Positions 1 through 47,033 of a DNA stretch of 47,033 nucleotides are shown one piece after another; the first letter of the stretch is position 1; every line of letters begins with the position of its first letter. Below the pieces are notes generated by a model, which was given only the letters and a program-made list of their open reading frames with translations, made no database searches and was not told the DNA's origin. A program made the position numbers and the translations under genes. Location of the stretch: NCBI GenBank assembly GCA_028824715.1, contig JAPPCV010000034.1:1-47033 (forward strand), read 5' to 3'. This DNA comes from Boseongicola sp. (GTDB taxonomy: Bacteria; Pseudomonadota; Alphaproteobacteria; Rhodobacterales; Rhodobacteraceae).

Positions 1-2
1 GC

Positions 3-113
3 CGGGGTGTCGAGTTCGAGGAGGAGCCGAGGCAAGAGGCATACGGCACGGTGGCTGTGTTCACCGACACGTATGGCAACCGGTGGGACCTCATTGAGCC
101 GAGCTCTTCGTGA
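3..113 (+). CDS. VOC-family (glyoxalase/bleomycin-resistance fold) protein, C-terminal end only
   Basis: The left edge cuts this gene; only the last 36 codons and the TGA are present, read in frame 3. The visible tail includes VAVFTDTYGNRWDLIEP, which matches the closing strand of vicinal-oxygen-chelate proteins, where an F-x-D-x-x-GN-x-W-x-L pattern usually precedes a short tail. Which reaction it catalyses (lyase, dioxygenase or resistance binding protein) cannot be told from this piece. It converges on the MurG-like gene, with about 134 bases between the two stop codons. The frame is sure; the family call rests on one short motif. Confidence 0.6.
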   Translation, partial: RGVEFEEEPRQEAYGTVAVFTDTYGNRWDLIEPSSS

Positions 114-247
114 GGCGTCGGCGGCATTGGCGAAGGCCGCTTCCCGGCCTGTCAAGTCCGGTTCAAACGCGATTTCTGGATGTCGAAGCACGCGCCGATT
201 CCCCGGCAGCTGCCATTCCGCCCAGAAGGCCGGCACGAAAGTCGGTG

Positions 248-1306
248 TCAATGACGATCGGCATGAACCTGGCCTTGAAGGATGTCGGAAACTGCCTGGG
301 CTGCCGGCCGCTCAGGCGCGATGGCACGCATGGCGGCACGGATCGTGTCGCGCTCGTCCCAAAGTTCACGCAGGGCGGGCACCAGCGGTGCGGCCAGGAA
401 TGAGTCCTGGTCCATCCAGCGCGTGGCGCCGCGTTGCTCGAAATGCCTGCAATTCTCGATCTGGTCGCCCCGGCTGACCGACAGCGGCAGCGGCACGGCA
501 AGATGTGGCGTGCCCGTCAGCACCAGTTCCCAGAGCGAGCCGGAGCCGCCGCGGCAGATGGCGATGTCCGACGCCTTCAGCACGTCGCTGAAGGCCATGA
601 CGTACTCGTGCTGCTCGTAGCCGCCGAGCCCGTCGAGACCGGGGTCGAGCCTGCCCTGGCCGCAGACATGGAAGACGTCAAAATCGGGTAGCAACTCGGG
701 CAGGGACCGGCGCAGCTTGTCGTTGATCGCTGCCGCGCCCAGGCTGCCGCCGTAGACTAGGAGCCGCGGCTTGCCATTTCGAGGCGCCGCTTCGTCATCC
801 CTGGCCAGGATCGCGGGATCGACGATGGGGCCGACGAAGCACCCATTCGGAAACGCCTTGCACGTGTCGGCGAAGGTGCAGGTCAGATGGGTGGAAAACG
901 GCAGGCACATGCGGTTGGCCAGCCCAAGGCCAAGATCGCAGGCATGGGTGACTATCGGTCGCACGCCCAGCGAGCGGGCGGCCAGCACCACCGGCAAGCT
1001 GGCGAAGCCGCCGGAGGAAAACACGCCGTCGGGCCGGATGCGGCGCAGCATTGCGCGCGCCTGTAGCGCCCCCTGCAGGGTGCGGAACGCAGCGACAAAG
1101 ACGGTCAGCTTGCGCGCACGGTTCAGCTTGCCCGTGGTCACGGCGTGAAACGGAATCCCGTAGTGGGAGCAAAGCCGTTCCTCGATCGACGCACGCGAGC
1201 CGACAAAGACCGCCTCGTGCCCCTGCCCGCGCATGGTCTCCGCAATGCGGAGGCCGGGCAGGGCATGTCCGGCCGATCCGCCCCCGGCGAAGACATACGT
1301 TGCCAT
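248..1306 (-). CDS. MurG-like UDP-N-acetylglucosamine transferase (GT28 family)
   Basis: A 352-residue protein of MurG length and layout. MurG adds GlcNAc to lipid I at the inner face of the membrane in peptidoglycan synthesis. Visible motifs are GGGSAGH at residues 8-14 (the GGGTGGH loop), FSSGGFASLP at 97-106, GGSLGA at 186-191 and CRGGSGSLWE at 251-260, with the glutamate that binds the nucleotide sugar, then DQIEN at 281-285. I chose the ATG at 1306 because AGGAG lies ten bases upstream; the frame stays open further upstream without a better start. The gene stands alone, not in a mur/fts (dcw) cluster, and several motif positions differ from typical MurG (GGGSAGH for GGGTGGH, GDQIEN for DHQ-x-x-N). 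It may therefore be a divergent second copy or a MurG-like enzyme acting on another lipid-linked sugar. Confidence 0.82.
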   Translation of the reverse strand: MATYVFAGGGSAGHALPGLRIAETMRGQGHEAVFVGSRASIEERLCSHYGIPFHAVTTGKLNRARKLTVFVAAFRTLQGALQARAMLRRIRPDGVFSSGGFASLPVVLAARSLGVRPIVTHACDLGLGLANRMCLPFSTHLTCTFADTCKAFPNGCFVGPIVDPAILARDDEAAPRNGKPRLLVYGGSLGAAAINDKLRRSLPELLPDFDVFHVCGQGRLDPGLDGLGGYEQHEYVMAFSDVLKASDIAICRGGSGSLWELVLTGTPHLAVPLPLSVSRGDQIENCRHFEQRGATRWMDQDSFLAAPLVPALRELWDERDTIRAAMRAIAPERPAAQAVSDILQGQVHADRH

Positions 1307-2409
1307 GTCGCGTTCTCTCCTGCCAAAGCCGCTCGGGGGTCGGCACGAGCCTGCTTCCTGGACCGGTTTGGTTGAATCCACTTGGATCTGCAAGCCAATG
1401 GAGGATTTCGCGGAGGAAAGGGGTTCGCCGCCGTGTCAGGAGGTTGCGCCACGCGCATGAATCGGGTCGAGGCGGCGACGCGCCGGTCCGGACAGACCGA
1501 GATTCCAGAACTCCGAAATAACACCGCCCGCGACATGCGAGAGACGCACCCACGGAGACGGCGACAGGTCGGCAGGCCGGCTCTGAACGCGGTTCCGAGG
1601 TCGGTGGAACGGCCCTGGTCCCGTGTTTGCCGTACGCGACGGCCTGCCGTGGACAGCGCGGGGCACGAGAATGAATCCGAGGAGTCTCGATTTGATGACG
1701 GTGCGGCGAAGGCCAGTTGCGACGTTTGCGAAAAGGCCAGCGAATGTAGGGTTTGGACGCCCTTCTCAAGGTGACTTGGCCCCGGAATCACGAAAGCGGA
1801 AAGACTTCGTCTTGCAGTAGGATGAGTTTGCGTTGCCTGGGTATTCCATTCTGCGCATTCTGGAATGCCGCTACGAGGGAGCGACATGAAGATCGAAGTG
1901 CGGTATCACGTTTGATGCCGGGGCGTGCCGGACGCGCAAGGCCGCCCAATGGGCTGCCTGTCTGTTTCCGGCAAGACCGATAGCCGGATCTCAAAAGGAC
2001 AAAACGCCAATTTCCGATCCGATCCGTCGCGATTCGGAACGCTGCTCCTACCGACCTTCAGCTGAAACGCCAAGTCTGGCCGAAGCTGGGATCTGGCCAC
2101 GAGTGTCGTTCCGTAGCGTTGCACTCGTGGGTAGATGACATGTGCAATCGACCACGAGCGACGTGTGAGAGGCCGTTAGCAAGGGCGATCCGGGTCGAAT
2201 TGGGGGCAAAATCCGCACAGCGCGGGCGGGGCAGGTTTGGCCAGGCGCCTGCGTTTGCGGTCGTGCTCGATATAGAGCAAATGTGGTGGTCCTATTGCTT
2301 GGCATCGCGCCACGGGTCATGCGACATTCAGGCGGGGATGTGCCGATGCCGAAAGGACCGCAAGCTAGCCCTTTTGGCAACTTTCCGGACCCGACCGCCC
2401 ATCCGAAAG
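1307..2409. other. Long non-coding stretch with no gene I can support
   Basis: About 1.1 kb between the MurG-like gene and the tyrosinase-like gene. Open frames occur on both strands but overlap each other, are rich in Arg, Ser and Pro as expected of chance frames in GC-rich DNA, and lack ribosome-binding sites and recognisable motifs. I see no RNA gene, direct repeat or clear terminator. Confidence 0.5.
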
Positions 2410-3009
2410 TCAACTCGTAGCTGTGCCGGGTGAGGTGGACGCGGGCTGGGAAGCGATCCATGCTTGGTGCCAGGTTTCGACCAACCCATGCAGTCGCCAG
2501 AAATAAGTGCTCCTGGGAGCATTCACGATGTTGGCGATGTGAGGTTCATTGTAAGCTTCTTCGGCGGCACGATGCATAGCATTGTGCAAAGGAACGATGT
2601 GACCCGCCAACTCTTCGAGGGTCTTGAAGGTCTGGATTGAGTTTTGGAGCTTATCTTCGCGGTTTTGCAAGTCAGAAGCTTCCGCCACCCAAGTCCGCGT
2701 TCGCTTCAAGCGATTGGGGATCTTGAGCCATGGTGCGACGTCTGCGGGCTTCGGTTGGCCAATATTTGGCGGCAGGGTGTTCATTAGCCTGTGAAACCGA
2801 GCGACGTAATCTCCGTGCCATGTCAGGAACAAAGCGCCAGCATGAATGCCAGGCGTGAGGTGTTCGTGCACAAATTGATCCCATTCGGGATGATCAATAT
2901 TGATTGTCGGCAATCCACACTCCCTTGGGTTTGCACGGTCGAGGGTAACTGCCTTTGCGTACCCTGTCCATAGAGCCCAAATGCAGCCGCAGACGCCGAT
3001 GGCCACCAC
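2410..3009 (-). CDS. Small exported tyrosinase-like (type-3 copper) protein
   Basis: A 199-residue protein starting at GTG (3009), with a hydrophobic N-terminus (residues 2-20, ending GYAKA) that looks like a signal peptide or anchor. Two histidine clusters match the copper sites of tyrosinases and hemocyanin-like proteins. FLTWHGDYVARFHRLM at 61-76 resembles the CuA pattern W-H-x-x-Y-x-x-x-F, with H65 and H73. LHNAMH at 141-146 gives the CuB HN-x-x-H pattern and is followed by YFWRLHGLVETW with H174. Known family members oxidise phenols at a dinuclear copper centre. This one is shorter than most bacterial tyrosinases and lacks an obvious PNDP stretch, the segment RSTYFW replacing it, so copper binding is likely but activity is unproven. 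Both neighbours are long gene-poor stretches, which suggests an isolated acquired gene. Confidence 0.6.
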   Translation of the reverse strand: MVAIGVCGCIWALWTGYAKAVTLDRANPRECGLPTINIDHPEWDQFVHEHLTPGIHAGALFLTWHGDYVARFHRLMNTLPPNIGQPKPADVAPWLKIPNRLKRTRTWVAEASDLQNREDKLQNSIQTFKTLEELAGHIVPLHNAMHRAAEEAYNEPHIANIVNAPRSTYFWRLHGLVETWHQAWIASQPASTSPGTATS

Positions 3010-4251
3010 ACGCCGGATCCCGACGAACCCCTGTCCTGGAATGCCTCAGCCTTGTAGCAGCCGGCTAGGGAAGATCTCTCTTCCGGAATGCGGGCGCCGC
3101 GACGGGAGTGGAGCTGGTACCGATGCGCGCGGCGTTCGCCTTCGAAGCGGCTTCACGTGTAGCGCAGTCGCTGTCCCGCATTCCGGATCTCGGGGATTCC
3201 GGGTCTGTAGATTTACACCATTTGACCGTTCGCGACTGGCCGTGTTGACCATGCGGGGATGCTCGGAGAAGAAAATTTCGTGCCCTCACCTTGTCAACAC
3301 GCCGGAAGTGGCAGGGACGCCACGCAGGGACGCTTCTGACCAGGTCTCCGAGCGCCTCCCGACGAGAATTGTTGACAAGCGCCATCGTGGCGCAGGACGG
3401 ACCGGAACCTGCGGGGTTGGGCAACGCAGCGAGGATGCCTTGCCACGAAACTCCCATTTTGAAATGCGCATATTCTAATTCCGCCGCCCGGAAGCTCTAA
3501 TGGGATCAAGACTGAAGCGGTGAATTGCAAGATCGCGCCGGCGGAGCAGCTACTCGACAGGTACGCTGGATGGCTACAAGGTGAGTGATGCGGGACCTGC
3601 ATTTCATCGCTTCGGGGACCATGTGGCTGCTGTCGTTCGGATCTAGAATTGTGGGTAGCAAATTGCTGAGCAACCATAGGACAGCGAAAGCCGACAGGCG
3701 CGCACACAAGAGGAGCGGCAAGCGTCCTTGCGCCACGTCACGACCCGTCCAGTGATTCAGAGTTAATGTCGTCTCGAATGGACCCTGCGTGCGAACCCTA
3801 CGATGTGACCGAACAAGGGCAAACGGATGGTTCTTTGTACGAACGCGACGCAGCTCAAAGGAAGATTGGCGCTCGGTCTGGAGCCTGCGGCGGGTTCTCT
3901 CGAATCGGCCTCTTTGGCTTGGCGAATAGGCAACATGAATGCCGTGATAGGGGTGGAACGGGCCGCCGACACTTCGATCCAGGCAGCGTTAGCGTCCGCT
4001 GAAGCGAGCGATCGCGGCGTTTCGCCGGTAGTTGAAAGTCGTCAAGGGTTCCTCTACACTTGCCAAAGTGCGCGAGCGCCTAGAGAGCAGGTCGCCACCC
4101 AGAATGCAAAAAGATATCAGGAAATGGCCCAGAATCGAGCTAAATCGGAAAGGAATGCGTGCTACGCGCACCACATCTACATTGCTGAGTCATTTCGTTC
4201 AAGTATTTTCCGATCGCCCGACGAACGGGCCAGATTGCAGAGACAAGATCC
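3010..4251. other. Gene-poor stretch, no supported gene
   Basis: About 1.2 kb. A plus-strand frame at 3827-4264 and a minus-strand frame at 3506-3736 with a hydrophobic start are the best candidates. Neither has a convincing start site, motif or composition, and the first runs into the start of the next gene. I see no RNA gene or repeat. Confidence 0.45.
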
Positions 4252-5127
4252 ATGTACCTACTAGCCGCCGTTCTCGCAACGCTCATTTTGGTTCCGTCTG
4301 TTGCACTATCCCAAATTGCAACCTGTACGCATCAAGAGTGCAAAGGATCCATCAGGAATGAACACAATCACGGAGGCTACAGATTCTTCACAACCAGCCA
4401 TGTCTACCAAGATGGTGATGACTTCATCTACGAAACGTGTGTTGAGAACGTCGGGGAAAACGACGTTGAAATCAATTGGGCGATTCCTGGACCGAATAGT
4501 GTAGTGCCGCGAGGATGCGCAATATCAGCCAGAAGGCCATTTCCCAAGAGGCAGACCATGGACAACTATAGCGGTTGCTTGCGGTACGGCGCCTATTGGG
4601 AGTGGAAGAGAGCGCCGTTTCATCCACACAGAAGTGACGAGTTGGGAATTTCATATGAAGACCAAATCGGATGCCGTGAGATCTATGCTGCACAAAGTTT
4701 TCGAAAAATGGCATCATCTGTGCGCGAAGTGTCATTTTCAGCTCAAAGGTTCGGCGCCTCGGTTCATGGGGATTCTACGAAAACCCTGTCAAAAATGGAC
4801 TTCGTCGTCACGGTGACTCCAAAGCCGGATCTTGGAACTTTTTTTACATCAATTGAGACCAGCTTTTCTCCAGCTTACGAGAATCATCCAAATTACTACA
4901 CAAAGGGATTCACGATACGACCGTCCAAATCAGCTTACGATCAGGATTTGTTTGCCGGTGCGAAGGGAATTTATGACGGTGGAACTGTGCTGTGGAAGGG
5001 CGCGGTAAAGTACGAAATGAAAATCCCAAAAGATCCTGTTCAGAAGTACGTGCGATATGACGTTCTTTCTGCTAACGACGATGCAGTAGCCTCAATTGAT
5101 GTGCCTGTGTGGGTGAGTGGCAACTAG
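4252..5127 (+). CDS. Secreted protein of unknown function
   Basis: A 291-residue protein beginning with a clear signal peptide (MYLLAAVLATLILVPSVALS, likely cut before Q21), so it should act in the periplasm or outside the cell. The mature part has several cysteines (in TCTHQECKG, YETCVEN, RGCAIS, SGCLRYG and IGCREIY) that could form disulphides. It is rich in beta-prone segments and ends without a membrane anchor. I recognise no catalytic motif or family. Its base composition is visibly more AT-rich than the genes to the right (many AAA, GAT and TTT codons), which fits recent transfer. The downstream membrane-protein gene overlaps or abuts its stop codon, so the two are probably one transcriptional unit. 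Confidence 0.7.
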   Translation: MYLLAAVLATLILVPSVALSQIATCTHQECKGSIRNEHNHGGYRFFTTSHVYQDGDDFIYETCVENVGENDVEINWAIPGPNSVVPRGCAISARRPFPKRQTMDNYSGCLRYGAYWEWKRAPFHPHRSDELGISYEDQIGCREIYAAQSFRKMASSVREVSFSAQRFGASVHGDSTKTLSKMDFVVTVTPKPDLGTFFTSIETSFSPAYENHPNYYTKGFTIRPSKSAYDQDLFAGAKGIYDGGTVLWKGAVKYEMKIPKDPVQKYVRYDVLSANDDAVASIDVPVWVSGN

Positions 5128-5131
5128 TGGA

Positions 5132-5518
5132 ATGAATTTTATTTTCCTCATACCAGGCGCTTCAGCGGCTGTCCTTCAATACTTGCAACCGTTGGATAGC
5201 CTATGGATTGGTCATGATAAGTGGGCTTCTGACAACCTGGTGCTAGCTGCCTGTCTGGGCGCCGCGATTGGGACGATGCTACATTTCGCGCAGGCTTCTC
5301 TGTCGAAGACTTGGAAGCTCTTGGTCCTATCTCTTGTTGGAGTCGGATTTCTTGGCGGCTTGTGTATCTCCATTTATTGGTCCATAAGTCTTGCGTCTAT
5401 TGTGAGTCATTCGGACCAGGCCTTTTTTCGTGATGCGGTGTGGAAGATGGCTCACCTATCCTGGACCATGTCTTTGACCATATTGCTGTTCTGCGTTTCA
5501 TTTTTCAGGAGAATCTAG
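5132..5518 (+). CDS. Small multi-pass membrane protein of unknown function
   Basis: About 128 residues with three to four hydrophobic segments: the N-terminal FIFLIPGASAAVL region, NLVLAACLGAAIGTMLHF, LLVLSLVGVGFLGGLCISIYW and a C-terminal SLTILLFCVSFF, ending in FRRI. The ATG at 5132 follows the stop of the secreted-protein gene by four bases. A GTG at 5117 would overlap that gene by eleven bases and add five residues, and I cannot choose firmly between them. The tight junction suggests translational coupling, so the pair may encode a secreted effector and its membrane partner, as in export or immunity pairs. That is inference from arrangement only; no family was recognised. Confidence 0.65.
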   Translation: MNFIFLIPGASAAVLQYLQPLDSLWIGHDKWASDNLVLAACLGAAIGTMLHFAQASLSKTWKLLVLSLVGVGFLGGLCISIYWSISLASIVSHSDQAFFRDAVWKMAHLSWTMSLTILLFCVSFFRRI

Positions 5519-6473
5519 GCTTAGGTCTTCTTGGGTAGTGCGGAGCGGCGTGAATTCAAGTCATGAATGCTTAGTGGGAGTTCATGTAGCGGCCTGCATG
5601 GAAGCCGACGGCACCTGGAGATAACTCCTGCTATTTGCATTGGAGCGGCCCTCTGTCTAAAATGCGACTGAAGGCCCGAAATGCAAAAGCGGGAAAGAAA
5701 GTCCCGCGGTTGATTCGTGGAAATTTTGGCGACTGCATCAGCTTGTTGAGTTTCACAACAGGCGGATGCAGGGAATAAAGTTACGCTGCGCAGCTTTGAT
5801 TAGTTCTCTGCCAGGATTCTCCCCGAGGGCAAGACTACAAGGGAATCCCTCCTTCTTTGTCTTGGACGAGTCGGCGGACGAACATCTGCAGAGAAGACGG
5901 GGTCGAGAAAAGATGGTGCCTCCGAAAGACATGCCTGAAGGGCCAGTCGGGAGCGGTGGACCTGAATGTCGAGCGAGTGTTCGATTGGATCCTTCAGTTC
6001 AAAGGACGTTCGATTCCGACCACGAATTGGAAGCCAATTGTTACATCTGTGCTCACCTTTGTGTGCAACCGTACGGGGCTCAGGCCGAAGAGAGGCGGCG
6101 AGGGCAGAGAGACGCACATCCGGGAGCCACCTAAGCCCCGTAGTGTCAGCAGGTTGCCCAAGTTTGCCTCGCCTCTGCCTTGTCCCACATTGAATCGCAG
6201 CAGCCAGCCTGGACTTTCGCGCGATCAATCCAATTCACTCTGCGGACCTTGGTGGCTGCCTGATCCGCTATCAGAACGGGTCTGCTTGTCCAACCGAGGC
6301 GATGATCGATTGGCCGGGCAATTCCCACGAACGCGGCCTGAGAGGAGGCAGAGTCAAGAAAGGGAGGATTCTCCCGTCAGCAGCCATGACCGGCTTCGGC
6401 GCAAATGCGGAGAATGTGTATTCGAATCGGACTGAGCCTAACCGTACCTGTCACCTCCAAGCGGCATCCGAAG
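5519..6473. other. Gene-poor stretch, no supported gene
   Basis: About 950 bases between the membrane-protein gene and the convergent endonuclease I gene. A plus-strand frame near 5857-6435 has a passable internal segment but no ribosome-binding site, no recognisable family and competing frames on the other strand. I see no RNA gene or long repeat. Confidence 0.45.
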
Positions 6474-7142
6474 TCACCGAAGCCAAGCGTTGTCGGTGCC
6501 TTGCAAACCGAAAATTGCGTCGCGCCTCCAAAGTTCATGAGCGTCCGGAGGATCCTGCCTGTGCCACTTCATAAGCAACGAAAACTTCATCTGCTTTGGC
6601 AAGGGCAAGTCATAGGCTTCCATCATGTAAAGGATGGACCGTGCGACGTCACCCTTCACATCGTCTCTGGGTTCAACCATCTCATTGTAAAACTCGAAGT
6701 CGTCGCAGTAGCTTGGGAACGCTTGCTTGCTCTCTCCTGCAATGTTGCCGAACGGGTGGTTCGATCGCCTTTGATTGGTGGACCTAAGCGCAGGCCATAG
6801 GTTGTGAAGGTCGCCCGCCCCTTCGCAAATCCCTTTGTGCGCATCATTGCAGGCAGATTCTTTTGCCTGCTCAATCCAACTGGAAGCGTAGACATGCTCG
6901 ACCCAGATCCGTTTCCTCTCCCCATTCACAGGAGCGGTTTTGGCATTCTGCACCTCCATCCCACTAAACGGGAGTTCGCAATAGAACGTCTCGCCGCCAT
7001 CAGGGTACATGTGTGGCCAAAACAGCTTGTCCCTCGCGTCCGGGTAGTAGTTCAAGTGGTTACCGACCTGCTGCGAAAAAGCCGTGCCGCAATCAAAAAA
7101 GAGTAATGCAGCCAATGTGGTTGCCGTCTTGATCACCTTCAT
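6474..7142 (-). CDS. Secreted endonuclease I (EndA/Vvn/Dns family)
   Basis: A 222-residue protein with a signal peptide (MKVIKTATTLAALLFFDCGTAFS), so it should work in the periplasm or outside the cell. Family members are His-metal finger nucleases that cut DNA and RNA non-specifically. Matching motifs are VEHVYASSW at 81-89 (H83 is the expected general base), GDLHNLWPA at 110-118, N-x-x-RSN at 123-128, EPRDDVKGDVAR at 157-168, and W-x-x-QDPPD plus RRDAI near the C-terminus. The ATG at 7142 is preceded by GAGGAG eight bases upstream; the longer open frame above it has no support. The usual C-terminal QGN-x-NPF motif is altered to QGTDNAW, so the tail has diverged. Cysteines at 18, 55, 98, 106 and 146 could include disulphides. 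Likely roles are nutrient release from DNA or a barrier to incoming DNA. Confidence 0.88.
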   Translation of the reverse strand: MKVIKTATTLAALLFFDCGTAFSQQVGNHLNYYPDARDKLFWPHMYPDGGETFYCELPFSGMEVQNAKTAPVNGERKRIWVEHVYASSWIEQAKESACNDAHKGICEGAGDLHNLWPALRSTNQRRSNHPFGNIAGESKQAFPSYCDDFEFYNEMVEPRDDVKGDVARSILYMMEAYDLPLPKQMKFSLLMKWHRQDPPDAHELWRRDAIFGLQGTDNAWLR

Positions 7143-7865
7143 GGGCAAATCTCCTCTCTCAGTTGCGCCGCGTCGGGCGCCCGTGGCGGACCGAGCGACC
7201 GGTGCCCGGCATGCGGCCACGTGCTCCGGCGAGACTTTGAGCGCAAGCGGCCTCACTCGTGGGCCTGCATCCCAGTCTTGAATCATCGCTGCCGCTTCCG
7301 GTCCGATCCAATGTCCGCCCGGCCGCCACATAATGCGCTTCAGCACTCCGCACCACCAATTGCTAATGTAGGTCCGGGCGGGCGTGAATGCAGCAGTCGA
7401 AACGTTCGGTCCTCGAGTGATGAGTGTTGCGAAAGGTTTGCCTCATCGATCGAAAGATTATGTTTCCTACGACTGCACAAATCCGATGATAACCCCTGTG
7501 CTTCGACGCCGGAGATGCGAACGGTTACCAGCAAGCATCAGGACACCTAAGGACATTGGTGGTCTGACCACAGATCGGGTCTGCTTGCCGATTGTTTGCC
7601 AGTCGGCGGGTACGGCGTTTGTGTGTTGAAAGACTGGAAACTCAAGCCACGTGTCTTGAAGGTGCTTTCAGTATTGATCCGGGAAGTGCTCTTATCGCAG
7701 ATCTCTGACCGGAAGTCTGCCAGCAACGCGCCGACCGGCGAGGAAGGAGCCTTCTGCCGCGGACACGGAGCGGCGCCGGGCGTGTCGGGCGGCCCACGCC
7801 GGGAGGCGCTCCCGCGAAGCCGGACGTGACGGCGCGTGAGCCGTGGCCCGTGAATCACGCATCGG
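7143..7865. other. Gene-poor stretch upstream of the SIR2-like remnant
   Basis: About 720 bases. I looked here for the missing N-terminal NAD-binding segment of the SIR2-like gene that begins to be recognisable near 8070, and found no convincing G-x-G-x-S match in any plus-strand frame. No other gene or RNA is supported. Confidence 0.4.
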
Positions 7866-8911
7866 TTGCGGCCGTTCCGGGATCTGCGGGGCCGGAGCAG
7901 GCTTTCGGCTCGGACGGCATTGAATCACCGCCCCTGCCGGTTCCGGCGGACGTTCCTCGGCAAGCAGGCTCGCCGGAATCGTTCCCGGTGCCTGCGGGTC
8001 CGCTTCCTGCCTGCGGCGTTGTCGGACGCGAGCCGATTGCTGGAGTGGGAACCACGCCTCCATGCAAGCGGTCACATCAACCTCGTACGCTTGATGATGC
8101 GGCTCGATTCCCTGGTGGCTTGCGACTACGCCGAGAACGCGGGCATTGCAGCGAACGAATGCGGCTTCCTGCTCACGGAACTGACGAGAGCGTTCCTCGA
8201 CCGGCTACATGAAGCCTGGAAGGGGAAAATTCAGCACGAGGAACTGAAGAGGTTCGCGGAGTGTTGCGTGGCCAATAACTGTTGCTGCACCACTTTCAAC
8301 CATGACGATTTCCTCGACGAGGCGCTGGATGAGACTCAGAATTGGAGCCCTGATCGGGGTACGGGTTCTTCTGCCAGTCGTCACAGGAAGTCGTTGCCAG
8401 TTTCGAGTCGCAGACGGTGGGCTCTGCGCACCTGTTGCTGAAGCTACACGGATCGATCAACTGGCGGCCGAAACTGGGCCATGCGAGTCCGGCTGCGATC
8501 GACAGCATCACGCACCATCAGGATTGGTACGAGGGCAGCCACGGTCATGTGGAGGGCAGCGATCACTTGGAACCGGAACCCGTGATGGTCGCGCCGGTTC
8601 TGTCAACGTCCAGCCTGGTCGAACAGCCGGTGCTCCGGCTTGTGTGGTCGGACGCGTTCGTCAGCCTGGAGACGGCTCACGAAGACACGTTCATCAGCTA
8701 TTCGTTCCCGACGACGGACATGGCGGCGCGGACCTCGTTGCCAGAAGCGCTGAAGGACCTGCCGATGGATAACATCACCGTGGTGAATCCGGGCCGCGAC
8801 GATTCGGAGACTGAAGCCACGCGGGAAAGATACCGATCCGTGTTCGGCGAAATTCTCGACGAACAGTTCCACTTCGACGGCGCCCTGGAATGGACAAGGG
8901 GTCTGCAGTCC
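7866..8911 (+). pseudogene. SIR2-like domain gene, frameshifted and probably truncated
   Basis: Two plus-strand frames join to give a SIR2-like NADase/defence-type protein. The first frame (clearly coding from about 8070) carries CCTTFNHDDFLDEALDE, matching the TFNYD-x-L-x-E block. The second, open from 8354, carries LLLKLHGSINWRP, matching the KLHGS-x-x-W block that holds the catalytic histidine. The switch is best placed at the run of four G at 8356-8359: one extra G would join SPDRG directly to YGFFCQSS in a single frame. The lesion is thus one base in a homopolymer, either a real mutation or a sequencing error. The N-terminal nucleotide-binding loop was not found, and after about 8900 the frame runs antisense through a convergent gene. 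Proteins of this family drain NAD+ in abortive defence; it is a different gene from the SIR2 at 30.9-32.2 kb. Confidence 0.6.
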
Positions 8912-8913
8912 GA

Positions 8914-9291
8914 TCATCGGGGCGGCGGATTGTGCAATCGGAAATGGGTCAGGCTCCTGATTTGCACTCCGTCCTTCTCGTATCGTCCGAAACCCGATGC
9001 ATCGGGTTGTTCTTGCAGGGCGACCCAGACGAGCAGCCCGAAGCAGTTTCCGGAAGCGTCGCGGTTGCGGCGGCAGACGTCGGTGAAATCTGGCTCCCAG
9101 GCCGTTCCGATCCAGTTGTTGCCTGGAATCCAACCCGCCGCGTGAATCTCGTTTCCGTCGATCACGCTGCGAAGCTCGTTGCGGATTGCATCGTACTGTT
9201 CGGTGGTGAGACGAGACCGCCAGAGTTCGAAGTCCTCGCGATGCGGGATGGTATCGACGTAGCGTTGTGATTCCACCGAACAGAGAGCCAT
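8914..9291 (-). CDS. Small protein of unknown function
   Basis: About 125 residues, starting at the ATG at 9291 with a weak AGGG about ten bases upstream; a second in-frame ATG at 9330 would add thirteen residues. The product looks like a real soluble protein: balanced composition and regular segments such as HREDFELWRSRLTTEQYDAIRNEL, split here as HREDFELWRSRL then TTEQYDAIRNEL, followed by IHAAGWIPGNNWIGTAWEP with tryptophans spaced as in a small alpha/beta fold. I do not recognise a family. It converges on the SIR2-like remnant with almost no gap, suggesting that insertion of this gene or deletion next to it removed the end of the SIR2-like gene. Confidence 0.6.
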   Translation of the reverse strand: MALCSVESQRYVDTIPHREDFELWRSRLTTEQYDAIRNELRSVIDGNEIHAAGWIPGNNWIGTAWEPDFTDVCRRNRDASGNCFGLLVWVALQEQPDASGFGRYEKDGVQIRSLTHFRLHNPPPR

Positions 9292-9712
9292 GGGAACCGC
9301 CCTGATGCCAACACGGACTGACCTTGCCATTGTGTGGCCTGAGCAGGAATCTGCGGCAATCGAGTCTCGGATCCGGTCTGGATCCTTCAGGACCGAGATG
9401 GGCGCTGGACGGGCGTGGCGTGTCGGCGTCGGGGTGGCTGGCAACCTCCGGGTTGAAGACGGGAGATGGCCGCGGACGAAGGCGCGGCAGGCACGGTGTA
9501 GTCGTGGGCGGCGACCATGTGGCCGGGCGGGACCTGCCGGCCGCCGGAGCGGAGCAGGGCACGACATGGCCGGGGCGCGACGGCAGGCCGCAAGTTGTGG
9601 GGCGATAGGTCCGCGCGACGGATCGCCCCGGGATGGGCGATTGGCGATTCGAGAGTCAAGCGTGGAATTCGCGGCGCAGATGCGGTATGCAGCACCTACA
9701 ATACGGGGGCAC
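9292..9712. other. Spacer without a supported gene
   Basis: About 420 bases between two minus-strand genes. The long frame that crosses it on the minus strand is a proline- and arginine-rich chance extension of the gene at 8914-9291. No repeat, terminator or RNA gene was seen. Confidence 0.45.
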
Positions 9713-10597
9713 TCAACTATCGTCATCCTGCAGGTGTGTGGATTCCCGCATGACTCTATCTCCGAAAATCGTTGCCTTGACGTTACTCTGCAGATACTCG
9801 ATGACACCATCGAGCTGTGCGGAAAAATCAATTTCAAGAGTCGATTTCAAGGCCTCTGGAATGGTGTATTCTATATCACAAGACTTCATTTTGAACCGTT
9901 GTTCCTTATGAACAATGAACGCATCTTCAAAGTTCAATGTATCCGTGAAGCGACCAGTGTCGAGCGCGCCAATTGGTTGAAGGTCCCTGCTAATTTCCAA
10001 GAGAGAATGGATTTTCCCCGCAGATCGGTCCTCAATCACTATGTCAGAATTCAAACCGGAAATAGCAAGGGGCTTAGATGTGTCAATATCAGTGTGCTCC
10101 TCCATCCAGTCAACATCCACAGCGGGAGAGAAGGAATGGATGATTGTGGGCATCTGGTACATGATATCAATGTGAATTCTCTTTAATAAAGGTGTGCCAT
10201 CGGGAGCGTACCAATCGGACTCGTTCTGCTCTCGTACAATCAGCAGGTCAACATTGTTCCTGATTGCCTTGGTTTTCGCTCCCGATTGATACCCCTTCTT
10301 GGTGGCAAACACCAAGCGAAGTCCAGGAATGTATTGAGTCTTGCCGAGCAGAGCATCAATCTCGACGACTGATACGCTTGAATTATAATCCTTGCACTCA
10401 ATTACTGTCCGGTATTGTATTCCTGCGATTTCGTATTCCCAGTAGACATCGAATTCGCGTTCCAATCCATCATTGTCTATTATGATCTTGTTTAGCTCGA
10501 CTTCGATATTATGACCGTCGACAAGTCTCTCCGCTTCCAGGAGAGCGCGGTGAAGTCCTGCAACAAATTCTTCATATGCCTTGCCTGGTTTGGCCAT
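9713..10597 (-). CDS. Mrr-type restriction endonuclease-like protein (PD-(D/E)XK)
   Basis: A 294-residue protein whose first third matches the Mrr catalytic domain. REFDVYWEY places an acidic residue at D50, and after two strands TVIECKDY gives the E-x-K pair at E67 and K69, the usual PD-(D/E)XK metal site. The following helix SVSVVEIDALLGK and LRLVFATKKGYQSGA, split here as LRLVFAT and KKGYQSGA, agree with the Mrr fold, where the late Q/K residue is conserved. Residues after about 140 are not recognised and may be a specificity or effector domain. Mrr-like enzymes cut modified or foreign DNA. The DNA is AT-richer than its surroundings and the gene lies beside an integrase stub, which suggests arrival on a mobile element. 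The ATG at 10597 has only a weak ribosome-binding site. Confidence 0.75.
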   Translation of the reverse strand: MAKPGKAYEEFVAGLHRALLEAERLVDGHNIEVELNKIIIDNDGLEREFDVYWEYEIAGIQYRTVIECKDYNSSVSVVEIDALLGKTQYIPGLRLVFATKKGYQSGAKTKAIRNNVDLLIVREQNESDWYAPDGTPLLKRIHIDIMYQMPTIIHSFSPAVDVDWMEEHTDIDTSKPLAISGLNSDIVIEDRSAGKIHSLLEISRDLQPIGALDTGRFTDTLNFEDAFIVHKEQRFKMKSCDIEYTIPEALKSTLEIDFSAQLDGVIEYLQSNVKATIFGDRVMRESTHLQDDDS

Positions 10598-10684
10598 TTT
10601 GATTCGCGCTGCTGGTTTCGAGATGTCAGGGACACGCTATCCGGAACGGCTGACATAGAATAGAGTTCTCTGCCAGTCGGCTTC

Positions 10685-10861
10685 TTAGACCATGATGGGA
10701 AGATTGACGAACTGCCCGTCGCCAGCACGGTAGTTGACGAGGTACGAGCGCAAACCGGACGGGTGAACGCGGACGCCGAAACCGATGAGCCTGTCGTCCC
10801 ATGCGATGTAGGGGCTGTCCCCGGGCTGGAGCGTGTCGACGGTCCGCGCCGTGAGCGTCAT
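10685..10861 (-). pseudogene. N-terminal stub of a tyrosine-type integrase (DUF4102-like)
   Basis: About 58 codons equal to the first part of a phage/island integrase. It reads TARTVDTLQPGDSPYIAWDD then RLIGFGVRVHPSGLRSYLVN and YRAGDG, closely parallel to the start of the full-length integrase at 32.5-33.8 kb (IAWDDRLTGFGVRIHPAG, FIVNYRAGDG). The match is also plain at DNA level, for example TGGGACGACAGGCTCA in both. After the YRAGDG box the similarity ends and a TAA follows, so the core-binding and catalytic domains are lost. It marks a former insertion of a related element next to the Mrr-type gene. Confidence 0.75.
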
Positions 10862-11757
10862 CCTGAGGCGCGGTGAGTTTCGCGGGCGGAACTGCTGAGT
10901 TGCCGGACATGCTCCTGTTGACACGGAATCGCAACCCAATGTCAACTCGCCGGGCGCAAGGGGTCGGACAGCACCCTGGAAGGGTCATGACGTTGAAACA
11001 TCCAGTTTGAACGCCGTTTGACATTCTTCACTTCCGCATCCAGGCTTGGTCATCCCCGAAATGTGTGGCGATCGAATGAGTTCGCGCGATTGACGCGCCA
11101 GAACCCGCGCCGGTCCGAGCACGATCACGTGAGACGAACTTGGCAAATGCCCCTTGAATCCTCATGTGCACGGGCAGGCCTTTCGCCCGCGGAGCGCGTC
11201 CTGCGCGACGGGGCCAGCGGCCGGTGAACGACGCAAGCGAGCGGCCGACCGTCCGCTCTTCGGGTTCCTGACACAGACCAGATGGCCGGCGCGTCCCTTG
11301 CGGGGATGCGGCGCCATGACCGAGAGACATCCGGGCATCGTCCTCCAGCCCGAAAGGGCAATCGACACGTTCTCCCCAATGCTGGGGGCGCGCGATTCCC
11401 GGCAGCGCCCTACAATCCGGTCCCGCGCCGACGACCCGGAGACGGCCGGGGATGCGCCGTGCGCGCACGCGGGAGGGTGCATGCCCATGCGGGAAGGTCC
11501 TGACGGAAGAGGCCGCGGGGTCCCGTGCCGGGACCGGCGAACGATCATCGGCATTGCGGCAGGCAGCGCGGCGCTGGGGAGCGTCCGGGAAAGACAGCTC
11601 CCGAGCCCGGACCGTCCTTCAAAGGAAGCAGAGCGGTTGCAGGCTGGCGGTCACGGGCCGTGTCGGCCTGCAGGGGCCTCGCCCGGCAAGGAACACACGC
11701 GTCCAGGAAGCTGTCCGGACCAGTTCCGGGCCGGCGATTCCGCGAAATCCGGCCAGC
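10862..11757. other. Non-coding stretch left of the invertible segment
   Basis: About 900 bases of very GC-rich DNA with no gene that I can support on either strand; open frames are arginine- and proline-rich shadows. It is the region into which the outward-facing TTGACA element of the invertible segment points in the present orientation, so no gene lies close enough to be driven by it now. Confidence 0.45.
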
Positions 11758-11795
11758 AATTGACTCCCGATAACTGTTGTTATCGGGAGTCAATT
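11758..11795. other. lox-like recombination site 1 (left), near-perfect palindrome
   Basis: A 38-bp sequence made of two perfect 17-bp inverted arms (AATTGACTCCCGATAAC and its reverse complement) around TGTT. Read as a loxP-type site (11760-11793), it has 13-bp arms TTGACTCCCGATA and TATCGGGAGTCAA and an 8-bp asymmetric spacer ACTGTTGT, the same 13-8-13 plan as phage P1 loxP. It lies about 275 bases beyond the stop codon of the Cre-like gene. Confidence 0.8.
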
Positions 11796-11801
11796 TGTCA
11801 A
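11796..11801 (-). promoter_or_regulatory. Outward-facing -35-like element beside lox-like site 1
   Basis: On the minus strand a consensus TTGACA lies directly against the inner edge of the left lox-like site and points out of the invertible segment. A second TTGACT occurs eight bases further on, inside the palindrome arm. The best -10 partner at 17 bases would be AACAGT, in the lox core, which is a weak match. If the segment inverted, this element would point into the giant surface-protein gene. Promoter activity is inference. Confidence 0.3.
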
Positions 11802-12070
11802 TGCCCGAAATCCCGCCGTCCCGGCTCTCCCCGGAATCCGGGCCGGGCCCCGCCGGAACCGACACCCCGTCGCAAATTTCTCCTTTCAGGCCGGGACGTT
11901 GGCTCTCCCGGACGGCGGCATCATGTACCGGGCCCGCGCTCCCGCCCGCGGCGGCGCACCGACAGCCGCAGCGCCATCCGGCCCTCGGCGGTGCCGACAG
12001 GCGGCGTCCTGTCGAACGCAAGAACACCCGCTCCCATCGGACAGAGGCCGGACGCCGTCCGCAGCGGACG

Positions 12071-13000
12071 TCAGCCGCGCTGCTGCCGGCGGGCGAGCTG
12101 CGCCGCCCCGCTGCGCGTCGCGAGGATGCGCTCGCCGTAACGGTTCACCATCGCCGGGGACTTCCACCGCCCGGCCTGCAGAATCGCCGCCATCCCGATC
12201 CCGGCCGCGACCATGTCCTGCGCCGCGCCGACCCGGGCGCTGTGCCCGGAGATGCGCTCCACGGTTTCCTCGGGCAGGCCCGCGCGCCTGGCCATGGCCT
12301 TGAAGATGCGCGGCACCTGGCTCGTGTCGAGACCGTCGCCGAGCGAGCCGCGGCACAGGGAGCGGAACACGCGGCCCTCGCCCACGCCGCCGCGCCGGAG
12401 CCACGTCCGGACCAGCGCCATGCTGTCGGGGGCGAGGTAGACGGTCTCGCCGCGGCCTTCCGGGTCGGCCTTGGACCGGCGCACCAGCACCGTCGCCGCG
12501 CCGCCCGTTTCCGCAACGATGTCAGAGACTTCGAGCGCCACCAGCTCGCTGCGCCGGAGCAGGGTGTCGTACGCCACGGCGAGCAGCGCGCGGTTGCGGT
12601 CGTCGATCAGCCGGTCGCCCGCGGCCTCCAGCATCCGCTGCCGGAGCGCGAAGGTCAGGCCCGTCGCCTGCTCCTGCCGCCGCCCCTTGCGGCGGTGCAT
12701 GCGCTGCAGCGCCAGGCGCACGGGCTCGGCCGTCCCGTTCCCGCCCGCGCCCGCCGCCCGTCCGGCCGCCGCGACGCTCGCCACGTAGCGGCGCACCGTC
12801 GCGGGCGCCCGGGTCTCCGACATGGATTCGACGAACGCCGCGACGGTTGCGGGGTCGTCCGGCAACGAAGGCCTGCCGCGCTCGGCGCACCAGCCCGCGA
12901 AGATGCGGAGGTCGGAGCGCCGGGCGCGCTCTGTGCTGGCGCTCAGCGCGCCGCGCGCGGCCTCCGCGCAGGCGTCGGGCGGCGGACAGTCGACAGTCAT
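12071..13000 (-). CDS. Cre-like tyrosine site-specific recombinase
   Basis: A 309-residue tyrosine recombinase that resembles phage P1 Cre more than XerC/D or island integrases. Residues 20-105 form an N-terminal core-binding region (IFAGWCAERGRPSLP resembles the W-x-x-WC-x-x-x-NR region of Cre). Catalytic residues are R149 in AYDTLLRRSEL (Cre AYNTLLRIAEI), K177 in VRRSKAD, H253 and R256 in SGHSARVGAA (the same ten residues as in Cre), W279 in QAGRWKS and Y288 in VNRYGE. The spacings R to K (28), H to Y (35) and W to Y (9) equal those of Cre. The ATG at 13000 has GGAG nine bases upstream. Its start codon lies only about 35 bases from lox-like site 2, so its promoter must overlap the site or lie beyond it, which would tie its expression to orientation. 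Such enzymes cut with the tyrosine and exchange strands at lox spacers. Confidence 0.9.
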   Translation of the reverse strand: MTVDCPPPDACAEAARGALSASTERARRSDLRIFAGWCAERGRPSLPDDPATVAAFVESMSETRAPATVRRYVASVAAAGRAAGAGGNGTAEPVRLALQRMHRRKGRRQEQATGLTFALRQRMLEAAGDRLIDDRNRALLAVAYDTLLRRSELVALEVSDIVAETGGAATVLVRRSKADPEGRGETVYLAPDSMALVRTWLRRGGVGEGRVFRSLCRGSLGDGLDTSQVPRIFKAMARRAGLPEETVERISGHSARVGAAQDMVAAGIGMAAILQAGRWKSPAMVNRYGERILATRSGAAQLARRQQRG

Positions 13001-13033
13001 CGTGAAGTCTCCGGGAGCTGAAACGTGCCCGAC

Positions 13034-13072
13034 ATCTGACTCTCGATAACAACAGTTATCGCGAATCGAATT
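13034..13072. other. lox-like recombination site 2 (right), inverted relative to site 1
   Basis: An imperfect palindrome with core CGATAAC-AACA-GTTATCG. As a 34-bp loxP-type site (13036-13069) it has arms CTGACTCTCGATA and TATCGCGAATCGA and spacer ACAACAGT. Compared by eye with the reverse complement of site 1, the spacer matches 8 of 8 and the arms 21 of 26 (five mismatches, three of them in the outer arm). It lies between the start of the recombinase gene and the start of the giant surface-protein gene. Confidence 0.75.
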
Positions 13073-13166
13073 CCGGGCACGCGGAGAGGCGGATCGTCGT
13101 CAGGAAGCGTTCGGGCCCGAGGTGGGAAATGCAGTCATTTGCCACGCGCCGAGAACAGGGAGTGCG

Positions 13167-16100
13167 ATGCGTTTCACGTCACTTGCGCCTGACGATGCAC
13201 TGGCGGGGGTCGGGCAGGACCTCGGGGATTGCCTGAGGCCGGCTTCCCCGCCTGAACCGTCCCTGCTGCGCGCCCGGCCGGGCGCGAGGCCGCGAAAGCC
13301 TGCCCCCGGAGGCGCCACGCGCGGAGGGCGTTCATCGCACTGCACCCGGCCCGCGCGTCCCGGCGCCTCGGACGGCGGCGGGCGCCAGGCCCACCCGATA
13401 GGCTCCTTCGCCCACCGCGTCGCAGCGCCACTCCTGCTTGCTTTCATCGCACTGTCCGCCCTGGTCGCACCGGCCGCGGCCCAGACCACGCCGAAAATTT
13501 CCGGGGTGGCGATCCCGTTCGGGCCCGCCGAGGGCCAGAACGACAGCTACAAGATCGGCGATGCCATCCAGGCGACGGCGGTCTTCAGTGAGCCGGTGGA
13601 CGTGACCGGCACGCCGACGCTCACGATCAACGTCGGGGGCACGTCGAAGACGCTGAGCTACAGCTCGGGCACAGGCTCGATTAGTCTGATGTTCACCGGC
13701 TACACGGTGGCGGAGGGGGATGAAGACACCGACGGGATCTCGATCGACGCGGACTCGGTCGATCTCAACGGCGGCACGATCAAGGCGAGCGACAACGCCG
13801 AGAACGCGGACCTGAGACATTCCGGGGCGGCCGCCGATGCGGACCGCAAGGTGGACGGGGTGAGGCCGCGGATGGTCGGCAGTTTTGTGCATGGCACTTT
13901 TGGACCCTTGACGTGGTCGGAGGACCTGGATCCTCTTTCGGTACCCCCGACCTCGGCGTTCTCGTGGACCGTCAGCTTGGGTACGGCGCCTACGATGGAC
14001 CAAGTCTGGATAAGTTCCGACAACTCTATATCGTTTTTTCTGTCGGGGTCGGTCGAACCCGAAGCTCATGCCCAGCTCAGTTACACACCTCCGACGGCGA
14101 TAGAGGCGACGCCCATCAAGGACTTGGCGGGCAACGCCGCGGCGGCGTTCACGGGCAGGACGATAGCCAACGTATTTCAGCAGCCCGACAGCGTGACAGG
14201 CGTGACGGTCACGCCCGGAGCGGGGAGCCTGACGGTGTCGTGGAACGCGGTGAAGCGGGTCGACGCCTACGAAATCTATTGGAAGAGCGGCAGCGAGGAA
14301 TTCGTGTACACCAGAGAAGAGCGGTACGCATTCGTCTCGGGCGGCAACACGACCACCTACACGATCACGAATCTGACGCCCGGAACGACCTACACACTGG
14401 TCATGCGCGCGTTCCGGACTTACGCTCTTGTCAATGGCTCGGTCGAAGTGACCGGCACGCCGCTCAACGCGGCGGTCTCGACGGTTGCGCTCACCTCCGA
14501 CCCGGGCGCCGACGGTACCTACGTCGAGGGGGATACCATCGAGGCCACGGTGACCTTCAACGGTCCGGTGGACATCGCCGGCGGCAACCCGCAACTGGAG
14601 ATCCCTGTCGGCGCCTCGCACAAAGCCTTCGAGTGCGGCGCCGGCACCGCGGTGACGAAGATTGTGTGCAGCTACACGGTGGCGGCGAACGACTACGACC
14701 ACGACGGCGTGGAGATTTTCGCGAACAGGATTTTCGCGAACAGGCTGTCGCTGAACGGCGCCACCATCCGTCTCGCCGGCACGGAGCACGACGCCGTCCT
14801 GACCCACGCCGCCGTGGCGGCGGATGCGGGCCACAAGGTGGACACGCTTTACCCGATACAACTGCTCGGTGCTCCTGCCTCTATCGCGCAAACCGGGTTG
14901 TCAGTTGGCTTGTATTTCAACGAGACGATTAGTGTGATGACGCCCCCGCTGGGCGCGTTCACGGTGCACGTTGACTCGGTGTCTCGCGAAGTCACCTCCA
15001 TTGAAGTGGACGACGTAAACGTCCTTCTCACCCTGGCCTCCGCCGTGGCGCACGGCGAGACGGTGACGGTGAGCTACGCCGATCCCTCGGAGGATAATGA
15101 CCCGAGGGCGTTGCAGGACCTTGCCGGCAATGACGTGCCCTCGTTCACCGGCCAGTCGGTGCTCAACCATGTGCCGGCGATCGCTCTCAGGGTACCCGAT
15201 GCGCCGGCCCAGCCGGCGCTCAGAGTGACGGGCCCGCGGACCATCGAGGTGGACTGGGACACGCCGGCAAACAACGGCATCGACGTCTCCGGCTACAAAG
15301 TCCAGATCTCGCCGGACGGCATCGTGTGGACAGAGCTGGTGGCTAATACGTTCTCGACGGAGACGTTCTACCGCGACGAGACCGTGCATCCCGGGTCGAA
15401 GCGCTACTACCGGGTCTCGGCCCGCAACAGTGATGGCTGGAGTGCGTTTTCGCCCTCGGCGAGCGCGCAGACGTGGAGTGCGGCGTGGATCTCGCAGGCG
15501 CCGGCGAGCGTGGCGGAAGGCGAGGAGATCGTGATCAAGGTGACGCAGACCCGCGGGTCGCGGCCGGTGCCTAGGTTTCGCGCAATCGGAGCGGTGCGGA
15601 TCAGCGACAGCGGCGGGGTGCTCGGGCATGTCCCGCTGGAACATCGCCTCAACGGTGTCTATTGGATGAACTTCGACGGGGACCACGGGACGGTCCGGCT
15701 GCCGACGCGGGCCAACGGCCGGGTCGGCGAAGGCGGCACGGTGACGCTGACGCTTCGTTCCGTTGATGAGGATGTGCTCGTCGGGTTCCGGCGGGCGGAG
15801 CCGTACACGGTGACGGTGACGGTGACCGACAAGGAGTCGCCGGGCCTTCGGGTGGAGGACGCGGAGGCGAACGAGGCCGACGGCACGATGGACTTCCGTG
15901 TGCGCCTCGAGGGGGAGTACAGCGACCCCGTCACGGTGGATTACGCGACCGCCGACCGCACGGCCAGGGAGGGATCGGACTACACCGCGACGAGCGACAC
16001 CCTGACCTTCGCGGCGGGGGAAACGGTGAAGACGGTGTCGGTGCCGATCCTCGCGGACTCGGTGGCCGATGACGGCGAGCGGTTCGCGCTGACGCTCACC

Positions 16101-19100
16101 GGCTCCTCGGGCGCGCAGATCATCGACGGCGAGGGGCTGGGGACGATCCGGGACACGTCCTCGCCCACTGACGGTCCGCTGACCCGGCTCATGCTGGTGG
16201 ACGCCGCATCGGGAACCAACCTCGGGACGATCGTGACCGGGACGACGTTGACCCTGCCGGACCCGCAGGGGAGCTACCGCATCGAGGCCGCGACCTCGGC
16301 GGGCGCCACTATCGGCAGAGTGCGATTCGCGCTTCGTGGTCCGAAGAGCGCATTGCGCGAAGACTACGAGGCGCCCTATGAGCTGTTCCCCGGGTCCGGC
16401 CAGACGCTGCCGCCGGGGTTTTACGGTCTCTTTGTGGAGGCACACCCGACAGAAGGAGACCAGAGCGATCTGCTGCAGTCGTTCCAGGTGCACTTCAACG
16501 TCCCGGAGAGCCAGGTGGCGGCGGGCGATGCACTGAGCGGGCTCACGCTTACGAACAAGTCCATCGGCGGCGTGAGCATGATCGGGGACGGCGAAGGCGA
16601 GGACGGGACCGTGTTCGCGCGGACCGAGGGCCACCGCTTCGAGCTCGCAGCGGTGGTGGCCGACGCGGACGTGCTGGGCAGCGTGCACCTCGAGTTGGTT
16701 AGGTTGGGAAAGGCGGCGGCGACGCGCACCGACAACGACGCCCCCTACGAGCTGTTCGGCGGCGCCGGCAAGGCATTGCGTGCGGGGCACTACACGGTCC
16801 AGGCCATCGCCTACGGCAACGCCGACCGCGGCGGCTCGGTGCTGCAGATACTGAGCCGGTCGTTCACCCTGGGCGCGCTGACCGCGTCGTTCGAGCAGGC
16901 GCCTGAAGACCACGAGGGCAACGCCTTTACGGTCCGGCTGCGGTTCAGCGAGGCGGTGCCGTTGAGCGATGCAGGGCTCGAGGCGGCGCTGTCGGTGACG
17001 GGCGGGACGGTGACGTCGGTGCGCCGGGTGGACGGGAGCGCGGCGCTGCGCGAAATCCGCGTCAAGCCGGCGGACAACGTGACGGAGGTGACGCTGTCGC
17101 TTGCGGCGACAACGGACTGCTCGGCGTGGCGCGCGGTGTGCATGCGCGACGGGCTCATGCTCTCGAGTGAGGTGTCGCACACGGTACCGGCGGCCATCAC
17201 CGTGTCGGTGGCCGATGCGGCGGGGACCGAGGGCGGCACGGCGGACTTCGTGGTGAGTCTGAACAAGGCGTCGGACGGCACGGTGACGGTGGACTACGAG
17301 ACGGTGGACTACAAGGACTCCGACGCCGCGACGAAAGGCGCCGACTACACGGCGGTGAGCGACACGCTGACCTTCGCGGCGGGCGTGACGGAGAAGACGG
17401 TGTCGGTGGCGCTGACGGCCGAGGATCCTGCCGAGGCCGACGACGGGGAGGTATTCTGGCTGGTGCTGTCGAACGCGTCGGGGGCGCGGCTGGGGGAGCA
17501 CAAACTAGGGATCGGGGGCGAGGCCGTCGGTGGTTACGACTATCCGGGGATAGCGCGCGGCACCATCCGCGAGCCGCCCGCGCCGTCGGCGCTGTCGGTG
17601 TATGGCCATGACGGCCGGGAGGGCTGGTCGGTGCTGAGGTTCGGGGTGGTGCTGGCGCCGGCGTCGACCGGGACGGTGACGGTGGCCTACGCGACCGAGG
17701 GCGGCACGGCGACGGAGGGAGACGACTACGAGGGGAGGAGCGGGACGCTGAGCTTTGCGCCGGGGCAGACGCTGAAGCTGGTGGATGTGCCGGTTATCGA
17801 CGACGCGGTGGAGGACAGCGGGGAGACGGTCACGCTGAAGCTGAGCGGGCCGAGCGGGGCGACGCTGGCGATTGCGGCAGACACGGCGACGATTCTGAAT
17901 CACGAGGCGCCGGCGCTGTCGGTGGCGCCGGCGCAGGGGCTGGAATCCGACGGCGCGCTCGTCTTCGAGGTGACGCTCGACCGGGCGGCGTCGGAGACGG
18001 TGACGGTGTCCTACGCGACGCTCGACGGCACGGCGCGGGCGGGCGAGGACTATGCGGCGAAGGAGGGGGTGCTCGAGTTTCTGGCGGGGGAGACGGAGCA
18101 GACGGTGACGGTGACGGTGACGGCCGACGAGGTGGCCGAAGGCGATGAGACGCTGACCCTGGTGCTGACGGATGCGTCGGGAGCGGGGATTGCCGGGGCG
18201 GCGGCGACGGGGACGATACGGGAGGCGGCGGCGAACGCGGCGCCGGAGGGGCTCCCGGTGGTGTCGGGCACGGCGCGGGTGGGCGAGGTGCTGGCGGCGT
18301 CGGTGGACGGCGTCGCGGATGCGGACGGGCTCACGGGCGCGACCTTCGCCTGGCAGTGGGTGTCGAACGACGGCACGTCGGACACGGCCATCGAGGACGC
18401 CGTCGAGGCGACCTACACGCCGGTGGCGGCGGATGTGGGCAGGACGCTGAAGGTGCGGGTGACGTTCACCGACGACGGGGGGACGGAGGAGACGCTCGCG
18501 AGCGCGGCAACGGCGCCGGTGGCGGCGGCGCTGCCGGAGATTGCGGTGCGGGCGGTCGCGGGCCATGTGGCCGAGGGCGCGGCGGCGGTGTTCGCGCTGT
18601 CGCGCACGGGCGATGTGTCCGATGCGCTGACGGTGGACATCGAGGTGACGGCCGAGGGGGTGACGCTCGACGGCGAGGCGCCTTCGCAGGCGTCGTTCAA
18701 AGCCGGGGCGCGCACGGTCGAGGCAAGCCTTGCCACGGTCGACGATACCGCCCCCGGGGCGGACGGCACGGTGGCGCTGCGGGTTGCGGCGGGGCCGGGA
18801 TACCAGGTGGCGGGGTCAGGGGCCGAGGCCACGGTGACGGTGCTCGACGACGACGCGGCGCCGGCCGCGGCGGCGGCGGAGGTGACCCTGTGGTCGGCGA
18901 CGATGACGGTGGTGGAGTACACGGCGGAGTCCATCGGCGCGGACAGCGCGAGCCTGTTCTCGAACCAGGGCGGCACGGCGGGTCTGGAGGGGCGGGCGCT
19001 GTGGTACCACGCACCCACGCGCAAGCTCCTCTTCAAGCTCACCTGGCTGCTTCCCGACGAGACGGGCATGGTGCTGCATGTGGGCGATATGGCGCTTGCC

Positions 19101-22100
19101 GTGCCGGTGGGGCGGGCCGGGAAGGAGAGCGCGAGCTGGACCGGTGTCGATGTCGACTGGACCGACGGCGAGCAGGTCGAGGTGCGGCTCACGACGCCAT
19201 CGGCGGAGGCGGTGGCGAGCGATGCGTCGCTGACCTCGCTCGCGCTCGGCGGCGCCACGCTGAGCCCGGCCTTCGACGCGGACACGCTGGTCTATGCGGC
19301 GTCGGTCGGGTCGGCAGTGGAGAGCGTGATGGTAACGGCGGCGGCGCGCGGCGGCGATGCCGTGGTGGCGTTCGAGCCTGAGGACGCGGACGGCGGGGCG
19401 CCGGGGCACCAGGTGGCGCTCGGAGTGGGCGAGACCCTTGTGACGGCGCGGGTGATGGCGGCCGACGGGGACACGGTGCGGTCCTACCGGGTGGTGGTGA
19501 CGCGCGCCGAGGCGCTGACGGTGGCCTTCGGGGCGTCGTCCTACACGGCGACCGAAGGCGGCGCGGCGGCGCAAGTCGCCGTCAGCCTGAGCGCAGATCC
19601 AGAGAGCGCAGTGACCATCGCGCTGGTGGCGACACCCGCTGGCGGCGCGGAAGCCTCCGACTACACAGCGCCTGCGAGCGTGACGTTCACACCAGGCGAG
19701 ACGCTCACGCAGATCGTCGAGGTGTCGGCGCTCGCCGACGAGGTGACAGAGACGGGCGAGAGCGTGGCGCTCTCGTTCGGGGATCTGCCCGACGGCGTGG
19801 TGGCCGGGACGACGGCGAGTGCCACGGTGATGCTCGAGGATGCGGATACGAGCCCGGTCGTTGCGACGCTCTCGGTGGGCGACGCAGCCGCGCAAGCGGG
19901 CCGGTTCCAGGTGAAGGCGGCGTTCGCCGAGGCTGTGACCGGGCTCGGGGCGGAGGGTTTCGCTGCGCTGCGCGTGGGCGGCGACGCCGCTTCGGTGTCG
20001 GATCTCGCGGAGGCGGAGACCGGCCGTGCGTGGACGGCCTGGGTGGCGGCGGAGGAGGCCGGGCGATACGTGGTGCGGCTTGGCGCCGGCGCCGCGCAAT
20101 CCGGCCAGCGCGAGAGCGCGCGAGCGGTGCTGGTCGTCGACGTGGACGCGGAAGGCAATGCGGTGGCGGTCGCAGGCCCGGCCGTCAGCGCAGTGACGGT
20201 GACTCCACCGGATTCGGGCGCGTGGTCGGCAGGAAGCAATGTACGGGTGACGCTCCGGTTCACCGAGACGGTGACGGTCGACACGACGGGCGGCACGCCC
20301 ACGGTGGGGATCGCGGTGGGCGGCAATGCGCGCCAGGCCGCGTATGCGTCGGGTTCGGGGTCGAATGCGCTGGTGTTCGCCTACCGTGTGACGGCGGATG
20401 ACGGCGCGGTGAGCGCGGTGACGGTGACGGCGTCGAGCCTCGGTCTGGGCGGCGGGACGATCGTCGACGGCGCGGGGCGCGCTGCGGACCTCGCCCACCC
20501 GGGCGCCGAGCACACGCTCGACCTTCCGGAGGAGCAAACGCCGCTGACGGCCGCGTTCTCGAAGCTGCCTCAGACGCACAGCGGCGCGAACACGACGCTC
20601 TCGCTGCAGCTCGACTTCAGCGAAGAGTTCCCGCTGAGCTACACCGTGCTCCAGGGCACGGTCGGCAATGCCGGAGCGCTCACGGTGAGCGGCGGGACGC
20701 TCAAGCGCGTGCTGCGCGTCACGAAGGGCAGCAACCGGCAATGGACGGTGCGCATCGCGCCGGCCGGCAACGGTCCGGTGACGGTGACGCTGCCGGCGAC
20801 CAGCGACTGCACGGCGACGCTTGCGATCTGCACCGCCGATCAGCGGGCGCTCGCAAGCGCGGTGACGGCAACGGTCGCAGGACCAGCAGTGACGGATACG
20901 GACGCGAACGCGCTGACCGCGGCGTTCCAGGAGGTCCCGGACGCGCACGGCGGACCGGACTCGGGCGGCTTCACCTTCCAGGTGCTGTTCAGCGAGGCGA
21001 TCCCGACGAGCTATGTCGTGCTGCGCGAACAGGGGGCTTTTGCCGTCGCGGGCGGCTCGGTGGAGAGGGCCACGCGGGTGAAAGACGAGAACGGTATCGG
21101 CCGCGACGACCTGCGCGAGATCCACATCGCGCCCTCGGGCTGGGATGCGGTGAGCGTCACGCTCCCGGCGACGACGAGCTGCGCGGCCACCGGCGCGATC
21201 TGCATGGATGACGGGCGCATGCTGTCGAACACCCAGACGGCGACCATCGAGGGACCGGTCGCCATCGACGTTGCGGACGCGACGGTGACGGAAGGCCCGG
21301 GCGTGACGCTCGACTTCGTGGTGAGCCTCTCGCGCGCTTCGGACGCGACGGTGACGGTGGACTACGCGACCGCCGACGGCGCCGCGACGGAGGGCGACGA
21401 CTACACCCGGACCGAGGGAACCCTCACCTTCGAGGCGGGGCAGACCGCGAAGACGGTGTCGGTTCCGGTGCTCGACGACGCGCATGACGATGACGGGGAG
21501 ACGATGACGCTCCTGCTCTCGAACCCCGTGGGCGCGCGGATCCGCGACGGCGAGGCCACGGGCACGATCCGCAATTCCGACGCGATGCCGCAGGCGTGGC
21601 TCGCGCGGTTCGGGCGCACGGTGGCGGAGCAGTCCGTCGACGCGATCCGCGAGCGGATGTCCGCGGACCGCACGCCCGGATTCCGGGGGCGGCTCGCCGG
21701 CGAGGCGCTGCCGGACGGGACGGGAACGGGCGGCGCGGCGGGCACGGCGGACACCGAGGGAACGGCGGACGATCCCTTCGCGATCCGGGAGTTCACGGAG
21801 AGCGAGCGCCTCGCCTTCCTGGCGCTGCTCGCGCCCGCAATCGGCGAGGATGGCGACGACGGGGAGGACGGCGGTGCGGAAAGCCGCGCCGCGTCGGCGG
21901 AGGAGGCCATGCTCGACACCGCCTTCGAGATCGCGAGGGAGACCGACGGCGGGCTCTCGCTCGGCCTCTGGGGCCGGGCGGCAAGGTCCGGCTTCTCCGG
22001 GCGCGAGGGCGGCCTGGAGCTCGACGGCGACGCGACGACCGCCATGCTCGGCACCGACTGGACGCGGCGTGACGCGCTCTTCGGCCTCATGCTCTTCCGC

Positions 22101-23156
22101 AGCCGCGGCGAGGGCGGCTACGCCGGCCCGGCGGGCGAGGGACGCATCGAGGCGGACCTTGCGGGCCTCGTCCCCTGGGCGGGACGTCGCAAGGACGGCG
22201 CGCCCACGCTCTGGGGCGCGGCCGGGACCGGACGGGGCGGGATGACGCTGACGCCCGGGGGGCAGGACCCGGTCGATGCTGGGCTCCGCTGGTCCATGGC
22301 GGCGGCGGGCGCGGAGGGCGCGCCCGTGACGCTCGCGGCGCTCGGCGGCGCGAGCCTCCGCTGGCGCGCGGACGCGCTCATGACGCGAACGGACTCGGAG
22401 GCCGCGGACGGCCTCGCGGCGACCTCGGCGGAGACGGCCCGCCTGCGCCTCGGGCTGGAGGCGGCCTGGGAGCGCACGCTGGCTTCGGGGGCGACGCTGG
22501 CCCCGCGCGTGGAGGTCGGCCTCCGCCATGACGGCGGCGACGCCGGGACCGGATTCGGCATCGAGGCCGGCGGCGGGGTCCGGTTCGCGGATCCCGGGCA
22601 TGGCCTTACCGTGTCCGTCGACGGACGCGCGCTGGCGCTGCACGAGGACCGGGACCTGAAGGACTGGGGGCTGGCGGTCTCGCTTGAATGGGACCCGCGC
22701 CCCGAGACGCGGCTCGGGCCTTCGGTCATCGCGACGCGTGGCTGGGGCGACGCGCCCGCGGGGGGCGTGGCGGCGCTTTTCGAGCCGGAGGCGATTCCCG
22801 GCGCCGACGACGCGTCGGGCGGCGGGTCCGGGAGCCTGGGCCTGGAGATGGCCTGGGGGACGGACCTCTCCGGCTGGCGTCGCGGCATGACGGGCAGCGC
22901 CTACGGGCGGGTCTCGGGAAGCCCGGACGCGGAGGACCTCCGTCTCGGCTGGCGCATCGCGCCGGACACGGGGTTCCCGACCGGCCCCGGCCACGACTTC
23001 TGGCTCGACCCCGGCCTGGGCGAAGGGGCCGGGATCGGGGCGGGCCTCAAGTGGTCGGCGGACCGGCGGCACGTGCGGTCCTCGACGGGGATCGACCTCG
23101 GCGCGAGCGAGGAGGACGGCCTCGAGGCCGGGTTCCGGCTGACACGGGAATGGTAG
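13167..23156 (+). CDS. Giant autotransporter-like surface protein with Calx-beta, FN3 and Ig-like repeats
   Basis: About 3,330 residues. A hydrophobic segment (VAAPLLLAFIALSALVAPAAA, split here as VAAPLLLAFIALSALV and APAAA) near residue 85-105 acts as signal peptide after a long Arg-rich lead. The passenger begins with two SwmB-like units (13.5-14.2 and 14.5-15.2 kb), each followed by an FN3 domain (14.2-14.45, 15.2-15.5 kb). Calx-beta repeats follow at about 15.83, 17.2, 17.6, 17.9, 19.5 and 21.25 kb, marked by TVDYATADGTA-like and DYT-x-x-x-x-TLTFAAGET-like blocks. Between them are Ig-like and cadherin-like sandwiches. WLARFGRTVAEQSVDAIRERM, split as WLARFGRTVAEQ and SVDAIRERM, leads into a C-terminal beta-barrel (about 21.95-23.15 kb) ending in W, typical of outer-membrane barrels. 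Calx-beta and FN3 surface proteins usually mediate adhesion and bind calcium. The ATG at 13167 has AGGGAG upstream; a GTG at 13122 is an alternative. Confidence 0.88.
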   Translation: MRFTSLAPDDALAGVGQDLGDCLRPASPPEPSLLRARPGARPRKPAPGGATRGGRSSHCTRPARPGASDGGGRQAHPIGSFAHRVAAPLLLAFIALSALVAPAAAQTTPKISGVAIPFGPAEGQNDSYKIGDAIQATAVFSEPVDVTGTPTLTINVGGTSKTLSYSSGTGSISLMFTGYTVAEGDEDTDGISIDADSVDLNGGTIKASDNAENADLRHSGAAADADRKVDGVRPRMVGSFVHGTFGPLTWSEDLDPLSVPPTSAFSWTVSLGTAPTMDQVWISSDNSISFFLSGSVEPEAHAQLSYTPPTAIEATPIKDLAGNAAAAFTGRTIANVFQQPDSVTGVTVTPGAGSLTVSWNAVKRVDAYEIYWKSGSEEFVYTREERYAFVSGGNTTTYTITNLTPGTTYTLVMRAFRTYALVNGSVEVTGTPLNAAVSTVALTSDPGADGTYVEGDTIEATVTFNGPVDIAGGNPQLEIPVGASHKAFECGAGTAVTKIVCSYTVAANDYDHDGVEIFANRIFANRLSLNGATIRLAGTEHDAVLTHAAVAADAGHKVDTLYPIQLLGAPASIAQTGLSVGLYFNETISVMTPPLGAFTVHVDSVSREVTSIEVDDVNVLLTLASAVAHGETVTVSYADPSEDNDPRALQDLAGNDVPSFTGQSVLNHVPAIALRVPDAPAQPALRVTGPRTIEVDWDTPANNGIDVSGYKVQISPDGIVWTELVANTFSTETFYRDETVHPGSKRYYRVSARNSDGWSAFSPSASAQTWSAAWISQAPASVAEGEEIVIKVTQTRGSRPVPRFRAIGAVRISDSGGVLGHVPLEHRLNGVYWMNFDGDHGTVRLPTRANGRVGEGGTVTLTLRSVDEDVLVGFRRAEPYTVTVTVTDKESPGLRVEDAEANEADGTMDFRVRLEGEYSDPVTVDYATADRTAREGSDYTATSDTLTFAAGETVKTVSVPILADSVADDGERFALTLTGSSGAQIIDGEGLGTIRDTSSPTDGPLTRLMLVDAASGTNLGTIVTGTTLTLPDPQGSYRIEAATSAGATIGRVRFALRGPKSALREDYEAPYELFPGSGQTLPPGFYGLFVEAHPTEGDQSDLLQSFQVHFNVPESQVAAGDALSGLTLTNKSIGGVSMIGDGEGEDGTVFARTEGHRFELAAVVADADVLGSVHLELVRLGKAAATRTDNDAPYELFGGAGKALRAGHYTVQAIAYGNADRGGSVLQILSRSFTLGALTASFEQAPEDHEGNAFTVRLRFSEAVPLSDAGLEAALSVTGGTVTSVRRVDGSAALREIRVKPADNVTEVTLSLAATTDCSAWRAVCMRDGLMLSSEVSHTVPAAITVSVADAAGTEGGTADFVVSLNKASDGTVTVDYETVDYKDSDAATKGADYTAVSDTLTFAAGVTEKTVSVALTAEDPAEADDGEVFWLVLSNASGARLGEHKLGIGGEAVGGYDYPGIARGTIREPPAPSALSVYGHDGREGWSVLRFGVVLAPASTGTVTVAYATEGGTATEGDDYEGRSGTLSFAPGQTLKLVDVPVIDDAVEDSGETVTLKLSGPSGATLAIAADTATILNHEAPALSVAPAQGLESDGALVFEVTLDRAASETVTVSYATLDGTARAGEDYAAKEGVLEFLAGETEQTVTVTVTADEVAEGDETLTLVLTDASGAGIAGAAATGTIREAAANAAPEGLPVVSGTARVGEVLAASVDGVADADGLTGATFAWQWVSNDGTSDTAIEDAVEATYTPVAADVGRTLKVRVTFTDDGGTEETLASAATAPVAAALPEIAVRAVAGHVAEGAAAVFALSRTGDVSDALTVDIEVTAEGVTLDGEAPSQASFKAGARTVEASLATVDDTAPGADGTVALRVAAGPGYQVAGSGAEATVTVLDDDAAPAAAAAEVTLWSATMTVVEYTAESIGADSASLFSNQGGTAGLEGRALWYHAPTRKLLFKLTWLLPDETGMVLHVGDMALAVPVGRAGKESASWTGVDVDWTDGEQVEVRLTTPSAEAVASDASLTSLALGGATLSPAFDADTLVYAASVGSAVESVMVTAAARGGDAVVAFEPEDADGGAPGHQVALGVGETLVTARVMAADGDTVRSYRVVVTRAEALTVAFGASSYTATEGGAAAQVAVSLSADPESAVTIALVATPAGGAEASDYTAPASVTFTPGETLTQIVEVSALADEVTETGESVALSFGDLPDGVVAGTTASATVMLEDADTSPVVATLSVGDAAAQAGRFQVKAAFAEAVTGLGAEGFAALRVGGDAASVSDLAEAETGRAWTAWVAAEEAGRYVVRLGAGAAQSGQRESARAVLVVDVDAEGNAVAVAGPAVSAVTVTPPDSGAWSAGSNVRVTLRFTETVTVDTTGGTPTVGIAVGGNARQAAYASGSGSNALVFAYRVTADDGAVSAVTVTASSLGLGGGTIVDGAGRAADLAHPGAEHTLDLPEEQTPLTAAFSKLPQTHSGANTTLSLQLDFSEEFPLSYTVLQGTVGNAGALTVSGGTLKRVLRVTKGSNRQWTVRIAPAGNGPVTVTLPATSDCTATLAICTADQRALASAVTATVAGPAVTDTDANALTAAFQEVPDAHGGPDSGGFTFQVLFSEAIPTSYVVLREQGAFAVAGGSVERATRVKDENGIGRDDLREIHIAPSGWDAVSVTLPATTSCAATGAICMDDGRMLSNTQTATIEGPVAIDVADATVTEGPGVTLDFVVSLSRASDATVTVDYATADGAATEGDDYTRTEGTLTFEAGQTAKTVSVPVLDDAHDDDGETMTLLLSNPVGARIRDGEATGTIRNSDAMPQAWLARFGRTVAEQSVDAIRERMSADRTPGFRGRLAGEALPDGTGTGGAAGTADTEGTADDPFAIREFTESERLAFLALLAPAIGEDGDDGEDGGAESRAASAEEAMLDTAFEIARETDGGLSLGLWGRAARSGFSGREGGLELDGDATTAMLGTDWTRRDALFGLMLFRSRGEGGYAGPAGEGRIEADLAGLVPWAGRRKDGAPTLWGAAGTGRGGMTLTPGGQDPVDAGLRWSMAAAGAEGAPVTLAALGGASLRWRADALMTRTDSEAADGLAATSAETARLRLGLEAAWERTLASGATLAPRVEVGLRHDGGDAGTGFGIEAGGGVRFADPGHGLTVSVDGRALALHEDRDLKDWGLAVSLEWDPRPETRLGPSVIATRGWGDAPAGGVAALFEPEAIPGADDASGGGSGSLGLEMAWGTDLSGWRRGMTGSAYGRVSGSPDAEDLRLGWRIAPDTGFPTGPGHDFWLDPGLGEGAGIGAGLKWSADRRHVRSSTGIDLGASEEDGLEAGFRLTREW

Positions 23157-23431
23157 CGGGCGAGGACGTTGCGGGATCCGGTCCGGGGCCGGCGCCCGTC
23201 GACGGGCCGCGGCACGGCCCATGGCGGATCGTGCGCCGCGACGGCTCGGTCGAGGAGGGCTGCTGCGTCAACGGCCTCCTGCACGGCGAGTGGACGCTTC
23301 GCGACCCGGAGGGCCGGGTCGTCGCTCGGGAGCGCTGGCGCCTCGGCAGGCCGGCGGGCCCGGCGGAACGGGACGGCGGCCCGTGCGGCGTGGCGGTTCC
23401 GGACGAATGCGGGCGAGACTCCGCGCCGTGA
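23150..23431 (+). CDS. Small MORN-repeat-like protein overlapping the surface-protein stop
   Basis: A 93-residue protein whose ATG (ATGGTAG) overlaps the stop codon of the giant surface-protein gene, so it is probably translated by coupling from the same mRNA. The middle reads GPRHGPWRIVRRDGSVEEG then NGLLHGEWTLRDPEGRV, two copies of the pattern G-x-x-H/G-x-W-x-x-x-x-x-DG seen in MORN_2-type repeats. MORN-like proteins serve as small binding or scaffold modules; the specific role here is unknown. It has no signal peptide, so it is likely cytoplasmic. The next gene begins with a GTGA overlap of its stop, which extends the chain of coupled genes. Confidence 0.7.
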   Translation: MVAGEDVAGSGPGPAPVDGPRHGPWRIVRRDGSVEEGCCVNGLLHGEWTLRDPEGRVVARERWRLGRPAGPAERDGGPCGVAVPDECGRDSAP

Positions 23432-23982
23432 GCGCCTGGGCCGGGGACGGCGTGCTGGCCTGGAGGGTTCTCAGGCGGACCTGGGATTACCGCGAGGCCT
23501 GGGACATGCATGCCGCCGGCCACGCGTGCGTGCCGGACGAGCCGGGGCCGTTCCGGATCCGCGTCCAGTCGGAGGCCGACCGCGAGGCCGCGCGCTTCCG
23601 GCTGATGGCCTGGGAGGACCCGCGCCGCGAGCACGGGCCGGACTCGCCGTTCTGGCTTGAGGACGGGATGCCGGAGGGCGTCGTCGATCCGGACGCGGAA
23701 CCGCTGGACGCGATGGCGGGCGGCGGCTTCGTCGAGGGGCTCCGCCTGCTCTCGGGCGGCCTCGTGGTCAAGGTGGAGTGCCGCGGCGCGGCGGTGCAGG
23801 TCCTGGTCCGGGGCGGCGGGCCGTTCCCCGACGGCGCGGGCCTCAGCGTCATGCACGGCTTCGGCCTGCGGATGCCGCACTCGATAGGGCGCCTGGTCGA
23901 GTTCTGGAGCGTCGCGGGCCGCACGGCCCCTCGGGAGGGGCGGGGCCGGGGGGACGGGAGATCGGGATGGAGCGGCTGCTGA
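23428..23982 (+). CDS. DUF6499/DUF2285-like accessory protein
   Basis: About 184 residues from the GTG at 23428, which overlaps the previous stop as GTGA; an ATG at 23407 is also in frame. The N-terminal part (VLAWRVLRRTWDYREAWDMH, then RFRLMAWEDPRREH and SPFWLED) resembles the short domain with W-x-x-LRR-x-x-YR that precedes DUF2285 in alphaproteobacterial accessory proteins. The second half (FVEGLRLLSGGLVVKVECRG, AAVQVLVRGGGPFPDG) looks like the first part of a DUF2285 domain. These proteins are common near integrative elements and transfer regions; no biochemical function is known to me. The expected C-terminal part of DUF2285 appears in another frame, in the next gene, so this may be a split domain. 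Confidence 0.6.
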   Translation: MSAWAGDGVLAWRVLRRTWDYREAWDMHAAGHACVPDEPGPFRIRVQSEADREAARFRLMAWEDPRREHGPDSPFWLEDGMPEGVVDPDAEPLDAMAGGGFVEGLRLLSGGLVVKVECRGAAVQVLVRGGGPFPDGAGLSVMHGFGLRMPHSIGRLVEFWSVAGRTAPREGRGRGDGRSGWSGC

Positions 23983-24179
23983 CGGTGATGGACGGGCTCG
24001 CGGCCGGCCGGTCGGCGCGCGGGATCGCGACCGACGTCTGGGGCGAGGAGGCCGTGGCCAGGGAGTGGAGCGCCGACGGCTGGATGCGCTCGCAGGTGCG
24101 GCGCTGGATCGCGAAGGCCCGGGCGCTCGCAGACGACGGCTGGCGCGACCTCCTGCCAGGGCGCGCGCCGGAGGGGTGA
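23967..24179 (+). CDS. Short DUF2285 C-terminal-like protein
   Basis: Seventy residues from the ATG at 23967, overlapping the previous gene by sixteen bases in another frame. The sequence (RLLTVMDGLAAGRSARGIAT, then VWGEEAVAREW and SQVRRWIAKARALADDGWRDLL) matches the usual end of DUF2285: a helix-turn-helix-like A-G-x-S-x-R-x-I-A stretch, G-x-E-x-V-x-x-EW, then R-x-x-V-R-R-x-I and G-x-R-x-LL. Some genomes encode this part as a separate small gene, so it may be intact; a frameshift in the 23930-23966 region of one longer gene is the alternative. A DNA-binding role for the helical region is plausible but inferred. Confidence 0.6.
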   Translation: MERLLTVMDGLAAGRSARGIATDVWGEEAVAREWSADGWMRSQVRRWIAKARALADDGWRDLLPGRAPEG

Positions 24180-24492
24180 AGGGACGTGACGGGGATGGCG
24201 GGCCCGGCCGGCAGGCTTGCGATCCTCCTGAACCCGATGGCGCCGGGAAAGCCTTCGGCGGGATTGCGCTTCCGGCAGGTCTCGCGTCCGGGCCGCCGGG
24301 GGACGGCGCGCGGACCCGGGCCGGCCGCTCGATGCGGGCGTGCGCGGGAATGGCGTCCACGCCACGGTCCCGGTGGCGGATTCCGTGGCGTGGAGGGTGC
24401 GATGGTGCGCCAGCCAGGGGCACGGGAGCCGGCCGGCACGGGACCCGTGCGCCTGCGTTGGATGATGCCGGAACAGGAAGGAATCGATTGCC
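24180..24492. other. Spacer before the membrane-protein gene
   Basis: About 310 bases of GC-rich DNA with no gene, repeat or strong hairpin recognised. It separates the surface-protein gene chain from the following membrane/ankyrin pair and is the likely place for a terminator of one and a promoter of the other, though I could not pick out either by eye. Confidence 0.4.
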
Positions 24493-25269
24493 ATGACACA
24501 TGAACTCCGAAACTTCAGGACCGTTCTCGTCACTGCAGGCCTCCTGAGCTTCGCCTTTTCGTACTTCTTTGACTTCGGCATCTACCTGAGGCTCGGGATC
24601 TCGTTCTCGCAGGCCCCGACAGGCGCGGTCGATCACCTGCACGGCTGGGTGGCCTGGCTCCCGTTCGCGTTGCCCCTGTGTCTCGCGGCTCTTGCAGGAG
24701 TGCTGGCAGCGGGGCCGAAGGCGCCCGACCTGCCGGAAGCGGAGGCGCCGGGATCGGCCGCGAGCCCGTCCTTGCAGGGAAGGGTCGAAAGGGCCCTGAT
24801 CTTCCTGGCGGGACCTGGCGTGGCTGGATGCGCCGCCTACCTTGGCTACGAAGTCATGCGTCCGTTCACCGTTGCGATGGTCCTGGCGTACTTCTGGGCG
24901 TACTGCTGGGTGCACGTGGCCAATTCCCGGTTCCGGCATCATGGCGAATCCGGGCGCCTCTTGGCCAGGCTGGCCTTGGCGGGGGTGCCGTCAGTCATGA
25001 TCATCGCGGCCGGGATGGGGTGGCAGTACGCCGACTTCAGGGCCCAGGACGGCGAGCCTGGCCATCTTGTCGACATGCTTGCCGCCCGCGACGGCAATGC
25101 CGCCCCTCAGGGGGAAGAGGCCCGAATCGTGCGCTCTTTCGAGCAGTGGATGCTGGTCCTGCAAGAGGGCGATGTCGTCTGGCTGAACGTGAACGATGGC
25201 ACGGAACTGCGGCAACTGGGCTGCAAGGAACCCCTTGAGCGGCTGCTTTGCGCGTTCGGCGTGCAATGA
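24493..25269 (+). CDS. Multi-pass membrane protein of unknown function
   Basis: A 258-residue protein with about five hydrophobic segments: residues 11-33 (TVLVTAGLLSFAFSYFFDFG), 54-74 (WLPFALPLCLAALAGVLAAG), 100-118 (ALIFLAGPGVAGCAAYLGY), 123-143 (FTVAMVLAYFWAYCWVHVAN) and 157-177 (LARLALAGVPSVMIIAAGMG). A soluble C-terminal tail of about 80 residues (FEQWMLVLQEGDVVWLNVND and CKEPLERLLCAFGV) follows. I recognise no family. The ATG at 24493 has GGAAGG upstream with wide spacing. Its TGA overlaps a possible ATG of the ankyrin-repeat gene (ATGA), which suggests an operon; the pair could be a membrane-anchored module with an ankyrin partner, but that is inference. Confidence 0.7.
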   Translation: MTHELRNFRTVLVTAGLLSFAFSYFFDFGIYLRLGISFSQAPTGAVDHLHGWVAWLPFALPLCLAALAGVLAAGPKAPDLPEAEAPGSAASPSLQGRVERALIFLAGPGVAGCAAYLGYEVMRPFTVAMVLAYFWAYCWVHVANSRFRHHGESGRLLARLALAGVPSVMIIAAGMGWQYADFRAQDGEPGHLVDMLAARDGNAAPQGEEARIVRSFEQWMLVLQEGDVVWLNVNDGTELRQLGCKEPLERLLCAFGVQ

Positions 25270-27227
25270 GGATGGGGCTGGGCGGCTGCGCCAGCGGGTC
25301 GCCGTCGCCCGGCCCGGGCGCACACTTGCACAGGGAGATCCGCAGAATGAGGTTGTTTCACGCGGCTGCCGTCGCATCGCCCGTCATGAAACGGATCAGG
25401 GCCGCCCGTCTCCCCGGTCGCGGCGGCAGCCTGGCGGCGACATTGCGACGCATCCAGTCCCAAGCCCGGCGTCTCGTTGCCGCAGCCGGCCGGATTCGCG
25501 AGCGTGGACAACACGCCAGGCCGTCCACCGCCAGTGCCGGCCCCGCCTGTCGGCAGTCGTCTGCGGACCCGGGTGAACCCGCCGCGACCCGGCCGGCGGC
25601 CTGGCATCTGACCGAGAGCGATGCCGTCAACACGATCACGTCGTCGCGCCTCGACATCGCCTGCTTCATGGAGATGACGCGGAAATCGCCGCCCGTCTGT
25701 TTCGGCAGGTTCCACCTCCTCGAAGGCTGGGCCTTGAGCCTGGGCCTTGCCCTGGAACGGCCGAACCGCAACACCTGTCACGTGAGGGGCCGGGTTGGCG
25801 ACGGCACGGTCGAAGCCGGGTTCAGCCAGCTTTGGGTCCGCGCTGGCTACGAGGGATACCGCAGGAGCTTCCTGGAGTTCCACCGCGATCAGTGCGAATC
25901 GTTCCCGGACGATCTCCGGAACGTGGACGCCGACCATGTCGTCAGCAGGTCGCGCATCCCGCAGGACGCCTGGGTGCAGCTTTTCCCGGTCGAGGCGGCC
26001 GCCAACCGGCGATACGGCAGCGCCTTCGAGAGGCGCTTCCCGGAGGTCGGACCAGAGACGAGGCAGCTGGACCTGTCCCCTTTGACAGCGTTCAAGCTGT
26101 TCTGCGGACGCGTCCCCGCCGACGTGTGCGAACTCGACCGGGCGATGGAGCACGTCCGCGGCCACTTCCGGCAGGAGGTTCCCGAAGTCAGCGCCTTCTG
26201 CGATCGCATCGAACGCGCGGTCCGATGCCACATGGACGGCGACGTCGAAGGATCCCGTCGCCACGACGTCCCCGCGTCCGGCGAGGCGCGGGCTTCCGCG
26301 GCTGACGGCATCGCTGCAGCCCTCGGCCGGTTGATGTCGTCCGGGACACCCCTCCACTACGCGGCCGAGAAGGGAAACGCCGCGCTTGCCTCGGTCCTCA
26401 TGTACCAGGAAGAGGACCCGGATGCGCGGCTGGACGACGGCGGCACGCCGCTGCACTACGCGGCGAATTTCGGTCATGCCGGCGTCGTGCAACGCCTGAT
26501 AGACGCCGGCGCCGATCCAGATGCCACCCGCGGCCGCGGCACGACACCACTGCACCTCGCGTCCTGGCGCGGCCATCCGTCCGCGGCCGCCGCACTCGTC
26601 GCCGGCGGCGCGGATGTCGACCGCGTTCTCGACAGTGGCGGCAGCGCCCTTCATCTGGCCGTCCAGGAAGGCCATGCGAAGGTCGTGGCCGCCCTTCTGA
26701 AGGCGGGAGCGGACCCGGACATCCGCCGCCTCGACGGCTGCGCGCCGCTGCACCTCGCGGCGTGCCTTGACAGGCGGAGGATCTCCCGAATTCTGCTCAG
26801 GCACGGCGCCGATCCCGATGCCGCCCGCAGCTGCGGCACGACGCCGCTGCACTTCGCGGCCTTGCACGGCCATCCGTCCCCGGCCGCCGCTCTCGTTGCT
26901 GGCGGCGCGGACGTCGATCACGTTCCCGAAAGCGGCGGCAGCGCCCTGCATCTGGCTGTCCAGGAAGGCCACGCGAAGGTCGTGGCCGCCCTTCTGAAGG
27001 CGGGAGCGGACCCGAACGTCCGTCGTTTCGACGGATGGACGCCACTGCACCTCGCAGCGTGCCTTGACAGGCGGAGGATCTCCCGGCTGCTGCTCAGGCA
27101 CGGCGCCGATCCTCGCTCCGCCCATGACGACGGGCGAACGCCTTTCGATCTGGCGGGACCTCGTTGGCGCGCCTCGTTCTCAGGCCAGGTTCCTGGCAGC
27201 CAGGGCCAGGCCGGTCGGGGGCCATGA
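25266..27227 (+). CDS. Ankyrin-repeat protein with a possible HNH-like N-terminal domain
   Basis: Up to 653 residues if it starts at the ATG at 25266, which overlaps the upstream stop as ATGA. The first 110 residues are Arg-rich and low in complexity, so a later start near 25.6 kb is possible. Residues about 125-330 form a globular region with NVDADHVVSRSRI then WVQLFPVEAAANRRYGSAFE, a D-H ... N ... layout reminiscent of HNH-type nucleases. This is a weak match. From about residue 360 there are eight full ankyrin repeats and one partial, each near 33 residues (TPLHYAANFGHAGVVQRLID, AGADPDA). Ankyrin repeats bind other proteins. Three repeats are duplicated as a 297-bp tandem DNA unit. No signal peptide is visible. 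With an HNH-like head it could be a toxin or defence effector; without it, simply an ankyrin protein. Confidence 0.7.
   Translation: MRMGLGGCASGSPSPGPGAHLHREIRRMRLFHAAAVASPVMKRIRAARLPGRGGSLAATLRRIQSQARRLVAAAGRIRERGQHARPSTASAGPACRQSSADPGEPAATRPAAWHLTESDAVNTITSSRLDIACFMEMTRKSPPVCFGRFHLLEGWALSLGLALERPNRNTCHVRGRVGDGTVEAGFSQLWVRAGYEGYRRSFLEFHRDQCESFPDDLRNVDADHVVSRSRIPQDAWVQLFPVEAAANRRYGSAFERRFPEVGPETRQLDLSPLTAFKLFCGRVPADVCELDRAMEHVRGHFRQEVPEVSAFCDRIERAVRCHMDGDVEGSRRHDVPASGEARASAADGIAAALGRLMSSGTPLHYAAEKGNAALASVLMYQEEDPDARLDDGGTPLHYAANFGHAGVVQRLIDAGADPDATRGRGTTPLHLASWRGHPSAAAALVAGGADVDRVLDSGGSALHLAVQEGHAKVVAALLKAGADPDIRRLDGCAPLHLAACLDRRRISRILLRHGADPDAARSCGTTPLHFAALHGHPSPAAALVAGGADVDHVPESGGSALHLAVQEGHAKVVAALLKAGADPNVRRFDGWTPLHLAACLDRRRISRLLLRHGADPRSAHDDGRTPFDLAGPRWRASFSGQVPGSQGQAGRGP
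26541..27134 (+). repeat. Two tandem 297-bp units inside the ankyrin gene
   Basis: Positions 26541-26837 and 26838-27134 are similar throughout, and nearly identical over long stretches such as 26680-26710 against 26977-27007. Each unit is 99 codons, exactly three ankyrin repeats, so recombination between them would add or remove three repeats without breaking the frame. Confidence 0.8.
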
Positions 27228-28222
27228 CCGCTCCCGTTCGGTTCGGCCGCCACGACGGGGGAAGGCTGTGCGGCAAGCCGAAGAGGGACGTCCGGCTCCG
27301 GCCCTCGGAAATGACCGGGAACGCGCTCGCGATTGCCGGAATGCGCCGGACCGGGCAGCCCGTCAGGGGCTGGCCGAATGATTGCTGTCGGTCAGGTCCC
27401 TGGCATCGTCATGGTCAAATGGTGTCGGATTTTGCATCGGATTTTGCATCGGCTCTTTCAAGACTGAGAGAATTCCTGCCACAGCGATGATTCACGTCAC
27501 GCACCATTCCGAATCTGCCCGGCTCGACGGATCATTGCAATTGTTCGGTCGGGCCGTGCCGTTGCGAACGACCAAAGGCGGGCCAAAGCTGAATCCCCAA
27601 GAGATACGCTCTCTCGCACGTCGAATGGTGCAGTGCCCGAGACGCTTCCACGGACCGACCGAACCTTTGCCCCCCATGGCGGGACGTCGTGTTGCCATGG
27701 TGTTGATACGATGGATGGCCAATCTGGAAGATGAGAAATATTTTTTAGTTTCATTATGTTAACTCGTGCTCATTTTTGTTCTTGCAAGTTCAAGAACATC
27801 GCGCTGATTGATTGGCGAAGGCTCCTGTCGTTGCTCGCCGATGTCTCGGAACTGGCCGACGCACGAGCGCAAATCTGCCGATGCGGCGAGTGTCAGACCT
27901 GTCCTCGTCCCTCGTCTTCCCGCGGAGCCCGGGCGAGACGGCATGGTGACCGTTCCTTGAGTCCATGAGGAACGTCGGGAACGATCCGCTTGCTGCTGCG
28001 TTCAATGCGTCAGGATGGAACGGGGAGCGAATCGGGCTCGATTCGGCGACTTCGTCGGGACATCACTGCGCGGGGGAACGTTCAACGTGGAGGGCGCAAG
28101 CGGCCGGTTGACGACAGAAATCTGACCTGGAGTGATTCCCAATGGGTTGCCATCTTGCTGGCAAGGCGCTGGGTCGCAGAAGACGGCGATGCGACAATGC
28201 ATTGCAATGCAGACATTTTCTG
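27228..28222. other. Gene-poor stretch between the ankyrin gene and the tRNA-like remnant
   Basis: About one kilobase without a supported gene. It contains two tandem copies of a 12-bp unit, CGGATTTTGCAT, at 27425-27448, and an AT-rich patch around 27735-27780. Open frames on both strands lack start signals and motifs. Confidence 0.45.
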
Positions 28223-28272
28223 TGGCGATCCGGGAAGGACTCGAACCCTCAACCTGCCGATTGGATGTCAGC
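28223..28272 (-). tRNA. 3' half of a tRNA (remnant, probable attachment-site scar)
   Basis: On the minus strand, running 28272 to 28223, the sequence folds as the 3' part of a tRNA: anticodon stem GCTGA/TCGGC around loop CATCCAA, variable bases AGGTT, T-stem GAGGG with loop TTCGAGT and CCTTC, acceptor strand CCGGATC, discriminator G and CCA. The 5' acceptor strand (GATCCGG expected) and D-arm are not upstream, so this is not a complete gene. The loop lacks U33 and reads TCC at the anticodon position, so I do not name the amino acid. Such 3' halves are usually left by integrases that use tRNA genes. Confidence 0.65.
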
Positions 28273-28721
28273 TGGTGTCGTGCAGGCTGGCGAAGATAGG
28301 AATAGGTGTCGCGGCACGGAACCCTGCGTATCTTCTTTGTCGCGCGAATTCCGGTTCTGCCGGAGAAGCCTAAGGACGTGCGTCTGATCGAGGTGGAATA
28401 TTCAGGGACGTCCAACAGATTCGCTTGGGAATCCCTGTAGGAAGCCGCCCGGGCTTACCTCTGCCTGGCGGTCGCAAGGACTTTCGCGGGAGCGCGGGCG
28501 TTGTCGCGGGGTGGGTGCAGAATTCGAGATCCGAAGAGTCAATGCTTCCAATGTAGTTCGACGGGCAAGAATCCGACTCTTCTTGCGTTCGTTCAATGCC
28601 GCACATCAGCATTCCGGTTGATTTCGTAACCCGCTGTCGTCATCCGGCGGGCCATGGTGACGATGATGCTGCGGGAGAGCATCCGGACGACGATGTGAGG
28701 ATGTTGGTTGGGTTGCTTGAG
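28273..28721. other. Spacer downstream of the HerA gene
   Basis: About 450 bases after the stop of the HerA-like gene and before the tRNA-like remnant. No gene, strong hairpin or repeat was recognised. Confidence 0.4.
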
Positions 28722-30893
28722 CTATTCGTTGCCAGCGGGGTCAGGCGGATCGCCTTCGGCGTGAGTGTCTTCCTGAATAGACTGTTCCCAGTCTGGAGCA
28801 ATTGCCGACCAGTCAGGAGCGATGCCTTCTCGCCGAAGCCAGGTTGCCCAAAACGCGGGATCATCTGAACGCGGTCGCTGTGTTTTCTTCAGGTCACGTA
28901 CGCGGACCAATGCGGGCGTCGGGACAGCCCAGCCTAGTAGAATGGCCTGTTGCGAAGGGAGCGTCGGTAGCTCCGCCAGAAGCCCGCCTAGTGCGTCCGG
29001 GACAAGCCGCCTAACGAGATTTTGATCGATATCGTTGACAATGCGGTGAAGCAGAAAGGAATTGCACTGCGCCAGGACGGTAGGGGACAATTCTGAAGGT
29101 CGTTGCGAGGCCAGCATCAGCCCGAGCCCGAATTTGCGTCCTTCTCTTGCGATACGTTCGAATGTCTGCCGGCACAAATGGGCCGCCTGCGCGCTTGCTC
29201 CGACATCTGCATCCTTGCGCACGAAGTTATGTGCTTCCTCAAGCACCAGCACTGTGGGAAGCGCGCTACCGTTGGACTTAAGGTGGCGCTGAAGAGCTTC
29301 AAAGACGAGGCGAGATATAACGGCAACCGCGATGTGAACGACATCCGAGGGTACCAAAGACAGATCCAGTATGACCAATGGCTCCGGACTTTCCTCGCCG
29401 GGTCCAAGTAGATTGGTCAACCAGTCACTGAGCGATTCGGCTCCATCGGTGTCAATGACAGGTCGCAGTCCTGCGTCTCCAAGCATAACCTGGATGCGAT
29501 TGATCAGTGGTTCGACATTGTTGAGGGCCTGTCCGCCGGTTGCAGTCGCGACTTCATGAATTCGGTCGGGAAGTGTGTCTATATCAAATCGGACGGGCGC
29601 ATCTTCGCTGACTTCGCCGTGCGTAGTCGCTAGCGGAAAAGAGTCAGTGATGGAGCGGAGCTCCGCAAGGACCGCATGCAAGTCACCCGGCTGAAAGTCG
29701 TTGTAGCCAGAGGATTTGGCAGTGGTATATTGGCGGGCGGAGCGAATTTGATCCACGGGCGTGCGCATTGCCGCAACCGCAGCAGTAAAGTCAGCGGTAT
29801 CCGCGCCGTAGGTCGCAAGTGCATCTTCATCCAATTCACTCAAGCTAACAAGCCCTTCGAGGAACGAACCGAATTCGAGGTTGCGAGGGAATCCCGCCAC
29901 ACTTTGCGGCAGATCGGAATATAGTTGTTCGACCCTATGCAGATAGCCGAGATAACGCCTGACGGCCTGCGTTTTCGCAGTAGTAGGCGTCGACCCTGCA
30001 TTACGTAGCTGCCGCAAAGCGCGCAGCAACAGCGGGCGCTGTACTCCGGGCTGGGCCGAGGTGAAGGCTGCCCATTCCTGACCATTCCAAAGCCAGCCCG
30101 GCACGGTGAGACGCTTTGCTCCGTCGGTTCCGTTTACCGCGTAACGGCGAACTGGGAGTTTCTCATCTCCGAAGGCCGCAGGGTATTCGCCGTTGGGGTC
30201 GAGAATGATGAATCGCGTGTTCGCCGGCGTGCTGGCAGGGTGGCCATCCGAAGGCTCGGGCTCTCTTGCTAGTTGTGCCGCTACAGCTTCCAGCGACCAT
30301 CGAATAATCCCCGCAACCGAACAAGACTTCCCGCTGCCCGTGTTTCCCAAGATCGCCACGTGCCGACCGAACAATTTGTCAGGATGAACCCATACTCGGG
30401 CGTTTCCCGCAAAGGGCGCAGTGCCAATTTGTACCAGTCGTTCATCGCTATTCGCCTCGACAATTGATCGCAGCTGATGTTCGCTCGGCAGGAGGACAGG
30501 GTCACCTACCGAAGGCAGTACAGGTACTCCGCGCTCCAGTGCAAAATGCGGTAGGCCGCTGGCTTCCTTTCCTTCATGTAGTAAAGTACCGACTGGGATG
30601 GTGACAATTGTTCTCGAAGGGAACGGTAGGTCGACAAGAGCGTCATCGTGACGGCGTTGCGATGGGGGTTTGGCGCGCGCGATGAAAATTGCACTTACTA
30701 CCGCTACGACGGCACCGGTTTCATTAGGAATCAGGACATAGGCATTGACACGGGGAAATCCGGTCGGAACGCCAGTATTGAGAGTGGTAGCTTGAGGCGT
30801 CTCATCGAACAGCGAAATTCGAATCTCTTCAGCCGTGACTGCTTCTACCCGACCTATGGAAAGAGTGCCAATACGTTCGACAATGGTCGTCAT
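28722..30893 (-). CDS. HerA-like ATPase of a SIR2-HerA defence pair
   Basis: A 723-residue HerA/DUF87-type ATPase. An N-terminal beta-rich region (residues 1-165) resembles the HAS-barrel. Walker A is GNTGSGKS at 183-190, followed by FIILDPNGEY at 228-237, a block typical of HerA/FtsK-like pumps. Walker B is VLVLEEAHNF at 548-557, then ASQRPSELSP with the sensor segment and RIVNDIDQNLVRRLVPD, split as RIVNDIDQNL and VRRLVPD. HerA proteins form hexameric DNA translocases; paired with SIR2 they assemble into large complexes that deplete NAD+ and can process DNA during phage infection. Its ATG overlaps the stop of the SIR2 gene by four bases (ATGA), so the two are one operon, SIR2 first. Length and motifs look intact. 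Confidence 0.9.
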   Translation of the reverse strand: MTTIVERIGTLSIGRVEAVTAEEIRISLFDETPQATTLNTGVPTGFPRVNAYVLIPNETGAVVAVVSAIFIARAKPPSQRRHDDALVDLPFPSRTIVTIPVGTLLHEGKEASGLPHFALERGVPVLPSVGDPVLLPSEHQLRSIVEANSDERLVQIGTAPFAGNARVWVHPDKLFGRHVAILGNTGSGKSCSVAGIIRWSLEAVAAQLAREPEPSDGHPASTPANTRFIILDPNGEYPAAFGDEKLPVRRYAVNGTDGAKRLTVPGWLWNGQEWAAFTSAQPGVQRPLLLRALRQLRNAGSTPTTAKTQAVRRYLGYLHRVEQLYSDLPQSVAGFPRNLEFGSFLEGLVSLSELDEDALATYGADTADFTAAVAAMRTPVDQIRSARQYTTAKSSGYNDFQPGDLHAVLAELRSITDSFPLATTHGEVSEDAPVRFDIDTLPDRIHEVATATGGQALNNVEPLINRIQVMLGDAGLRPVIDTDGAESLSDWLTNLLGPGEESPEPLVILDLSLVPSDVVHIAVAVISRLVFEALQRHLKSNGSALPTVLVLEEAHNFVRKDADVGASAQAAHLCRQTFERIAREGRKFGLGLMLASQRPSELSPTVLAQCNSFLLHRIVNDIDQNLVRRLVPDALGGLLAELPTLPSQQAILLGWAVPTPALVRVRDLKKTQRPRSDDPAFWATWLRREGIAPDWSAIAPDWEQSIQEDTHAEGDPPDPAGNE

Positions 30894-32173
30894 GTCGCGC
30901 CGTTTCCATCGACCGAAGTCTTGGCGGCAATGGTGCTGCGGCGGTCTAGCAGTTCACTCATGCGGATTGTGAGTGGATCGATTGCCGGTTTGGGGAGGTA
31001 GTGTTCGACAAGTTGGCAGATATCGCCGAAATGCTTACCGATGAAGAGAGACAACTGCTGAGGTCGGCCGACATGCCCTACGAATGACGCAATGCGGTCG
31101 TGTGGCTTGGCACCCCAGGCCGCAATCACAAGGTGGGTAGAAGGAATCGTCAGCATGTCGGAGATAACGCGATTGACATGGTCATCGCCGAAGCCATAGC
31201 CGTAGGTGACAAGCACATGGTTTGGCTGGCATACTGTCGATGAAAAGTCACGAAAGAGGTCCGCATAGGGATATGCGCCGGTCTCGACGTCTTTGGCCGC
31301 GTTCGGATAGATCATTACCGACTGAATTGGATTGGTGGGGACGGCCGGATGCGACTTGTCTGCACCAAAGGGCAGGCCTGTTCGAAACAGTCGTCGTTTC
31401 TCGTTGCGCCAGTCAAGCGAGCCGTGCAGCTTGGTCAGATGGACTAATCCTTCCAGGTGACGTGGCTCGGCTCGGCTCCCTGGCGGTGTGTAGTGCATGT
31501 CAATCTTCAGGCGGGAGGATCTGAATTCCGGTTCGATAGCGCCGACAAAACGGTCCATGATGCGCACGCCTGCGAGATCACACGCCTTTTCGATGAGACG
31601 GTCATAGTTGGTGGTAAATATGTGGAGACGCTCCCGCGAGGCAGCGCGACTGGCGAAGCTCATCAGGAATGAGACAAGAATTTCGCGCGCGAGTGGTCCA
31701 CCCGTCACGAGCGGAGTGTCCAGGCCGTCGTTGATGGCCTTTTCGGTTTCCAGTACATCCTTGATGAAGTCGTACAGAACAGTATCTATCGCGGATTCCC
31801 AGAGGCCCACATCCGAGTGCGCCAATATCTTGAGGCCGGACAGAAGGGAGAGGGCAGCAGAAATCCTGTCTTCAACATTTGCATCGCCGCGACCCATTTC
31901 TTTTGCGATCTTGACAGCGTGAGCCTCAACTTTGTCTTCGTTCGGGCAACCACCAAATCCACTTCCCATCATGCTCACCGCAGTACCGCCGGCACAGTTC
32001 GCAACGCCGGTAGTGAAACCATTCCCGACAAGCAACGAAAGGTGCTCAGCTTGGAAAACGGCTGAAAGCCAAGGTTCTATCCGCTTGCGAAGCGCCAGCG
32101 TTTCCTTTTCTGGATCGCCGGGAGTGTCTGTCTCTCCACTAATGTGGAGGATGTGGTCATGATTCCAATTCAT
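30890..32173 (-). CDS. SIR2-domain NADase of a SIR2-HerA defence pair
   Basis: A 427-residue SIR2-family protein. The nucleotide-binding start is HLSLLVGNGFTTG at 44-56, with GNGF in place of the usual GAGAS. The catalytic region has IFTTNYDRLIEKA at 185-197 (asparagine and aspartate conserved) and LTKLHGSLDW at 246-255 with catalytic H250. HVLVTYGYGFGDDHVNRVI closes the domain with the G-x-S/G-F-x-D-x-H-x-N pattern of defence SIR2 proteins. Such proteins hydrolyse NAD+ when triggered by phage, stopping the infection with the cell. The ATG at 32173 has only GAAG upstream, a weak site. It is the first gene of the operon with HerA and lies close to the island integrase, so the pair probably travelled with that element. 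Confidence 0.9.
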   Translation of the reverse strand: MNWNHDHILHISGETDTPGDPEKETLALRKRIEPWLSAVFQAEHLSLLVGNGFTTGVANCAGGTAVSMMGSGFGGCPNEDKVEAHAVKIAKEMGRGDANVEDRISAALSLLSGLKILAHSDVGLWESAIDTVLYDFIKDVLETEKAINDGLDTPLVTGGPLAREILVSFLMSFASRAASRERLHIFTTNYDRLIEKACDLAGVRIMDRFVGAIEPEFRSSRLKIDMHYTPPGSRAEPRHLEGLVHLTKLHGSLDWRNEKRRLFRTGLPFGADKSHPAVPTNPIQSVMIYPNAAKDVETGAYPYADLFRDFSSTVCQPNHVLVTYGYGFGDDHVNRVISDMLTIPSTHLVIAAWGAKPHDRIASFVGHVGRPQQLSLFIGKHFGDICQLVEHYLPKPAIDPLTIRMSELLDRRSTIAAKTSVDGNGAT

Positions 32174-32524
32174 GTCGCGTCTTCAGCCTATGTTGAGGTA
32201 CGATCAATGCTTGGTTGCAATCAGCAACGCCCGTTCGTTCTTGGGCTAGTAGGCGGCCTTTGTTTGGAGTGATAGCTGGGCCCGTTTTGGTAAGGAGAGG
32301 CGCTTGGGCAAGGGCGCATTTGGTTCCTTTCTTGCCGCACTCAACGACGAACATCGGTTGAGGCAGCATCGCTGGGACGGATAGGCACAGCCTTAGCAAA
32401 CTGGATGCTTGCTGCAAGTCTATCGTTGATCCATTCGTCGAGGACATAGATGTCGAAAAAAAGATGCGGCGTCGCGCCGAGCAACACCTCTGATCATGGC
32501 GACCATGATCAAATTCAGCAGTGC
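32174..32524. other. Upstream region of the SIR2-HerA operon
   Basis: About 350 bases between two minus-strand genes; it should hold the promoter of the defence operon and the end of the integrase transcript. A minus-strand frame across it has no start signal or motif. No clear terminator hairpin with a T-run was seen. Confidence 0.4.
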
Positions 32525-33817
32525 TCAGCCCCTCATGCCTACAACCACGATACTTGCTGCATCCGGCGTGAATGACAGTGCCTTGGAAGGTCGCATCAAC
32601 GCCTCGATCCGGTCGGCGATTCTCTGCGCCGGCTCACGAAGCTGGGAGACCGTCCAGTCGGCGGCGTAGCCCTCAGTGACGTCGTTGGGCCGGGCATGGT
32701 TGACCAGGCGCTTCGTCAGCGAGGGTGGGAGCATCAGTTCGCGCTCCGCGACGGTGATGAAGCAGTTGCGCAGGCCGTGGAACCAGAACTTCGCGCCGCC
32801 GGCCTTGCTGATGCGGCCGTAGAGATGGTGCGGATCCTGGACATGGCCGGTGGCGCTGGTTGGCGAGGGAAACACCCAGTCCCGGATGGCAGCGGGCTGA
32901 TCCCGGAGGGAGGGCTGTCGCCGCGCGAGGATCTCGGCGAGCTGATTGGTGACGGGAAGCTCCAGGGGCACGCCGGTCTTGGTCTCCTCGACGCGGAAGG
33001 TGAGGGCGTCCATGTCGACCCGCTCCCAGCGGAGCGTCAGCACCTCGTCGCGGCGCATGCCGGTGTAGAGCCCGAACCACAGGGCATCGCGTATCGCCGG
33101 GTTGCGCACCTCGGCCTCGATGCCTGCGCGCCAGCAGGGCAGGACCTCGGCGGGAGCCGAGATCTTGCGGCGCGTCTTGCGGTGGAACCTGCCGCCGCCG
33201 GCGAGCCACAGGTCGACGGGGCTGCGCAGCCCGTCATGGTCGACGCAGGGTCGGCGGTAGACCGAGCGCAGAAGCGACATCGCCCGGTTGGCCGGCGACC
33301 ATCCGTGATCGGCGGTGATGCCGTTGAAGCGCGTCTCGACGTCTCGGCGGGTGATGCGGTCGAGGGGCCGGGCGAGCCAGTCGCCGAGATAGCGGCTGAT
33401 CTCGTAGCGGTAGAGATCGTTCGTGCGTTCCGACCTGTTCGGGTTGGCGGCCATGTAGTCGTCGAAGGCGTCGCCGAGAGTGGGCATGTCGCGGGCCTGG
33501 GCGCGTTCCTCCGCCGGGTCGGCGCCACCCGCGGCCTTGCCGAGGATCTCGTGCGCCTGCCTGCGCGCCTGCTCGGCGGTCACGGCGCCGAAGCGGCCGA
33601 TGGAGACACGCTTGTTGGCCGCCTTCCGGCCGCCGTCGCCGGCACGGTAGTTGACGATGAAGGTCTTGGTGCCCGCGGGATGGATGCGGACGCCGAAGCC
33701 CGTGAGCCTGTCGTCCCAGGCGATCCAGGAGGCGTCGGCAGGCCGAAGCGCCTCCACGGTTCTCTTGTTGAGCGTCGTGCGCACCTTGGCGGTGCGCTTT
33801 CCGGAGATTGTGTTCAT
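32525..33817 (-). CDS. Tyrosine-type island/phage integrase (DUF4102 N-terminal domain)
   Basis: About 430 residues from the ATG at 33817. The frame stays open to 34036 but that extension runs into the tRNA remnant, so a start there is unlikely. The N-terminus (LNKRTVEALRPADASWIAWD, DRLTGFGVRIHP) is the arm-binding DUF4102 domain. The catalytic domain has R in YTGMRRDEVLTLRW, K-like region in RVEETKTGVPLELP, H-x-x-R in FHGLRNCFIT, and H/N in RLVNHARPNDVTEGYAADW with the nucleophile Y in EGYA. It should integrate and excise the island at the tRNA-fMet 3' end about 190 bases away. The start region lacks a good ribosome-binding site. A stub of a related integrase lies at 10.7 kb. Confidence 0.88.
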   Translation of the reverse strand: MNTISGKRTAKVRTTLNKRTVEALRPADASWIAWDDRLTGFGVRIHPAGTKTFIVNYRAGDGGRKAANKRVSIGRFGAVTAEQARRQAHEILGKAAGGADPAEERAQARDMPTLGDAFDDYMAANPNRSERTNDLYRYEISRYLGDWLARPLDRITRRDVETRFNGITADHGWSPANRAMSLLRSVYRRPCVDHDGLRSPVDLWLAGGGRFHRKTRRKISAPAEVLPCWRAGIEAEVRNPAIRDALWFGLYTGMRRDEVLTLRWERVDMDALTFRVEETKTGVPLELPVTNQLAEILARRQPSLRDQPAAIRDWVFPSPTSATGHVQDPHHLYGRISKAGGAKFWFHGLRNCFITVAERELMLPPSLTKRLVNHARPNDVTEGYAADWTVSQLREPAQRIADRIEALMRPSKALSFTPDAASIVVVGMRG

Positions 33818-34008
33818 GGCGGGTTCATGGCACGGAATGGCGAAAACGTCAACACATGCGTCAACACCAGAAGAGCAACCGTGGGCCATTCCTGGAACGG
33901 CAAGTCCCTCAAGCGGAACTGAGGGAGTTTGCGTAAGTAATTGAGATATAGTCTCTATGTCCCAATTTGGGGCGGGAGAGCCATGTGTGTCCAAGCTGCA
34001 TCCGCGAG

Positions 34009-34053
34009 ACTCATAACCTGAAGGTCGTAGGTTCAAATCCTACCCCCGCAACC
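34009..34053 (+). tRNA. 3' half of initiator tRNA-fMet (CAT) as att site
   Basis: The sequence from the anticodon loop on is present: loop CTCATAA with anticodon CAT, CCTGA, AGGTC, T-arm GTAGG-TTCAAAT-CCTAC, acceptor CCCCGCA, then A and CCA. The acceptor ending in A72 fits the C1-A72 mismatch of bacterial initiator tRNAs. The 5' side (CGAGA before the loop) does not pair and no acceptor or D-arm lies upstream, so this is a remnant, not a working gene. It is the type of attR left when an element enters the 3' end of a tRNA gene; on this reading the element lies to its left and the intact gene beyond. Confidence 0.75.
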
Positions 34054-34583
34054 AATTCAAATGGCTGAAATCATTGACGTTTGTCGTGGCCTCTCGACCC
34101 GGTAGACCGAGTCAGGAATTCGGCTTGGGAATCCTGTGGAAATCACGAGAAGTCCAGATCGTGGCATTGAACGGCGGTGCGTGACCATTGTCCTGCGGTG
34201 GCCGCCGACAGCGCAAGCGCGTCTGGAGGTGCCCTCCGCGTTGCGGGAATCAGGTCCGGCCCAGCAATTCGGAGACAAGGGCGTGGGCATGGCCCGCTCC
34301 CGTCTTTCGGCGCCGGCGGCAGCGTCCCGGCATCTCTCAAGGCATCGCCTTGACCACGAAAGCGCCAAGGATTCGCCCAGACCGTCACGACCCCATTCGT
34401 CGCAGGGAACCGACAATTCGGCTTGACGCCAGTCCGTCGGGTGCGGCTCAATCGCGCCAGGAAGACATGTCGAACCTCTCCGGCAAGTGCTTCCGCAGGC
34501 TGCGTGGACCTGCACGGGAAACTGAATGTCCGAACATGCTGCGCGGCCACCGCGCATGCCTGCCAATGCGGGCCAAAGCGCGC
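34054..34583. other. Spacer right of the tRNA remnant
   Basis: About 530 bases between the tRNA-fMet remnant and the end of the decayed regulator gene. No gene is supported; frames on both strands are Arg- and Ser-rich shadows. This is the first stretch that should be host chromosome if the remnant is the island's right end. Confidence 0.4.
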
Positions 34584-35337
34584 TCACTCGAACTTCCTGA
34601 AGAGCCCTGTCATGTCGAATGCGGCGTCGAGATCGTCCGTTCGCGTCCTGACGGACGTCCACAGCGTTTCCTGCACTGAGGCAATCACGCATTCGGCCAA
34701 GAGCAGGAGGGACGCAACCGAGTCCCAGGCGGAAGGCGCTGCGATGCGTCCCGAGAACTTTAGCCGCGCGACCCGATGGAAGGGTGAGCGCTATTGGTCT
34801 TTGAACGGAACGATTTCGGCGCCACGCTCATGGCACACCTGCCCCATCGCCAAGGCCGCGTTCTCGTGCCGGTGGACGTCAAGGACCACCAGTACGTCAC
34901 CCGCGTTCAGATCCAGCTGGTCTTGGCAGCCACGAAGCCGTCGAAGGCATCAACCGTACGTCAGGGCGCATCATCTGAAGATGCAGGCAGATATACCGTG
35001 CAAGCGTGCCGGCAATTCTTGCTCCCGCCACGAAGACCCTGCGATCCCGGTCCGCGAGCAGTCGGCAAAGGGCGTCAATGTCGTCCGGGTCCACCTGGTC
35101 CATGGTGCGACGCTGGTTTTCCAGCGCCTGCCGGGAATGGCGGTTCAGGACATTCCCCTCGGGAAGCCGCTCCTTCCAGACAATTCTCTTGGCGACCGGC
35201 TCCGAGATCATCTCGCTCAGCCCGTCGCGCAGCGTCGCCTGGAACTGTCCGTAGCCGGAGAAACCGGGCTTCTGGAGCATCCGCCCTGCGGTGGGCGTGG
35301 GCACGCCCGCTCTCTCCGCCAACTCGGTACTTTACAA
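34584..35337 (-). pseudogene. Decayed RpiR-family transcriptional regulator (HTH + SIS)
   Basis: Three reading pieces on the minus strand add up to an RpiR-type regulator. The HTH region (STELAERAGVPTPTAGRMLQ, KPGFSGYGQF) is in the frame of 34897-35322. The SIS sugar-phosphate-like domain (GDVLVVLDVHRHENAALAMG, QVCHERGAEIVPFKDQ) is in another frame after a shift near 34915-34925. A TAG at 34791-34793 then interrupts the same frame where homologues have tryptophan (DQW), and the tail (WDSVASLLLLAECVIAS to RKFE) runs to the TGA at 34584. The first 40 or so residues are missing, with a TAA just upstream. Such regulators usually control the neighbouring catabolic operon; here the adjacent amidohydrolase/TRAP genes are divergent from it. 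Two lesions plus a 5' truncation make a sequencing artefact unlikely. Confidence 0.8.
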
Positions 35338-35378
35338 CTTCTATTGACATCTTCGGATCGGCGAAAAATCCTCGCTGC

Positions 35379-36154
35379 ATGTTCATTTCGACAGCCCCCA
35401 TGGATTTTGGCGAGGTCGTACGCGTTATCCTTGGCAGGAACGATTTCGAAACCCTGATTGGCTGCGAACACGCCTCAAGCAGGATAGCAGGCGGCCTGCA
35501 GGGATTCGGACTGGACGAAGAAGCGTCAAGCAGCCATGTCGCATGGGATCCGGGCGCGCCCGACGTTGCCCAGCACATGGCTCGCCGGATGGCAGCGCCT
35601 CTGGTGCCTGGAGCGGTCTCGCGACTCGTGCATGACTGCTACCGACCGTCGGAATCCCCAAGCGCGATGGCCACCAGGAGCGAGACCCGCGAGATACCCG
35701 AAAACCGGGACCTGTCGCGGCGAGCCCGCCTCGAGCGCATCGATGCTGTATTCAAGCCTTTCCATGAGACGCTGGCGGGATTGGTGAAGGCGGGGGCAGC
35801 ACCTTGAGCCAGCTGATGACGGTCCACAGTTTCGCACCTGTTTTGCATGACCGGCCCAGGGACGTGGAGATCGGAATTGTCCACGGCGAGGACGATCGGC
35901 TCGCACGGGCCATGATGGACGTCATCCCTGAAGGGCTCTCTTTCGAAACCCGCCTGAGCGAACCGTACAGCGCCGCAGATGGCGTGGCGCTCACGATTGA
36001 CCGTCGCGGCGCGACAAACGGATTGTTGAATGTCATGATCGAAATTCGCAGCGACCTCATTTGCACGACAAGGCGACAATTGGACATGGCGGACCGCCTC
36101 GTGGCCTGGATTCGGCTGGCACGGGCGGGATTCGGCCGGGAAGGCATTGCATGA
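35379..36154 (+). pseudogene. N-formylglutamate amidohydrolase, split by a frameshift
   Basis: The first frame (142 residues from the ATG at 35379, second Met at 35400) carries LIGCEHASSRIAGGLQGFGL, SHVAWDPGAPDVAQHM, APLVPGAVSRLVHDCYRPSE and ENRDLSRRAR, all matching N-formylglutamate amidohydrolase, including the metal-binding EHAS block. It stops at TGA 35805-35807. The rest continues in another frame from about 35804: LMTVHSFAPVLHDRPRDVEI, EPYSAADGV and GLLNVMIEIRSDLI match the second half with its TVHSF block. The joined length of about 255 residues is normal. Thus one shift near 35800 splits an otherwise well-kept gene. The second half overlaps the DctQ start as ATGA. The family hydrolyses N-formylglutamate or related N-acyl/amide glutamates; here it is probably tied to what the TRAP system imports. 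A sequencing error cannot be excluded. Confidence 0.78.
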
Positions 36155-36735
36155 TCAAAGCGCTGCGTGGCTATGTTCGGATCGTGGATGCCATGAACCG
36201 TGGCGTTGGCAGGGCAGTCATGTGGGGCCTGTTCGCGATGATGGGCATCCTCCTCTTTTCCTCGATCTCGAAGACGTTCTTCCAGCCGTCGCTCTGGACT
36301 CTCGAAATGGCGCAGTTCGCGATGGTGGCCTACTATGTCCTTGGAGGACCGTATTCGATCCAGCTGGGATCGAGCGTGCGGATGGACCTGTTCTACCACC
36401 GTTGGACAGATCGGCGAAAGGCATGGTTTGACGCCATCACGGTGCTGCTTCTGATCTTCTATCTCGGCGTCCTGTTGTATGGCGGGCTGGGTTCGACCGC
36501 CTATTCGTTCGGCTATTGGGGAACGGAACCGATCTCCTATTTTGCCGGACTGCTGGCGGGGTCGGAGGAAATCGGGAGGTTGGAGCGCTCGTCGACCGCC
36601 TGGCGACCGTACATCTGGCCAATCAAGTTCATAATGGTGCTGGGGTTCTCCCTCATGCTCTTGCAGGCGGTATCGGAGCTCTTCAAGGACATTGCCCGGA
36701 TTAACGGCCTTGAGTTCGAAGGGGCACGGACATGA
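36151..36735 (+). CDS. TRAP transporter small membrane subunit (DctQ family)
   Basis: A 194-residue inner-membrane protein with four hydrophobic segments (about residues 22-42, 50-72, 88-112 and 150-170), the DctQ length and layout. Family marks are LEMAQFAMVAYYVLGGPYSI, RMDLFYHRW and near the end ERSSTAWRPYIWPIKFIMVL, the usual E-x-S-x-x-W-x-P-x-x-x-P-x-K stretch before the last helix. With DctM it forms the membrane part of a sodium-driven uptake system that takes substrate from the periplasmic binding protein. The ATG at 36151 overlaps the previous stop (ATGA) and its own stop overlaps the DctM start, so translation is coupled. I numbered from 36151 since the longer frame above has no support. 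Confidence 0.93.
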   Translation: MIKALRGYVRIVDAMNRGVGRAVMWGLFAMMGILLFSSISKTFFQPSLWTLEMAQFAMVAYYVLGGPYSIQLGSSVRMDLFYHRWTDRRKAWFDAITVLLLIFYLGVLLYGGLGSTAYSFGYWGTEPISYFAGLLAGSEEIGRLERSSTAWRPYIWPIKFIMVLGFSLMLLQAVSELFKDIARINGLEFEGART

Positions 36736-38054
36736 GCCAGGAGTTCATCGCCGTATTCATGTTTGCCCTGATGATGGTCATGCTGTTCACGGGCCAAAGG
36801 GTCTTCGGGGCGATCGGCGCCGTCGCGGCAATCGCCGCGCTGGCGCTCTGGGGCACGGGCGGCCAGGACATCCCGTTTTCGGCCGCGATGAAGTTGATGA
36901 AGTGGTATCCGCTGCTGACGTTGCCGATGTTCATTTTCATGGGTTACGTGCTGTCCGAAAGCCGTCTTGCGGATGACCTCTACCGGATGTTCCACGTCTG
37001 GATGGGTTCGCTGAACGGAGGGCTCGCCATCGGCACGATCGGATTGATGGTGCTGGTGTCCGCGATGAACGGGCTAAGCGTTGCGGGCATGGCAATTGGC
37101 GCAACCATCGCGCTGCCGGAACTTCTGCGGCGAAACTACGACAAGATCATGGTGACAGGCGTCATTCAGGCCGGCGCCTCGCTGGGCATACTCGTTCCGC
37201 CGTCGGTGGTGCTGGTCCTCTACGCGATGATCGCACGCCAACCGGTCGGACAGCTTTGGCTCGCAGGCGTGGTGCCGGGGCTGATGATGGCCGCAATGTT
37301 CGTCGTCTACATCTGGATCCGGTGCCGGTTCCAGCCCCATCTCGGACCGGCAATGAGGGATGCCGGCGAGGTGCCGTTCGGCGAAAAGCTTCGGCTGCTC
37401 GGCGCGGGAGCGCTCCCGCTGGCAATATTCGCCGCGATGATGGTGCCGTTCGTCAACGGCTGGACCTCGCTCGTGGAAAGCTCGGCGATCGGAGCGCTGG
37501 CCGCCTTGGCCGCCTCGACGCTCAAGCGCCGCATGACCTGGACGATTTTCGTGACATGCGTCAGGCAGACGCTGGCGATCTCCTGCATGTTCATGTGGAT
37601 CATACTTGCCGCGCTGGGATTCGGGGCGGTGTTCGACGGGCTCGGAGCCGTTCGGGCCATCGAAAGCCTGTTCACGGAGCAGCTGGGCCTGGGACCCTGG
37701 GCGATACTCGTCGTCATGCAGCTGAGCTTCATCATCATGGGCACGTTTCTGGATGACACGGCCATGCTGGTGATCGTGGCGCCGCTCTACGTGCCGCTCG
37801 TGGGCGCTCTTGGATTCGACCTGATCTGGTACGGCGTTCTCTACACCATCACCACGCAGATCGCCTACATGACGCCGCCTTTCGGCTACAACCTGTTCCT
37901 GATGCGTGCCATGGCCCCGCCTGAAGTCGGCCTGGGCGACATATATCGGTCCATCATTCCCTTCGTCGGGGTGATGGTACTGGCGCTCGCCGTCATCATG
38001 GCACTGCCGGGGATCGCACTTTGGCTGCCGGAACTAGTTTACGGAAACCAGTGA
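36732..38054 (+). CDS. TRAP transporter large permease (DctM family)
   Basis: A 440-residue protein with about eleven to twelve hydrophobic segments, the standard DctM size. Typical stretches are PLLTLPMFIFMGYVLSESRL in the first third, GLAIGTIGLMVLVSAMNGLS with the SAMNGLSVAG motif (elsewhere often S-x-x-x-G-x-S-x-A), VIQAGASLGILVPPSVVLVL with the GILIPPS box, and LSFIIMGTFLDDTAMLVIVA near the C-terminus, followed by TPPFGYNLF. DctM carries the ion-coupled substrate path. Four-base overlap with DctQ upstream; DctP follows 56 bases downstream. Nothing suggests decay. Confidence 0.95.
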   Translation: MSQEFIAVFMFALMMVMLFTGQRVFGAIGAVAAIAALALWGTGGQDIPFSAAMKLMKWYPLLTLPMFIFMGYVLSESRLADDLYRMFHVWMGSLNGGLAIGTIGLMVLVSAMNGLSVAGMAIGATIALPELLRRNYDKIMVTGVIQAGASLGILVPPSVVLVLYAMIARQPVGQLWLAGVVPGLMMAAMFVVYIWIRCRFQPHLGPAMRDAGEVPFGEKLRLLGAGALPLAIFAAMMVPFVNGWTSLVESSAIGALAALAASTLKRRMTWTIFVTCVRQTLAISCMFMWIILAALGFGAVFDGLGAVRAIESLFTEQLGLGPWAILVVMQLSFIIMGTFLDDTAMLVIVAPLYVPLVGALGFDLIWYGVLYTITTQIAYMTPPFGYNLFLMRAMAPPEVGLGDIYRSIIPFVGVMVLALAVIMALPGIALWLPELVYGNQ

Positions 38055-38110
38055 GAAGGCCTCAAAAAAGGGGCACGGAAGACCACAACCTTGAAAGCGA
38101 GGAAAATGTC

Positions 38111-39145
38111 ATGACCACGAGAAGAAACTTCCTGAAGACCGCGGCCGTCGGCGCCGTCGCCACGCCCCTTGCAGCCCCGGCGCTCGCGCAGAACACCATC
38201 ACCTGGCGGATGCAGACCTACGCGGGCGCCGCCCTTGCCGCGCACGTGATCAAGCCTGCCGTCGACATGTTCAACGTGATCGCAGGCGACCGGATGCAGA
38301 TCGAGCTGTTCTTCGCGGACCAGCTGGTGCCGACGGGAGAGCTTTTCCGCGCCATGCAGCGGGGAACCATCGACGCCGTGCAGTCCGATGACGATTCGAT
38401 GGCGTCGCCGACCGAAGTGACGGTGTTCGGCGGCTATTTCCCGTTCGCCTCACGCTATTCGCTGGACGTGCCGGTACTGTTCAACCAATACGGTCTCAAC
38501 GAGATATGGGACGCGGAATATTCCGCCGTCGGCGTGAAGCACATTTCGGCAGGCGCATGGGATCCGTGCCACTTTGCCACAAAGGACCCGATCCGTTCGC
38601 TCGAGGATCTCAAGGGAAAGCGGGTATTCACCTTCCCGACGGCTGGTCGCTTCCTGTCGCAGTTCGGCGTCGTGCCGGTGACGCTGCCCTGGGAAGACAT
38701 CGAGGTGGCGGTCCAGACAGGCGAACTCGACGGAGTGGCCTGGTCCGGAATCACGGAAGACTATACCGTAGGCTGGGCTGACGTTACCAACTACTTCCTG
38801 ACCAACAACATTTCGGGCGCATGGGCAGGGTCGTTCTTCGCCAACATGGATCGTTGGAACGAATTGCCAGAGGACCTGCAGACGCTCGTGCGCGTGTGCT
38901 GCGACCAGTCGCACTACTACCGCCAGTGGTGGTACTGGGGCGGCGAAGCCAATCTGCGCGTGCATGGCACAAAGATGGAGCTCACCTCGATTCCCGACGA
39001 CGAATGGGCCAAAGTCGAGCAGGCCGCCGTCGCGTTCTGGGACGAGATAGCGGCGGAATCCGAAATCAAGGCACGGGTCGTAGAGATCTTCCGCCAGTAC
39101 AACGCCGACATGCAGAAGGCCGGGCGGCCTTACCGCTACGGCTGA
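38111..39145 (+). CDS. TRAP transporter substrate-binding protein (DctP/TakP-like)
   Basis: A 344-residue periplasmic binding protein. It starts with a Tat-type leader, MTTRRNFLKTAAVGAVATPL then AAPALA, so it is likely exported folded. GAGGA lies eight bases before the ATG at 38111. Family marks are FFADQLVPTGELFRAMQRGT, IDAVQSDDDS, KRVFTFPTAGRFLSQFG, VAVQTGELDGVAWSGITEDY and WGGEANLRV. These place it with the TakP-like branch, which binds 2-oxo acids, mannitol-type polyols or similar carboxylates, often through a conserved Arg/Asn/Glu set. The actual ligand cannot be read from sequence. The genes around it (N-formylglutamate amidohydrolase, glutamine-synthetase family) point to an amine, amide or glutamyl compound; that is inference. 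Confidence 0.92.
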   Translation: MTTRRNFLKTAAVGAVATPLAAPALAQNTITWRMQTYAGAALAAHVIKPAVDMFNVIAGDRMQIELFFADQLVPTGELFRAMQRGTIDAVQSDDDSMASPTEVTVFGGYFPFASRYSLDVPVLFNQYGLNEIWDAEYSAVGVKHISAGAWDPCHFATKDPIRSLEDLKGKRVFTFPTAGRFLSQFGVVPVTLPWEDIEVAVQTGELDGVAWSGITEDYTVGWADVTNYFLTNNISGAWAGSFFANMDRWNELPEDLQTLVRVCCDQSHYYRQWWYWGGEANLRVHGTKMELTSIPDDEWAKVEQAAVAFWDEIAAESEIKARVVEIFRQYNADMQKAGRPYRYG

Positions 39146-39152
39146 TCAAGGC

Positions 39153-39177
39153 GCGGGGCAGGACCAGCCTGCCCCGC
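39153..39177 (+). promoter_or_regulatory. Intergenic hairpin between dctP and the glutamine-synthetase-like gene
   Basis: A perfect 10-bp stem, GCGGGGCAGG and CCTGCCCCGC, with loop ACCAG. No T-run follows, so it is not a classical terminator. In transporter operons such a hairpin after the binding-protein gene often protects its mRNA and lowers read-through into the next gene. Confidence 0.6.
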
Positions 39178-39199
39178 ATTGCATTGCAGGAGGCGCCCA

Positions 39200-40552
39200 A
39201 TGACATTGGAAGAGCTCAAGGCGCAGATCACGTCGGGCGACATAGACACCGTTCTGGTTTGCATGGTCGACATGCAGGGTCGACTGATGGGCAAGCGCTT
39301 CCACGCGGAAGCGTTTCTGGACATGGCTGAACACGAAACCCACTGCTGCAACTACCTGCTTGCCACCGATCTCGCCATGGCTACGCCTGACGGATACGCG
39401 GCGACATCGTGGGCGAGCGGTTACGGCGACTACGTCATGAAGCCTGATCTCTCCACCCTGAGGCCAGTGCCCTGGCTCGAGGGCACGGCAATGGTGATCT
39501 GCGACGTTCTGGATCACCATACGCACGCTCCGGTGGCCCATGCGCCACGCGAGATTCTGAGGCGCCAAATCGCAAGGGCGGCGGCAATTGGGTTCGTTCC
39601 GATCATGGCCACGGAACTGGAGTTCTTCCTGTTCCAAGGCACTCACGACGAAATCGCCGCTTCGGAATTCCGTGATCTCAGGCCGGTTTCGCGTTACAAC
39701 GAGGACTACCACATCTTCCAGACATCGAAGGAGGAACCGGTGATGCGCCCGATTCGCAATCACTTGCGTGCCATGGGCGTGCCGGTGGAGGGCACGAAGG
39801 GCGAAGCCGAGGCTGGTCAGGAAGAACTCAACATCAGGTACGCTGACGCCATGGCGACCGCCGACCATCACACGCTGGCCAAGCACGCTGTCAAGGAGAT
39901 CGCGCACCAGCGGGGTTACGCCGCGACATTCCTTGCGAAATGGCATCACGATCGGGCAGGCAGCGCCGCACATGTACATCAGTCGCTCTGGAGGGACGGG
40001 CAAAACGCATTTCACGATCCGGCGCGTGCGCACGGAAAGTCTGAATTGATGGATCGCTACTTGGCGGGACTGCTCAAATACGCTGACGACTGCACTTACT
40101 TCCTCGCACCCTACGTCAACAGCTACAAGCGATTTGCAAAGGGGACCTTCGCTCCCACGCGTGCCGTGTGGTCGGTAGATAACCGAACAGCAGCGTTCCG
40201 GCTTTGCGGGGATGGAACGCCGACTGTCCGCGTAGAGTGCCGCACACCGGGAGCGGACATGAATCCCTATCTCGCACTTGCCGCGATGCTGGCGGCCGGC
40301 CTGAAGGGGATAGACGAGCAGCTGGAACTGCCTGACTCCTTTGTCGGAGATGCCTATTCCAGCAACGGAAAAGGCCGGATTCCAAGCACGCTACGAGACG
40401 CACGCGACGCGCTTGTTTCATCAAGGATGTTGCGAGAGGCCATGGGAGACGACGTGGTCACCCACTATGCACATGCCGCCGAATGGGAAATTGATGAGTT
40501 CAACCGCGTGGTGACGGACTACGAAGTTGCACGAGGGTTCGAAAGGGCGTGA
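39200..40552 (+). CDS. Glutamine-synthetase-family amide ligase (GlnT/PuuA-like)
   Basis: A 450-residue protein of the glutamine-synthetase fold, which joins ammonia or an amine to glutamate with ATP. AGGAGG lies seven bases before the ATG at 39200. Motifs are the N-terminal VDMQGRLMGKR, MATELEFFLF (first metal-binding glutamates), GEAEAGQEELNIRYADAM, KWHHDRAGSAAHVHQSLW (nucleotide-loop histidine), NSYKRFAKGTFAPTRAVWSV then DNRTAAFR, and VECRTPGADMNPYLALAAML. The NLYDLPP adenylylation box of GlnA is absent, and the operon context is catabolic, so a gamma-glutamyl amide or amine ligase is more likely than housekeeping glutamine synthetase. It could load an imported amine onto glutamate, with the amidohydrolase as partner. 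The amine is unknown. Confidence 0.85.
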   Translation: MTLEELKAQITSGDIDTVLVCMVDMQGRLMGKRFHAEAFLDMAEHETHCCNYLLATDLAMATPDGYAATSWASGYGDYVMKPDLSTLRPVPWLEGTAMVICDVLDHHTHAPVAHAPREILRRQIARAAAIGFVPIMATELEFFLFQGTHDEIAASEFRDLRPVSRYNEDYHIFQTSKEEPVMRPIRNHLRAMGVPVEGTKGEAEAGQEELNIRYADAMATADHHTLAKHAVKEIAHQRGYAATFLAKWHHDRAGSAAHVHQSLWRDGQNAFHDPARAHGKSELMDRYLAGLLKYADDCTYFLAPYVNSYKRFAKGTFAPTRAVWSVDNRTAAFRLCGDGTPTVRVECRTPGADMNPYLALAAMLAAGLKGIDEQLELPDSFVGDAYSSNGKGRIPSTLRDARDALVSSRMLREAMGDDVVTHYAHAAEWEIDEFNRVVTDYEVARGFERA

Positions 40553-41222
40553 AAGTGCCGGAATCCATCGCTTCGGCTGAAAGACCTGTGTTCGCGCACA
40601 GGGAAGTTCGCTGCATTCGGTGGCCGCGATGCGCGTCAGCGGGGCATGGGTTGGCTGGCTGGATGGAAGCCACATGATTTCGGGGATCGTTCGTGAAGTT
40701 ACCCGTGCTTCAGCAACTCGGCGAGCGCTTTGACAGACTTGGTGTCTTTCGGCGCGGGGAACGCCCCGATTTCAAGAGCCCGACTCCCAAGAGTCTCGTA
40801 TTGTGCCGACCTTCGGTGGAGGGCAGATGCACGTCCACCATCTGGATAGTGCCAAACCCCTCGATGATGGCGCGCAGGCATCTGCATGCGTTTACAAACG
40901 GGCAATTGGATGAAACTTGTCAAATTGTAAATCCAGTGTTACAGGGAGCGGACGGTTCTGCAACCCGATCGGCGGGGCAGGGCGCAAGAGACACTGCAGA
41001 CGGGAGTTCAGTGCTCTCCGGGGCCTCTCGCTCGCAACCGCAGGGGAGGACTGGCACAGCCGTATCGAAGCCGCGAGGTGAGACCATGATCGAAATTCGG
41101 GCGGGCATGAGGTCGTGCAGGTCGGCAATGCTGCAACCCTGCCGACCTGCGAGCTGCAAGGGACATCCTCGCATCCTGCCGGGTTCGGTCCGCAATCCCT
41201 CAACCAGCGCAGGAGTGGCTTG
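40553..41222. other. Gene-poor stretch; possible minus-strand gene scrap
   Basis: About 670 bases. A small hairpin (CCTGTG-TTCGCG-CACAGG, 40585-40602) lies just after the glutamine-synthetase-like stop. On the minus strand near 40699-40870 two frames carry plausible protein-like text (GFGTIQMVDVHLPSTEG, then YETLGSRALEIGAFPAPKD) that would join through a frameshift, as in a decayed gene. I do not recognise it. Confidence 0.35.
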
Positions 41223-42185
41223 ATGGCCAAGAAAGGCACCCTGCATGGATACGCCCGCGTCTCCACAGGCGAACAGACGCCAGAGTCGCAGCTTCGCGAG
41301 CTCAGGGCGGCGGGCTGCGTGACAGTGGCCGAGGAACGCGCCTCCGGCGGGGACCCGTCGCGTCCGGTCCTGGCCGACCTTCTCGACCGTCTGGCCGTCG
41401 GCGACACGCTCGTCGTCGTCCGGCTCGACCGCCTTGGCCGGTCCCTGCTGCACCTGCTCGAGACGATCACTGCCCTTCAGGCGAGGGGCGTTCATTTCCG
41501 GTCGCTGGGGGATCCTGTGGACACCGCGTCGCCACAGGGCCGTTTCACGCTGCAGATCCTGGGCGCGATGGCCGAGTTCGAGCGGGCGCTGATCCGCGAG
41601 CGCACAATGTTGGGCCTCGCCGCGGCACGCGCCGAAGGGCGCACGGGCGGCAATCCAGGATTGGTGGCGGGCGACCGGGCGACCTTGTCGCGCCTTCGCG
41701 AGGCGCGCCGGTACGCCTTCCTGGAGCGCCTGAACCGCAGCGCAGGCGACTGGGCGCCGGACGTGCGCAGGCTGCGCCCGGAGATGCCCTGGCAGGACGT
41801 GCTGGCGGTCGTGAACTCACGCCTGCCGGACTCGCGGCGCTGGACGCTGCAGCGCCTGGTGCGCGCAGCCAGGGCCTACGTTTCCGAGGGGCTGTTGCCG
41901 GAATCCGTTCTGGAACGGGCGGCCGCGCGGCGGAAAGACGACCGTCTGCCCGCGCTGGTGGCCGCGATGCGGGCGGCGCGTCCGGACATCACGCTGCAGG
42001 AGATGTGCGACATGCTCGAGGAGATGCGCGAGCCGACGCCCCGCGGACGTGCGACCTGGTATCCGTCCTCCGTCAAGTCGCTCCTCGATCGGGCGGATCG
42101 ACTGGGGCTTGCGTCCCAAGGGAAGTTGGCAACCGCTCTCGGCAGCAGCGATCAGGGTGCCATGTCCGACGTGGCAGGGAGTTGA
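41223..42185 (+). CDS. Serine recombinase (resolvase/invertase family)
   Basis: A 320-residue recombinase starting at the ATG at 41223, with AGGAG eight bases upstream. The catalytic domain is complete: YARVSTGEQ at 10-18 with nucleophile S14, then LADLLDRLAVGDTLVVVRLD and RLGRSLLHLLETI with the paired arginines, GRFTLQILGAMAEFERALIR with the long E-helix, and ERTMLGLAAARAEGR. The C-terminal 180 residues are longer than in Tn3-type resolvases (about 190 aa in total) and hold further helical segments (PEMPWQDVLAVVNSR, SSVKSLLDRADRLG), so this is a mid-size member perhaps with a second DNA-binding part. It could resolve, invert or move an accessory element; no matching crossover site was recognised nearby. 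A second, truncated resolvase follows. Confidence 0.88.
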   Translation: MAKKGTLHGYARVSTGEQTPESQLRELRAAGCVTVAEERASGGDPSRPVLADLLDRLAVGDTLVVVRLDRLGRSLLHLLETITALQARGVHFRSLGDPVDTASPQGRFTLQILGAMAEFERALIRERTMLGLAAARAEGRTGGNPGLVAGDRATLSRLREARRYAFLERLNRSAGDWAPDVRRLRPEMPWQDVLAVVNSRLPDSRRWTLQRLVRAARAYVSEGLLPESVLERAAARRKDDRLPALVAAMRAARPDITLQEMCDMLEEMREPTPRGRATWYPSSVKSLLDRADRLGLASQGKLATALGSSDQGAMSDVAGS

Positions 42186-42609
42186 CCGCAAGGGCAGGGG
42201 AGGGCGCAACCGGGCGAGAGCGTGGCGACCTGGCAGTTCGTTCAATTGGTGGAATGACGTTAGCCCCTGCAGTCCTCGTCGACGGCGATGACAGCGTCGG
42301 CAGTCAACGTTTCGGGAACGAGTTCGGAAATGTCCATGTTCATTTGGGTGGCGCATGCCCGGGATTCTTGGGTATCCCTATCCTGGAAGCAGGGTTCATC
42401 CCAACAAGGAGACATGACGCGACAAGCCGTTTTCGATAGAAGCCTGATATGAATGGAAATTCGCAGATTCTCCCATCCCGGGTCTGCCCATGTGTCACGC
42501 AGCCGACATCGGTGGCAAGATTCTGGCGACATCGCGAAGGTCTTCGTCCGATGACTCATACTTGCTGCGCAAGTTGATGTGAGTACAGTCCGCGGGCGCA
42601 TGAGTTGCA
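42186..42609. other. Spacer between recombinase genes
   Basis: About 420 bases. It should contain the missing N-terminal part of the following resolvase, but no frame gives the YARVST nucleophile motif; only a degenerate run just before 42610 resembles the expected linker. No repeat or RNA gene seen. Confidence 0.4.
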
Positions 42610-43089
42610 ATGGTGCGGCGCAGGCTCTCGCGGCGCAAAGGACCATCCCGGATTCTGGACAGGTTGGAGAAAATTGACGTTCTTATCGCTCCAAAGCTTG
42701 ATAGACTGGGGCGCGACGTCATTGATGCTTGCGAGGCCGTGAGCCGGCTGAAGAACTCGGACATCCGAGTGCATTGCCTCGCGCTCGGTGGCGTCGATCA
42801 CACGAGTTCGGTCGGAAAGATGACCATGAACGCCGTCAACGCTGTCGCCCAGTTTGAACGGAACGTCCTCATCGAGCGGACGCAGGCAGGGCTAGCCCGC
42901 GCAAAGACTCGGGGCATACCCCTTAGGCGACCGCTTGCGCTGTCGCCTGTGCAGCGGCAATCTGCGCGGGCACAACTCGATGGCGGCGAGACGATCTCAG
43001 CTGTTGCTTGCCAGTTCATCACAAGCAGACAAGCAATCATGAGCGTCAGAGATCAGCACTTAGGAATGTTGCCTCACGTACCGTCATAG
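42610..43089 (+). pseudogene. Resolvase lacking its catalytic serine region
   Basis: A 159-codon frame matching a resolvase of the plasmid/transposon type from about one third of the catalytic domain onward: RKGPSRILDRLEKIDVLIAP, KLDRLGRDVIDACEAVSRLK, RVHCLALGGVDHTSSVGKMT, NAVAQFERNVLIERTQAGLA and a C-terminal helix-turn-helix (ISAVACQFITSRQAIMSVRD). The first 45 or so residues, with the nucleophile serine in YARVST, are missing, and a stop interrupts the frame just upstream. It cannot cut DNA by the family mechanism, though it might still bind DNA. It is a different resolvase from the intact one upstream, so two elements have left traces here. Confidence 0.8.
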
Positions 43090-43224
43090 GGGTGAACCGC
43101 ATGTTTCACCCTTCCCACCTTAATCCCCGAAGAGCCGCGCCATACAGGAATCACATCCCATATTCTGGCAAAGGCAGAAAATCGTTGATATGTGTCTCAG
43201 CGGGCCGCGTCTTGAGGTACATCA

Positions 43225-43911
43225 ATGCTGAATGTAAAATGGCAGCGAATTTCTTTGCGCGTGAACATCATCGTATCTCCGTTTCTCATCGACTGGAACG
43301 GCATTGCACCGCGATTCTTCGAAATGATTCACGACGCCCTTTCTGATGACATCGCCGTAAACCCCGGCGACTTCAGCGTGTCAGTCAGCAATAACCTGGC
43401 TGATGTGGTTGCCCGGTATGACATCTTCGGCGCCACGAGCAATGTTTCCCTGCACTCGGACCGGCTAACCATGGAGTTTCCGACCTTGGTGCCGGAAGAC
43501 GAGCAATTGGTCCTCCGCATCCTGGAGAAGGTTGTCACGGCGTTCCCGCAAGCGTTCCCTGGCCATCGGTATTCGAGAGTTCATGCCAGCCTCTTTCGGC
43601 ATGGGGCAGTCCCAAAAGATGTGGCGGTCGCGGAGTACCTGGCGCGACACGGCAATTCAGTGACGGACAGGGCGTTCGGAGAAATGGAAGCTGTATATCA
43701 ACCCGCTGTCCGGTTCAGCGTTCGCGCCACCGCGGGCACATGGCGCGCAACCTGCACTCTTGAACAAAGTGAGATCCTGCCGAACGGGCTGTTCATGGAT
43801 CTCGACGTGATCTTCCCAAGCGTGGATGAAAGCGCCGGTTTCCAGGACTGGGTCAAGAGCTTCCTTGTTGTTGCAGACGGATGCATGGGCGCTTTGGAAC
43901 TGGAGCGGTAA
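43225..43911 (+). CDS. Unknown protein, first gene of an Xre/RES toxin-antitoxin unit
   Basis: A 228-residue soluble protein; GAGG lies seven bases before the ATG at 43225. It has even composition and long predicted beta/alpha stretches (SPFLIDWNGIAPRFFEMIHD, VSVSNNLADVVARYDIFGAT, ILPNGLFMDLDVIFPSVDES), no signal peptide and no membrane segment. I do not recognise the family; the layout, with a strand-rich core ending in an acidic helix, is somewhat like TIGR04255-type proteins of defence loci, but that is a loose impression. Its TAA ends one base before the antitoxin ATG, so the three genes (this, Xre-type antitoxin, RES toxin) are a tight operon and it may be a third component. Confidence 0.7.
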   Translation: MLNVKWQRISLRVNIIVSPFLIDWNGIAPRFFEMIHDALSDDIAVNPGDFSVSVSNNLADVVARYDIFGATSNVSLHSDRLTMEFPTLVPEDEQLVLRILEKVVTAFPQAFPGHRYSRVHASLFRHGAVPKDVAVAEYLARHGNSVTDRAFGEMEAVYQPAVRFSVRATAGTWRATCTLEQSEILPNGLFMDLDVIFPSVDESAGFQDWVKSFLVVADGCMGALELER

Positions 43912-43912
43912 G

Positions 43913-44581
43913 ATGGAACATAGTGGCCTGGCCGAATTACCCCGTGGTTTGCTTGCGGCAGAAAATCTCCGTCAAATCGCAGTTGGAAGCCACGAAGACC
44001 ACGATACTGCACGCCACATGAAGACGATGCGTGCTTCTCGCCACGGAGGAAGCGGTCTGTCGCGGTTCTTGGTCTCGGACCATTCACCTTCTCTGAACGT
44101 CATCTGGTCCAACTTCGATCCCACGACGACAGGTAGCTGGAACATGGCCTCGTCGCTAGGCGTCGCCAAGGTTGCAAGCGCATTTCCAGTTGTGCATGAA
44201 GTTTCCCAGAGCTTCCAGGAATCCCAGGAACCCAAAGGCTTGCCCAAGGTCTTTATTGACACATGCCAGCGCTGGGGCTTGGGGATGGATGAACAGCTGA
44301 TCCTTCTCGGCTTCGAACGAGGAGAGAGCATCGGCACACACGTGCTGGAGGGTCGCGTCCGGACGCTCTCCCGTGATGCCACAGCTAGGGCTGGCTATGT
44401 TATTGCGATCAGCGTCGGTCTGGCTATCCTGTACGGGGAGAACATTGCCGCCGAGAGCCGATGGCTGAGGCGGAAACGGGATGCGCTCGGAGGACAGTCG
44501 CCGCTGGATTTGATGCTCGGCGGAGACATGATTTCCCTAGTCGATGTCAACGGGATGGTTGAACGCGAAAGAGGCATCTGA
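43913..44581 (+). CDS. Xre/MbcA/ParS-type antitoxin of a RES toxin pair
   Basis: A 222-residue protein; GGAG lies eight bases before the ATG at 43913. The C-terminal 100 residues match the toxin-binding domain (DUF2384 type): CQRWGLGMDEQLILLGFERG, ARAGYVIAISVGLAILYGEN, ESRWLRRKRDALGGQSPLDL and MLGGDMISLVDVNG. The block GGQSPLDLML is the usual hallmark and precedes the segment that enters the RES active site. The N-terminal 100 residues do not show the usual helix-turn-helix and are longer than typical, so operator binding may be altered or use another fold. The RES gene follows at once, in the standard antitoxin-first order. The pair would be autorepressed in known systems. Confidence 0.85.
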   Translation: MEHSGLAELPRGLLAAENLRQIAVGSHEDHDTARHMKTMRASRHGGSGLSRFLVSDHSPSLNVIWSNFDPTTTGSWNMASSLGVAKVASAFPVVHEVSQSFQESQEPKGLPKVFIDTCQRWGLGMDEQLILLGFERGESIGTHVLEGRVRTLSRDATARAGYVIAISVGLAILYGENIAAESRWLRRKRDALGGQSPLDLMLGGDMISLVDVNGMVERERGI

Positions 44582-44584
44582 CCG

Positions 44585-45217
44585 TTGCTCGACGATTTCC
44601 CTGTCATGCACGAACACGTAGCTATTCGACGGCTCGCGTCTATTGCCGCACCAGGTGAATCGGCACGCTCCATCCTGCTCCGGAGGGGGAGCAGATTGGA
44701 AGACCTTGCCGACGTGCTTCCAGTCGTTTCGGCGAAGACTCCATGTTCCCTCGAGGAGATCCTTGATGGCACGTTCCGTCCGCGTGACAGCGCGAATCCA
44801 CCCTATCGGGAAGGTAGGTTTAGCGACGGGACGTTCGGCGTATATTACTCTGCGCTCGAGGAAGAAACTTGCAAGGCGGAGGTGGCGTATCACCTGCAGA
44901 AGGATATCGACGATCCGGATCCCCGCTCGTACTCCATGATCGAATGCCGTTACGAGGGCCGGACAGCAAATCTGCTTGGGAAAGAAGGGCAGCATCCCCA
45001 GCTTGTAGGCAGCATGGAGGCGGCTTGGTCGTTTTGCCAGGATCTCGGGCGTGAGGCCGTGGAGCGCGGCGTCGATGGGTTCCTCACGGCTTCCGCTCGG
45101 CGGCCCGGAGGAACATGCGTTCCGGTTTTCACGCGGGAGGCGCTTTCAGACCCGCAGGTCGGGAACAGCTACCGCATGACGATCCGAGCAGGTCGGGTGC
45201 AATACCGGGTCGTGTGA
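44585..45217 (+). CDS. RES-domain toxin (NAD+-degrading)
   Basis: A 210-residue RES-domain protein. I took the TTG at 44585, three bases after the antitoxin stop, because AGAGG lies eleven bases upstream; the ATG at 44606 has no such site. Family marks are FRPRDSANPPYREGRFSDGT, FGVYYSALEEETCKAEVAYH, ECRYEGRTANLL, HPQLVGSMEAAWSFCQDLG, GVDGFLTASARRPGGTCVPV and FTREALS. RES toxins break down NAD+ or transfer ADP-ribose and stop growth when the antitoxin is lost. The R, Y, E and S positions expected in the pocket are present, so it looks active. An ATPase of defence type lies beyond it on the opposite strand. Confidence 0.9.
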   Translation: MLDDFPVMHEHVAIRRLASIAAPGESARSILLRRGSRLEDLADVLPVVSAKTPCSLEEILDGTFRPRDSANPPYREGRFSDGTFGVYYSALEEETCKAEVAYHLQKDIDDPDPRSYSMIECRYEGRTANLLGKEGQHPQLVGSMEAAWSFCQDLGREAVERGVDGFLTASARRPGGTCVPVFTREALSDPQVGNSYRMTIRAGRVQYRVV

Positions 45218-45591
45218 ACCGGCAAGAGTCCGGATCACCGAGGGCAAAGGTGCCGTTCATAGGCGAAGTCGACGTAAATGTTCGCGCCTTCTGGCCTCGT
45301 CGCTTGCAATGGGAACCAGTATCTGCGGGGTCACACGACCGGTTGATCTTGTCTCCGTTCTGCCAAATTCATTCGAATTTGCCGGAACCGACCTCGACTT
45401 CGAATCCTTCAAGTAAATTGACACCGCACCCTTTGGTGTTTGCCTCATGGGTGCGTTGCCCCTTGCACAACAAGTCATTGTGCTTGCGGCCGAGATAGGT
45501 CTCGGCATCGCAAATGGCCTTGCCGACTGGCACCTGCACACTGCCCAGCGACATCTGCCAGCGGCCCGGCTAGGTTTCATCAAGAGCGCCC
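45218..45591. other. Spacer between convergent genes
   Basis: About 370 bases between the RES toxin and the ATPase gene. A short minus-strand frame at 45369-45554 has plausible composition (LGSVQVPVGKAICDAETYLG) but no start site or known family. No strong bidirectional terminator was recognised. Confidence 0.35.
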
Positions 45592-47033
45592 TCAAACCAA
45601 GAACTCCGGCTCGGGGCCATGTTCATAACGGGGAGCATTTGCAAACGCATTTTGCCTTTCGCGCGCCGCTCGAACAAAGTCATTCAAGGCGTCGATATCG
45701 GCTTCAATTTGCGCTTCGTCGGGCAACTCGGTCGGCAAATCTTCGGCGCGATCATGCCCAGAGTAATGCGAACACCGCTTCATGCCCTCAAAGATGGTCG
45801 GGTAATCCGCATTCGGATCAAAGGCCACTTGCTGAAGTCTTTGGGTTTGTATTTCGGGTTTGAAGCGCTGGATGACCCCGTTGAAGATGATGTCTTCGAC
45901 CGTCTTCTCCCAGGTTTCCCGCATCGCGCTGTAAAGGAGGACGACCTTTGGTCGATGATCTACATTACCCGGATCATAACCATCGCGCTTCAATGCCGCG
46001 AAGTCTTCGCGAACATCCTGAACACGCTGCGGGGGCTTCTGCATCTGCCAAGGCTTGTGTGCTTCATCAATGACGCCAAACATATCGCCTCCAAGGCTCG
46101 TCATCCACTCGTAGTGGCATGAAACACCTGCCTTGCGAGCCTCCGACTGCATCATTGAATGGAATAGAATGTTGTGGGTGAAGATGATGACCTGCCGCCC
46201 TTTGGCGGCCTCCTCGGCAAGTCGTTTGGCCACGGACTCCATCCTCGTGTGGTCGAGAGATGATACCGGATCATCGACAATGATCCCGTGCTCCGAGCCG
46301 ACTTCATTTAGCTCGCCAAGAAAGCACGAGAGGGCCAGCGCCCTTTGCTCGCCCTCGCTTAGGATTTCACTGTTTTTTCTGATCTGCCGGTGCGCCGCGA
46401 GTGAGACCTCAACGATGCTCTCGCCTGCTTGTCCGCGGTCTGACATATCCAGCGGCAAATGTTTGAGCTTCAAGGCTTCAAGTTCGTCGTCAAGCGCGCT
46501 CTTCAAGGATTGAGTCATAATAACGCGGCGCCGTGCTGTGATCTGTCTCGTGACAGGGTCAGACCGGCATTGGGACCGACATTCCAGAATCTGCAAACGC
46601 TCTTCGAGGCGGTTCCGCCTCTGGAGGACTGTATCCAGAACCTCACTGAGCCGCTTCTGGTCAAGCTGCTCTGCTCTGGCAGCGTTGAGTCTTTGGAGGC
46701 GACCTTCGTCCTGCCCCTGTTCTTCGAGAGCCTCGATTTCCGCACCGAGCGTCTCAATCTCGGTCCGAATTACCTCTTCGGGAGATTCGGGCAATGGATC
46801 GAAGCCCTCGAATGCCTCGTACCGCTCGTCGTTGATCAGCGTCTCGAGGGCCTCATGGCGTACCGACAATTGAGCATAGAAATCCGCAATGAGCGATGTT
46901 TGCACGCTCCGACCTTCACTAAGCGGATCTTCATTTGGGGGTCGGACAGGAATCCTTCGCAAATCAAGGGCCCAGCGACCGGTTCCGGCGGATCCGGCCT
47001 GTCGCTTACATGGCAACATCCTTGGCGGGGTCG
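45592..47033 (-). CDS. SMC/RloC-like AAA ATPase, C-terminal part (runs off the right edge)
   Basis: About 480 residues of an ABC/SMC-type ATPase whose N-terminus lies beyond the window: the frame stays open to the last base and no Walker A is in the visible part. A coiled-coil region (VIRTEIETLGAEIEALEEQG to RLQRLNAARAEQLDQ) comes first. Then follow the ABC signature LSEGEQRALALSCFLGEL, Walker B GIIVDDPVSSLDH and the switch-histidine segment VIIFTHNILFH. The last 200 residues (PWQMQKPPQRVQDVREDFAA, CSHYSGHDRAEDLP) are not recognised and may be an effector part. The layout fits the AAA_13 group, which includes RloC and PrrC-like anticodon nucleases and other anti-phage ATPases; I see no RloC nuclease motif here. 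The place beside a RES toxin supports a defence role, by inference. Confidence 0.75.
   Translation of the reverse strand, partial: TPPRMLPCKRQAGSAGTGRWALDLRRIPVRPPNEDPLSEGRSVQTSLIADFYAQLSVRHEALETLINDERYEAFEGFDPLPESPEEVIRTEIETLGAEIEALEEQGQDEGRLQRLNAARAEQLDQKRLSEVLDTVLQRRNRLEERLQILECRSQCRSDPVTRQITARRRVIMTQSLKSALDDELEALKLKHLPLDMSDRGQAGESIVEVSLAAHRQIRKNSEILSEGEQRALALSCFLGELNEVGSEHGIIVDDPVSSLDHTRMESVAKRLAEEAAKGRQVIIFTHNILFHSMMQSEARKAGVSCHYEWMTSLGGDMFGVIDEAHKPWQMQKPPQRVQDVREDFAALKRDGYDPGNVDHRPKVVLLYSAMRETWEKTVEDIIFNGVIQRFKPEIQTQRLQQVAFDPNADYPTIFEGMKRCSHYSGHDRAEDLPTELPDEAQIEADIDALNDFVRAARERQNAFANAPRYEHGPEPEFLV

Follow-up and report, generated by a model that had tools for sequence, protein, structure and literature searches.

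A Cre-family recombinase gene enclosed by inverted lox-like sites next to a giant surface-protein gene in Boseongicola sp.: a likely invertible promoter cassette

In the flagellar phase switch of Salmonella, the gene for the recombinase Hin is located within its own invertible segment (PMC5903667). Hin is a serine recombinase (PMC11868660), and its segment has an outward promoter at one end. Invertible promoters for cell-surface genes are also found in the RecV switches of C. difficile and in the invertons of Bacteroides; the tyrosine recombinase RecV operates more than one switch and the serine recombinase Mpi many scattered regions (PMC5903667). In UPEC, the tyrosine recombinase IpuA inverts ipuS, a promoter element that controls the autotransporter UpaE and lies adjacent to the recombinase gene (PMC6083910). 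Cre itself is familiar chiefly from phages, plasmids and laboratory use; phages and plasmids have also yielded Cre-like enzymes with 13-8-13 sites (PMC4957104). Thus, both tyrosine-recombinase invertible promoters for surface proteins and Cre-like 13-8-13 enzymes have been described already, while their combination was not seen in the literature that we searched.

Here, we analyzed a stretch of 47,033 nucleotides from Boseongicola sp., referred to as the window. The window is an entire contig of 47 kb from an assembly of 181 contigs and 5.24 Mb, and the label chromosomal given to the locus by a first-pass annotation is therefore unsupported. Like the H segment, the locus has a recombinase gene within the segment and, as we propose, an outward promoter at one end, but it has a Cre-family tyrosine recombinase and 13-8-13 sites where Hin has hix sites and a Fis enhancer. 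With Cre/loxP, VCre, SCre, Dre, Nigri/nox and Panto/pox it shares the fold, the catalytic residues and a 34-bp 13-8-13 site near the gene. In contrast to Cre/loxP, however, two native inverted sites surround the gene, one end is promoter-like and a surface gene is adjacent; identity to P1 Cre is only about 30%. The ipuS/IpuA system is similar in uniting a tyrosine recombinase, a promoter element and a surface protein, but ipuS measures 260 bp, its repeats are 7 bp long, and the recombinase gene lies outside it except for the coding end, which contains one of the repeats (PMC6083910). In contrast to RecV and Mpi, one recombinase is found per segment. That such a cassette is not a standard annotated system had already been remarked in the first-pass annotation; in the open-licence literature searched, no Cre-like recombinase inverting its own cassette was found, which is not proof of absence.

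The recombinase gene (12071-13000, minus strand) is an ORF of 309 amino acids with an ATG start, and it was the sole match at E ≤ 0.001 in the 5.24-Mb assembly. Its product is a Cre-family tyrosine recombinase. The complete catalytic set is there (R149, E152, K177, H253, R256, W279 and Y288), at the Cre positions, together with the motif SGHSARVGAA. In an alignment with 17 relatives, R149, E152, R256, W279 and Y288 were invariant, and K177 and H253 almost so. The top sequence match in the PDB was Cre (E 3.4e-24), and Cre or Tre made up 17 of the 18 rows of the phmmer output. The predicted structure (pLDDT 82.8, pTM 0.63) was compared by Foldseek, where Cre or Tre, a Cre derivative, took ranks 1-33 of the 50 listed (TMq 0.58-0.72), followed by XerA. 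Phage_integrase was the only Pfam match, so the serine recombinase of a Hin-type switch is lacking. With the XerC and XerD equivalog models it reached 44.0 and 32.9 bits, where 335 and 330 are required, and it thus does not qualify as a recombinase of XerCD/dif chromosome resolution. PADLOC gave no match for the recombinase. The claim of a Cre-like enzyme with its catalytic positions and motif was thus upheld by alignment, PDB search and Foldseek; activity and site binding are inferred from sequence alone.

Two lox-like sites of 34 bp, each with the 13-8-13 plan, flank the gene. The D site (11760-11793, plus strand) lies past the recombinase stop. Its arms are perfect, its core spans 11768-11785, and it is enclosed by a 38-bp inverted repeat at 11758-11795. 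The U site (13036-13069, minus strand) is located 5' of the recombinase start, ending about 40 bp ahead of it, and adjoins the surface gene; its core (13044-13061, minus strand) reads CGATA-ACTGTTGT-TATCG. The two 8-bp spacers are ACTGTTGT and its reverse complement, that is, the same asymmetric sequence in opposite orientation. These claims of the first-pass annotation therefore held, except that the second site is weaker than stated, with mismatches in 4 of its 13 arm pairs; even so, the pair qualifies as Cre-family sites. The segment between the cores (11786-13043; 1276 bp from core start to core start) is predicted to be invertible, on the basis of conserved inverted pairs and of one flipped relative described below. 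As a specificity control, the assembly was searched with a 30-bp motif derived from both sites. With up to 3 mismatches only these two places were found genome-wide, and the backward control gave none. When up to 2 mismatches were allowed in the 18-bp core, 2 extra genomic places appeared, no excess over its backward control (2).

Elsewhere on the contig, the neighbouring genes at 28722-32173 (minus strand) strongly match the PADLOC models of HerA and SIR2 (E 2e-251 and 1e-170) and look like a SIR2-HerA defence pair. The contig also holds several mobile-element genes, given a phage-type integrase (32525-34036, minus strand), a resolvase-domain protein (41115-42185, plus strand) and, by eye, an integrase N-terminal fragment (10685-10945, minus strand).

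Relatives of the recombinase were collected by a scan of GTDB genome contigs, which yielded 18 relatives at 36-77% identity, and more members were added by searches of related genomes. The gene was detected at E ≤ 1e-30 in 22 of 294 other genomes of the window's own family, none above 44% identity, and at E ≤ 1e-60 in three of eight genomes of its genus, namely those of the window, L032 and L034 (loci are numbered L, genomes G). Further searches gave 1 of 23 others in the family of G306, 4 of 13 others in the order of G302 and one new member among 385 in the class of G302; no new member was found among 27 in the order of G308 or in the orders of G303 and G304. No relative was found in the viral-contig scan, and plasmid relatives amounted to 1409 records, every one below 60% identity. 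In the tree, the window falls within a clade of 21 (support 99/96) with L028, L029 and L030 as its nearest neighbours, and P1 Cre is long-branched. Close recombinases are spread over scattered lineages and bins. Almost all of these relatives are metagenome assemblies in which chimeric contigs can occur, and bins labelled Chloroflexi, Bryobacterales and Immundisolibacterales may result from mis-binning. The titles of 8 of the 18 relatives carry jk18x bin names and one carries Spongia; jk18x names have been used for MAGs from Ircinia sponges (PMC9531527). At least 8 of the 17 pairs described next are in genomes with sponge-pointing names (jk18x bins, Spongia_Bin9).

An inverted pair of sites was present in 17 loci: the window, L029-L037, L077-L079, L088-L090 and L092. 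All pairs are inverted and lie within 1.5 kb. The pattern CGATA-N8-TATCG occurs 33 times in the 237,940 bases of these loci, against a mean of 0.05 in 200 resamples; only 2 of the 33 occurrences, both in L078, are not pair members. The pair encloses the recombinase gene in 15 of the 17 loci, and in this respect the arrangement is that of a Hin-type switch. It is inferred that the recombinase acts on the sites that enclose it. Relatives with absent or unpaired sites had been named as a possible refutation. The idea was not refuted, as 16 loci besides the window keep the inverted pair, around the gene in 14 and beside it in two. In these two (L079 and L092), the pair encloses a compact, invertible-looking segment of 334-355 bp (L079:4925-5297 and L092:3046-3397) that contains a TTGACA hexamer and no recombinase; the recombinase is about 117 bp away in L079 and 5.8 kb away in L092. 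Single sites remain in five loci (L028, L041, L044, L081 and L091; in L028, L041 and L081 a contig end is near). Two clade members, L038 and L039 (also L093 and L094), have no site, and SGHS is replaced by SAHS and SGNS, respectively, with the catalytic histidine lost in L039. These two recombinases may have been repurposed. As a side observation, both share a similar divergent neighbour gene that looks GAF-like by eye. Among outgroup and plasmid relatives, a single candidate core (CGATA/TATCG, 0-1 mismatch) lies near the recombinase start in L040 (5831), L045 (5850), L096 (2802) and L097 (2772), possibly an ancestral one-site state. In 24 more distant loci (L004-L027, flanks of about 1.5 kb) no perfect core was found.

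The spacers of these pairs change together. The central 6 bp are the same within 16 of the 17 pairs, yet vary between loci, giving five matched types; the exception is L030 (CTCTCG/CTGGCG). When partners were permuted, a mean of 4.35 matches was obtained and 16 was never reached in 100,000 permutations. Since the loci are related and a permutation ignores kinship, spacer changes were also counted by parsimony on the recombinase tree. This gave 8 changes for U, 8 for D and 8 jointly (7, 7 and 7 without L030), so that every spacer change affects both sites. Such agreement is predicted if strands are exchanged through the spacer. By position, pairs agree at base 1 in 7 of 17 loci, at bases 2-7 in 16-17 and at base 8 in 16. 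The Cre crossover is 6 bp long. Agreement at base 8 suggests a longer crossover; it exceeds what a 6-bp Cre-like overlap needs and is unexplained.

One end of the segment is promoter-like. At the inner edge of the D site, a TTGACA hexamer resembling a -35 element (11796-11801, minus strand) reads outward. It is followed after 17 nt by AACAGT (11773-11778, minus strand), within the D-site spacer, which matches TATAAT at 3 of 6 positions and is inferred to be a weak -10-like element. A simple sigma-70 promoter and terminator scan of 11300-13300 detected neither. The hexamer is conserved. In 17 of 20 loci, one inner end has TTGACA (at least 5/6) at a distance of exactly 10 nt from the core; this is the D end in 15 loci and the U-labelled end of the small segments in 2 (L079, L092). 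The three misfits have it one base further (L029), as a 5/6 match one base nearer (L030) or as a 4/6 match (L044). As a comparison, the same place was inspected at the other ends: it was absent from all outer sides (0/17 U, 0/20 D), and of the U inner ends only those of L079 and L092 had it (2/17). A -10-like hexamer 17 bases past TTGACA, within the spacer, is weak and mostly reads nACAGT or nACAGC. Because the segments of L079 and L092 keep TTGACA without a recombinase, the promoter-like end is their common denominator with the other loci. We infer that the D end is an outward promoter directed at the flank; its -10 element is weak and its activity is deduced from the sequence.

On the other side of the window's pair lies the presumed target, a giant surface-protein gene (13122-23156, plus strand; 3344 amino acids from a GTG start, with an ATG at 13167). 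Its product has Calx-beta, fn3 and cadherin-like domains, and in the present orientation the gene is divergent from the recombinase. A surface-type gene adjoins the pair in 16 of the 17 loci, recognized by domain in 12 and by its N-terminus, read by eye, in 4. The former are the window (Calx-beta, fn3), L030 (PPC, cadherin), L032, L034, L035, L036, L077 (RTX repeats), L078, L088 (choice-of-anchor R), L090, L092 and L031, where a small secreted-looking gene precedes a Calx-beta gene. The latter are L029, L033, L037 and L079. The neighbours in L029, L033 and L037 gave no match in the Pfam scan, that of L037 being cut and containing undetermined bases, and the neighbour in L079 rests on inspection alone, without a domain scan. 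The surface gene is followed by one for a surface-lipoprotein assembly modifier (SlipAM) in L033 and L079; the operon of L077 runs on to an ABC transporter, and by eye so does that of L030. The exception, L089, has a relaxase fragment at its U side and no surface gene. The TTGACA end points away from the surface gene in 15 of the 17 loci, including the window, and toward it in L032, L089 being without such a gene. The window orientation is therefore presumed to be OFF and the flipped one ON, which is inferred. The excess of one orientation may reflect a biased switch, selection or partly fossil loci.

A conserved, apparently noncoding block, element X (11317-11422, minus strand), lies on the flank away from the surface gene and served as an orientation landmark. 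A coding function was considered and set aside, as tblastx matches occurred in six frames with no frame favoured. A single Rfam match in 10900-13500 was far under its gathering score and was dismissed. A model of X, seeded with the window, L031, L032, L036 and L041, was run over 32 records, some of them overlapping. X was found past the D site in eight loci (window, L031, L036, L041, L077, L088, L089 and L090) and past the U site in two (L032 and L091); L077 and L088-L091 are independent finds. It points outward wherever found, with a weak partial match near the recombinase start in L092, and was detected in only 8 of the 17 paired loci. Past X, in the promoter direction, we observed related putative outer-membrane beta-barrel genes in L036 (8084-8941), L088 (180-776) and L089 (3746-4678). 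They might represent a second target, with scores below the curated cut-offs.

In L032, from the window's genus, the segment is flipped relative to its flanks. X is on the U side, and a surface lipoprotein gene with a TbpB-like domain lies past the TTGACA end and not past the U end. Half-sites were compared by a log-likelihood-ratio score, for which 7 related loci served as training set (8 on the D side). The outer half-sites of L032 were swapped (logLR U -7.2, D +12.0), whereas the inner halves were not (U +15.5, D -19.8). In leave-one-out controls, 7 of 7 loci scored with their own class, weakly so on the outer side for L033 (D -0.9) and L089 (U +1.7). As the outer halves are exchanged and the inner ones are not, the breakpoint lies in or next to the spacer. 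The pattern is the footprint of an inversion inside the spacer; it is seen across species and no within-strain inversion data stand behind it. L091, with X on the U side, was considered as a second clean inversion; it was rejected because it lacks a D site and its outer arm resembles that of an ordinary U site (+5.2).

Based on these observations, the window most probably harbours an invertible promoter cassette in the style of Hin, with the gene for its Cre-family recombinase inside. The recombinase family, the paired inverted sites, the joint change of spacers, TTGACA, the surface neighbour and one flipped relative are directly evident from the sequences. The enzyme would bind both 13-8-13 sites and exchange strands within the spacer, and with the sites in opposite orientation this would flip the 1.28-kb segment between them. 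TTGACA in the segment and the weak -10 in the site spacer would form an outward promoter at the D end. In the state seen in the window, this promoter would face away from the 3344-amino-acid surface gene (presumed OFF); after inversion it would be placed directly upstream of it (presumed ON). It is inferred that the promoter is active, that the ON and OFF labels are right, that a strain can switch back and forth and that the surface protein is phase-variable. A self-inverting cassette beside a surface gene, as the first-pass annotation had suggested, is thus supported by comparative evidence, while within-strain inversion and binding by the enzyme are unconfirmed. The conserved TTGACA at one end, the spacer co-evolution and the repeated presence of a surface gene next door had escaped that annotation, as had the flipped state of L032 and a third half-site, which most relatives have and which was not found in the window. 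The reading as a switch has to be taken with caution, as there are no within-strain inversion data, L032 alone is cleanly flipped and 15 of the 17 pairs are presumed OFF.

Among the alternatives, it is conceivable that the switch of the window is a fossil, with a dead enzyme or a dead weaker site and the promoter locked OFF. The four arm mismatches of the U site, the missing third half-site and the single state of most loci would fit, as would decayed members of the family: L091 without a D site, L044 without its N-terminal part and U site, and L038 and L039 with their altered motifs and lost sites. Against this, the ORF of the window is intact with a full catalytic set, the spacers are identical and the D site is a perfect palindrome. 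We consider it unlikely that the surface gene is a mere bystander and that the flip controls nothing but the recombinase gene itself or some gene on the X side. The U site is close enough to the recombinase start (about 40 bp) that binding could control the recombinase itself, and beta-barrel genes lie in the promoter direction in three loci, below cut-off and in L088 by resemblance only. However, no such gene is found beside the D site of the window or in the other loci looked at, surface-type genes adjoin 16 of 17 pairs, and the promoter end of L032 faces a lipoprotein gene. Still less probable is a small mobile element whose sites are ends or integration sites and mark insertion, not inversion. 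In its favour, a lone gene framed by inverted ends looks like an insertion sequence, the close recombinases are dispersed among lineages and bins, and plasmid relatives are common. Yet the flanks recur, with X at one end in 10 loci (8 D, 2 U) and a surface-type gene at the opposite end of 16 of 17 pairs, the paired spacers change together, a requirement of inversion, and L079 and L092 have a paired segment without a recombinase. A role in replicon dimer resolution, the function of loxP in P1, is the least probable: four relatives (L040, L045, L096 and L097) do have one candidate core near the gene start, but dimers are resolved between directly oriented sites on different copies, for which an inverted pair is of no use, and 17 of 17 pairs are inverted.

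Returning to the invertible cassette as the preferred reading, a bolder version can be formulated, which taken as a whole we consider less likely than not. According to it, these loci are a distinct family of self-flipping switches of the Cre clade that subject giant, eukaryotic-like surface proteins to phase variation, sponge symbionts being among the bacteria concerned; the spacer would double as the -10 element, and a third half-site would tune the direction or rate of switching. The first spacer base differs within 10 of the 17 pairs, as A versus G in nine. In all eight A/G pairs with a surface gene, A is on the surface-gene side, the ninth pair having no such gene. Under the bolder version, the ON junction would therefore read nACAGT and the OFF junction nACAGC. 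In 13 of the 17 loci examined for it, the third half-site (TATCG plus arm) stands alone between the recombinase stop and the D site, at a distance of 178-188 bp from the D core; it matches the arm of its own locus at 8-12 of 12 bases (for example, L031:5521-5532). It is located at 220 bp in L030, and L044 has TATCG at 175 bp with no clear arm match at that distance. It was not found in the window or in L029, and the small segments of L079 and L092 lack TATCG. The third half-site could be an accessory binding site, for which there are no binding data.

In summary, a Cre clade apparently serves, in its natural hosts, as a phase switch built like that of Hin. The loci also constitute a resource of natural recombinases, with central spacers of five matched types. 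In Ircinia microbiomes, the fn3, cadherin and Calx-beta classes are reported to be enriched, apart from two cadherin families, which are depleted (PMC9531527). Domains of these three classes occur in the presumed targets, and the cassettes offer a testable way into the question of how giant surface proteins might be varied by such bacteria.
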